From: Bacteroidota bacterium
GTDB lineage: Bacteria > Bacteroidota > Ignavibacteria > Ignavibacteriales > Ignavibacteriaceae
DNA: 42,770 nucleotides
Assembly (NCBI GenBank): GCA_023475265.1
Contig: JAMCWE010000073.1
Coordinates: forward strand, 6,357-49,126
Direction of reading: 5' to 3'
This document shows positions 1-42,770 of this stretch, piece by piece; position 1 is the stretch's first letter, and each line of letters begins with the position of its first letter. The position numbers and the translations under genes are program-made. The notes under the pieces were generated by a model. It saw nothing but the letters and a program-made list of their open reading frames with translations. It had not been told where the DNA came from and did no database searches.

Positions 1-263
1 TACCGGAGTGAAAGAAACTACTTAGAAGATGTTCCAGTAAATACATGTATGGCATTTGGGTGATCAAAGGACTGGAAAACTGCACATAATGGCATGAGCA
101 TGAATCATTCAAGATAGTGATTGCGATTCATGACCATGTTTTGTTGGAAGCATTGAATGAAAGTGCTCAACAAGCAACATTAGATTTAAACAAATCAGTC
201 AAGAGAGCGGCAGATATTGTAGGCATTGGTCCTATACAATGCATCTTCAAAGTTCGACTTTAG
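1..263 (+). pseudogene. Possible remnant: C-terminal end of a family A DNA polymerase
   Basis: Codons 90-260 read through to a TAG at 261-263 with no start codon; an in-frame TAA lies at 87-89. The peptide contains AIHDHVLLEA followed by a helix-like stretch and ends PIQCIFKVRL. This resembles the VHDE...E motif C and the final strand of family A DNA polymerases of phage or plasmid type. Bases 1-63 in another frame (YRSERNYLED...) could belong to the same protein, which implies frameshifts. The glutamate of HDE is His here. I recognise this by motif only. It would be a dead fragment beside an insertion sequence. Confidence 0.35.
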
Positions 264-276
264 TAATTAATTAAAG

Positions 277-301
277 AATCCACCTTCTAAGAAGGTGGAT
301 T
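277..301. repeat. IS200-type end hairpin (3' side of tnpA)
   Basis: A perfect 11-bp stem, 277-287 with 291-301, with a 3-nt loop. It shares CACCTTC...GAAGGTGGATTT with the hairpin at the other end of the element, as expected for TnpA recognition. Confidence 0.8.
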
Positions 302-321
302 TAGGTTGCCCCCATTGGGGG

Positions 322-756
322 CTAAAAATCGAATCCTTCTTGTTCGTCTCTTCTTTCTTGGTCCTCTTGGTACTTTACATATTTTCTTATCTTTTCTTCT
401 TCCAATCCTATCGTATCTACACAATAGCCTCTTGACCAAAAATGATTTCCCCAATATGGTTTCTTCTTTAGTTTCGGATAACTCTTGAATATCTTTATTG
501 CCGTATTGCCTTTCAGTATTCCCATTAGTCTGGATATTGATACTTTCGGGGATACACTTACTATCAGATGTACATGATCTATTTGGATGTTTAACTCCTT
601 TTTTTCACACCCTATCCATTCTAATAACATTTCTATATCTTCTTTCATTTGCTGTCTTATTATTCCTTCTAATACTCTGAAACGATATTTGGGTGTCCAT
701 ACAATATGATAATCACATCTATATATTACATGACTTAATTTCTTAAATTTACTCAT
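322..756 (-). CDS. tnpA: IS200/IS605-type Y1 transposase TnpA
   Basis: A 144-residue single-strand DNA transposase, the normal size for the family. The HUH metal-binding motif is H61-V-H63 (IDHVHLIV). The nucleophilic tyrosine is most likely Y126 in KYVKYQ. Family knowledge: it acts as a dimer on the top strand of the hairpin ends, with peel-and-paste transposition and no target duplication. The reading frame is intact, so the element may still be mobile. It is flanked at once by both subterminal hairpins, and no other genes lie inside the element. Confidence 0.93.
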   Translation of the reverse strand: MSKFKKLSHVIYRCDYHIVWTPKYRFRVLEGIIRQQMKEDIEMLLEWIGCEKKELNIQIDHVHLIVSVSPKVSISRLMGILKGNTAIKIFKSYPKLKKKPYWGNHFWSRGYCVDTIGLEEEKIRKYVKYQEDQERRDEQEGFDF

Positions 757-799
757 AACTTAAATTTACTGTTTTTCCCGCATAGCCAAAAGAACATCA

Positions 800-818
800 C
801 CACCTTCGAAGAAGGTGG
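800..818. repeat. IS200-type end hairpin (5' side of tnpA)
   Basis: An 8-bp stem, 800-807 with 811-818, and a GAA loop. It lies 44 bp upstream of the tnpA start and is similar in sequence to the hairpin at 277-301. Confidence 0.75.
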
Positions 819-834
819 ATTTCTGAGTTACATT

Positions 835-1284
835 AAATTCGAAAGCGTGGATTTTTCCCTAACATAAAAATAATTTTAGGTGGTGAACGCTGTATAGCCA
901 TAAGTTATTATAAATAATAAGCTTACATAATGTTGAAATCTTAGAAAATGTAAATATTTTCATACGATTTTACTTGACTGACATTTTATAGCCTAATATA
1001 TATGGGATTTAGTAATCTCCAACCTACCCTACCTTTTCCCCTCACACACCCGAGCTTATACACATATAGCTTACTCTATGCCTGTGTAATTACTACATCT
1101 TCTCCACCAACATCTATTTAATTATGTTGTTAGTATAACAGCTACTTTGTAAGTAGCTGCTATTCACTCTGTTGATATCCCTGTCAAAGGTTATCAATGA
1201 TAGTTACCCTGCTAGTTTAGGAAGTGTATGTAAAAAAATACTCTCAATTCCATTTTATTAAGTGACCATTACTATTTTTACATC
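835..1284. other. Gene-poor stretch with one small hairpin
   Basis: I see no coding signal on either strand. The only structure is a perfect hairpin at 1139-1159 (CAGCTACTT, TGT loop, AAGTAGCTG) without a T-run. It may be part of the decayed IS21-type element that follows, but I cannot recognise an istA in it. Confidence 0.4.
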
Positions 1285-1695
1285 CGTTCTTGTACCGGGG
1301 GAAGCTTCATTCAAGATAGAAAGACTCATCTTGCTATTGCTCTTAGTATTATGGCTATACATGCAAAGCTAAGCATCTAGTTCTACTGCGTACCGGGTAA
1401 CTAATTTTCTTGTCTTGCTACTGGTGACATAAGTTGCTTTCTTAGCCAACTTGATTTGTTTATTATCTATGAGTTGGGGTATCTGGAGCCCTCTAGAAAG
1501 AAAGCCCTTGTTGTTATTATACCTATTGCAAAAAGATATGAAAGGGATTCAATTATACTAACATCCAATAAGCCTTTTTTAGGAATGGGATAATATTTCC
1601 CCGGATAATGTTGTAGCCTCTGCAATACTTGACAGGCTGCTGCATTAAAACTGTCCGTTTTTTCATACTGGGAAAATCTTATTTGAAGAGAATCT
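1285..1695 (+). pseudogene. istB: Decayed IS21-family istB (AAA+ ATPase helper of transposition)
   Basis: The three forward frames together give a recognisable IstB. KTHLAIALSIMAIHAKLSI corresponds to the Walker A region. QLDLFIIYELGYL is the Walker B region, with the Asp of the usual DELGY changed to Tyr. KRYERDSIILTSNKPF follows, then DNVVASAILDRLLH, both typical of the IstB C-terminal half. Several in-frame stops (for example after LSI, in LGMG*YF and after RLLH) and frame changes show that it is dead. The N-terminal third is not recognisable. No istA is visible. Confidence 0.7.
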
Positions 1696-2220
1696 TAATT
1701 GAAAAATAATTAACTTTGGATGAGTCACTTTTCAACGGGACACAACATCTATAATTCAAAATCACAACTAAAAAGAAAAGCTGATATCCTGTAAACAATG
1801 AAAACATAAAGGTGACAATAACCTACGGATTGTACTATAATAATGTGAAAAAAATAGATGCTGATTTAAAATGCCATCACTAAAATTAAATAAAACACAC
1901 ATTTTATTTCTGTCTGATTCCCACTTAAAGAATCTTTATCATTAACTTCCATAAAATTAATATCTTAGAGAAATATCCATTCTAAATCAAACGTTCGAGA
2001 CTGAGTAAATTAAATGGGTTCGATTCTATATCTAGGTTAATTTACAATCGGCCTCCCTACTACACGCTATAATACTTAACCTCAGAGTTCAAAAATATTA
2101 TTTGCGATTCATAATGAATTCATCAGCCCTTATCTAAATACGATTAAAATAAACACTCCTTTCAATTCACTGATGAATATATTTAATATCCATAATTCAT
2201 AAAAAGCATTGTAAAAAATC
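1696..2220. other. Gene-poor AT-rich stretch
   Basis: No open frame, RNA gene or repeat that I can support. It is probably the decayed remainder of the istB-bearing element and its flank. Confidence 0.4.
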
Positions 2221-2865
2221 TTAAACCTCTACTCCGGATATCTTATTATATACCGGCAATTCACCATTGTGGCCGGCTTTATAACGTTCTAGCCAGTATT
2301 TCTCTGCTTCATACTCTTTCTTGTCATTGCTGATGATAGAGTATTCTATTATGTCAAACACCCAGCTATCGCGGGATTTATCAAGCGCTCGACGCTTTAT
2401 CTGCCCCTTACCAATGTAGACCACAGAGCCTTCATTTACCAGCCTATATATACCAGTAACATCCGGCGGTATTTCAAGTTCTCCTCTCTTCACACGGTAT
2501 TCAAATGATGGCCTAAGTTTAATTGTCCAGAACTTTCCATCAGCAACTACTTTAAAACGTCTGTCCGGGCTTTCTTTCAAGTATGCTACAGAACGTATCC
2601 ATGTATATTTGCTTATTAAGCCGTCTGCGCTGCATCTATAGCTGTAGCCAGTACCGTTTTTATATACTGCCGATGAATTCTCCTTCTTCTCTTCTGAGAA
2701 TAGGAACGAGAGGGCTCTATTCTCTATATCAATGAAGTATTCCACAAACTTCATCCTATCTAGCTTAGCCAGCTTCGTCAATGTAGCATTAAATATAAAA
2801 TGGCTTCTATCAATAAGAACAGAAGGTTCATCTGTTTTTATTCGTTTTCTGGTATATGGTATCAA
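2221..2865 (-). CDS. GIY-YIG nuclease-domain protein
   Basis: 214 residues. The C-terminal part carries a GIY-YIG fold: G138-I-Y140, YIG at 150-152 (VVYIGKG), Arg in IKRR near 158 and a Glu in EYEAEKYWLE near 186-191. Family knowledge: such domains make single-strand cuts in DNA, in repair, restriction or homing enzymes. The N-terminal 130 residues match nothing I recognise. The start is a TTG at 2863-2865, chosen because AGGAG lies 9 nt upstream and the frame begins there. It follows a 75-residue gene by 12 bp, and the ribosome site overlaps that gene's end, so the two look like an operon. It lies in a mobile, decayed region, so a phage or homing origin is possible. Confidence 0.75.
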   Translation of the reverse strand: MIPYTRKRIKTDEPSVLIDRSHFIFNATLTKLAKLDRMKFVEYFIDIENRALSFLFSEEKKENSSAVYKNGTGYSYRCSADGLISKYTWIRSVAYLKESPDRRFKVVADGKFWTIKLRPSFEYRVKRGELEIPPDVTGIYRLVNEGSVVYIGKGQIKRRALDKSRDSWVFDIIEYSIISNDKKEYEAEKYWLERYKAGHNGELPVYNKISGVEV

Positions 2866-2877
2866 TATTACTATCTC

Positions 2878-3105
2878 CTATATTTTATTTATGGCTTTAT
2901 TGTTTGTTGTCTTATTTACCTGGCTATCACAATCATCTTGAGTTTCTTTCTCGATCCTTATTTGAAATAGAGCGTCAAGGAATTCCAAATAGCAATCCTC
3001 CGGCAATAAACCACAATCTTCACTTTGAATGTCATCAAGGCTTTTATTTAATGCATCAGAATTATTCTGATTGCCTTTCTTAGTGGAAATTAATTTGATT
3101 GACAT
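2878..3105 (-). CDS. Small acidic hypothetical protein upstream of the GIY-YIG gene
   Basis: 75 residues, not recognised. It is rich in Asp, Asn and Glu with a stretch of four Cys (SEDCGLLPEDC and DDCDSQ), and has no signal peptide or membrane segment. It has AGGAG 7 nt before its ATG and ends 12 bp ahead of the GIY-YIG gene, so it is probably co-expressed with it. It could be a partner or immunity-type factor, but nothing in the sequence shows this. Confidence 0.55.
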   Translation of the reverse strand: MSIKLISTKKGNQNNSDALNKSLDDIQSEDCGLLPEDCYLEFLDALFQIRIEKETQDDCDSQVNKTTNNKAINKI

Positions 3106-4140
3106 ATCTTACTCCTATTTTGTTAGTAATTAATTAATTGAAATTGTTTATTGTAATAAAAAAATGTGTTGGCAGCTGAGGGCATACTTTGGTTATCCTA
3201 AAGATCGAACTATTTCTTTTTATAAGCACAGTTCGAAATGAATAGTATTATTCTTACTTCAAGAGAAGCCCGTACGAAGATCTCTATTATATTATCCACC
3301 CCCGGTCATTTAATAAACTCGCGGGTAACGAAAGCCAGTATACAACTGAATGGTTAAAATAGATCGACCAATGAATAACATGCTTTAGAAGCTGATACAT
3401 ATGCTATATAAGCTATGCAGCTATATGGCTTTAATTAAATAATTATTTGCTTAATCCTAATTATTATGATTAAAATCAGCCCCGGCTTGTTTCATCATAA
3501 AGATGACAGATGTTAAGCCGGAGCTATTTGGGGCGAGCAAAACTTGTTATTTGAATTAAATAAAATGCGGCTTGTGTGTTAGGCTGAAAATATCCTCCGG
3601 GTAAAAGCTATGCTTATCCTTGTTCCCCTTATGTATTATGAATGAAGTAAAATCCTTTCGACGAACTTAGGCTGAACTAAATTCGCGATCAGAAGGCAAG
3701 GAAACCAAATCTTATCATTGAACTTTAATATATCATTTTATAAATAATACCAAAGCTATATTCTAAAACTTAATCTGAATATAAGCTGGGGACTTCATGA
3801 GACATTAATTTATCATCGACAAAGACTTGATGAAGTGGATTTCTGTATGAAAGGAGAGGCTGTTTTTCCGGCTTATGTTTTGAGCGGAGCCGGGAAATTT
3901 ACTTTTATAAAAGCATACCCGTGGCCTCGGAACGTCATAAAAAGGAGTCTCTTTAATGACCATCTATAATACCCGGTTGTTCATGTATGAATGACATAGA
4001 ATATTTCGACCGGCGGCCTCGATACTGAGTTCAATTTTTCATTTCTTTTTGAAAGGTCTCATTTTTAAAAAGAAATATTTCCCTTATAGGAAATTTATTT
4101 TTGCAAGGGAGTAATTACTAACTTCCATTTGTGATATCAC
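3106..4140. other. About 1 kb without a convincing gene
   Basis: The only visible structure is an imperfect hairpin at 3480-3533, CCCCGGCTT pairing with AAGCCGG and a distal GGGG. A 40-codon ORF near 3847-3969 lacks supporting context. No toxin partner for the Phd-type antitoxin that ends at 4141 is found here. Confidence 0.4.
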
Positions 4141-4347
4141 TTAGTTCTTTATAAAACCAGTTACTGTTTCAATCCTTTTGATCATATCTTCGTACATATC
4201 TACATCAAGAATTACAGCAACTCTTTTATTATTCCTTGTAATAACTGCGGGTAATTTCATTTCCTTTATTTCCCTGAAACATTTGCTAGTGTCTTTTCTA
4301 AGTTTGCTAATTGGAATAATTATCTCACTTGGCTCATTCTTTTTCAT
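4141..4347 (-). CDS. Phd/YefM-family antitoxin, apparently orphan
   Basis: 68 residues with the Phd/YefM pattern: an N-terminal strand IIIPISKLRKD, then KCFREIKEMKLPAVITRNNKRVAVIL, and a helix DMYEDMIKRIE. Family knowledge: the N-terminal dimer binds its own operator and the C-terminal tail neutralises a toxin of RelE, Doc or YoeB type. Here the protein stops soon after the DNA-binding part, and no toxin ORF follows in the 1 kb downstream. It is therefore either a solitary regulator or the survivor of a broken pair. GAGA precedes the ATG. Confidence 0.72.
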   Translation of the reverse strand: MKKNEPSEIIIPISKLRKDTSKCFREIKEMKLPAVITRNNKRVAVILDVDMYEDMIKRIETVTGFIKN

Positions 4348-4375
4348 ATTTTCTCTTCAATTATTATTGTTATAA

Positions 4376-4848
4376 TAATGATTATATTAGATCTAATCAA
4401 CAATCCCAGTTCAACTTTAAGATATTTATTATTCAATTAATTAGCCGATGCGAGGCTGCATAGATTGAATAGGCTATATTTCAGATTGTTGACGGTCTCT
4501 CTGGACCAAAGAATTTTAGTTTACATTGGTAAAACTGATAGCAAAAAAATATTATGAGTATTCTAAATTTTGCATGTCTTGAGCTACTTACCGGAAAGAC
4601 AAGTGAATGTAAAGATGATTTGCTTGTACTATAATGTGCCTTATGTAAATCTGGCTGACAATGTGATAACCCGTGAAATAGATTAATAAGAAGTTACGCA
4701 AGAATATCTGTTAATATAGTTCCAATATTATCTACTCATATACTTTATTATTTCACCAGGCAGGAATAACTGAGTTTATCTCATCTCAAGTAAGATTGTT
4801 TAATAAAATTGGTTTGTTAGTTGAAGTATATAGGTTGTTGTTGGGGCA
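4376..4848. other. Intergenic stretch between antitoxin and copper operon
   Basis: No supported gene, RNA or repeat. It separates the decayed left flank from the copper island. Confidence 0.4.
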
Positions 4849-5226
4849 TTATTTTACTATTAGCTTTCCTCTAATCATTCCCATCCCACATCTAAATTCG
4901 TATTCTCCAGGCTTGTCAGCCTGAAGATCTATCGGTATGGTTTTAAAAGGAGTAAGCACTGCTTTTTTATTAAAATCTGAAAAAATAACTTCTTCAGTGC
5001 ATGAAGCTGTTTCTTCACGGTGGAAGTTAAGCTTTATCGGTTTGCCTGCTTCAAAGATTAAAACATCCGGAGTGTAGCCGCCTTTAACTGTGATAAAAGC
5101 TTCTTGAATACCGGAAGTGGCAGCTTGTATTTTAACTCCTTTCTTTTCTGAAAACCAAAAATACCAGGCAACCCAGATTGCAATTCCTATTCCTCCAATT
5201 GTTACGAGTATTTGTTCAGCTAACAT
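4849..5226 (-). CDS. Membrane-anchored cupredoxin-domain protein
   Basis: 125 residues: an N-terminal membrane anchor (about residues 6-25), then a cupredoxin-type beta-sandwich. Visible motifs are NFHREETASCTEEVIF and the C-terminal EYEFRCGMGMIRGKLIV. The family (Cupredoxin_1-like) uses Cys/Met/His near these positions to bind copper. It is the last gene of the minus-strand copper operon, 12 bp after the Cu+ ATPase gene. The likely role is to accept Cu+ on the outer face of the membrane from the ATPase or hand it to the oxidase or efflux system. The role is inferred from domain and context. Confidence 0.85.
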   Translation of the reverse strand: MLAEQILVTIGGIGIAIWVAWYFWFSEKKGVKIQAATSGIQEAFITVKGGYTPDVLIFEAGKPIKLNFHREETASCTEEVIFSDFNKKAVLTPFKTIPIDLQADKPGEYEFRCGMGMIRGKLIVK

Positions 5227-5238
5227 TTTATTGCCTCC

Positions 5239-7992
5239 TTATTTCTCTTTTGACTTAAAATTTCTTAATCGATTTGCATTCGTTACAACTGTTACAGAGC
5301 TGAATGCCATTGCTGCGCCTGCAATCATCGGCGATAGTAAAATTCCAAAGAACGGAAATAAAATTCCTGCTGCAACCGGAATTCCAATCCCGTTGTAAAA
5401 GAATGCGCCGAATAAATTTTGTTTAATATTTTTCATTGTTGCTTTTGATAATTGAATCGCAAGCACAACTCCCTTTAAGCTTCCTTTAATAAGAGTAATG
5501 TCAGATGCTTCAATTGCAACATCAGTACCGGTGCCGATTGCCAATCCAATATCAGCTTGTGCCAATGCTGGCGCATCGTTTATTCCATCTCCAACCATTG
5601 CTACTATCTTACCTTCATTCTGAAGCTTCTGAACATTTAGCGCTTTATCCTCTGGAAGCACTTCTGATAAAACCCTATCAATTCCGACATGCTTTGCAAT
5701 TGCATTTGCAGTGCGGGCATTATCGCCGGTAATCATTACAATTTCCAATCCCATTTTCTTCAGCCTTGCAATTGCATCTTTTGAATCCTGCTTAACTGTA
5801 TCTGCCACTGCAATTATTCCGGCAGCCTTTCCATCAACTGCAACGAACATAGGAGTTTTGCCTTCGTCGGCTAATTGAATACTTTTTTCTTCTAATCCGT
5901 TAAGCACAATGTTAAATTTTGTCATCATTTTTTTATTGCCGAGCAGCAGTTTCATTCCGTCAACATCAGCCTCAACGCCGTGCCCTGGAACTGCGTTAAA
6001 GTTTTTCGGCTCGAATAATTCAAGCGATTTTTCTTCAGCGCCTTTTACAATTGCATCAGCTAATGGATGTTCAGATGCTTTTTCAATGCTTGCACTTAAA
6101 GCTAATATTGTTTTTTCGTCAAAGCCGTTTGTTGTAATTACATCAGTAAGAGAAGGCATACCTTCAGTTATAGTGCCTGTCTTATCTAAAACTATCGCAT
6201 CAATTTTTTGTGCTGTTTCAAGAGCGTCTCCGCTTCGTATTAATATACCGTTCTCAGCACCCTTACCTATACCCACCATTAATGAAATCGGGGTAGCTAA
6301 ACCTAATGCACATGGGCATGCAATTACAAGAACCGTTACAAATACAATCAATGCATAAATAAGATTTGGCTGCGGTCCGAAATCATACCAGCCTACAAAT
6401 GATAGAATTGCCAAAATAATTACTGCCGGAACAAAGTACCCGGAGACTTTATCAACAATTTTTTGAATAGGCGCTTTAGAGCTTTGAGCCTGTCCAACCA
6501 TCAGGATTATTTGAGCAAGTGCAGTATCCTTTCCTACCTTTATCGCTTTGAATTTAAATGAACCGGTTTTATTAATTGTACCTCCGATAACTTCATCTCT
6601 GGTGCGTTTTTCAACAGCTATCGGCTCGCCGGTAATCATGGATTCATCGATTGATGAATAACCTTCTGTAAGCACGCCGTCTACCGGAATCTTTTCGCCT
6701 GGCTTTACTATTACAATATCATCAAGTACAACTTCTTCGACAGGAATGTCCGTTTCTTTTTTCCCTTCAGGTCCGTCTCTTAAAACTCTTGCAGTCTTTG
6801 CCTGCAGTCCGATTAGCTTCTTTATCGCTTCAGAGCTTTTTCCCTTTGCCCTGATTTCGAGAGCCATTCCTAAAACAACTAATGAAACTACAACTGCAAT
6901 AACGTCAAAAAACTGCCCCGCCAATTTTTCGCTTGGAAATATTGAAGGGAAATAAGTTGCTACAGCAGAATAAATCCATGCTGCGGAAATTCCTGTTGCA
7001 ATTAAAGTATGCATGTTTGCGGATCTGTTTTTGAAAGCCGCTAATGCGCCTGTATAAAACTGCGAACCAGACCAAAACATAACCGGCAGACTTAATAAGC
7101 TCATTGCCATCCAGATATATTTTAAAGTCTCACTACCTTTTTGAAATTGAATAGGTAACCCCCAAAGCTCCGGGTAGCTAAAAAATAAAATAGGTATTGC
7201 TATAAATGCCGCGAAAATAAATTTGTGAAGCAGCGTTTTGTATTCTTTTTCCCGCGCCAATTCGTTTTCATCAACAGGCTCTTCTGCGGTTTGTGCTTTT
7301 GCAGCTTCCTTAGATTCAGTTCCTACCGGAGCTTTAACATTCGAGTCAAAAGCTTTGTAGCCAAGCTTTTCTATTACTTTTTTTATCTCTCCGATATTAA
7401 CGCTGCCTGGAACATAATCAATGTACGCCGAATCGGTTCCAATGTTAACGCTTGCCGAAAGCACGCCGGGCTGCTTCTTCAATTCATTTTCAATTTTTGT
7501 TACACAGCTTGCACAGTACATTCCACCAATGCCGAGATGCAGATGTGCATTACCGGTTTGATAGCCTGCATTTTTTATTGTATTAATAATGTCTTTAGCC
7601 TGTGCTTCATCTTTTCTAAATTCTACATTAACGCTTGAGGTTGTATAATTTATGTTAGCGGTTTTTACTCCTGGTATTTTTTTAATCTCACCTTCAATGA
7701 ATTTTATATCGGCGGCATAATGAAGTGCAGTAATAGGAATTGTTATTTTCTCAATTCCATCTGACGAAATTTTGTACGTTGCGGCGGTTATTTTCTTTGC
7801 AGTGTGCTCAGCCGCGAGGTGGTTTTCTTCCGGGGCTGATTCTGATTTTTCTCCTGCTATGTAACGTTCCGGTTCAGTAGTAAATTTATTCTTGCAATTC
7901 TCTGAACAAAACTCATAATGATTGTTATTAAAGTGTACAAAATATTTTGATGGAGATTTTACTTCCATTCCGCAAACAATATCCATTACCAT
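5239..7992 (-). CDS. copA: CopA-type Cu+ (Ag+) exporting P1B ATPase with YHS and two HMA domains
   Basis: 917 residues. Order: an N-terminal YHS domain (about 1-46, C7, C29, C33); a first HMA-like domain (about 80-148) that has lost its CxxC (ITALHYAAD in its place); a second HMA with C160-A-S-C163; eight membrane helices; CPC at 559-561; the phosphorylated aspartate D603 in DKTGT; SEHPLA; and [10 protein letters not shown]. Late helices carry FFYNGIG and MAFSS, the signature residues of the Cu+/Ag+ subgroup. It pumps Cu+ from the cytoplasm outward. It lies between the Met/His-rich secreted protein gene (58 bp upstream) and the cupredoxin gene (12 bp downstream). The YHS domain plus a degenerate HMA makes the N-terminus longer than in standard CopA. 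An alternative start is the second Met at residue 3. Confidence 0.96.
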
Positions 7993-8050
7993 TTTATTAC
8001 TCTAATTATTTTTTCTATATTAAAAATGGGGTTAATAAGCCCCATTAAAT

Positions 8051-8416
8051 TTACTTCTTTTCCTTCCCGGCGTTATCCTTTTGTCTCTGGTATTGGAAAT
8101 AACCGTAGCTGCTTTTTTTAGTGCCAGGGTCTACAAAGGAATTATCACTCTTAACATTACCCATTTTGTCGCACAAGCTTTGGCATTTCTGCATCATTGC
8201 CATCATATTGCCGTGTCCCATCATTGTGGAATCGCTTTGATTCATCATGGATGAATTATTCTCCATCATTGAAGAACAGTTGTGATTATGATTTGTCATA
8301 GATGAATCTTCAAATGCAATATTACTTTTGTTTTCAATTGTAACCTGATTTGCCTTTGCTGTGTAAAAAACAGAAAATAAAATGACAATTACCGATGTTA
8401 GATTTTTCGTTTTCAT
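8051..8416 (-). CDS. Secreted Met/His-rich copper-binding protein
   Basis: 121 residues with a signal peptide (KTKNLTSVIVILFSVFYTAKA), then a segment rich in Met, His and Asn (TNHNHNCSSMMENNSSMM, GHGNMMAMMQKC). Such Met/His clusters bind Cu+ in many periplasmic copper proteins. The start is the ATG at 8414-8416, since GGAG stands 7 nt upstream; a TTG 12 nt further up overlaps the ribosome site. It is the second gene of the minus-strand copper operon. I recognise no named family. Confidence 0.82.
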   Translation of the reverse strand: MKTKNLTSVIVILFSVFYTAKANQVTIENKSNIAFEDSSMTNHNHNCSSMMENNSSMMNQSDSTMMGHGNMMAMMQKCQSLCDKMGNVKSDNSFVDPGTKKSSYGYFQYQRQKDNAGKEKK

Positions 8417-8467
8417 TTTTTTCTCCAATCTTCTTGTAAGCCTTAGACTTAATAATTATTTAATTAA

Positions 8468-8635
8468 TTAACAGCACCCATACCCGCTATGATTCTTGTG
8501 TGTTTGTACTGAAGAATCATGCCGAAGTAAATTATTTTGTACGGGTGGGACTGCCTTGTTTGTTCTTTTTTTTACTCCAAATAAATAAGCTGTATAAACA
8601 ACAGCTAAGCCGGTAAGAATATATATTAACGTCAT
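8468..8635 (-). CDS. Small membrane protein with C-terminal Cys-Cys
   Basis: 55 residues, preceded by GGAAGG: one N-terminal membrane helix (LIYILTGLAVVYTAYLFG), a basic turn (VKKRTNK), then a polar tail with His residues ending HSGYGCC. It is the first gene after the proposed sigma-54 promoter and heads the copper operon, 51 bp ahead of the Met/His-rich gene. The terminal Cys pair and the context suggest a metal-binding or chaperone function. A second small membrane protein ending in Cys-Cys lies beside cusA at 22491. No named family recognised. Confidence 0.72.
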   Translation of the reverse strand: MTLIYILTGLAVVYTAYLFGVKKRTNKAVPPVQNNLLRHDSSVQTHKNHSGYGCC

Positions 8636-8719
8636 GTTAATTTTCCTTCCTAAATTTTTGTCGTCTATTTTAATAACTAAATGATTATTTTAACTAAGTT
8701 TCATTTTTTATTTATCAAC

Positions 8720-8734
8720 CCAAATGGAATGCCA
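8720..8734 (-). promoter_or_regulatory. Putative sigma-54 promoter P3 of the copA operon
   Basis: The minus strand reads TGGCAT-N5-TTGG (8734 down to 8720), close to the -24/-12 consensus TGGCAC-N5-TTGC. It lies 85-99 bp upstream of the first gene (start 8635). The same TGGCAT-N5 layout occurs at 12861 and 15935. Confidence 0.5.
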
Positions 8735-8806
8735 TAAACTTTGTTTGCATTATGATGGAAATTAAAAGAACAGATTATTTTGTAGATTTAAATAAATTAA
8801 AAATCC

Positions 8807-8821
8807 TTAAATTATTTAAAA
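8807..8821. promoter_or_regulatory. Putative activator site (UAS) for P3
   Basis: TTAAATTATTTAAAA, identical to the element at 12767-12781 and 14 of 15 to that at 15840-15854. It is nearly palindromic and lies 73 bp upstream of the -24 element of P3. It is also 57 bp before the histidine kinase gene on the plus strand, so it could serve both directions. Confidence 0.5.
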
Positions 8822-8877
8822 TTGAAATTGAATAATTACATAAACGTGAAGAAATTCTTAAAGGTATAGAATTTGTC

Positions 8878-10635
8878 ATGAAATCTCTTATGACATTAGA
8901 CATTACACAGTTATTATTCCTTCTCGCTACATTTTTAAGCGCGGTGGGATTGATTTATATTATTTATTCCAGGTCCGGCAGGGATAAGCAAAGTCAGCTT
9001 TTTATTCTTATTCTGATTTTGGTTATTGGCTATTTAATTTCTCACAGCGTTCATTTTTTGTTGATGAATTCGGAGAATGTTACCATACTTGATATCTCAT
9101 GCCATTCTTTATTGCTGCTTATTATTGTAACGATTACATTCTTCAGTTGGAATTTTCCTCATCCGCAAAAGATGGGTTTAACGAAAAGCCTTTCAATCTT
9201 AATTCCTGCCGCAATAGTATTTATCCTTTTGTGGACCGGAAACCTAATACATGCTTCCCACATGCACGGCAGTATGTTTGAGGCGCATTTCGCTCCGCTT
9301 TATCCTGTGTATTTGATTTTTTATACTTTGCTTATCGCTGTAAATTTTTATTGGCTCGTCAAAAAATATTACAGTGAGAAGGATGAGCTGCTGCGCAAGC
9401 AAATTATAATGCTTACGCTCGGTTTAATTATCACCAATTTAATCTCATTTATTTTTGGTTTGTTTCTGCCTTGGTACCTTGGCTTCTATTTCTTAGTGGA
9501 AATGAGCCCGGTTGCTTTTCTTATCGGTGTAATACTTTTTATTACTGTAGCAATTAGTAAGTTTGATATGTTTCCTGCATCGCTGGGAAGGCTCCACAAT
9601 TTCAGCATTAAGAAGAAAATTATTTTAAGCTCGTTAATTCTTGTGCCGATTATAATTCTTCTAATTCAAATCCCTCTGATTAAAATAATTTTTGATATTA
9701 AATCCAACCATGAGTTGATGCGTTACTTTCTGCTTAGTGTTTTTGGCGGTTTGATTGTAAGTATCAGCATCGCGTTTGTAATTATTAAGGTAATATCGAA
9801 TCCTATTAACAAGCTTAAAGATAAAGCGCATGAAATTGAAAAAGGCAATTACGGTATAAAGCTGGAGCTTAACACTAATGACGAGATTGGTGAACTTACT
9901 AAAGCCTTTAACAATATGTCGCAGACTTTAAAAAATAATACCGAAGAATTAATAAAGAGAGAAAAGCTTGCGGCACTCGGCAAGATGGCTGCAGTTCTTG
10001 CGCATGAGATTAAAACGCCTTTAACCTCTATTAAACTGAATGCCGATATTATTGCCGAAACTCTTGACTTGAGTGAGGATGATAGAGAAAACTTTGAAAT
10101 AATGAAAACCGAAATCAACCGCTTAAATAATCTTGTAAAAGATGTTCTCCAGTTTTCACGCCAGATGGAATTGAATTTTTCTGAAGTCAAACTAAAAGAC
10201 TTAATAGATAATGTCCAGAATCAACTAAGCAAAAAGCTGAATGATAAAAATATAATCCTTGTTAATAATACCGAAAATGTTCGTCTCGAAGCCGATACAG
10301 ACAAGTTAAAACAAGTATTCATCAATCTAATTGACAATTCAATCGAAGCTGTGAACCAAAATGGTCTTATCGAAATTTCTTCCCGGAGAAATAATGAGGA
10401 TAATTCAATTTCAATTTTGGTTAAAGATAACGGAAGCGGCATCGATCCGGAGCTTAATATATTCGAACCTTTCTTTACTACAAAAGCTTCAGGCACAGGC
10501 TTAGGGCTTTCCATATCTCAAAAGATTATTGAACAGCACAACGGCTCTTTTAATCTCGTAGCGTCAAAAAAAAGTGAAACTATTTTTGAAATAAAGCTGC
10601 CGATAGAACAAAAGTATATGGAAGTGCATTTATAA
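8878..10635 (+). CDS. Membrane sensor histidine kinase, candidate copper sensor
   Basis: 585 residues. There are seven to eight N-terminal membrane helices, then another helix pair flanking a short loop (about 245-305), HAMP (about 305-355), HisKA with phospho-acceptor H376 (AHEIKTP), and HATPase with DNGSGID and the GTGLGLSI G2 box. Between helices near residues 125-137 is the loop HASHMHGSMFEAH: four His and two Met in 13 residues, apt for Cu+ binding outside the membrane. It is divergent from the copA operon and upstream of the NtrC-type regulator at 11384, from which a toxin-antitoxin pair separates it. Inference: a copper-sensing kinase of a sigma-54 system. Kinase identity is sure; the ligand is not shown. 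Confidence 0.93.
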   Translation: MKSLMTLDITQLLFLLATFLSAVGLIYIIYSRSGRDKQSQLFILILILVIGYLISHSVHFLLMNSENVTILDISCHSLLLLIIVTITFFSWNFPHPQKMGLTKSLSILIPAAIVFILLWTGNLIHASHMHGSMFEAHFAPLYPVYLIFYTLLIAVNFYWLVKKYYSEKDELLRKQIIMLTLGLIITNLISFIFGLFLPWYLGFYFLVEMSPVAFLIGVILFITVAISKFDMFPASLGRLHNFSIKKKIILSSLILVPIIILLIQIPLIKIIFDIKSNHELMRYFLLSVFGGLIVSISIAFVIIKVISNPINKLKDKAHEIEKGNYGIKLELNTNDEIGELTKAFNNMSQTLKNNTEELIKREKLAALGKMAAVLAHEIKTPLTSIKLNADIIAETLDLSEDDRENFEIMKTEINRLNNLVKDVLQFSRQMELNFSEVKLKDLIDNVQNQLSKKLNDKNIILVNNTENVRLEADTDKLKQVFINLIDNSIEAVNQNGLIEISSRRNNEDNSISILVKDNGSGIDPELNIFEPFFTTKASGTGLGLSISQKIIEQHNGSFNLVASKKSETIFEIKLPIEQKYMEVHL

Positions 10636-10730
10636 AATTTATAGACTATCGAAATTTAATAATGGGGCTTGCTATTTTTATACAATTAAAGTAAATAGGA
10701 TTTGCAAATATAATTTTTAGGTAAAGTAAG

Positions 10731-10943
10731 ATGGAAACAATTAAAATTATTACTAAAGTTAAAAATAATCAGCTTCACATAACTATTCCTAAAAAGTTTG
10801 AGGCAGAGAATGTTGAAGTCGAAATAACTCCTATCAAAAAGCTGCTTGATGATGACTGGAAAAAGGATTTTAGCGAAATCTCTGTATGGGATATAAATGA
10901 GGAAGAAATCAAGGTTAAATCTTGGAAGATAGATCAATTATAA
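10731..10943 (+). CDS. Antitoxin of a VapBC-like pair
   Basis: 70 residues. An N-terminal strand-rich part (IKIITKVKNNQLHITIPKKFEAENVEVEI) resembles an AbrB/SpoVT-like swapped-hairpin DNA-binding fold. A C-terminal acidic helix (DDDWKKDFSEISVWDINEEEI) would wrap the toxin. It overlaps the PIN-domain toxin gene by 22 bp, the typical arrangement. Likely autoregulated with the toxin, as in the family. Confidence 0.72.
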   Translation: METIKIITKVKNNQLHITIPKKFEAENVEVEITPIKKLLDDDWKKDFSEISVWDINEEEIKVKSWKIDQL

Positions 10944-11320
10944 TCGACACATCTATTCTTATAGAATTTTTAAGAAGTAAAAACAAATATCAGACTGCGC
11001 TTTGGTCACTGAAGGAAAACTATTTCTGTTACACAACAAGTGTTACTGTTTTTGAACTTTATTGTGGAGCAAAGACTGATGTACACACGCACGACTTAGA
11101 AAAGCTTTTTCGTTGGCTTAACATACTGTCCTTTGATGAAGAGTCAGCAAAGCTTTCCTCGCAAATTTACAGAGAATTGAAAGCTAAAAATCAGTTGATT
11201 GAGTATAGAGATATTTTTATTGCTGCAACAGCTATAAAGTCCGGATACACTTTAGCAACTTTGAATACAAAACACTTCGATAGAATTTCCCGGTTAAGTT
11301 TATTAACAATCGGCTCATGA
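10922..11320 (+). CDS. vapC: VapC-type PIN-domain ribonuclease toxin
   Basis: 132 residues with the PIN acidic residues D9 (IIIDTSILIEFLR), E45 (TVFELYCGA) and D97 (YRDIFIAATA), then TLNTKHF. Family knowledge: a Mg-dependent endoribonuclease that cuts tRNA or rRNA when freed from its antitoxin. The start is a TTG at 10922, supported by AAGG 7 nt upstream and the overlap with the antitoxin. The pair sits between a histidine kinase and its presumed response regulator, so it has probably been inserted into a two-component operon. Confidence 0.88.
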   Translation: MEDRSIIIDTSILIEFLRSKNKYQTALWSLKENYFCYTTSVTVFELYCGAKTDVHTHDLEKLFRWLNILSFDEESAKLSSQIYRELKAKNQLIEYRDIFIAATAIKSGYTLATLNTKHFDRISRLSLLTIGS

Positions 11321-11383
11321 TTTTTTCTGATTTACCATCAGGTCCTTCTCCGGATTTTTTGGATTATTTCACTGGATTTTAAA

Positions 11384-12763
11384 ATGGAAAAAATATTAGT
11401 TATAGATGACGACCAATCAATTAGAAAAACTTTATCAGGTTATCTTAAAAAACAAAACTATGAAGTGCTGTCCGCAGAGAATGGACTTAAAGGAATTGAA
11501 ATTGTAAAGAATGAACTTCCCGACCTTGTTATAACCGATATAAGGATGCCCGGAGCAGATGGCTTTGACGTTCTTAAAAATGTTAAAGATATTGATCCGC
11601 ACATTCACGTTATAATTATTACCGCCTTCGACGACATGCAAACCACAGTTAAAGCTATGCAGCAAGGTGCCTACGACTATATTGAAAAGCCTTTGGAAAT
11701 TGATAGCTTAAAAATTACAATTCAAAGAGCATTGAAAAATAAAAAGCTAAGCGACCAGCTAAATACTTTTGTAAACGAGAAGACTGAAGAATATTTAGTT
11801 GAAAATACTTTGATTGGCAAAACGCCGCAGATGCGTCAAGTATATAAAAAGATTGGGCAGGTTTCATCAAGCCGGGTAACCGTTTTAATCGAAGGCGAAA
11901 GCGGAACCGGAAAAGAATTAGTTGCACGTGCAATACACTACAGCGGTATAACGAAAAACCAGCCTTTCATTGCAGTAAATTGTACTGCTCTTACGGAATC
12001 GCTTTTAGAGAGTGAATTGTTTGGTCATGTTAAAGGAGCTTTTACCGGTTCTATTCGTGATAAAAAAGGAAAGTTTGAGCTCGCAGATGAGGGCACAATC
12101 TTTTTAGATGAGATTTCTGAAATCTCTCCAAGCCTTCAAGTTAAGCTTTTAAGAATACTTCAGCAAAAGGAATTTGAAAAAGTCGGCGGTGAAGCATTGA
12201 TTCCTATGAAAGCAAGAATAATTGCCGCGACAAATAAAAATTTAGTCGAGCATGTAAAAGAAGGAAAGTTTCGCGAGGATTTATATTTTAGGCTCAAAGT
12301 TTTTTCAGTCGATATCCCGCCGCTTCGAGAAAGAATTGAAGATATACCTTTTCTTGTTAGCCACTTCTTAAATAAGATAAATCTTGAACTTCACAAGAAC
12401 GTTAATAAAATTCCTGAAGAAGTAATGGATATACTTAAGAACAATTACTGGGTCGGTAACGTTAGAGAATTAGAAAACACTTTAATGCAGGCGGTTGTTC
12501 TTTCTTCCGATGATGTTTTGCTGAAAGAAAATATACTCCTTAGAAAATCTGGAAATAATACTTCAATACAAGAAGAGATTCAAAGTACTAAACCTGAATT
12601 TATTTCTCTCGGAGAGCTAGAGAAACGACACATCAAGAATATTTTAGATGCATTAAAGTGGGACAAAAACAAAGCTCATAAGATTTTGGGAATTTCCTTA
12701 CCAACCTTGTACAGTAAAATTGAGCACTACAAGCTTTCGCCGTTTGAAGAAAAAGCGCATTGA
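11384..12763 (+). CDS. NtrC-family sigma-54-dependent response regulator, candidate copper activator
   Basis: 459 residues: receiver (phospho-acceptor D52 in ITDIRMPG, K102 in EKPLE), AAA+ ATPase with Walker A GESGTGKE (171-178), the sigma-54 contact loop GAFTGS (218-223), Walker B GTIFLDEI (237-244) and WVGNVREL, and a Fis-type helix-turn-helix (about 427-448, NKAHKILGISLPTLYSKIEHY). It remodels RNA polymerase at -24/-12 promoters from a distant site. The gene follows the loop-bearing kinase and precedes the oxidase operon. A proposed activator site begins 4 nt after its stop. Inference: it drives the three promoters with TGGCAT and a shared upstream element. Confidence 0.95.
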   Translation: MEKILVIDDDQSIRKTLSGYLKKQNYEVLSAENGLKGIEIVKNELPDLVITDIRMPGADGFDVLKNVKDIDPHIHVIIITAFDDMQTTVKAMQQGAYDYIEKPLEIDSLKITIQRALKNKKLSDQLNTFVNEKTEEYLVENTLIGKTPQMRQVYKKIGQVSSSRVTVLIEGESGTGKELVARAIHYSGITKNQPFIAVNCTALTESLLESELFGHVKGAFTGSIRDKKGKFELADEGTIFLDEISEISPSLQVKLLRILQQKEFEKVGGEALIPMKARIIAATNKNLVEHVKEGKFREDLYFRLKVFSVDIPPLRERIEDIPFLVSHFLNKINLELHKNVNKIPEEVMDILKNNYWVGNVRELENTLMQAVVLSSDDVLLKENILLRKSGNNTSIQEEIQSTKPEFISLGELEKRHIKNILDALKWDKNKAHKILGISLPTLYSKIEHYKLSPFEEKAH

Positions 12764-12766
12764 ATT

Positions 12767-12781
12767 TTAAATTATTTAAAA
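12767..12781 (+). promoter_or_regulatory. Putative activator site (UAS) for P1
   Basis: TTAAATTATTTAAAA ends 80 bp before the -24 element of P1. The similarity to the P2 site continues for about 30 bp (…AATAATTAAACTT here, …AATATTTAAACTT there). Confidence 0.5.
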
Positions 12782-12811
12782 ATAATTAAACTTTTTAAAA
12801 GTTTAATTATT
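12781..12811. repeat. Perfect 15-bp palindrome between regulator and oxidase operon
   Basis: AATAATTAAACTTTT (12781-12795) and AAAAGTTTAATTATT (12797-12811) around one base. It could be a second activator site for P1, or a weak terminator of the regulator gene ending at 12763. A stem with so few G/C pairs argues for a protein-binding role. Confidence 0.5.
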
Positions 12812-12860
12812 CAAAAAATTAAAAACCTTTTATTATTTACAAAATTGGGGCTGCCCATTC

Positions 12861-12875
12861 TGGCATAAAAATTTC
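12861..12875 (+). promoter_or_regulatory. Putative sigma-54 promoter P1 of the DUF3347/oxidase operon
   Basis: TGGCAT-N5-TTTC, with the -24 GG in place and TTTC for the usual TTGC at -12. It lies 144 bp before the ATG at 13019. Spacing and sequence match P2 at 15935 exactly. Confidence 0.5.
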
Positions 12876-13018
12876 GTTATTCTGGCTGCGGGTAACACCT
12901 AATTGTAATGCCAATAACAATATTACTATTAAAAATATTATAAATTAATATTTGCTCGTACGGTAATTAAAAAACTAAGTCATAGTAGGTAAACTTTTTT
13001 TATTCTGAAAAGATAGAT

Positions 13019-13537
13019 ATGAAAACCCTAATTCTCTCCACTCTTTTTGTTTGTTCTTTTTCATTTGGAATATTTGCAGCAAGCAGCAGATTTATAAAGG
13101 ATGACACAGCATCTCAATCTTCATTTGAGTATCTGCTTTCTTTATATTATAATATAAAAGATGCGCTCGTAAACTCCGATCCCTCTGCTGCAGCTTCAAA
13201 AGCCGATGAGCTTGTAAACGCAATTCAAAAAATTGATATAAAATCCTTGACTGCAACCGAACACAAAGCTTTTATGCCTCTGCAAGACAAGTTGTCCGCC
13301 GATGCAAAAGATATTTCACAAAGCAAAGATCTAGCTAAACAAAGAATTTATTTTGCTTCTCTGTCAGACAATTTTTATTTGCTGGCTAAAGCTGTTAAAT
13401 TGTCAACAGAGTCTATCTATTATGATTATTGTTCGATGAAAAAGAAATACTGGCTGAGTAGCGAATCAGCAATAAAGAATCCTTACTTCGGTAAAGCAAT
13501 GCCAACTTGCGGCGAAGTGAAGGAGACTATAAAATAA
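13019..13537 (+). CDS. Periplasmic DUF3347-domain protein
   Basis: 172 residues with a signal peptide (LILSTLFVCSFSFGIFAA). The helical body shows the DUF3347 pattern: LYYNIKDALVNSDPSAA, HKAFMPLQDKL, IYFASLSDNFYLLAKAV, then YDYCSMKKKYWLS, NPYFGKAM and TCGEVKETI. The conserved Cys/Met clusters and the frequent location beside Cus/Cop genes suggest copper binding in the periplasm. This domain is often fused to CusB-type proteins. Its TAA overlaps the ATG of the oxidase by one base (TAATG), so the two are translationally coupled. It is the first gene after promoter P1. Confidence 0.88.
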   Translation: MKTLILSTLFVCSFSFGIFAASSRFIKDDTASQSSFEYLLSLYYNIKDALVNSDPSAAASKADELVNAIQKIDIKSLTATEHKAFMPLQDKLSADAKDISQSKDLAKQRIYFASLSDNFYLLAKAVKLSTESIYYDYCSMKKKYWLSSESAIKNPYFGKAMPTCGEVKETIK

Positions 13538-15735
13538 TGATTAAATTTTTTTTAGTTCTAATAATCATAAGTCTTTTTTCTTATACATTCGCGCAACGCC
13601 AAAATCCGGATCATTTGTATACTACATTAACAAACGATACAACCTTTAATTCTTATGTACCGGATGCTAAGCCCCAAACTGTTCGTTACGATTTATTTGT
13701 TAGAGATACTACAGTAAATTTTACGGGTGAAGAAGCACATGCGATTTCTACTAACGGTTCTGTCCCCGGTCCAACTTTATATTTTACCGAAGGCGACACT
13801 GCGGAAATATTTGTTCATAATGAAATGGACAAACCGACAACCATCCATTGGCATGGAATGATTATTCCAAATCAATACGACGGTGTTGAATATCTTACGC
13901 AAACTCCTATCGAGCCGGGGCAAACATTCTTATACAAATTCCCGATTATTCAAAGCGGCACTTACTGGTACCATTCGCATTCCGGTTTACAAGAGCAAAG
14001 CGGGTTAAACGGTGCATTGATTATTTATAAGCGTCACGAACCATCGATGAGAGAATACACATTGCTGCTAAGCGATTGGACAAATGAAAATCCTTACGAA
14101 GTTGAACGCTCCTTACACATGGCAACAGATTGGTACGCAATTGAGAAAGGCAGTGTTCAAAGTTACGGCGAAGCTCTTATGCAAGGTTATTTTGGGACGA
14201 AAGTTACCAGCGAGTGGAAGCGAATGCTTTCTATGGATGTAAGTGACGTATATTATAACGCATTTCTTACAAACGGAAAAATCCGGCAAACTTTAAGGGA
14301 TGCAAAGCCCGGCGAGAAAATCAGACTTAGAATTATTAACGGCTCTTCATCTACATATTTCTGGCTTCAATTTGCCGGAGGAAAAATTACCGTAGTTGCC
14401 AGCGATGGCAGCGATGTTGTTCCCGTAGATGTTGATAGAATGATTGTCGGCATTGCCGAAACTTACGATGTAATTGTAACGGTTCCCGACGGCGGCAAGT
14501 CCTATGAATTTCGCGCAACATCCGAAGATAGAACTCATCATACTTCTCTATGGCTCGGCAGCGGTGAGAAAGTTTCTGCGCCAACTCTTCCAACCTTAGA
14601 ATATTTTGAAGGCATGAAGATGATGAACAGTATGATGAACATGGATGGCTCAATGAATAATATGGGGATGCAGATGAGCCTTCAGCAAATGGATATGAAC
14701 ACCGTTATGTATCCCGAAAACCTGGACACGACTACTACTCTTAATTATGCTATGCTTAAAGCTCCATTTAAAACGACACTACCTAAAGGTCCTTTAAAAG
14801 TTTTGCACTTCAATCTCACCGGCAACATGAACCGCTATGTTTGGAGTATAAATAACAAAACTCTCTCCGAATCCGATAAGATATTAATCAAAAAAGGAGA
14901 GAATGTAAAAATTATTTTATACAACGGTACTATGATGCGACATCCGATGCATCTGCATGGGCATTTCTTCAGAGTACTAAATGGACAAGGAGATTATGAT
15001 CCGCTAAAAAATGTTCTGGACATTATGCCGATGGAAACAGACACGATTGAATTTGCCGCCCGTTATTACGGCGATTGGTTTTTCCATTGCCACATTCTTT
15101 ACCACATGATGAGTGGTATGGGTAGAATTTTCAGCTATGAAGATTCTCCGCCTAATCCATTTTTGTCCGATCCTGAAAAGGCGATACAAAATTTATACGA
15201 TGGTGATAGAATGTTTCACTTGGGCGCGCGGGTTGGTTTAGAAAGCAGCGGCAGCGATGGCGAAGCGATGCTTGCAAATACCCGCTATGAATTCCGGACT
15301 GATTGGCATCTCGGTATAAACAGTATGAAGGGCTACGAGGATGAAACAGAATTCGGCAGATATTTAGGCGTGATGCAATGGTGGTTTCCTTACATAGGCT
15401 GGGATGTTAGGTATTGGAATACACATGAACGCGGGGAAAATATGTTCGGTCAAGCTAATACAGCCGACAAGCGCAAAGTTTTAATTGCAGGGGTTAGGTA
15501 CACTTTACCTATGCTTGTGTTTGCCGATTTCAGAGTTGACACACAAGGCAAATTAAGATTTCAATTAAGCAGGGATGACATACCGGTTACTGCACGTCTG
15601 CGTTTTAATTTTATGGTCAATACCGATAGAGAAAGTATGGTCGGATTCAGATACATTATAACAAAATACTTCGGCATCTCAACACATTATGACAGCGATA
15701 TGGGCTTTGGCGCCGGCATAACTATAAATTACTGA
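13537..15735 (+). CDS. CopA/PcoA-type multicopper oxidase fused to a C-terminal beta-barrel
   Basis: 732 residues; the start is the ATG overlapping the previous stop, with AAGGAG 11 nt upstream. A signal peptide ends near residue 19 (TFAQ). Copper motifs are HWH 104-106, HSH 146-148, HPMHLHGH from 469, and HCH 517-519 with HMMSGM. A Met-rich insert lies near 360-390 (GMKMMNSMMNM, MGMQMS). After about residue 555 the oxidase ends and a region follows with alternating strands (LGARVGLESS, YEFRTDWHLGIN, YIGWDVRYWN, MVGFRYIITKYFGIST) ending GAGITINY, like a CopB/outer-membrane barrel. It would oxidise Cu+ to Cu2+ in the periplasm. The barrel may hold it at the outer membrane, joining CopA and CopB functions in one chain. 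Confidence 0.93.
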   Translation: MIKFFLVLIIISLFSYTFAQRQNPDHLYTTLTNDTTFNSYVPDAKPQTVRYDLFVRDTTVNFTGEEAHAISTNGSVPGPTLYFTEGDTAEIFVHNEMDKPTTIHWHGMIIPNQYDGVEYLTQTPIEPGQTFLYKFPIIQSGTYWYHSHSGLQEQSGLNGALIIYKRHEPSMREYTLLLSDWTNENPYEVERSLHMATDWYAIEKGSVQSYGEALMQGYFGTKVTSEWKRMLSMDVSDVYYNAFLTNGKIRQTLRDAKPGEKIRLRIINGSSSTYFWLQFAGGKITVVASDGSDVVPVDVDRMIVGIAETYDVIVTVPDGGKSYEFRATSEDRTHHTSLWLGSGEKVSAPTLPTLEYFEGMKMMNSMMNMDGSMNNMGMQMSLQQMDMNTVMYPENLDTTTTLNYAMLKAPFKTTLPKGPLKVLHFNLTGNMNRYVWSINNKTLSESDKILIKKGENVKIILYNGTMMRHPMHLHGHFFRVLNGQGDYDPLKNVLDIMPMETDTIEFAARYYGDWFFHCHILYHMMSGMGRIFSYEDSPPNPFLSDPEKAIQNLYDGDRMFHLGARVGLESSGSDGEAMLANTRYEFRTDWHLGINSMKGYEDETEFGRYLGVMQWWFPYIGWDVRYWNTHERGENMFGQANTADKRKVLIAGVRYTLPMLVFADFRVDTQGKLRFQLSRDDIPVTARLRFNFMVNTDRESMVGFRYIITKYFGISTHYDSDMGFGAGITINY

Positions 15736-15761
15736 ACTGCTTCTAGAAAAATTATTCTTTT

Positions 15762-15795
15762 GGAGTATTGGGAAATTGTAGTATTCCAATACTCC
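15762..15795. repeat. Intergenic inverted repeat (family A, copy 1)
   Basis: GGAGTATTGG (15762-15771) and CCAATACTCC (15786-15795), a perfect 10-bp stem with a 14-nt loop, just after the oxidase stop. It shares the GGAGTATTGG unit with repeats at 19092 and 23108. It could stop transcription but has no T-run. Confidence 0.65.
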
Positions 15796-15839
15796 TTCAC
15801 TCACCACGAAAAATAAATTACAAGTGAGGCAGAAAAAAT

Positions 15840-15854
15840 TTAAATTCTTTAAAA
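15840..15854 (+). promoter_or_regulatory. Putative activator site (UAS) for P2
   Basis: TTAAATTCTTTAAAA, one mismatch from the 12767 and 8807 elements. It ends 81 bp before the -24 element at 15935. Confidence 0.5.
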
Positions 15855-15934
15855 ATATTTAAACTTCTTTAATTAACCCCAGTCATTCGCGATTAAAAAA
15901 CTTCATTTCCAAGCCACAATTCAACTTTTCGCTC

Positions 15935-15949
15935 TGGCATTATACTTTC
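15935..15949 (+). promoter_or_regulatory. Putative sigma-54 promoter P2 of the cusCBA operon
   Basis: TGGCAT-N5-TTTC, identical in layout to P1. It lies 132 bp before the chosen cusC start at 16067. Transcription beginning about 12 bp after it would leave an untranslated leader of about 105 nt. Confidence 0.5.
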
Positions 15950-16066
15950 TATATCATAATGCAAAAAATAAGAAATGACAATAGAATGGAAAAATTTAAA
16001 AATAAGATTTCACCTCATTTTCAACTTAAAGTACTTTTACAATTTCGGACTTACAAGGAGAGTCAC

Positions 16067-17365
16067 GTGGGAAGAAAATCAAATTTAATTTATATGTCAG
16101 CCGTAATTCTTTTAATATTTTTATTTGTACCGCTCTCGATTTATTCTCAAACGGCGGATGGTAATGACAGCCTAAATAATCTAGTAAAAGAGGCGCTTCA
16201 AAATAATCCTCAGTTAAAGGCGGCGCGCAGCCAAACTCTTGCTCAGCAAACTAAAGTTAAACAAGTTACTGCATGGGATCCGCCGCAGGTTGGAATTTCT
16301 TTCTATCAAACGCCTATCCAATATTTGAATCCAATTACAAATGGAATGGAGACCGATTACTATGTTCAGCAGATGTTCCCATTTCCCGGCAAGCTCGGCA
16401 ATATGGGCAACGCCGCATCAAGCAATGCTAAAATGTACGGCGAGCAGTATAACGCTCTTAAGAATAAAATTATTAACGATTTAAAATCTAATTATTACAT
16501 GCTTTACTTTGTTGAGAAGAGGATTGAAATCAACAAAGAAAATCAAGACCTCCTTAAGCAGCTTAATGCTATTGCATTAAAGCAGTATGAAGTCGGCACC
16601 GGCAAGCAAGCTGATGTATTAAGAGCGCAGACAGAGCTTTCAACCTTGGTTAATGATGGAATAAATCTTCTTAAGGAAAAAAGAAATGTTGAAACGATGA
16701 TAAACACAATCCTAAGCCGCCCGGTAAATTCTCTGCTGCCGGAGATTAAAGACATTCAAGATACGATTCCAAACTGGACTTACGACCAGCTTGCGGATTT
16801 AGCTTTTGAAAACAGACCGGAGATAAAAGCAATGCAGTTCAATGTTGAAATGAATAAGTCCGAATTGAAAGCATCTAAGCTTGAATACTATCCCGATTTT
16901 ATGGTGCAGCTTATGTATAAAAATATGGCAAACACATCTAATGATTTTTGGTCGGCGATGGTTGGCGTAAATATTCCGCTTGCGTTTTGGTCCAAGGATA
17001 AATTTACCGGAAAGGTTCAGGAGAATGAAATCAACATCAGCACAGCGCAGGAACAATTAAGCGCAATGAAAAATATGGTTGCAAGCGATGTTCAGAATGC
17101 GTTGATAAAAATTGAGAGCAATAAAAATTTAATCGACCTTTATAAGAGCACTGTAATACCGCAAGCAGAGCAGACGCTTCAAACTACCCTTGCCGAATAT
17201 CAGACCGGCAAAACGGAATTCTTAATGTTCATCGATGCGTACAAAATGGTTTTAATGGCTAAGCAGGATTATTACATGTCCGAAATGAGCTACATGCAAA
17301 GCCAGGCGTTGCTTGAGCAGGCTGTCGGCTTAAGTATAAGTCAAATAAAAGATGAAATTAAATAG
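16067..17365 (+). CDS. cusC: CusC-type outer membrane efflux protein (TolC family)
   Basis: 432 residues from the GTG at 16067. This start is preferred over an upstream in-frame ATG (15959) because AAGGAG lies 6 nt before it, it opens directly into a signal peptide (LIYMSAVILLIFLFVPLSIYSQ), and 15959 falls at the expected transcription start of P2. The mature part has two outer-membrane-efflux repeats of coiled helices (NNPQLKAARSQ, LKQYEVGTGKQADVLRAQTEL, NRPEIKAMQFNVEMNKSEL, LAEYQTGKTEFLMFIDAYK). It forms the trimeric exit duct for the CusBA pump. It is 21 bp ahead of cusB in one operon. Confidence 0.93.
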   Translation: MGRKSNLIYMSAVILLIFLFVPLSIYSQTADGNDSLNNLVKEALQNNPQLKAARSQTLAQQTKVKQVTAWDPPQVGISFYQTPIQYLNPITNGMETDYYVQQMFPFPGKLGNMGNAASSNAKMYGEQYNALKNKIINDLKSNYYMLYFVEKRIEINKENQDLLKQLNAIALKQYEVGTGKQADVLRAQTELSTLVNDGINLLKEKRNVETMINTILSRPVNSLLPEIKDIQDTIPNWTYDQLADLAFENRPEIKAMQFNVEMNKSELKASKLEYYPDFMVQLMYKNMANTSNDFWSAMVGVNIPLAFWSKDKFTGKVQENEINISTAQEQLSAMKNMVASDVQNALIKIESNKNLIDLYKSTVIPQAEQTLQTTLAEYQTGKTEFLMFIDAYKMVLMAKQDYYMSEMSYMQSQALLEQAVGLSISQIKDEIK

Positions 17366-17386
17366 AAAGATTACGGAGAAAATTAG

Positions 17387-19069
17387 ATGAAGAAAATAAT
17401 TATTACCGGTATTATAAGCATTATAATTGGATTGGGCGCCGGCTGGTTTATTTTTAATAATCATAACTCAACAACAAACAGTAAAACCAGTGAAAAGAAA
17501 ATTCTTTATTATCGTTCGCCTATGAATCCGACGGTAACATCAAAAGTACCGATGAAGGATCAGATGGGAATGGATTACGTTCCCGTTTATGCAGATGACG
17601 GCGGAAGCGGCGGCGAAAGAAAAATTGCGTACTACCGTTCTCCGATGAATCCAACAGAAACATCTCCTGTTCCCAAAAAAGATGAAATGGGAATGGACTA
17701 TGTTCCCGTTTATGCAGACCAGGTTGGCACGGATCAAATTCATATTGACCCGGCAACACAGCAGAACATAGGCGTAACAACAGAGATTGCTGAAAAAAGA
17801 AAATTGTCACGCAACATCAGAACCACAGCTAATATTACTTACGATGAAACAAAGCTGTACACTGTCTCAACCAAAATTATGGGCTACATTGAAAAATTGT
17901 TTGTCGATTACACCGGTCAATACGTTCGCAAGGGGCAGCCGCTTCTAAGTATTTACAGTCCCGATTTAGTTAGTACTCAAGAAGAATATCTTCAAGCATT
18001 AAAATACAGGAAAGAAATTTCCGGCAGCGGTTCTTTAATTAGCAAGCAAGGAGCCGATCAATTAGTTGAAAGCGCAAAGAGAAGATTGCTTTACTGGGAT
18101 ATCTCCGAAAAAGAAATTAAAGCTCTTGAACAGAGAGGTACGCCGCAAAAAACTATGACAATCTTTTCTCCCGCTGACGGAATCGTTGCAGACAAAATGG
18201 TAATCAACGGTCAAAACATAATGCCCGGAATGGCGCTTTATAAAATTGCCGACCTCACCACAGTTTGGGGGCTTGCTCAAATTTATCAATATGAGCTTCC
18301 TTGGATTAAACTTGGAGATAAGGTTAACTTGCAGCTTTCTTACATGCCCGGGAAAACTTTTCAAGGAAGAATAACTTACATTTATCCTTATCTCGATACC
18401 GATTCTAAAACTGTTCAAGTAAGAATTGAAATACACAATTCAAGTAATTATGAATTCAAGCCAGGCATGTTTGCAGATGCCGATATAAAATCACCGATTA
18501 CGCTTGAGACTGTTGCCGTTCCTAATCAAGCGATAATTCACACCGGAACAAGAGACGTTGCAATTATATCTCTCGGCAACGGTTACTTTGAACCAAGGAC
18601 TGTAGTGCTTGGCGTACGCGGCGACAGCGGTTATGTTCAAGTTTTGCAAGGCATCAAACCGGGAGATGAAGTCGTAACTTCTTCTCAATTCCTGCTTGAT
18701 TCCGAAAGCAATTTAAATGCAGCTTTAAATAACATGACGCTTGGCAGCTCGCAGGCAGATTCAACTACGCAAAATAATTCAACCAACAATAAGGCTGAGG
18801 ATAAAACTAAAAAGCCGGTTTCCCCAAAAGATAATATGAGCGGTATGCAAATGATCGGAAGTCATTCTGCGCCAGTCGCATATAAAGGTGTAATTGATGT
18901 GAAGGCAATTGATGATAACATGGACGGCAAAGTTTATCAATGTCCTATGGACTTCAATGTTCTTTCCGATAAGCCGGGAATCGATCCGAAATGCGGAATG
19001 AAACTTCAAGAGGTCACCATTCAGCAAGCTGTCGACAATTTGAAATCGCATGGCTTTAAGGTTAAATAG
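17387..19069 (+). CDS. cusB: CusB-type periplasmic adaptor with three heavy-metal-binding modules
   Basis: 560 residues; GGAG before the ATG. An N-terminal anchor (IIITGIISIIIGLGAGWFIF) is followed by two tandem metal-binding domains at about 40-69 and 82-110, each running from YYRSPMNPT to MGMDYVPVY. The membrane-fusion core (about 120-435) has barrel-sandwich and beta-barrel signatures (LYKIADLTTVWGLAQIYQYE, VPNQAIIHTG). A C-terminal module (about 495-560) has YQCPMDF and PKCGMKL. Family knowledge: adaptor between the RND pump and the outer-membrane duct, accepting Cu+ from chaperones. The C-terminal module is almost the same as the separate small protein encoded at 22886-23104. Confidence 0.94.
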   Translation: MKKIIITGIISIIIGLGAGWFIFNNHNSTTNSKTSEKKILYYRSPMNPTVTSKVPMKDQMGMDYVPVYADDGGSGGERKIAYYRSPMNPTETSPVPKKDEMGMDYVPVYADQVGTDQIHIDPATQQNIGVTTEIAEKRKLSRNIRTTANITYDETKLYTVSTKIMGYIEKLFVDYTGQYVRKGQPLLSIYSPDLVSTQEEYLQALKYRKEISGSGSLISKQGADQLVESAKRRLLYWDISEKEIKALEQRGTPQKTMTIFSPADGIVADKMVINGQNIMPGMALYKIADLTTVWGLAQIYQYELPWIKLGDKVNLQLSYMPGKTFQGRITYIYPYLDTDSKTVQVRIEIHNSSNYEFKPGMFADADIKSPITLETVAVPNQAIIHTGTRDVAIISLGNGYFEPRTVVLGVRGDSGYVQVLQGIKPGDEVVTSSQFLLDSESNLNAALNNMTLGSSQADSTTQNNSTNNKAEDKTKKPVSPKDNMSGMQMIGSHSAPVAYKGVIDVKAIDDNMDGKVYQCPMDFNVLSDKPGIDPKCGMKLQEVTIQQAVDNLKSHGFKVK

Positions 19070-19091
19070 GAAGACTGTAGTTATGGAGAAT

Positions 19092-19179
19092 TGGAGTAGT
19101 GGAATGATGGAGTATTGGAATGCTAAAAATATAAATTTGGGTTTAACATTACTCTATTATTCCACTACTCCATCATTCC
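19092..19179. repeat. Intergenic inverted repeat (family A, copy 2)
   Basis: Two overlapping arm pairs: TGGAGTAGTGGAAT (19092-19105) with its complement at 19159-19172, and 19101-19121 with 19159-19179 (21 bp, one mismatch). The loop contains AAATATAAATTTG. It lies between cusB and cusA and is closely related in stem and loop to the copy at 23108-23205. Confidence 0.75.
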
Positions 19180-19234
19180 TTCCAAAGAAAAGTTTTTTCT
19201 CTATGAAAATGAATAATTTATTTCGGAGTTTTTG

Positions 19235-22200
19235 ATGTTAGAAAAAATAATAGAGTATTCAGTTAAGAACAGATTTCTCGTAATCCTTGCAGTCGTCTTC
19301 CTAATGGGCTGGGGAATTTATTCGCTGTACAATATTCCTGTAGATGCAATACCGGACTTAAGCGATGTTCAGGTAATTATCTACACAAAGTATGAGGGAC
19401 AGTCGCCTCGAATAGTTGAAGACCAGGTAACTTACCCGCTGACAACAGCGCTTGTATCGGTGCCTGGCGCAAAGGTTGTTAGAGGATATTCATTCTTCGG
19501 CTACTCGCTTGTTTATGTAATCTTCAAGGACGGCACAGACCTTTACTGGGCACGAAGCAGAGTTCTTGAATATCTAAACTATGCTGCAAAAAGATTGCCC
19601 ACCGGAGTTGTTCCGACTTTAGGACCCGATGCAACCGGCGTAGGCTGGGTGTTTGAATATACATTATCTTCTAACAAACGCTCACTGGCAGATCTTCGTA
19701 CAATACAGGACTGGTACTTAAAATATCAGCTTAGCACAGTTCCGGGTGTTGCCGAAGTTGCAAGCATCGGCGGATTTGTAAAACAGTATCAAGTTACTGT
19801 TGACCCGGCAAAATTATTGGCTTACAATATTCCCTTAAGCGATGTTGAGATGGCAATAAAGAAATCGAATAATGATGTAGGCGGCGAGACTATTGAAATG
19901 GGTGAATCGGAATTTATGATAAGAGGCTTGGGGTATATTAAGTCAATTCAGGATGTTGAGAACATACCAGTAATGGTTGATAAAAAAACTAACACTCCGG
20001 TTTATATAAAAGACATTGCCAACGTTGCCTATGGCCCGGAAATGCGCAGAGGCTTAGCCGAATCCGACGGCAAAGGCGAAACCGTAGGCGGAATTATTGT
20101 AATGCGCTACGGAGAAAATGCGCTTTCGGTTATCCAAGGCGTTAAGAAGAAGCTTGCGGAATTAAAGCAAGGGCTTCCGCCGGATGTTAAGATTACTCCG
20201 GTCTATGATCGCTCCAGTTTAATTGAAAGAGCAATCGATACTCTTAAAGATAAATTAATAGAAGAAATTCTAATCGTTGCATTCGTTTGTATTTTATTCT
20301 TGATGCACTTCCGCAGCGCCTTTGTGGCAATCTTTACTCTGCCGACGGCTATATTAATGGCATTCATCGTAATGAGAGCTCAAGGAATAAATGCAAACAT
20401 CATGTCTCTCGGCGGAATTGCAATCGCCATAGGGGCTATGGTTGATGCCGCTATAATAATGATTGAAAACGCTCACAAGCATATTGAGCACGATATGCAA
20501 AAGCCGCCGGAACAAAGGCGCGAGCGCTGGCAGTTAATTATTGAAGCTGCAAAAGAAGTCGGTCCATCTTTGTTTTATTCTCTGCTGGTAATAACGGTTT
20601 CCTTCATCCCGATATTTACAATGGAAGCTCAGGAAGGGAAATTATTCAAGCCGCTTGCTTTTACTAAAACATATTCGATGGCAGCAGCGGCAATCTTATC
20701 AATAACCCTTGTACCGGTATTAATGGGTTACTGGATTCGCGGAAATATAAAGCCGGAAGAAAAAAATCCTATCAATAAATTTCTAATTAAAATTTATCAC
20801 CCTGTAGTGAACTTTGTAATTAAGCATTGGAAGTATGTTATTATTACGACGCTTGTTTTGATGGCGCTAACCTACATCCCGTTTTCAAAGCTTGGCAGCG
20901 AGTTTATGCCTCCGCTCTACGAAGGCGATTTGCTTTACATGCCGACTACACTTCCAGGTATATCAATTACAAAGGCAAGAGAGCTGCTTCAGCAGGCTGA
21001 TAAGATTATCGCATCTTTCCCGGAGGTGCATCATGTATTTGGCAAGATTGGAAGAGCGGAAACCGCAACCGACCCTGCCGGTCTTGACATGACCGAAACA
21101 ACCATCATGCTTAAACCAGAAAGTGAATGGCCCAAGGGAATGACGGTTAAAAAGCTTATCGACCAGATGAATGAGGCTGTCCATTTTCCTGGTGTTACTA
21201 ACGCCTGGACAATGCCTATAAAAACCAGAACTGATATGCTTAGCACCGGTATTAAAACTCCGGTTGGTATAAAAATATCAGGTCCTAATCTTGATACGCT
21301 TCAATCTATTGGCGAAAAGGTTGAAGCTGTTATGCGCACTGTGCCCGGTACACTTAGCGCTTATGCTGAAAGAACTGTTGGTGGTAATTATGTTGATATA
21401 AATATCAATCGCGAAGAAGCTGCAAGATATGGACTCACGATTCAAGATGTGGAAGATGTAATTCAATCTGCAATGGGCGGGATGAATGTTACTACCACTG
21501 TTGAAGGGCTTGAGCGTTTCCCGGTTAATTTAAGATATGGGCGCGAACAAAGAGATAATGTGGACGATTTGAAAAGAGTTCTCGTTCCTACTCCAATCGG
21601 TGCTCAAGTACCGATTGGACAACTTGCCGACTTTACCGTGCACAAAGGTCCAATGGTTATTAAAACCGAAGGCACCAGACCTAATGCATGGGTTTATGTT
21701 GATCTGAAAACCTCAGACATTGGAACTTACGTAAAGAACGCGCAAAGAATTGTTGCACAAACTATTCATCTGCCCGTCGGCTACAGCCTCGTATGGAGCG
21801 GTGAGTTTGAGTATATGCAGCATGCCAATCAGCGTTTGATGGTTGTTATCCCGATGACCTTATTCATTATTTTCTTGATCATCTACTTAAATACAAAGTC
21901 ATTAAAAAAAGTTGCAATCATCTTTTTGGCAGTTCCATTCTCGCTCGTCGGAACTTTTTGGCTGCTATTCATTTTAGGATATAACCTAAGTATCGCTGTT
22001 TGGGTTGGTATTATAGCGCTTGCCGGGCTTGACGCCGAAACCGGCGTTGTTATGCTTCTTTATCTTGATGTTGCTTACAAAGAATGGCAGGATAAAGGAA
22101 TGATGAGAGGTATAAACGATTTAATCGACTCAATTCATCACGGCGCAGTAAAAAGAGTAAGACCTAAAATAATGACGGCTTCAGTAATTGTTGCTGGCTT

Positions 22201-22387
22201 AATTCCGATTATGTGGAGCAACGGCGCCGGAGCAGATGTAATGAAGAGAATCGCTGCACCGATGCTTGGCGGTGTCGTTACTTCAGTGTTAATGGAACTT
22301 GCCGTCTACCCGGTCATTTATTACCTGTGGAAATCTTATGAGCTTAAAAAAGAAGCTAAGAAAAACGGATTACTTTTAGAAAATTAA
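19235..22387 (+). CDS. cusA: CusA-type heavy-metal RND efflux pump, Cu+/Ag+ type
   Basis: 1050 residues from the ATG at 19235, with GGAG 6 nt upstream (a TTG just before it is not needed). RND layout: one helix, a large periplasmic loop, six helices, a second loop and five helices. The three copper-binding methionines of E. coli CusA (573, 623, 672) have exact counterparts at M569 (LLYMPTTLPG), M619 (LDMTETT) and M668 (RTDMLSTG), with the same spacing. Helix-4 acidic residues appear in GAMVDAAIIMIEN. It is a proton-driven export of Cu+ or Ag+ from periplasm or cytoplasm. The 165-bp gap from cusB holds a repeat. The Met triad argues against a Zn/Co pump. Confidence 0.96.
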   Translation: MLEKIIEYSVKNRFLVILAVVFLMGWGIYSLYNIPVDAIPDLSDVQVIIYTKYEGQSPRIVEDQVTYPLTTALVSVPGAKVVRGYSFFGYSLVYVIFKDGTDLYWARSRVLEYLNYAAKRLPTGVVPTLGPDATGVGWVFEYTLSSNKRSLADLRTIQDWYLKYQLSTVPGVAEVASIGGFVKQYQVTVDPAKLLAYNIPLSDVEMAIKKSNNDVGGETIEMGESEFMIRGLGYIKSIQDVENIPVMVDKKTNTPVYIKDIANVAYGPEMRRGLAESDGKGETVGGIIVMRYGENALSVIQGVKKKLAELKQGLPPDVKITPVYDRSSLIERAIDTLKDKLIEEILIVAFVCILFLMHFRSAFVAIFTLPTAILMAFIVMRAQGINANIMSLGGIAIAIGAMVDAAIIMIENAHKHIEHDMQKPPEQRRERWQLIIEAAKEVGPSLFYSLLVITVSFIPIFTMEAQEGKLFKPLAFTKTYSMAAAAILSITLVPVLMGYWIRGNIKPEEKNPINKFLIKIYHPVVNFVIKHWKYVIITTLVLMALTYIPFSKLGSEFMPPLYEGDLLYMPTTLPGISITKARELLQQADKIIASFPEVHHVFGKIGRAETATDPAGLDMTETTIMLKPESEWPKGMTVKKLIDQMNEAVHFPGVTNAWTMPIKTRTDMLSTGIKTPVGIKISGPNLDTLQSIGEKVEAVMRTVPGTLSAYAERTVGGNYVDININREEAARYGLTIQDVEDVIQSAMGGMNVTTTVEGLERFPVNLRYGREQRDNVDDLKRVLVPTPIGAQVPIGQLADFTVHKGPMVIKTEGTRPNAWVYVDLKTSDIGTYVKNAQRIVAQTIHLPVGYSLVWSGEFEYMQHANQRLMVVIPMTLFIIFLIIYLNTKSLKKVAIIFLAVPFSLVGTFWLLFILGYNLSIAVWVGIIALAGLDAETGVVMLLYLDVAYKEWQDKGMMRGINDLIDSIHHGAVKRVRPKIMTASVIVAGLIPIMWSNGAGADVMKRIAAPMLGGVVTSVLMELAVYPVIYYLWKSYELKKEAKKNGLLLEN

Positions 22388-22420
22388 AATATCTCTGTAG
22401 TCCTCTGTGATAACTTGGTG

Positions 22421-22459
22421 AAACTCTGTGTAACAAAAAAAAGCGGTTACACAGAGTTT
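22421..22459. terminator. Inverted repeat after cusA (family B)
   Basis: A perfect 14-bp stem, AAACTCTGTGTAAC with GTTACACAGAGTTT, and an A-rich 11-nt loop, 34 nt after the cusA stop. It may end or attenuate the transcript, but only a short T-run follows. Its ACTCTGTGTAACAAAAA core recurs at 29644-29660. Confidence 0.45.
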
Positions 22460-22490
22460 TACTGAGAAAGAAAAATTTTAGGATACAAAA

Positions 22491-22589
22491 ATGAAATACA
22501 TAGTTTTAATAATCGTTGCAGCATTATTTGTCTTCATACTTTGGAGAAAATTTAAGAAAGCCTCGGAAGGAAAAGATTGCTGTAAATAA
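22491..22589 (+). CDS. Tiny membrane protein ending in Cys-Cys-Lys
   Basis: 32 residues with AGGA upstream: one helix (YIVLIIVAALFVFILW), a basic stretch (RKFKKASEGK) and DCCK at the end. The form is like the Cys-rich membrane proteins found next to FeoB. Located between cusA and the small metal-binding genes, it may hold copper at the cytoplasmic face. A similar but unrelated-looking small CC protein heads the copA operon (8468-8635). Confidence 0.65.
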   Translation: MKYIVLIIVAALFVFILWRKFKKASEGKDCCK

Positions 22590-22700
22590 ATTTTTGAAAA
22601 TTGCCACGACCTTTAGGTCGTAGGAAGATATACAACATAAAATTGGCTTTAGCCAAAATATTATTAACTAAAATCTTTAAACTTATAAGGAGTAATCATA

Positions 22701-22889
22701 ATGTTGAACGAAATGAAATCCCGTTTTTCGGGAAAAACCAATTTAATAAAAATAGTATTTCTATCTTTTTTTGTCTTAGCATTTTCTGCCTCGTTGTCGC
22801 TTGCGCAGGATTCGATGCAAACAAAGACTAAGAAGCATAAATCCGAAATGAAGATGGATATGAAAGGAATGAAGGAGATGAAAATATGA
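22701..22889 (+). CDS. Small secreted Lys/Met-rich peptide
   Basis: 62 residues with AAGGAG before the ATG. A signal peptide (LIKIVFLSFFVLAFSASLSLAQ) leaves a mature peptide of about 26 residues rich in Lys and Met (KSEMKMDMKGMKEMKI). Its TGA overlaps the ATG of the next gene (ATGA). It reads like the leader and linker of the following metal-binding domain, which itself lacks a signal, so the two may once have been, or may still be, one protein joined by a frameshift. Confidence 0.65.
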   Translation: MLNEMKSRFSGKTNLIKIVFLSFFVLAFSASLSLAQDSMQTKTKKHKSEMKMDMKGMKEMKI

Positions 22890-23104
22890 AATCAAACCAT
22901 TCGTCTCCAATTGCATATAAAGGAGTAATTGATTTAAAATCAATCGATGATAATAGAGACGGCAAAGTCTATCAATGCCCGATGGATTTTAATGTCTTAT
23001 CCGATAAGCCCGGAGTCGACCCGAAGTGCGGAATGAAGCTGAAAGAAGTTTCGCTTGAACAGGCTAAGAAGAAGCTTACTATGCATGGCTTTAAAGTAAA
23101 GTAA
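22886..23104 (+). CDS. Stand-alone heavy-metal-binding domain, paralogue of the CusB C-terminus
   Basis: 72 residues, matching the last 66 residues of CusB almost throughout (AYKGVID, IDDN, DGKVYQCPMDFNVLSDKPG, DPKCGMKL, HGFKVK). The CPM and CGM motifs should bind soft metal. It starts at the ATGA overlap with the secreted-peptide gene, with AAGGAG 9 nt upstream. Without a signal peptide it would stay in the cytoplasm, unlike the CusB copy. The repeat that follows it also matches the repeat that follows cusB, so domain and repeat look duplicated together. Confidence 0.82.
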   Translation: MKSNHSSPIAYKGVIDLKSIDDNRDGKVYQCPMDFNVLSDKPGVDPKCGMKLKEVSLEQAKKKLTMHGFKVK

Positions 23105-23107
23105 GTC

Positions 23108-23205
23108 TGGAAAAATGGAGTGTTGGAGTATTGGAATGTTGCAAATATAAATTTGAATTTAGCATTATTCCACTACTCCATTATTCCATTGCTCCGCAAT
23201 TCCTA
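23108..23205. repeat. Intergenic inverted repeat (family A, copy 3)
   Basis: The left part GGAGTATTGGAATG and right part ATTCCACTACTCCA with the AAATATAAATTTG loop match copy 2 (19092-19179) over about 80 bp with few changes. Confidence 0.7.
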
Positions 23206-23245
23206 AAAGTTTTATGAACATTAAAGAATAATATCGAGGCGCATC

Positions 23246-24436
23246 ATGTTAAAGAAATTTTTTACTTTATCGTTTTTTGTATTCATAATATCAATAATCT
23301 ATTCTAATACAACTTCTGCAATACCGGCATTCTCACGGAAATACAAAGTTGGCTGCGATATGTGCCATACGGTTTATCCTCAGTTAAATTCTTTCGGAAG
23401 AGATTTTAAAAATAATGGATTTCGCACGCCGGATGAGATGGTTTCAACGTACAAAGCAAAGAGCTTCTGGGAGCAGGGCTTTGGCGAAGTGCCGCTTGAT
23501 TTGCACGGAAAAATCAATCAAGAGTTTTATCCGAACAACCAGCACATTGGAACAGAGACAGGCATAGATGAAATTCAGCTTAATGCCGGAATTAACTTTT
23601 CACAAAAGGTTGCCTTCTACTTACACACCCATCTTTGGGAATCGGGACATGCGGGTGAGCCTTTAGCAATAGAAGTTAGAATAAATGATCTCTTTGGTAC
23701 AAGCTTAGTAAATCTTCGCGCAGGGCAATATGAACTGCCGCTTTCATTCTCACCCGAAATTGAAAGGCTGATGGCGTTCAACTACTTAATTTTTAGCCAG
23801 ACAATCGGCGGCAATTCATTCTCTATTGACCAGCCGCAGCTTGGTTTGGAACTATCCGGCGATCTTGGAAATGACTTCTGGTACTGGGCAGGCATGGTTA
23901 ACGGCAATGGTTTTGAAACGGACCCTGTTACCGGCTTGTTTGATAACAACCCCGCAAAAGATTTCTACTTCCGCATCGCAAAAAACTTTGATGAAAGTAC
24001 CGTTGGTTTATTTGGTTACGTTGGTAATAATTCGGTTTTCCCGGATAACGTTAGCTTTAGCCATACCGATAATTTTATTAGAACCGGCGGAGATATTCAT
24101 CTGGTTCTGCACGATGTCTGGGATCTCAAGACAAGCATTGTCTATGCCCAGGACAACAATTATGATGGGCTGAAAAATAAGACTTCTTTTTACGGCGGCT
24201 TTGTTGAGTGTAATTATTTCCCGGCTGATAGGTGGGTAATTGTCGGTAGATATGAAATAGTTCAATTAAAGGATGCTGCTGTTTCGCCGGATCCCGAAAC
24301 GCCGAAAACAAGCTGGGCCATTACTCCTGGTTTCCAATATTTAATTCTTCCAAATGTAAAAGTTGGATTGGAATACCAAGTGCGGCAAACGGCTTCTGCC
24401 AACCAAGCATTAGCGCTGTTACATTTCGTCATTTAA
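23246..24436 (+). CDS. Cyc2-like fused monoheme cytochrome c / outer membrane porin
   Basis: 396 residues with GAGG before the ATG. A signal peptide ends near 24 (NTTSA). A short heme segment follows: AIPAFSRKYKVGCDMCHTVY with CxxCH at C37-C41, then FGRDFKNNGF. The remaining 330 residues are beta-barrel-like, with alternating aromatic strands, periodic turns and the C-terminal end LLHFVI. The order A-P-FAR-C-x-x-CH-P-L-FGR-FK-NG then barrel is that of Cyc2, the outer-membrane Fe(II) oxidase. It could pass electrons across the outer membrane; the donor (Fe(II), Cu(I) or other) is unknown. Similar cytochrome-porins occur in bacteria not known to oxidise iron. It sits between metal-binding genes and cytochrome c maturation genes. 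Confidence 0.75.
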   Translation: MLKKFFTLSFFVFIISIIYSNTTSAIPAFSRKYKVGCDMCHTVYPQLNSFGRDFKNNGFRTPDEMVSTYKAKSFWEQGFGEVPLDLHGKINQEFYPNNQHIGTETGIDEIQLNAGINFSQKVAFYLHTHLWESGHAGEPLAIEVRINDLFGTSLVNLRAGQYELPLSFSPEIERLMAFNYLIFSQTIGGNSFSIDQPQLGLELSGDLGNDFWYWAGMVNGNGFETDPVTGLFDNNPAKDFYFRIAKNFDESTVGLFGYVGNNSVFPDNVSFSHTDNFIRTGGDIHLVLHDVWDLKTSIVYAQDNNYDGLKNKTSFYGGFVECNYFPADRWVIVGRYEIVQLKDAAVSPDPETPKTSWAITPGFQYLILPNVKVGLEYQVRQTASANQALALLHFVI

Positions 24437-24455
24437 GAAAGAAAGGATTATCATT

Positions 24456-24796
24456 ATGAAAGAAATAAAAGCATATATAAGACTGGATAAAGCTGATGAC
24501 GTAATTTTCGAGCTTGAGCATGCCGGCGTTAAAGGTCTCACAGTTATTGATGTCTCAGCAGTAGGCGCTGGGCAGACCCGGAAAAATCCCAACTCTCGCT
24601 TGAGTATTGCGAAAAATATTGCAGCAGCACGAAGTTAGAGCTTATTTGCATGGATGAGGAGCTTGTAAAATTTATAAACATAATTTTGAATAAAGCTCAT
24701 ACCGGCAGAAAAGGCGACGGCAAAATATTTGTCTCCGATATTTCCGATGCAATAAGCATTAGAACAAAGGAACATGGGATAAAAGCAATAACATAG
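24456..24796 (+). pseudogene. PII-family (PII-NG-like) regulator with a single-base frameshift
   Basis: AAAGGA precedes the ATG. The first frame gives MKEIKAYIRLDKADDVIFEL...GVKGLTVIDVSAVGAGQ, a PII N-terminus, but it stops at 24636-24638. From about 24600 another frame continues EYCEKYC, KLELICMDEELVKF, HTGRKGDGKIFVSDISDAI and SIRTKEHG to a TAG at 24794. Joined, this is a full PII of about 113 residues missing one base. The uridylylated Tyr of the T-loop is absent, as in the PII-NG group that is linked to heavy-metal RND pumps. It is either a true pseudogene or a sequencing error. Confidence 0.8.
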
Positions 24797-24820
24797 CGTT
24801 TGAAGAAAAGGAATCAGAAA

Positions 24821-25381
24821 ATGAAATGTAAAAGTTGTGGTTTTGATAATGACGTCAACAACAAGTTCTGCAGCAACTGCGGAAGTGAACTGCATTCTTT
24901 TCAAGTTAAAGCTGCAAAGGCAAAGCCAAAGTTTTATTCCGTCAAGAAAAAAAATAAGAGAAATATTCACAGCTTAAAAAGCAATACTCCTAATCTTAAG
25001 CCTTTATGGATTACAGTTGGAGTTATTATTGTTTCAATTTTTATTGCTATTTCATTCGATCTTGTTTTCCATAAATATCCTAATAGTGAAAGGTTAGCTG
25101 TTGAGAAAAAAAGTTCTAATTCTGCTGTTGAAGCTCAAGTTACCGCAATTGCTTCTAAGTTTGTTTGTTCATGCGGAACAACTGAATGCAACTTTACATC
25201 GTTGGAATCTTGCACTTGTAGTACCGCTGCCGAAGAAAGGCAGCTAATCAGAACTGAGCTCGAAAAAAATGAAAAGCTCGATGACATTGTTGTTGACCTC
25301 GCAAATAAGTACGGTAATCTTAAACCGGAATTTGCATTTAAATATAAGGTTGAGCGTAGCAGAGTTTGGAATTCAAATTAA
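24821..25381 (+). CDS. Zinc-ribbon, membrane helix and CcmH-like domain fusion
   Basis: 186 residues from the ATG at 24821 (AGGA 8 nt upstream; a TTG at 24800 is rejected). An N-terminal zinc ribbon (C3-x2-C6, C17-x2-C20, CSNCGSEL) is followed by a membrane helix (about 62-82, LWITVGVIIVSIFIAISF). A periplasmic domain (about 105-168) has IASKFVCSCG, then STAAEERQLIRTELEKNEKLDDIVVDLANKYGNL, the pattern of CcmH/NrfF heme-lyase subunits. The usual CxxC is changed to C116-S-C118 with extra Cys at 123, 131 and 133. With the TPR protein and CcmF downstream it would join apocytochrome handling to heme attachment. A zinc ribbon on a CcmH-like domain is unusual. Confidence 0.65.
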   Translation: MKCKSCGFDNDVNNKFCSNCGSELHSFQVKAAKAKPKFYSVKKKNKRNIHSLKSNTPNLKPLWITVGVIIVSIFIAISFDLVFHKYPNSERLAVEKKSSNSAVEAQVTAIASKFVCSCGTTECNFTSLESCTCSTAAEERQLIRTELEKNEKLDDIVVDLANKYGNLKPEFAFKYKVERSRVWNSN

Positions 25382-25403
25382 ATAATATTTTAGGAAGGAT
25401 ACA

Positions 25404-25889
25404 ATGAAACGTATAATTTGTTTATTGGCGCTGGGTCTTGTTTTTGCTATAAGCGAAGTCTTTGCCCAGCATAATATGATGGGCAGTATGTCTGACAATG
25501 GCAACAAAAAAGATCCTGCGTTGGCAGCGCTGCTTTCAATCCAGCCTTTTCCTGTTGCTGCAGGAAATTTCTACTCAGGCAATTGGGAACGTGGAATTCT
25601 CTACACGACGGCAGAAGTTGCTCTTTTTATACCGGCAATGATTTTGCTGGGGCGCAACGGCTGGGGCATGCACAATTATAATTATTACAACGGAACGGAT
25701 AATCGCCTTTCTTGGACAGTTGAAGAACGAAACCAGTTCTATTATTTGCTGACGGGATATATCGTCGTTAAAATTGTAAGCGCATTCGATGCCGGGTATT
25801 CAGTGGAAGAATATAATAAGCATTTCTCGATGAGCTATAATGCTCAAACTAATTCAGAGATGCTTTCATTTAAGATTCCACTTAATTAA
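25404..25889 (+). CDS. Membrane/secreted hypothetical protein with Met-rich start
   Basis: 161 residues with AGGAAGG upstream and a signal peptide (ICLLALGLVFAISEVFAQ). A short His/Met segment (HNMMGSMSDNG) is followed by DPALAALLSIQPFPVAAGNFYSGNWERGILY and a hydrophobic helix (VALFIPAMILLG), then a second helix (YLLTGYIVVKIVSAFDAGY). The DPALA-LS-G-FY-G-KG layout is like DUF5683/TM2-type membrane proteins. The function is unknown. It lies between the CcmH-like gene and the YHS gene. Confidence 0.65.
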   Translation: MKRIICLLALGLVFAISEVFAQHNMMGSMSDNGNKKDPALAALLSIQPFPVAAGNFYSGNWERGILYTTAEVALFIPAMILLGRNGWGMHNYNYYNGTDNRLSWTVEERNQFYYLLTGYIVVKIVSAFDAGYSVEEYNKHFSMSYNAQTNSEMLSFKIPLN

Positions 25890-25956
25890 TAACAGCATAA
25901 AAGAAACTAAGGCGAAACTTTATAATAAAGATAAAAAACGAAAGGAAGATGCTTGT

Positions 25957-26181
25957 ATGGTAAAAGACCCGGTTTGCGGAATGACGATAAGAGAAGAAGA
26001 TGCCGCCGGAAGCATCACTTATAAAGGAGTAAAATATTACTTCTGCGCGCCTGTTTGCAAAGTAACCTTTTTGCATGAGCCGAAAAAATATGCTTTGCAA
26101 AATACTTCCGGCGCTAAAAGCAAAAAACAAAAAGATAATGTCAGTCATAATGGAAAGGATGTAAAAAATGAAAACGATTAA
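25957..26181 (+). CDS. YHS-domain metal-binding protein
   Basis: 74 residues from the ATG at 25957 (AAAGGAAG 8 nt upstream); the longer reading back to 25840 overlaps the previous gene and is rejected. The YHS domain fills residues 1-45: VKDPVCGMTIREEDA, YKGVKYYFCAPVCKVTF, HEPKKY. The Lys-rich tail is probably flexible. YHS domains are common in Cu+ ATPases and bind metal through Cys. No signal peptide, so it is cytoplasmic. Its end overlaps the start of the PII-like gene by 14 bp. Confidence 0.85.
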   Translation: MVKDPVCGMTIREEDAAGSITYKGVKYYFCAPVCKVTFLHEPKKYALQNTSGAKSKKQKDNVSHNGKDVKNEND

Positions 26182-26467
26182 AGCTGGTGTAAATACAACC
26201 AGGGTTCATTGGGTTGTTGAAAAATTACAAGCGCTGGGTATTCAAGATATAAGTGTAACAGAACATTTTAAACCTTTATCCCAAATTTCCGAAATGACAT
26301 TTGTATGCGATGATTATATAGTTAGCCATATCAAAAAAGTAATTCATAAATTCGGTACATGTGGTAACGCAGTGGATCATTACGTGTTCGTTGAAGACTT
26401 TGAAAACCATTCTAATTTCCAGGCAAATCGCCAGGATGATAAAAATTTATTTTATCCAAATTGTTAA
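26168..26467 (+). CDS. PII-superfamily-like small protein
   Basis: 99 residues, not closely matched to a named family. The start MKTIKAGVNTTRVHWVVEKLQALGIQDISVTE follows the beta-alpha-beta pattern of PII. Later MTFVCDDYIVSHIKKVIHKFGTCGNAVDHYVFVEDFE matches the second half (TG-GD-IFV of PII), while the T-loop is mostly missing. AAAGGATG lies inside the YHS gene and the two overlap by 14 bp. It could be a metal- or nucleotide-sensing PII-like protein for the pump or cytochrome system, possibly standing in for the frameshifted PII at 24456. Confidence 0.5.
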   Translation: MKTIKAGVNTTRVHWVVEKLQALGIQDISVTEHFKPLSQISEMTFVCDDYIVSHIKKVIHKFGTCGNAVDHYVFVEDFENHSNFQANRQDDKNLFYPNC

Positions 26468-26477
26468 AGTTGAAAAA

Positions 26478-27353
26478 GTGAAACTTCTGCAAAAAATATT
26501 ATTAATTAGACGACTGTTCTTGCTGTCTGCAATATTGATTTTTAGTTGTGTAATAATAGCTGCCGGTTCAACTGTTTTTGCACAAGGCGGTAAAGACACT
26601 ACATCTGCTACAATTGAAAAACTTCCGGTGGTTGAAAGTGATGTGTCAAACGTAGAACAATATTATTCAAACATTTTGAAAAAGCATCCTGATGACTCGG
26701 TTGCTTTAAATAATCTTGGCATGTTATATCTTCAGCTTGGTAAAACGAAAGAGGCAAAGGAATATTTATTGAAAGCCGTAAAGCTTTATCCGTGCGATTA
26801 CCTTTCTCATTATAATCTTGGTACGTTCTACGGCTACCTGGATGATATGCAGGATGCGGTTACCCATTTAATTGAATCGGCTGAATTAAATCCTAGAAGT
26901 GATGAAACTTTTTCAGCTTTGGGCACTTTTTATTTTCGACAAAATAAATTAAGCGATGCTGAAAAATCATTTTCGAGCGCGCTTAAAATTAATCCGGAAA
27001 ATGAAAATACACTTTTCGGAATGATGGGCGTTTATCAAGCCAAAAATCAAATCGATTCCGCTCTGAAAATAGGCAAAAAACTACAAAGGGTTAATAATCG
27101 TTATCAGCAGCTTCATCTAGTTTTGGCAAACTTGTACTTATTAAAAAATAATTTGCCTGAAGCGCTTGCAAATGCAAATGAAGAACAATCGCTGTACCCT
27201 GATGAACCTGAAAGCTATTACATGCTTGCGGTAATTTATAATAAAACCGGCAGCGAGGCAAATTACCGTGCAATGATTATGAAGCTGAGAGAATTAATTA
27301 AAACAAAAGATTCGGCTCAGCCGTTATTGGATAGTTTATTAAGAAAAAAATAA
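26478..27353 (+). CDS. TPR protein, likely CcmI-like cytochrome c maturation partner
   Basis: 291 residues from a GTG at 26478; the upstream reading overlaps the PII-like gene. The start has only a weak AAAG site, so it is less sure. A signal/anchor helix (LFLLSAILIFSCVIIAAGSTVFAQ) is followed by five to six TPR repeats (SVALNNLGMLYLQLGKTKEAKEY, YLSHYNLGTFYGY, ETFSALGTFYFRQNKLSDAEK, PESYYMLAVIYNK). TPR proteins hold apocytochrome c at the heme lyase in System I. It is 18 bp ahead of CcmF and after a CcmH-like gene, which supports this. Confidence 0.7.
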   Translation: MKLLQKILLIRRLFLLSAILIFSCVIIAAGSTVFAQGGKDTTSATIEKLPVVESDVSNVEQYYSNILKKHPDDSVALNNLGMLYLQLGKTKEAKEYLLKAVKLYPCDYLSHYNLGTFYGYLDDMQDAVTHLIESAELNPRSDETFSALGTFYFRQNKLSDAEKSFSSALKINPENENTLFGMMGVYQAKNQIDSALKIGKKLQRVNNRYQQLHLVLANLYLLKNNLPEALANANEEQSLYPDEPESYYMLAVIYNKTGSEANYRAMIMKLRELIKTKDSAQPLLDSLLRKK

Positions 27354-27371
27354 TGTAAATGGAATATTAAA

Positions 27372-29498
27372 ATGTTTGGAAATGTATTTATAATTTTAGC
27401 TCTTATTGCCGCGATATATAGCGTCGTAATGTATTATCAAGCTTCTAACGGAAATGAAAGAGCGCTCGTCTTTGCGAGATACGGCTATCATACAATGGCC
27501 GCACTTATCATAAGTGCATGCTTGTTTTTTCTTTACATAATTGTCACTCATCAGTTTCAATACAAGTATGTTTTCGATTATAGCAATGCTGACCTTTCTA
27601 CCGGTCTGCTGCTATCAACTTTTTATGCCGGGCAGGAAGGCAGCTTCCTTTTATGGCTGGTTTTGGCTGTTGTAGCCGGCATCGTCTTACAAAACTACAC
27701 ATCAAAAAAGCAAGGACTTGAACCGGCTTTTATGATGATTTATTCTCTCGTCCTTGTTTTCTTAATTGCTATGGTTACGCCGTTTTTTAAAAGTCCTTTC
27801 AACTTTATCTGGTTAGAAGCAAGCTATACAAATATCAAATACTTCAATCAATCGTTCTTAAATTTTCCCTTCTTACAGAATTTCATTTTTACCGACTCCA
27901 AATCGAATCAATCTTATGTTCAAATGGGACCGGATCTTTTTGCAGCTCTTAAATCAAATGGAATTGCCATCGGAGATTTTTTGATAAAGGGGAAAGGACT
28001 TAATCCACTTTTACAAAACTTCTGGATGGAAGTTCATCCGCCTATATTGTTTCTTGGATTTGCACTTTCTATTGTGCCTTTTACTTTTGCAGTTTCCGCT
28101 TTAATAAAAAATAAATATGACCAATGGATAAAATTAGCTTTGCCATGGACAATCGCCGCATCGGTAATTTTAGGGCTTGGTTTGATGATAGGCGGATACT
28201 GGGCTTACGGCGTCCTCGGCTGGGGCGGCTTCTGGGGCTGGGATCCTGTTGAAAATGCAAGCCTTATTCCCTGGCTTATAAGTGTTGCACTTATTCATAC
28301 AATGCTAATTCAAAAGCAAACTCAAATATCGAATAAGCTCGGTCGCTTGGCTAAAACAAATCTTGTTCTTGCTGTGTTAATGTTCATCTTAGTTGTTTAC
28401 AGCACCTTCTTAACAAGAAGCGGAATTTTATCTAAAGCGTCAGTCCATTCATTTGAAGACCCCGGCGCTGCTGTATATGTTTTTCTCATTCTCTTTATTC
28501 TTACTTTCACGTTTATCGGGCTTGGCGGAGTTTATTACCGTAGAAAATCTTTAACCGGTTTAAACAACATTAAAGAAAAATTTCTTTCAAGGGAAAACGG
28601 ATTGCTTTACGGCTCTCTGATTCTTGTCGCATCAGCTTTGGTTGTTTTTGTCGGCACTTCCGCTCCGATACTTGGCGAGTCTGTCGAAACAAGTTTCTAC
28701 AATAAAATGAATCTTCCGTTGGTTATAATTATGGGTTTGCTCATCAGCTTAAGTTTATTTTTAAGATGGAGGGAAACCGATGGAAATAATTTTGTTAAAG
28801 GCTTAATTCCATCGCTTATAATCTCAATTCTTTTGAGTGTTGCAGCGTCCATTTTATTAGGGATAAATGATTTTCTATTCGTCTTTTTCTTCTTTTCAAT
28901 AATATTTACAATTATTGTAAACATTCAGATGCTAATCAGAGTTTTTAGAAATGGATTTTATTTCTGGGGCGGACACTTAGCGCATATCGGTTTTGCTCTT
29001 TTCTTGTTCGGTGTCTTAGCATCGGGCACCTTAAGTAAGTCGCAGCAAATAGATCTGCCGCTCGGTATTAAAACCAAAGTTTTAAATTTTAATCTAACCT
29101 TTGTTGGAGGCAGAGCAATTAGCGGAAGTGATAAGTATGCATTTGATATAAATGTTAATGATAAAAACAAATCTTATACCGCTTCACCAATTATGTTTAT
29201 TTCAGACTTTAATAACGAGTTGATGAGAGAGCCGTATATATTAGAAGGCTTTACTAATGACTTATATTTTTCTCCAATCTCTTATGTTGATAAAAATGAA
29301 AATAATCCGGCAAAGGTTGAACATATTTCTCTTAAAGAACAGAATAACGCAGCGGCAGTTCCTTCGGAAATATTAACGGTAGAAATAAGTACAAAGCCTT
29401 TCATAAGCTTTGTCTGGATAGGAGTTTTTATTATGTCAATTGGTTTCGTTATAGTTGTTTTAAGACGAAACCGCGAGAACAAAATTTTAAATCTATAG
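27372..29498 (+). CDS. ccmF: CcmF-type cytochrome c heme lyase
   Basis: 708 residues with about 14-15 membrane helices. The WWD heme-handling motif is WGGFWGWDPVENASLIPW. GQEGSFLLWL and WMEVHPPILFLGF are typical of CcmF, the latter carrying a heme-binding His. A periplasmic C-terminal domain (about 560-670) precedes the last helix. It attaches heme to CxxCH cytochromes in the periplasm. The window's own substrates are the Cyc2-like protein, the cytochrome at 29796 and the heme kinase at 38084. CcmA-E are not in this window. Confidence 0.95.
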   Translation: MFGNVFIILALIAAIYSVVMYYQASNGNERALVFARYGYHTMAALIISACLFFLYIIVTHQFQYKYVFDYSNADLSTGLLLSTFYAGQEGSFLLWLVLAVVAGIVLQNYTSKKQGLEPAFMMIYSLVLVFLIAMVTPFFKSPFNFIWLEASYTNIKYFNQSFLNFPFLQNFIFTDSKSNQSYVQMGPDLFAALKSNGIAIGDFLIKGKGLNPLLQNFWMEVHPPILFLGFALSIVPFTFAVSALIKNKYDQWIKLALPWTIAASVILGLGLMIGGYWAYGVLGWGGFWGWDPVENASLIPWLISVALIHTMLIQKQTQISNKLGRLAKTNLVLAVLMFILVVYSTFLTRSGILSKASVHSFEDPGAAVYVFLILFILTFTFIGLGGVYYRRKSLTGLNNIKEKFLSRENGLLYGSLILVASALVVFVGTSAPILGESVETSFYNKMNLPLVIIMGLLISLSLFLRWRETDGNNFVKGLIPSLIISILLSVAASILLGINDFLFVFFFFSIIFTIIVNIQMLIRVFRNGFYFWGGHLAHIGFALFLFGVLASGTLSKSQQIDLPLGIKTKVLNFNLTFVGGRAISGSDKYAFDINVNDKNKSYTASPIMFISDFNNELMREPYILEGFTNDLYFSPISYVDKNENNPAKVEHISLKEQNNAAAVPSEILTVEISTKPFISFVWIGVFIMSIGFVIVVLRRNRENKILNL

Positions 29499-29506
29499 TT
29501 ATTGTA

Positions 29507-29725
29507 ATGAAGGCATTTGAAGAAATTATTTTGCTTTGGAATGATGGACTGATGGATAAATTTCAAAAAATATTATTCAAGTCTGTCTGGCAGAAGTGCG
29601 CTTTGCGAAGCTACTCTGTGGAACTCCGTGCTTCCTCTGCGTTACTCTGTGTAACAAAAAGTTATTCCATCATTCCTCCTAGGAGTCCTTCGGACAATAC
29701 TCCATTACTCCAACTTATATGCTTT
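29507..29725. repeat. Composite intergenic repeat (families A and B)
   Basis: GGAATGATGG (29538-29547) pairs with CCATCATTCC (29667-29676). Between them is ACTCTGTGTAACAAAAA (29644-29660), which is the family B core seen after cusA. After them are AGGAGTCCTTCGGAC and AATACTCCATTACTCC, related to family A. No gene is credible in this 290-bp gap. Confidence 0.6.
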
Positions 29726-29795
29726 GTATGATGCAAAAGTTTAAAATGAATTTTATAAATAACATACTTACTAACAAAACGATTGAGGTGGGCTC

Positions 29796-30323
29796 ATGAA
29801 AAAATATCTAATCGGCGCTGGCGCCGTAATTGTGCTTCTAATAATTGGCGGACTCATTTATATGTATTCTGGAATATTTGATATCAGCGCACGGGTTCCT
29901 CACGACCCAATAACATTGTGGGCGATGAATACCGTCCGGGATAATTCTATTAAACATAATGCGGATAATAATATTAAAACTCCCGATCTTAACGATTCCG
30001 ATCTTGTAAAGATGGGCTTTGTTCATTACCGTGAAATGTGCGTCGGCTGCCACGGCGGTCCCGTAATTGAACGGAGTGAAATTGGGCAAGGGCTTTATCC
30101 AAAAGCTCCATCGCTTGCAAGGGTTGCCAACGATTGGACTCCGCAGCAGCTTTTTTGGATTACTAAAAACGGCTTAAAGATGACCGGCATGCCGGCATTC
30201 GGTCCAACACATTCTGATGAAATGATTTGGGCAATTGTAGCATTTACTAAAAAGCTTCCGACTCTAACTAAAGAACAATATCAAACTCTTGATAAAGAAA
30301 CTCAAGGCGAAAGTGACGAATAA
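29796..30323 (+). CDS. Membrane-anchored monoheme cytochrome c
   Basis: 175 residues with GAGGTGG upstream. An N-terminal helix (YLIGAGAVIVLLIIGGLIYMY) remains as anchor. A class I cytochrome domain has C82-V-G-C85-H86 and a likely axial Met132 in TGMPAFG; DEMIWAIVAFTKKLP forms the last helix. It carries electrons at the periplasmic face, perhaps between the oxidase or cytochrome-porin and respiration. The next gene begins 4 bp after its stop. Confidence 0.9.
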   Translation: MKKYLIGAGAVIVLLIIGGLIYMYSGIFDISARVPHDPITLWAMNTVRDNSIKHNADNNIKTPDLNDSDLVKMGFVHYREMCVGCHGGPVIERSEIGQGLYPKAPSLARVANDWTPQQLFWITKNGLKMTGMPAFGPTHSDEMIWAIVAFTKKLPTLTKEQYQTLDKETQGESDE

Positions 30324-30327
30324 AAAT

Positions 30328-30726
30328 ATGAACCTTAAAATCCTAAAATTGTTTATAGTACTTTTTATCTTCTTTTTATCCGGTTATTCTTTTAGTCAAG
30401 AAATGAATTCCAATAACCATGACAGTAACTATATAAAAGACAGTCTTGAAATTCATGAAATGCATAAGAAAATCAAAGATTCATTAGCAAGAAGTTTGGT
30501 AGAGAAAATTCATATGGAAAGAATGCAGATGCCGAATTACAAATCCTGGAATGAAGTCTGCCCGGTTCTCGGCTATAAAGTAGACCATAAAGTAAAACCA
30601 ATTGAATATAACGGAAAGCTTTATGGATTTTGCTGCAAAGTTTGCCATAAAAATTTTTCTGAGAATCCGGGAAAGTACGTAAACAATCTCGATAAATACG
30701 GTATAAAATTTATCGGCAAGAAGTAA
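30328..30726 (+). CDS. Secreted YHS-domain protein
   Basis: 132 residues from the ATG at 30328; a longer TTG reading overlaps the cytochrome gene. A signal peptide (LKILKLFIVLFIFFLSGYSFSQ) is followed by a charged helical linker with His/Met (HEMHKKIKDS, HMERMQMPNY). A YHS domain (about 84-125) follows: EVCPVLGYKVDHKVKPIEYNGK, FCCKVCHKNF, ENPGKYV. It probably binds copper outside the inner membrane and is co-expressed with the cytochrome. Confidence 0.85.
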   Translation: MNLKILKLFIVLFIFFLSGYSFSQEMNSNNHDSNYIKDSLEIHEMHKKIKDSLARSLVEKIHMERMQMPNYKSWNEVCPVLGYKVDHKVKPIEYNGKLYGFCCKVCHKNFSENPGKYVNNLDKYGIKFIGKK

Positions 30727-30791
30727 AGATTTTCTGTGTCTTTCAATTATACCTTTTGGGTTTTCCTTGTGCTTAAACTTTTATATTCTTT

Positions 30792-30872
30792 GTTATGATG
30801 CCCTGTCCTCTATATAAGATAAAGCAATCTAAGCCCTGCCATAGCGGTCGCCCGGGGCATCATGACTTTTTT
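30792..30872 (+). other. Long-stem structured element (terminator, RNA or palindromic repeat)
   Basis: GTTATGATGCCC (30792-30803) pairs with GGGCATCATGAC (30855-30866) over 12 bp with one G-U pair, closing a 51-nt interior, and TTTTTT follows at once. It could be an intrinsic terminator with a large head, a small RNA or a miniature repeat. No known riboswitch is recognised in the interior. Confidence 0.45.
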
Positions 30873-30920
30873 ATTTACTAAATGACTCTGTGTACTTTAT
30901 AAAATCAAATACTCAAGTTG

Positions 30921-30945
30921 TCATTCCCGCGAAAGTGGGAATCCC
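30921..30945. repeat. Short REP-like hairpin
   Basis: CATTCCCGCGAAAGTGGGAAT within GTCATTCCCGCG...GGGAATCC folds into a GAAA-capped stem. Hairpins of this wording are scattered between genes in many bacterial genomes. Confidence 0.55.
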
Positions 30946-31002
30946 TTTCAAACAGTATAGAATTATTAATTTCATAAAATTTTTTATTAGTTAAAATTTA
31001 AA

Positions 31003-32385
31003 ATGCTGAAATCAATTTCTTTCAATAAAGAACCAATCGTTAAGGATGTAAAATTTTCTCCTATTAGTGTTCTTATTCTAATGAGTATATCTATAATAAT
31101 TGCTCATTTTGTTGTCATGCTTATCGGCATCACAAATTCTCATTCTCAAAGTCTAAGCGAAATATTATTTGATTCATTTATATTAATCATTTTGTTGTTC
31201 CCTTTGCTTTACATATTTGTGTTTCGTCCGTTAATAACACAGATAAATCAGAGAGAAAATGCGCAACGCGAATTATTTGTAAATGAAAATAAATTCAGAA
31301 ATCTAGTTGAGACAATGAATGAAGGTTTAGTTGTCCAAAATAATGATGGTTTAATAACGTTTGTTAATAATCGCTTTTGCGAATTGCTCGGCTTAGAACA
31401 AAATGAATTGTTCGGGAATAAACTTTCCAATTTTTTAGATGAAGGAAATAATAATGTTATTAAAGAATTAAGTACCGGACATATAATTGATAAAAGTGAG
31501 TCTTTCGAAATTTCATTGAAAAGTTTTAAAAACAATAATTTATTTACTATAGTTTCACCTTCTCATATTTTTGATGAGAATAATCATATCATCGGAACAC
31601 TTATGGTCGTTACCGATATTACCGGTAGGAAGCAAATGGAAATGGATTTAATTGAAGCAAAGAATAAAGCTCATGAATCTGATAAGCTTAAATCCGCTTT
31701 CCTAAATCTAATATCTCATGAAATAAGAACTCCGATTAATGCTATTGTTAATTTTCTATCCTTAATTAAGGAAGAATACCACGATAAGTTTCCAAATGAT
31801 TTGATACAATATATCAATCCAATTGAATCCGGTTCAAAAAGATTAATTAGAACTATTGAGCTTATACTAAATATGGCTGTAGAGCTAACCAACGGCGGCT
31901 CCAAACCGGAAACTGAAAAAATTATTATCAGTAGAGAAATACTTCCTTCCATTATTAAAGAATTTTCCTGCGTTGCAGAATCAAAAGGACTTCGATTAAA
32001 TTATTTTATAAAAGAAGAAGCCGCTGTCCATGCCGATAAATTTATGGCAGCTCAAATTTTTCTTCACATTATAGATAACGCTATCAAATTTACAAACAAA
32101 GGAAATATTAATGTTACACTATTCAGAAGCAATAACAGGCAGCTAATAGAGATAAAGGACACCGGTATAGGCATCTCTAAAGAATTTCAGTCCAAAATGT
32201 TTCAACTATTTTCGCAGGAAGAGAACGGATACAGCCGTAGTTACGAAGGAAATGGTCTAGGCTTAGCTCTCGTTAAAAAATACTGCGAGCTAAATAATAT
32301 CGATATACTTGTAAACAGCAGTAAAGGCGAAGGCTCTGCTTTTACTCTGATTTTTAACTTGAAAACGGTCCTAACAAATAACTAA
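31003..32385 (+). CDS. PAS-domain membrane sensor histidine kinase
   Basis: 460 residues: two membrane helices (about 22-43 and 55-74) with a short periplasmic loop (NSHSQS), a PAS domain (about 93-210, NEGLVVQNNDGLITFVNNRF, VVTDITGRK), HisKA with H239 (SHEIRTP), and HATPase with DNAIKFT, DTGIGIS and GNGLGLAL. No receiver is attached. A lone receiver lies at 33856-34227 on the other strand and could be a partner. No ribosome site is obvious before the ATG. The gene precedes the Met-rich secreted protein by 39 bp. The signal is unknown. Confidence 0.92.
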   Translation: MLKSISFNKEPIVKDVKFSPISVLILMSISIIIAHFVVMLIGITNSHSQSLSEILFDSFILIILLFPLLYIFVFRPLITQINQRENAQRELFVNENKFRNLVETMNEGLVVQNNDGLITFVNNRFCELLGLEQNELFGNKLSNFLDEGNNNVIKELSTGHIIDKSESFEISLKSFKNNNLFTIVSPSHIFDENNHIIGTLMVVTDITGRKQMEMDLIEAKNKAHESDKLKSAFLNLISHEIRTPINAIVNFLSLIKEEYHDKFPNDLIQYINPIESGSKRLIRTIELILNMAVELTNGGSKPETEKIIISREILPSIIKEFSCVAESKGLRLNYFIKEEAAVHADKFMAAQIFLHIIDNAIKFTNKGNINVTLFRSNNRQLIEIKDTGIGISKEFQSKMFQLFSQEENGYSRSYEGNGLGLALVKKYCELNNIDILVNSSKGEGSAFTLIFNLKTVLTNN

Positions 32386-32424
32386 CTTTACAATAATTAA
32401 ATTTATCGATTGGAGAATCAAAAA

Positions 32425-32934
32425 ATGAAAACACAAAACACATCCCGCAGACTTTTAAGAAATTCTTGTCCTATAATTTTAGGACTATTTCTTTTATTTA
32501 TCGTTTGCAGCTCATCTTTACTTGCTCAAGGTATGGGTAGCGGAATGAACCAGCACATGCAGAATATGAACAGCCAAATGACAAACATGCAAAGCATGAT
32601 GGCTCAAATGAATAAGATGATGGACAAAAGCAACCAGATGATGAACTCAATGAATTCCGGTATGAAAGGGAATATGAAGGGCATGGACATGGGCAAGGAT
32701 ATGAAAGGCATGAATAACGGCATGATGGGCATGACGCAAAATATGAACGATATGGGTAAGACAATGAAAACTATGCTTACCCAAATGCAAAACATTATGA
32801 AGAACGATGAGATGATGAAAAACAGCGATATGAAAAATCACATGGACGGCATGATGAAAGATATGCAGTCTATGATGAAAAATTACGGCGCCATGCTTAA
32901 TAACGCCGAACAATTGCAAAAGGGTAAAAAATAA
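32425..32934 (+). CDS. Extremely Met-rich secreted copper-binding protein
   Basis: 169 residues from the ATG at 32425 (GGAG 9 nt upstream; a TTG at 32410 is rejected). A signal peptide (IILGLFLLFIVCSSSLLAQ) leaves about 135 residues, of which I count about 39 Met, spaced in MxxM and MxxxM patterns (MMAQMNKMMDKSNQMMNSM). Asn, Gly, Lys and Gln fill the rest. Regular Met spacing in a helix is suited to binding several Cu+ ions. It is directly followed (2 bp) by a barrel protein gene. No named family; low-complexity sequence limits homology. Confidence 0.85.
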   Translation: MKTQNTSRRLLRNSCPIILGLFLLFIVCSSSLLAQGMGSGMNQHMQNMNSQMTNMQSMMAQMNKMMDKSNQMMNSMNSGMKGNMKGMDMGKDMKGMNNGMMGMTQNMNDMGKTMKTMLTQMQNIMKNDEMMKNSDMKNHMDGMMKDMQSMMKNYGAMLNNAEQLQKGKK

Positions 32935-32936
32935 AA

Positions 32937-33872
32937 ATGGATCGTAAAAATATTTTTAGTCCTTCAAGGAGGTCAGCTTTGGCTGGCTTCCTTATTCTTC
33001 TTTCTGCATTTCTATCAAATGGAAATCTATTTGCGCAAGAAGAATTGCCTGTACAGCAATCAAGCTGGTACATATATACAAATCTCCAGTTAGCCGGTGG
33101 AAATTTTATTTACAACTCCTTCGATAATGTTGTTTCGCTTTACGGAGGAGTCGGTTATCAAAGCGGTAAATTCGGAATTTCTTTTTCCATTCCGGTTGTT
33201 GGCAATAAAAATAATTTCATAAGTCAATCCGGCGGAATGATGCTTCCAATAGGCAATTCAAAAAACGGTTATGGAAATATGCAAGGCAGCGGTTCAAGCG
33301 ATGGCGGTATGATGGGGGGAGGAAGCAATTCCATGAAGAACCCCAGCACCAGCAGTCTCGGCGGAATGAATTGGGGCTTGGGAGACTTATTTCTTTATTC
33401 AAACTACCAGTTAGTTTCTCAAATCGATTTTTTTACTGATGTTATTGTAAACGCTAATGTTAAATTTCCTACCGCATCAACACACATGGGAATCGGCACC
33501 GGTCAGTTCGATTTTGGCGCTTCCGTTACGCTTAGAAAAAGCTTCGACCTTTCGGACAATCTAAATTCATTCGTTGCAATTGCAGATCTAGGATATATCA
33601 ATTTTGGCGATCCGTCGGGCATTACTTATGAAAACCCATTTACATATTCTTTCGGACTCGGGAAATTTTTCAATGACGGCGAATATTCTTTGCTTCTTTA
33701 TTACAGCGCCTACACTGAAGTGGTAAAAGGTTATGACCCTCCGCGTCAAATTGCTTTGGGATTAAATTACAAAGCAAGCGATAATCTAATTCTAACCGGA
33801 ATAGGCGCAGCAGGCTTAAGTAAATTTTCTCCGGCTTATAATTTTTCTGCGGGTATTAAGGTTGGAATTTAG
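32937..33872 (+). CDS. Outer membrane beta-barrel protein with Gly/Met-rich loop
   Basis: 311 residues with AAAGGG upstream. A signal peptide (ALAGFLILLSAFLSNGNLFAQ) is followed by alternating strands typical of a 12-strand barrel like the phenol-degradation MetA/transporter group (SWYIYTNLQLAGGNF, LYGGVGYQSGKFGISFSIPVV, FDFGASVTLRKSFDL, IALGLNYKASDNLILTGIG, FSAGIKVGI). A loop near residues 98-145 has GGMM and MMGGGSNSM. Paired with the Met-rich protein in one operon. It may be a channel or an anchor for copper-loaded protein, which is inference. Its 3' end overlaps the convergent receiver gene by 17 bp. Confidence 0.78.
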   Translation: MDRKNIFSPSRRSALAGFLILLSAFLSNGNLFAQEELPVQQSSWYIYTNLQLAGGNFIYNSFDNVVSLYGGVGYQSGKFGISFSIPVVGNKNNFISQSGGMMLPIGNSKNGYGNMQGSGSSDGGMMGGGSNSMKNPSTSSLGGMNWGLGDLFLYSNYQLVSQIDFFTDVIVNANVKFPTASTHMGIGTGQFDFGASVTLRKSFDLSDNLNSFVAIADLGYINFGDPSGITYENPFTYSFGLGKFFNDGEYSLLLYYSAYTEVVKGYDPPRQIALGLNYKASDNLILTGIGAAGLSKFSPAYNFSAGIKVGI

Positions 33873-34227
33873 TAATTATATCCATCAAAATATTTCTTGA
33901 TACAGGTTTTACTAAATACACGTCGGCTCCGGCATTTAAAACATTGGCCCTTTGATCAAGTGAATAGTATGAAGTAATACAAGCAATGGGTATCTTTAAA
34001 AAATTCTTATTAGCCTTTAGCTCTTTAATTAAAGATAAACCGTCTTTTGAACCCGGCAGCCCAATATCCATAATTATTAATTGAAAATTATTATTGGATA
34101 ATTTATCGTGCATTGATTTTTCTGAATCGCAGAATGAAAGATTATAATTCTTCAACCATAACTTGTATAAATTCCGGCTGATTTCTTCATCTTCCACTAT
34201 TAAAATCTTGAGACTTTTTTCTTCCAT
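33856..34227 (-). CDS. Single-domain response regulator (receiver only)
   Basis: 123 residues, a CheY-like fold throughout: acidic pair in IVEDEE (12-14), phospho-acceptor D54 (IIMDIGLPG), Thr/Ser in ACITSYY and K107 in LVKPVS. No output domain. It would relay phosphate or act by protein contact. The nearest kinase without a receiver is at 31003-32385. It is convergent with the barrel gene and overlaps its end by 17 bp. No ribosome site is visible. Confidence 0.9.
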   Translation of the reverse strand: MEEKSLKILIVEDEEISRNLYKLWLKNYNLSFCDSEKSMHDKLSNNNFQLIIMDIGLPGSKDGLSLIKELKANKNFLKIPIACITSYYSLDQRANVLNAGADVYLVKPVSRNILMDIITKFQP

Positions 34228-34604
34228 TTATAAATTAACTTTAAATCTCTAATGACCCTCTCGTATAAAATAAAAAAAGGACGCAACTTCCATTACATCC
34301 TTTACTTAGGCACTGGCATGCCCACCGACAAAGACATAAGAAAGCGCGTCCATTTCTGGGCGCAGCCTTCTTGCTTGTTCTTGTCAGTTTTAAAATTGCC
34401 AGTTTTAAGTAAAGAACATAGCAAACGCTACGTTAATATTTATAATACAAATTTATACTATTAAAAATCCTTTAACTTTTTCTTAGTGTAAACTATAAAG
34501 AAAAAAAATCTTATACAACTTTTGTTCTTCGATTGATTATTTGAAATAGATGTAGAATGAAAAGAAAAAATTTTCTTGCGCACATTCTTTTTCTTCTCCC
34601 ATGG
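34228..34604. other. Intergenic gap before the TonB receptor
   Basis: An ORF at 34252-34464 has no domain, signal or supporting context and I do not call it. I see no riboswitch or clear terminator. Confidence 0.4.
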
Positions 34605-36809
34605 TTAGTAATTCTTGGAGTTCCCGGATATATTTAAAGATATACCCGCATAAATCATCCTCCCTATTGAAGGAATAATTCCGGGTCCCGGATATTCATC
34701 TGTTCTCATCGTAAAATATTTTTTATTAGTTAGATTATTAACTCCAAATCTGAACTCATAATCTGAGATTTTATATGCTGCTGATATATCAATTACGCTA
34801 TATGACGGAATTATCCCGACCAATCCGTCAGGTGAAAAATTTGTGTTAGCAGGGTCGCCATAGGAAGCAGCAGTGTATGAATGTTGTATGTTCATCGAAA
34901 ATGCACCAAGGCTATAGTCTATTCCTAACCTGTTTGTATACTTCGGAGCATAAGGAACGTAATTACCGTTGTATTCGCCTGAAACGTATCGTGCCTCTGT
35001 ATAACCAAAAGAATTGTAAATGCCAAGCCTGCCAAATTCATTATCTGGTATCAAACCACCCAGAAGATTTAGTTCCGCATACATCTCCATTCCCTTGTGA
35101 TCATCAGCGCCGGTATTAGTCTTGAACTGGTAGGTGAGCGTATCATAAGTTTGCTCTATGATGCCTATGTCATTCTTCACGTGCATGTAAAAGAAGCTGA
35201 CATCAAAATTTAGGAAGCTGCCGACAATTCCTCTAAATCCAAAATCAATATCATAGGCGGAAGCATCCTTAAGATTTTGATCTATCTTTGCGATAGAGCC
35301 GAACGGCGTTAAATCGCTGTAGGTTATCGGTCGATATGATTGGCTAAGATTTAAGTAGAAGTTGGTGTTATCGGAAGCTTTAAGTTCCGCACTAACTGAA
35401 CCCAACAAAAAAGTACTTGTGCTCTTTTTATTATTTGCATAAACATATTCGTTGCCGCTGTCACCGGCCTTATTTGGCGCATAACCATCTGCTTTCGTAC
35501 TCAAGTATTCTAAACGCAGCCCCGGTGTTATGCTCAATGCATCAGTAATGTGGAAAATATTTTCAAGATAAGGTGCGATGTTTGTGGTGTAAAAATTCAT
35601 ATCCTGTTCCCATGGCGAAAGCTGCGTTAGATCGAAGTCGGTTCCGGTTGTTCCATCTGCCCCTACACGTCTTATTAAATGAGAATATGCGGCACGCAGA
35701 CCGAAAGAAAATGTCTGTTCCTCTCCAAGTAAATTATAATTTGATAAAAATCTAAGTTCGTTTGTAAAAGTATTAAAATATTCACGTTCCAATTCACGCG
35801 GGATATACGTTAGACTTGATGTAATTGAGTCTATAGCTGCCGGTCCGCCGTCTTCGTTTCGCCATATCAGATTACGCTGGCTTAAAAGATAAGACGAAAT
35901 AAAGCTTACTGAAGCCTTATCATTAAATTTGTAATTGATATGAGCTGACAAAATGTTCCATGGACTGTCGAGCCAATTTCTGCTTCGCAGCGATTGCTGA
36001 GGATCTGCGTAAAATAGTGAGTCATTCAACCCGCCCGGCATTCTAATTAGATTGCGAAGCATAGTATACTCAATCCCAATCTGAAGTCTATCGGTTGGAT
36101 TGTATTCTAAGCTTGCAAAACCCGACCACTGCGTTTGCTGCGAATTTGCTCTCCATCCTTCAAGGCGCCTGTATTGAAGAAAACCGTAATACTTGAAATT
36201 ATTAATTGTGCCTCCAATCGAGTTGAAACTATTGAAGAGTCCGTAGCTTCCGCCGGTTTGTGAGGATGTAATGGAAACAGGCTGCGGGCTGCCGTCTTTG
36301 AGTTCGTAATTCACCATGCCGCCTAATTGTGGACCGAATGCTAAGGCAGCGCCGTCTCGAAGAATGGTTATACTTTTCACTGCCTCCATAGGCGGCAAGT
36401 AATAAGCTTCGTTATATCCGTAAAGATCAGCTGAAATGTTGTAACCGTTTTGCCGTGTGTTGGTCTCGATGCTCTGATATGGATTTAAACCGCGAAAGCT
36501 GATCCCGTTAGCGGTAAAGCCGCCCATTTCATTTTCGGTAATGTTGACTCCAGGTATTCTGCCGATAATCTGTCTCGTATTGTTTATTGCCTTGTTGGCA
36601 TCGAGGCTGTCTATCTCGAGAACTTCGTTCTTCATGCCGGAGTAAATCGTCTGACCCGAAAAATCATTCAGCCATCCTATACCGTTCATATGATTGCCCG
36701 TAACAATAACTTCCTTTAAAACATAAGTTGAATCGGGCGCTTGTGCCAGCAGCAAATTGTTGAAGACAGAAACTATTAAACAGAAACACGAAACAAAAAA
36801 CAACTTCAA
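34605..36809 (-). CDS. TonB-dependent receptor, FecA-like
   Basis: 734 residues from a TTG start with GAGG 5 nt upstream. A signal peptide (LFFVSCFCLIVSVFNNLLLAQ) is followed by a plug domain (about 45-170; RQIIGRIPGVNITENEMGGF, ISFRGLNP, VKSITILRDGAALAFGPQLGGMVNYEL) and a 22-strand barrel ending FGVNNLTNKKYF and AGISLNISGNSKNY. The plug resembles Fe(III)-dicitrate receptors (FecA). There is no N-terminal signalling domain and no carboxypeptidase-like domain. Substrate unknown: an iron chelate is usual, though copper chelate uptake would fit the island. A hairpin operator-like site lies 44 bp upstream. Confidence 0.93.
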   Translation of the reverse strand: MKLFFVSCFCLIVSVFNNLLLAQAPDSTYVLKEVIVTGNHMNGIGWLNDFSGQTIYSGMKNEVLEIDSLDANKAINNTRQIIGRIPGVNITENEMGGFTANGISFRGLNPYQSIETNTRQNGYNISADLYGYNEAYYLPPMEAVKSITILRDGAALAFGPQLGGMVNYELKDGSPQPVSITSSQTGGSYGLFNSFNSIGGTINNFKYYGFLQYRRLEGWRANSQQTQWSGFASLEYNPTDRLQIGIEYTMLRNLIRMPGGLNDSLFYADPQQSLRSRNWLDSPWNILSAHINYKFNDKASVSFISSYLLSQRNLIWRNEDGGPAAIDSITSSLTYIPRELEREYFNTFTNELRFLSNYNLLGEEQTFSFGLRAAYSHLIRRVGADGTTGTDFDLTQLSPWEQDMNFYTTNIAPYLENIFHITDALSITPGLRLEYLSTKADGYAPNKAGDSGNEYVYANNKKSTSTFLLGSVSAELKASDNTNFYLNLSQSYRPITYSDLTPFGSIAKIDQNLKDASAYDIDFGFRGIVGSFLNFDVSFFYMHVKNDIGIIEQTYDTLTYQFKTNTGADDHKGMEMYAELNLLGGLIPDNEFGRLGIYNSFGYTEARYVSGEYNGNYVPYAPKYTNRLGIDYSLGAFSMNIQHSYTAASYGDPANTNFSPDGLVGIIPSYSVIDISAAYKISDYEFRFGVNNLTNKKYFTMRTDEYPGPGIIPSIGRMIYAGISLNISGNSKNY

Positions 36810-36852
36810 GGTTACCTCACATATAATTATTATTTTTATTACTTGTTATACT

Positions 36853-36873
36853 TATTAAGACTGAATCTTAATA
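36853..36873. promoter_or_regulatory. Hairpin/operator-like site upstream of the TonB receptor
   Basis: TATTAAGA (36853-36860) and TCTTAATA (36866-36873) flank CTGAA. The half TTATTAAGAYTGAAT recurs at 37616-37630, 25 bp before the LuxR-type regulator gene. Confidence 0.35.
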
Positions 36874-36952
36874 GTAAAACTACCGTGTTTGTTCCTTCAA
36901 CACAATACTCTGTTTTAGGTAATTATTTAATGATATTAGGTAGTCCTTATAC

Positions 36953-37591
36953 CTAATTTTGGTAGGGTGGAATTATGCCCTTATCAATAGCATAAAGAAT
37001 TAATTCTACGGGTGACTTTAGGTTCAGCTTTTTCATTATGTTTTTGCGGTGAGTATATACGGTATGAATGCTAATGAATAATTTTTCGGCAATCTCCCGG
37101 TTGGAATATCTTTCAGCAATCAGCCTTATTATTTCAACCTCTCTGTCGGTCAAATCGCTCTCAAGGTTTATCTCATCACGTTTTTTTTCAAGTATGACAT
37201 CAAGAATTTTATTGCAAACAAATTTTTCTCCCCTTACAATTGATTCTAAAGCAGCAAGTATTTCATTTCTCTCGCATTCTTTAGTCAAATACCCGAGTAC
37301 GCCTCCATTTAAAAGCTTCTGAACATTTTCTTTTTTGAGGAAATCTGATATAACTAAAATTTTTGTTTCGGCGGACAGCTTGTTTAGTTCACTTAATTCA
37401 TTAGCTTCTATAAAATCTTTCGAATCATTATCCACAACTAATATGTCTGGCTTCAGAGATATTAGTGTTGTCCGGAATTCTGACTTATTGGTTATTTCCC
37501 CTATTAATGAAAAGCTTTCATTATTCCCTAAGATTGTTTTAAATCCCTCCCGTGCTAAATATATAGAGCCTGCTATTACAACGCTTGTCAT
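36953..37591 (-). CDS. LuxR/NarL-type response regulator with an atypical receiver
   Basis: 212 residues. The receiver (about 1-120) keeps D54 (ILVVDND) and K104 (YLTKE) but has G8-S9 where the paired aspartates that bind Mg normally stand. The output is a LuxR helix-turn-helix (about 147-205, LTDREVEIIRLIAERYSNREIAEKL, SIHTVYTHRKNIMKKL). It is probably not controlled by ordinary phosphorylation. It is transcribed toward the TonB receptor gene, 143 bp upstream of it, and shares an upstream motif with it, so it may control both. Confidence 0.9.
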   Translation of the reverse strand: MTSVVIAGSIYLAREGFKTILGNNESFSLIGEITNKSEFRTTLISLKPDILVVDNDSKDFIEANELSELNKLSAETKILVISDFLKKENVQKLLNGGVLGYLTKECERNEILAALESIVRGEKFVCNKILDVILEKKRDEINLESDLTDREVEIIRLIAERYSNREIAEKLFISIHTVYTHRKNIMKKLNLKSPVELILYAIDKGIIPPYQN

Positions 37592-37653
37592 TTTTACTTA
37601 TCATTTTCTCAATTATTATTAAGATTGAATATAAATAAGGGGGGCTTTAATAG

Positions 37654-37902
37654 CAAGAATTTTTTAAATTTTTAGGTTCAAGAATTGAAGAAGAGATTAT
37701 TTATCAAGAGGTTCTTGTCGAATCAAACGAACAGGCAGCTAAAATAAATTTCCGCGGTTCGCCTACTTTGCTTATCAACGGGAATGATTTTGAAAATTTG
37801 CCAGCTCCTGAAAACCCGGCTTTAACATGCCGTTATTATCCCAAAGGATTACCTAAAACCGAACAGATTAAGAATGCGTTGGTTGCTTTAAGTATTAAAT
37901 AA
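37654..37902 (+). pseudogene. Fragment of a thioredoxin-like protein (C-terminal half only)
   Basis: About 82 codons end at TAA 37900-37902; an in-frame TAG stands at 37651 and there is no ATG. It reads IIYQEVLVESNEQAAKINFRGSPTLLINGNDF, then LTCRYYPKGLPKTEQI and NALVAL. This is the second half of small thioredoxin-like proteins (RGSPTLLINGxD is typical) often found with mercury or other metal genes. The N-terminal CxxC/GCP half is missing, cut away next to the LuxR regulator promoter. Confidence 0.65.
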
Positions 37903-38083
37903 ATTATTTCCCTCTGTCTAAAAACGTTGGTTAAGACTGATTGGTGACTATTAGAATTATTACTCAGTTCGTCCCTGTGTTAGTTTCGTTTTAAAAAATA
38001 TGATTGTAAATTTAATTAATGTTTCTTTCGAATTATTAAAAGGTTCTTGCTTGGTGATTACACAATTATTTTGAACAGTTGAA

Positions 38084-39613
38084 ATGTTAAAATATAAATT
38101 TGGATTGGGCAAAAAAGTTGCCGTAATTGTTTTAGGCGCTTTATTAATTTTTAGCGTATGCTTTGCTTTATTAGCTCATATAACCGGTTACAGAATGCTT
38201 GAAAAACAAGCTCAGGCAAAAGCTGGTGGAATAGCTGAATTTGGCAAGGGGATATTAGAACATCTTATGGTTGAGGGGAAGAGAGACAAATTAAAAGTAG
38301 TGTTGAAGTCTGCAATAGTTTCCCCGCAAATAAATGATGTTATGATATTAGATAGGAATGGCATAATAGCCGTTCGTTCGACTAATAAGGATATAGGGAA
38401 AAAATTTAAGTTATATAATCTACCCGACGTAAGCGCAATCTCAAAAGAAAGTTTCTTTCCTGCTGTAGAAAATAAAAATCATTATCAATATGTAGTTAAC
38501 CCGGTATTTAATAAGACGAAATGTTATTCCTGCCATGGCAGCTCGGATAAGATTTTAGGTTACTATGTAGTTAAAGCGTCAATGGATGACCTTCTTAAAG
38601 TTGCTCAGGAACATCGATCTTTAAATATCATTCTTACGCTTATAATTGTAATTGGCGTTGGGGTCACAATTCTGTTAGCGCTTTATTATATTGTTATTAA
38701 ACCTGTCAATAGATTAAAGCTGCATATGAACAAAATTGGTAATGAAGTTAATGTTTCTAAAACTTATGATGATACGCAATTCTCTCTGCTGAGAGAATCT
38801 AAAAGAAATGATGAAATATCAGACCTTGAAAAAGCCTTCAATAAGTTGACAAACCGTTTAAATGAAAGTAAGACAAAGCTGAATGAGATGCAGCAAAATC
38901 AGCTTGAGCAGGCGGACAGAATGTTTACAGTGGGAGAGATGGCAGCCAGTCTCGCTCATGAAATTAAGAATCCTATTTCCGGCGTAATAGGAGCGTTGCA
39001 GATTTTTGACTCTGAAACTCAAAGCGGCGATGCAAAGAAAGAAATTATTGAAGAGATGATGTCTTTGCTGCAAAGAGTAAATAACGCAGTAAATGATTTG
39101 TTAAGCTACGCAAGACCCAAACCGCCGGTTTTTGAAACTATAGATGTAAAATCGCTTATCAATAAAACTTTATCACTTATCACTCCATTGCAGCTGGAGA
39201 AAAATATAAACTACAATGTTGTACTTAGCGATGAATCGTTAGTTATATGCGCCGATAGAAACCAACTGCAGCAAGTATTGTTTAACCTAATGCTTAACGC
39301 TCTTCAAGCAATGAGTAGCGAAGGTACATTAAATATAATTGTGAAAAAGCGGGAATCAATCCCCGAAAGCTTTCGGGGAAAAGAAAATTCGGTTGAGATA
39401 GAAGTGATAGACAACGGACAGGGTATAAAACCGGAAACACTTCCTTTTCTTTTCAAACCCTTCTTTACAACCAAACATAAAGGCACGGGATTAGGTTTAG
39501 CTATCTCAAAAAGAATAATTGAACAGCACAACGGCAGCATCGAGATAACAAGCGAATTAGGGAAAGGTACAAAAGCAAAAATTTCTTTACCTCTTGAGCA
39601 AAACGGGAAATAA
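38084..39613 (+). CDS. Sensor histidine kinase with a periplasmic c-type heme motif
   Basis: 509 residues: helix one (about 11-32), a periplasmic domain (about 33-180) with a single CxxCH (C147-Y-S-C150-H151), helix two (184-206), HAMP (about 206-262), HisKA with H292 (LAHEIKNP), and HATPase with DNGQGIK and GTGLGLAI. The heme would be attached by the CcmF system and could sense redox state, NO or O2. It is 2 bp ahead of the NtrC-type regulator, clearly its partner. An 18-bp perfect palindrome lies within the ATPase coding region at 39361. Confidence 0.93.
   Translation: MLKYKFGLGKKVAVIVLGALLIFSVCFALLAHITGYRMLEKQAQAKAGGIAEFGKGILEHLMVEGKRDKLKVVLKSAIVSPQINDVMILDRNGIIAVRSTNKDIGKKFKLYNLPDVSAISKESFFPAVENKNHYQYVVNPVFNKTKCYSCHGSSDKILGYYVVKASMDDLLKVAQEHRSLNIILTLIIVIGVGVTILLALYYIVIKPVNRLKLHMNKIGNEVNVSKTYDDTQFSLLRESKRNDEISDLEKAFNKLTNRLNESKTKLNEMQQNQLEQADRMFTVGEMAASLAHEIKNPISGVIGALQIFDSETQSGDAKKEIIEEMMSLLQRVNNAVNDLLSYARPKPPVFETIDVKSLINKTLSLITPLQLEKNINYNVVLSDESLVICADRNQLQQVLFNLMLNALQAMSSEGTLNIIVKKRESIPESFRGKENSVEIEVIDNGQGIKPETLPFLFKPFFTTKHKGTGLGLAISKRIIEQHNGSIEITSELGKGTKAKISLPLEQNGK
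39361..39378. repeat. Perfect 18-bp palindrome inside the heme kinase gene
   Basis: CCCCGAAAGCTTTCGGGG, encoding PESFRG in a loop of the ATPase domain. It looks like a terminator-type repeat unit captured in a coding sequence. Confidence 0.6.
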
Positions 39614-39615
39614 TT

Positions 39616-40998
39616 ATGAGACCGGAAACGATACTTGTTGTTGACGACGAAAAGTTAATCCGATGGTCGCTTAAGCAAAATTTACAGAAAGAATCCTTTA
39701 ATGTTTTGGAAGCGGAGACCGTTCAAGCAGCCTTAGACCGGGTTTCTGAATTCGAACCCGATTTAATTATTTTAGACCAGCGCCTGCCTGACGGAACCGG
39801 TATAGAATTCATTCAAAAATTAAGAGAGATGTCTTTTGATAATCCTGTCGTTATGTTGAGCGCTATTGATACTTCAAACATTGCGGTACAAGCAATGAAG
39901 CTAGGTGCTTTCGATTATATTGCAAAGCCTATTAATTTTGAAGAGCTTAAGATTGTAATTGAAAAAGCGATGGAGTCGATCCGCTTAAAAAGACAAATTG
40001 TTTTATTGAGGAATGAGCAGAAGAAACAGTTCGGCAATTTTACAATCATTGGCGATTCTCCGGTAATGAAAAAATTATTTAATATGATTTCCAAGATTGC
40101 TGCCAGCGATTCATCTACCGTGCTTGTTACAGGCGAGAGCGGCGTGGGAAAAGAATTAGTAGTTAGGACAATCCATACCCTTAGTGAAAGAAAAGATAAA
40201 TGTTTTATGGCTGTTAACTGCGCTTCGCTTACAGAAACTCTAATCGAGAGCGAATTATTCGGTCATCAGAAAGGAGCTTTTACCGACGCTAAAAATCTAA
40301 AAAAAGGAATGTTCGAACTTGCGGACGGCGGCGCTATTTTTTTAGATGAGATTGGCGACATCTCTTCCAGCTTGCAAGTTAAACTGCTGAGAGTACTGGA
40401 TCAAAAATCGTTTAAGAGAGTAGGCGGCACATCAGAAATTTCAGTAGATGTAAGAATAATAACCGCAACCAATCAACCCCTTGAGAAGAAAGTTGACGAA
40501 GGAAAATTTAGAGCTGATTTGTTCTACCGTCTTAATGTCGTTCATCTTCATGTACCCCCGTTAAGAGAAAGAGGGAATGATATTTTACTTTTAGCACAGT
40601 ATTTTCTTCAAGAATTTAACAATGTATTCCGGAAAAACTTCAAAGGTCTTTCCGGCGAAACAAAGGAACTATTTTTAAGATACGATTGGCCCGGCAACGT
40701 GCGCGAATTAAGAAATGTGATTGAGAGAGCTGTTCTGCTGGATGAAGGCGATTATATTTTTTCACACGACGTCGAATTGGGACATCTTAACACCCTTAGT
40801 AAAAAAGAAAACGCTGCATATCCAATAACTAACAATAATAAAAGCTTAACTTTTAGTCAGATAGAAAGAAACGCGGTACTTGACGCATTAACGAAAACTA
40901 ATTTTAATCAATCCCAAGCCGCAAAATTGCTGCAGATAAGCCGTGACCAATTGCGTTATAAGATGAAGAAATTGGGGATTCAAAGTAGTAAGCAGTAG
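39616..40998 (+). CDS. NtrC-family sigma-54-dependent response regulator (partner of the heme kinase)
   Basis: 460 residues: receiver (D10, D11, D54 in ILDQRLPDG, K104), AAA+ domain with Walker A GESGVGKE (173-180), sigma-54 loop GAFTDA (220-225, Gly to Asp, a known natural variant), Walker B AIFLDEI and WPGNVREL, and a Fis-type helix-turn-helix near 430-456 (NQSQAAKLLQISRDQLRYKMKKL). It follows the kinase by 2 bp. Targets are not visible next to it; it could compete at or share the -24/-12 promoters of the copper island. Confidence 0.95.
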   Translation: MRPETILVVDDEKLIRWSLKQNLQKESFNVLEAETVQAALDRVSEFEPDLIILDQRLPDGTGIEFIQKLREMSFDNPVVMLSAIDTSNIAVQAMKLGAFDYIAKPINFEELKIVIEKAMESIRLKRQIVLLRNEQKKQFGNFTIIGDSPVMKKLFNMISKIAASDSSTVLVTGESGVGKELVVRTIHTLSERKDKCFMAVNCASLTETLIESELFGHQKGAFTDAKNLKKGMFELADGGAIFLDEIGDISSSLQVKLLRVLDQKSFKRVGGTSEISVDVRIITATNQPLEKKVDEGKFRADLFYRLNVVHLHVPPLRERGNDILLLAQYFLQEFNNVFRKNFKGLSGETKELFLRYDWPGNVRELRNVIERAVLLDEGDYIFSHDVELGHLNTLSKKENAAYPITNNNKSLTFSQIERNAVLDALTKTNFNQSQAAKLLQISRDQLRYKMKKLGIQSSKQ

Positions 40999-41028
40999 GT
41001 AGTACGCAGTAAGCAGTAGGTAGTAGGC
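40987..41028. repeat. Tandem 21-bp repeat, two units
   Basis: Two copies of a unit beginning AGTAAGCAGTAGGTAGTA (40987-41007 and 41008-41028) differ by one base, with degenerate continuation (CAATAGGCGGTAGGCAAGG) to about 41055. The first unit begins within the last codons of the regulator. No gene is seen from here to 41193. Confidence 0.7.
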
Positions 41029-41193
41029 AAGGGAAGCAATAGGCGGTAGGCAAGGAAAAATATTAGAGTATTTGCAAAAATAACTAATTTGTTATTTCGA
41101 GTCTCCGATAATGGTATTGCCATTCCCACAGAGATGACATGCTATATTTATCAGAACAATGACAATAGAGAGAAAAATTTATTTTGCAGAAAC

Positions 41194-41284
41194 TGATCTT
41201 CCCCCAAAAAGGTAGACAGTTTTTTAAGATAATTAAGTTAATTTTTCATATTCAACCGGTGAACGATACCCAATAAATCTCTAT
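41194..41284 (-). mobile_element. Right end of an IS3-family element with the tail of its transposase
   Basis: The outer end reads TGATCTTCCCCCAAAAAGG followed by TAGACAGTTTTTTAAG, typical of IS3-family terminal repeats. On the minus strand RFIGYRSPVEYEKLT and a stop at 41233-41235 are the usual C-terminus of an IS3 OrfB integrase. The rest of the element is missing; an IS256 remnant abuts it. Confidence 0.7.
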
Positions 41285-42406
41285 AAGCCAAGAACAACAT
41301 TTTTTTAAGAGCTTCATCATTGGGAAAAATACTTTTTGCTTTGGTTACTTTTCTGAACTGACGATGTACAGCCTCAACCGCGTTTGTAGTGTAAATAATT
41401 TTTCTGATCTCATCGGGGTATTTGAAAAAAGTAGAAGCATGAGTCCAGTTGTTTCTCCAGATTTTTAATGCAAGTGAGTATTTCTTTCCCCAAGTTTCTT
41501 AGAGCTTATCAAGAGCAATCAAAGCAGCTTCTTCAGTAGGTGCAGAATATACGGGTCGCAATTCTTGCATAAATAATTTTTGATCTTTGCTTGCGATGTA
41601 TTTCAGTGTGTTTCTGATTAAGTGAATAATGCAAAACTGGATTTCCGTTTTTGGGAAAACAGTATTGATTGCTTCTGGAAAACCTTTCAGTCCATAACAC
41701 AAGCAATGAGGATTTCTTGTATTCCACGATTCTTGAGTTCTGTTAAAACTGTAAGCCAAAAATTAGCGCCTTCGGATTCGCTGACCCAAAGACCGAGTAA
41801 ATCTTTTCGTCCATCAATATTTAGTGATAAGCACGTATATGCAGCTTTGTTTGATACTTTTCCTTCACTTGTTACCTTGTAATGTATAGCGTCGAAGAAT
41901 ACGATCGAATAAATGTTTTCAAGAGGGCGGTTATGCCATTCTTTGGCAAGATCGATAATTTTATCAGTTATCTGGGAAATCAAAGTTGCGCTTACATCAA
42001 GTCCATAAAATTCTTGAACATGTGATTGGATATCTCGCGTTGTCATTCCCTTGGCGTACATCGATATTATTTTATCTTCAATCGGTCCAAGTGTTCGCTC
42101 ATATTTTTTTTACAATTATCGGGTCAAATGAACCATTACGATCACGGGGAACGGTTATATCAATTTCTCCGTTATCATTCTTCAATGTCTTTTGAGTTTT
42201 GCCATTGCGGTTGTTACCGCTTCCTCTGCCTTCGGGTGAGTATTTTTCATAACCGAGGTGTTCAGTTAATTCTGCATCAAGCATTCCTTCGAGTGATGCT
42301 TTGATTATCTTCTTGATGGCTCCGTTATCTCCCATCAAGTCTTGGTAGGTTTTTGCTTTTTTAGATCAGCTTTAAGTTGCTCTATCATTTCTGGTGTGAG
42401 TTCCAT
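41285..42406 (-). pseudogene. IS256-family transposase, frameshifted and 3'-truncated
   Basis: The ATG at 42404-42406 (AAAGGA upstream) starts MELTPEMIEQLKADLKK. The frame is lost at an A-tract (42357-42362). It continues LMGDNGAIKKIIKASLEGMLDAELTEHLGYEK, is lost again at an eight-base tract (42104-42111), then goes on with TLGPIEDKI, YAKGMTTRDI and FFDAIHYKV (a DDE Asp). One base is missing near 41695 (CVxGLKGFP), and a stop stands at 41499-41501 in LDKL*ETWGKKY. It ends in IRKIIYTTNAVEAVHRQFRKVTK and KKMLFLA, where IS3 sequence takes over. Several single-base indels plus a nonsense codon make it inactive. Some indels lie in homopolymers and could be sequencing errors. Confidence 0.88.
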
Positions 42407-42570
42407 TGTGTAAATCCTTTCTTTTGGTTAACAATTTTTGACCTCGATTAGGTCAATTTTCGAGAAGCTAAGCTGCGTTCGGCAGAGTTTATCCTGCAAC
42501 TAGCGGGGCCTCACTCCGCTTAGCTTCAACTTCCTTATTAACCATTTACACAAGATTTTTTACACTCCCC
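41285..42570 (-). mobile_element. Truncated IS256-family insertion sequence
   Basis: A transposase pseudogene plus a 5' end. Bases 42541-42570 read on the minus strand start GGGGAGTGTAAAAAATC and continue TTGTGTAAATGG, like IS256 terminal repeats. Inside the leader, GAAGCTAAG (near 42474) and CTTAGCTTC (near 42527) form an inverted pair. The 3' end is lost where IS3 sequence begins. Confidence 0.7.
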
Positions 42571-42673
42571 TGAATAGCGGCTCGCTCAACGGTGTGGTTT
42601 GTGCACATGTTATGCGAAACGCCGCAACGTAAGCCAATACAAATGAGAATTGATTCTCAGCACCCCTGAATTT

Positions 42674-42770
42674 TTATTTGCTGACTAAGGAAATCACCAA
42701 CCCTATTTGCCCCAGGTGATAAATATCGTGGTGGATGATGCCCTCAACCAAATAGTCAAACTTCTTGCCA
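42674..42770 (-). CDS. C-terminal end of a DinB-like family protein (cut by window edge)
   Basis: The minus strand enters from the window edge and reads KKFDYLVEGIIHHDIYHLGQ, then IGLVISLVSK and a TAA at 42674-42676. HHDIYHLGQI is the conserved C-terminal metal-binding helix of DinB/YfiT-like four-helix proteins, which are often thiol-dependent enzymes or of unknown function. Only 31 residues are visible, so the identification rests on this motif. Confidence 0.6.
   Translation of the reverse strand, partial: GKKFDYLVEGIIHHDIYHLGQIGLVISLVSK

Follow-up and report, generated by a model that had tools for sequence, protein, structure and literature searches.

The window, i.e., the whole stretch of DNA that was analysed (42,770 nucleotides from a Bacteroidota bacterium of the Ignavibacteriaceae), carries a copper island on its forward strand, and within this island lies the gene of a cytochrome-porin that is called Cyc2L here. 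The features are given below with their positions in the window; G018 and G021 are the two other genomes of the genus in which orthologs of Cyc2L were found.

8878..10635, + strand: sensor histidine kinase
11384..12763, + strand: sigma-54 response regulator
13019..13537, + strand: DUF3347 protein
13507..15735, + strand: multicopper oxidase, nearest to the copper-resistance type (TIGR01480, 387 bits, below the cut-off of 479)
15959..17365, + strand: CusC-type outer-membrane factor
17387..19069, + strand: CusB-type adaptor with a heavy-metal-binding domain
19235..22387, + strand: CusA-type RND pump of the Cu(I)/Ag(I) type (TIGR00914, 1241 bits)
22886..23104, + strand: remains of a gene for a small protein with a heavy-metal-binding domain; G018 has this frame open (135 aa)
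23246..24436, + strand: cytochrome-porin Cyc2L, 396 aa with an ATG start (Pfam BBP2 at E 9.8e-7, structural model, porin folds, tree); signal-like N-terminus by eye, heme segment at about residues 25-77, 16-strand barrel at 84-395
23354..23368, + strand: predicted heme-binding CDMCH, residues 37-41 of Cyc2L (from the sequence)
24456..24802, + strand: P-II-like gene, frame broken in the window, whereas G018 and G021 have it open at 113 aa (the G021 protein matches Pfam P-II)
24800..25381, + strand: CcmH-like protein with a fused zinc ribbon (the matches to Pfam CcmH and Zn_Ribbon_1 are below cut-off)
25404..25889, + strand: 161-aa protein of no family, absent from the G018 and G021 gene lists
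25840..26181, + strand: YHS-domain protein, present in G018 and absent from the G021 gene list
26168..26467, + strand: p99, a 99-aa module protein of no family
26361..27353, + strand: TPR protein in a CcmI/NrfG-like position (Pfam TPR)
27372..29498, + strand: heme lyase of the CcmF family, metal-island clade (the Pfam domains CcmF_C and Cytochrom_C_asm exceed the cut-off; WWD-type motif WGGFWGWD)
29796..30323, + strand: 175-aa mono-heme cytochrome c whose N-terminus is hydrophobic (Pfam Cytochrome_CBB3 at E 5.1e-16), a candidate electron partner
32410..32934, + strand: Met-rich protein, conserved in the module
32937..33872, + strand: conserved module protein of 311 aa, by eye probably a barrel of the outer membrane (no Pfam match)

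The genes in front of Cyc2L define the copper setting. The initial annotation had placed cusCBA there, and CusC, CusB and CusA were all recovered, the pump being of the Cu(I)/Ag(I) type: it scores 1250 bits against solved CusA chains versus 560 against ZneA, which is CzcA-like. Furthermore, the three methionine positions that we take to be the Cu(I) site of CusA align in the window pump. From the subfamily score and these residues together, copper or silver specificity of the pump is likely. The island has in common with the CusCBA/multicopper-oxidase resistance islands a Cu(I)/Ag(I)-type pump, a copper-type oxidase, heavy-metal-binding domains and a two-component system, but unlike them it also carries a heme lyase module, and it encodes two c-type cytochromes. 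With regard to regulation, no sigma-54 site was found for the island: a relaxed pattern has one match, inside an opposite-strand ORF, versus 1.55 expected, and a fuller pattern with up to 2 mismatches has none versus 4.5 expected; thus, the sigma-54 regulator is tied to the island by position only. The window holds no tRNA and gave no Rfam match at the gathering score. The broken P-II-like frame (24456-24802) and the heavy-metal-binding gene (22886-23104) reflect either real decay or an assembly error.

Cyc2L had been proposed at 23246-24436, with one CxxCH in a Cyc2-like order, and its ORF was found on the + strand at exactly these coordinates. After a hydrophobic N-terminus that by eye ends near residue 24, the protein reads AIPAFSRKY, KVG, CDMCH, TVY and PQL, followed by NSFGRDFKNNGF. 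The CxxCH is the only one in the protein, and the PxL begins 4 residues past the His of the heme site. The relaxed pattern AxPxF[AS]R[QK][TY]-x3-CxxCH matches once when the window is translated in all six frames, and it occurred in none of 200 codon shuffles. The strict published motif, AxPxFAR[Q/K][T/Y], is missed by Cyc2L at one position, A30S, and the same applies to all three orthologs. Among the 115 other family rows, the strict motif is present in 84 and the Ala-or-Ser form in 89; the Ser option is needed by 5 of them, and 26 have neither form. Residues I26, P27, F29, R31, C37, C40 and H41 are invariant in the 67 aligned rows, an invariance that is partly by construction because the members were collected through that motif.

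The orthologs of Cyc2L in G018 and G021 have 88% and 80% identity, respectively, and the lineage was found in three of the 13 genomes of the genus, the one of the window included. The dN/dS values for the two ortholog pairs that involve the window are 0.04 and 0.07, with dS saturated, and dS is infinite for the third pair. These identities and the low dN/dS support the coding status of the gene, and Cyc2L is under purifying selection. Beyond the orthologs, identity among the matches listed is mostly 25-30%, the best being 35-37% over 248 to 323 query residues; values up to 55% among these matches are confined to short N-terminal stretches. The motif scan of genome contigs gave at least 594 stretches, of which 543 were confirmed, and the named loci are the best 80. 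A2 took 66 of these 80, the other 14 having been dropped for lack of a clean ORF or as near-duplicates or long acidobacterial forms. Cyc2L has no NCBIfam match, no PHROGs match and no convincing PDB match by sequence, and the plasmid collection holds no relative of it at E 1e-5. The Pfam family BBP2 covers part of the barrel only and, at E 0.01, matches 7 of the 67 family members.

Four histidines of Cyc2L (H87, H127, H129 and H135) are shared by all three orthologs. Elsewhere in the family (115 rows), position 87 is His in one row, position 127 in one and position 135 in two, whereas His is commoner at position 129 (7 of 65 rows). A lineage-specific His metal site was considered on this basis and rejected, because 3 of 50 divergent columns changed to His versus about 1.3 expected (9 His in 337 residues), which is within chance.

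Structure prediction for a 16-strand barrel had been put forward as a check, and a barrel was indeed predicted. The AlphaFold2 model, obtained with an alignment of 67 sequences, has a pLDDT of 83.1 and a pTM of 0.80; residues 84 to 395 form the 16 strands of the barrel, and a partly helical N-terminal segment ahead of them bears the heme site, with residues 21-26 and 68-77 at pLDDT below 50. The Cyc2-type layout suggested at the outset, a heme site followed by a barrel, is borne out by heme site, PxL, length and model. Foldseek returned porins generally, with DcaP as the best (E 2.9e-12) and OprP fourth by E-value. A second structural aligner placed OprP first (Z 26.6, rmsd 3.0, 301 residues aligned) and OprO next (Z 26.3, rmsd 7.7, 312 aligned), with the remaining porins from Z 24.5 downward. 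The structural homologs of the Cyc2 of Mariprofundus ferrooxydans PV-1 (Cyc2PV-1) are the OprP and OprO barrels as well, as reported in PMC8406198. Cyc2L is confidently modelled as a standard 16-strand porin fold, OprP/OprO-like.

This predicted fold also suits a porin in which the heme is mainly structural or sensory and which serves as a channel for a metal complex or an anion in the efflux route. The efflux setting agrees with such a role, and a small barrel-like protein is likewise conserved in the module. However, the heme ligand and its flanking residues are invariant in the 67 members (partly by construction), and a cytochrome c accompanies the gene in the module of all three genomes; a role mainly as a channel is considered quite unlikely.

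Membership of the Cyc2 family was assessed with the published criteria, which in PMC8406198 include length, motif, heme site and PxL. Cyc2L has the length (396 aa, at least 365 being needed), the heme site and the PxL, together with the predicted 16-strand barrel. It shares with the PV-1 protein, as described in PMC8406198, one CxxCH behind AxPxF(A/S)R, the PxL, a length of at least 365 aa and an OprP/OprO-type barrel, and it differs from it by Ser in place of Ala in the motif, by a long branch of its own and by the copper-island setting; the likeness is drawn from the published description of the PV-1 protein.

The position of Cyc2L among its relatives was studied with trees of different size. 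The first tree comprised 118 of 183 candidates, reduced at 65% identity. The 42-row set kept the window and FARQT groups in full and drew rows at random from the remaining groups, after the removal of four long-branched rows; for the more careful 45-row tree, two further rows were dropped and five plasmid proteins were added. Among these, the Caballeronia row starts, as annotated, past the heme site, and FAAQT is the reading in that of Acidithiobacillus; both are of the FARQT type by clade. The 45-row tree has four blocks, namely FARQT (support 100/100), group A (100/99), group B (98/99) and block C (93/95). The Cyc2L lineage, with support 100/100 and a stem of 1.66, falls outside all four and stands beside B at just 80/84. 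In the AU test on this tree, joining the Cyc2L lineage to FARQT (p 0.17), to group A (p 0.38) or to block C (p 0.36) was not rejected, and therefore no placement among the blocks is claimed. The quick 42-row test gave p 0.20 for the Cyc2L lineage with FARQT; its rejection of the join with group A was discarded, because the labelled A rows are not one clade there. On sequence grounds, Cyc2L is regarded as part of a separate, small and long-branched lineage of the cytochrome-porin superfamily, relative to the groups sampled in the tree. Neither of the refuting outcomes named beforehand, a place outside the Cyc2 family and the lack of a predicted barrel, was observed.

Two sets of relatives are informative for their gene partners. 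The FARQT-type proteins encoded on proteobacterial plasmids (Caballeronia, Ideonella, Paraburkholderia, Methylocystis, Acidithiobacillus ferrooxidans), like two paralogs that the genome of the window encodes, are by sequence of the same architecture class as Cyc2L, but they form a separate 100/100 clade that leaves the Cyc2L lineage outside, the sister relation having the AU p of 0.17 given above. In the 5 plasmid records examined, of 9 that match a FARQT-type paralog, an annotated c-type cytochrome lies directly downstream in four and two genes upstream in the fifth. The likeness of this layout to the operon of the window is loose, since the mono-heme cytochrome c of the window is placed about 5.4 kb downstream, past the CcmF module. 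Elsewhere in the genome of the window (L041:1640-10076, G000:C116), a FARQT-type cytochrome-porin gene directly precedes an operon that encodes a molybdopterin subunit and NrfD, alternative-complex-III-like by eye; this gene and operon are a candidate iron-oxidation route.

The second set consists of the FARKY-type cytochrome-porins (Bacteroidota, Acidobacteria, Zixibacteria, Nitrospina and others), which have a near-identical heme motif and mostly 25-30% identity over much of their length. The FARKY genes of group A, among the loci L088-L167, are paired with an upstream 4-5-heme cytochrome, whereas the Cyc2L of the window is without one. At least three CxxCH were counted in the same-strand upstream gene (within 600 bp) for 32 of the 34 group A genes that have such a neighbour versus none of 30 non-A genes, in a count where an ORF was recognisable in 74 of the best 80 loci, groups were set by motif pattern and the non-A set includes Cyc2L's own ortholog.

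This pairing of one superfamily arm with multiheme cytochromes, a layout that also fits two-way traffic, lends some credit to an outward flow of electrons, from the cytochrome c through Cyc2L to an external acceptor or metal, in which case the protein would be a reductase. The direction of electron flow is not readable from the sequence of Cyc2L. An outward flow is judged improbable: Cyc2L has one heme, no multiheme protein is encoded in the window, and the Cyc2 members tested in print oxidise iron, according to PMC8406198.

Comparison of the three genomes showed which neighbours are constant. The gene order of G018 is as in the window, minus three window-only stretches (10922-11320, 25404-25889 and 30289-32385). 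In G021, the cytochrome-porin heads the downstream set on a 19.9-kb contig where no cus and no YHS gene was seen; the far end of this contig has a DUF302 gene, together with genes that, judged by eye, are also seen in other metal islands. The cytochrome c and the CcmF genes are downstream of the cytochrome-porin on the same strand in all three genomes, and the dN/dS of the cytochrome c is about 0.04. Thus, the tie of the cytochrome-porin to cusCBA that the initial annotation had drawn proved loose: because the G021 copy, one of three, has these downstream partners and stands without cus, the constant partners are the downstream genes and the copper association is not constant. In G016, the downstream module was found on two short contigs and is broken where the cytochrome-porin would sit. 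The dS versus G018 also varies along 23246-33872, from about 1.8 for Cyc2L to 1.3 for CcmF, 0.5 for the cytochrome c and 0.4 for the barrel protein, and this unevenness suggests a mosaic history.

Cytochrome maturation genes had likewise been noted downstream. Genes of this type are present, namely CcmF, the CcmH-like protein, which is below the Pfam cut-off, and the TPR protein, but this CcmF is not simply to be taken for the maturation gene of Cyc2L, since its clade is mostly cytochrome-free. The relatives of the zinc ribbon/CcmH-like protein in L267 and L295 pass both Pfam cut-offs. The window CcmF has in common with the CcmF/NrfE heme lyases the CcmF_C and Cytochrom_C_asm domains, the WWD-type motif, whose form WGGFWGWD is found in its relatives too, and the adjoining CcmH-like and TPR proteins. 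Against NCBIfam TIGR00353 (ccmF/nrfE), it scores 250 bits, below the cut-off of 569, and the gene is therefore called a CcmF-family paralog and not CcmF or NrfE proper. It also differs from the CcmF linked to ccmB, ccmC and ccmE in that it falls in a separate clade found in metal-efflux islands, mostly with no local cytochrome. The genome of the window has four CcmF genes, only one of which (L263) occurs together with ccmB, ccmC and ccmE. A small membrane protein that looked CcmE-like by eye was rejected as such, as it has no Pfam CcmE match.

The comparison included 45 CcmF genes; they come from genomes of the family and the order and, outside these, from one more genome of the class; among multi-copy genomes of other orders, G139 was examined. 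The genes fall into two clades, each with support 100: 24 canonical copies, a chosen sample, with ccmB, C or E in the stretch, and the other 21, including that of the window. The non-canonical rows are full-length copies from the examined genomes with more than one CcmF; the 295-residue fragment G007:C77, the G016 pieces and the short contigs L269, L260 and L274 were left out. The L269 contig, which has no markers and was provisionally labelled metal, grouped with the canonical clade in an earlier tree. A same-strand RND metal pump lies within 7 kb of 16 of the 21 metal-island-clade genes versus none of the 24 canonical ones, counts that are not all independent, given the near-identical islands L261/L297 and L300/L304/L306. 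The metal-island CcmF loci besides the window include L259, L261, L262, L265, L266, L270, L292, L293, L295, L297, L299, L300, L302, L304, L306 and L308. The remaining five genes of the clade have lesser signs nearby: in L270, P-II and a heavy-metal-binding protein, with a fragment of a pump gene 7.3 kb away; P-II and a small CusB-matching protein in L292; a heavy-metal-binding protein by eye in L267; P-II and DUF302 in G021; and, in L268, DUF302 and the beginning of what by eye is likely a metal ATPase.

No CxxCH protein of at least 70 residues was found in 16 of the 20 metal-clade stretches (6 to 20 kb, window excluded). Of the four exceptions, two contain the orthologs of Cyc2L, a third encodes a CxxCH protein of 198 aa, and the fourth a protein with nine hemes. 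Because the clade is mostly without a local cytochrome, this CcmF belongs to metal islands independently of any cytochrome-porin, rather than being the private maturation gene of Cyc2L, and its presence nearby is no argument for a cytochrome role of Cyc2L. Cyc2L and its cytochrome c are an addition to a metal island, so far seen in one genus. Furthermore, the islands are mobile. L261 and L297 (G000:C270 and G128:C96) share a stretch of 10,550 bp, with genes for a CzcA-like pump, a P-II-like protein, a CDF-like protein (by eye) and CcmF, that is 99.5% identical between genomes of two families, which indicates recent horizontal transfer.

Mobile islands accrete genes, and Cyc2L might then be a divergent Cyc2 that serves ordinary respiratory Fe(II) oxidation for energy, its adjacency to cus being incidental. 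Besides the mobility of the related islands, its family membership and the G021 copy without adjoining cus speak for such a function, and iron oxidation and reduction genes found with FeGenie in Ignavibacteriales at one site are already in print, according to PMC8478452. However, the genome already encodes two FARQT-type proteins, one of them beside the molybdopterin/NrfD operon, so that Cyc2L need not be its iron oxidase, and Cyc2L is found with metal-island genes in all three genomes. Ordinary iron respiration is regarded as possible, though somewhat unlikely.

The preferred reading, to which slightly less than an even chance is given, places Cyc2L in the outer membrane, as a cytochrome-porin that forms its own lineage within the Cyc2 superfamily and exchanges electrons with the cytochrome c of the operon, most likely inward from Fe(II) or Cu(I). 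Computation shows the gene with its heme motif and barrel fold, the purifying selection, the neighbouring genes and the copper type of the pump; we infer the outer-membrane location, the heme attachment, a single transcript, the electron partner, the direction and the substrate. In this reading, a single c-type heme in the N-terminal segment would lie on the periplasmic side of the 16-strand porin or plug it. This heme would receive one electron from Fe(II) or Cu(I) at the barrel, and the electron would pass on to the cytochrome c of the operon and then to the respiratory chain; of the two metal ions, Fe(II) has the precedent. The benefit for the island could be that a toxic reduced metal is held oxidised at the cell surface, beside the periplasmic multicopper oxidase and the Cus efflux. 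The potential of Cyc2PV-1 is +208 mV (PMC8406198) and that of the Cu(II)/Cu(I) couple is +160 mV (PMC7558416); thus, Cu(I) would be energetically allowed as a donor, if the heme of Cyc2L resembles that of Cyc2PV-1.

According to the review PMC7558416, which cites Durand et al. 2015, cytochrome c biogenesis is a target of periplasmic copper toxicity, and a spare heme lyase copy under metal control that could sustain cytochrome maturation would fit this statement. A more far-reaching version, considered rather unlikely, is that a cytochrome-porin lineage of iron respiration was taken over for copper defence. As a Cu(I) oxidase of the outer membrane, the protein would pass electrons from toxic Cu(I) to the cytochrome c of the operon, inside a metal-efflux module whose own-clade CcmF would keep heme attachment going while copper poisons the housekeeping system.

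Cyc2 genes serve as iron-oxidation markers. A Cyc2-type lineage inside a copper island is a warning against reading the substrate from motif and fold alone; with one heme, one porin and one cytochrome c, it is also a compact system for asking if the family can oxidise Cu(I). The heme lyases of the metal islands, mostly cytochrome-free, offer a testable link to the copper toxicity on cytochrome c biogenesis stated in PMC7558416. In the open-licence literature, judged by titles and abstract openings, no description was found of Cyc2 with copper or cusA, nor of CcmF with copper or metal-efflux islands; the CcmF clade of the metal islands may be a more general novelty than Cyc2L.

Two further observations concern cytochrome-porins of other genomes. 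The genomes of L201-L215 and L221-L233 (f37 and f35) look like green sulfur bacteria, with the chlorosome family PF02043 present in all six tested; those listed have one to four cytochrome-porin matches, and the proteins examined are FARKY- or WARK-like and not of the FARQT type. On a contig labelled Patescibacteria (L096:904-11287), CusC/B/A-like genes, a P-II-like gene and a likely metal ATPase gene, the latter two by eye, precede a B-type cytochrome-porin gene on the same strand; this is a second co-occurrence of a cytochrome-porin and metal efflux, on another branch.
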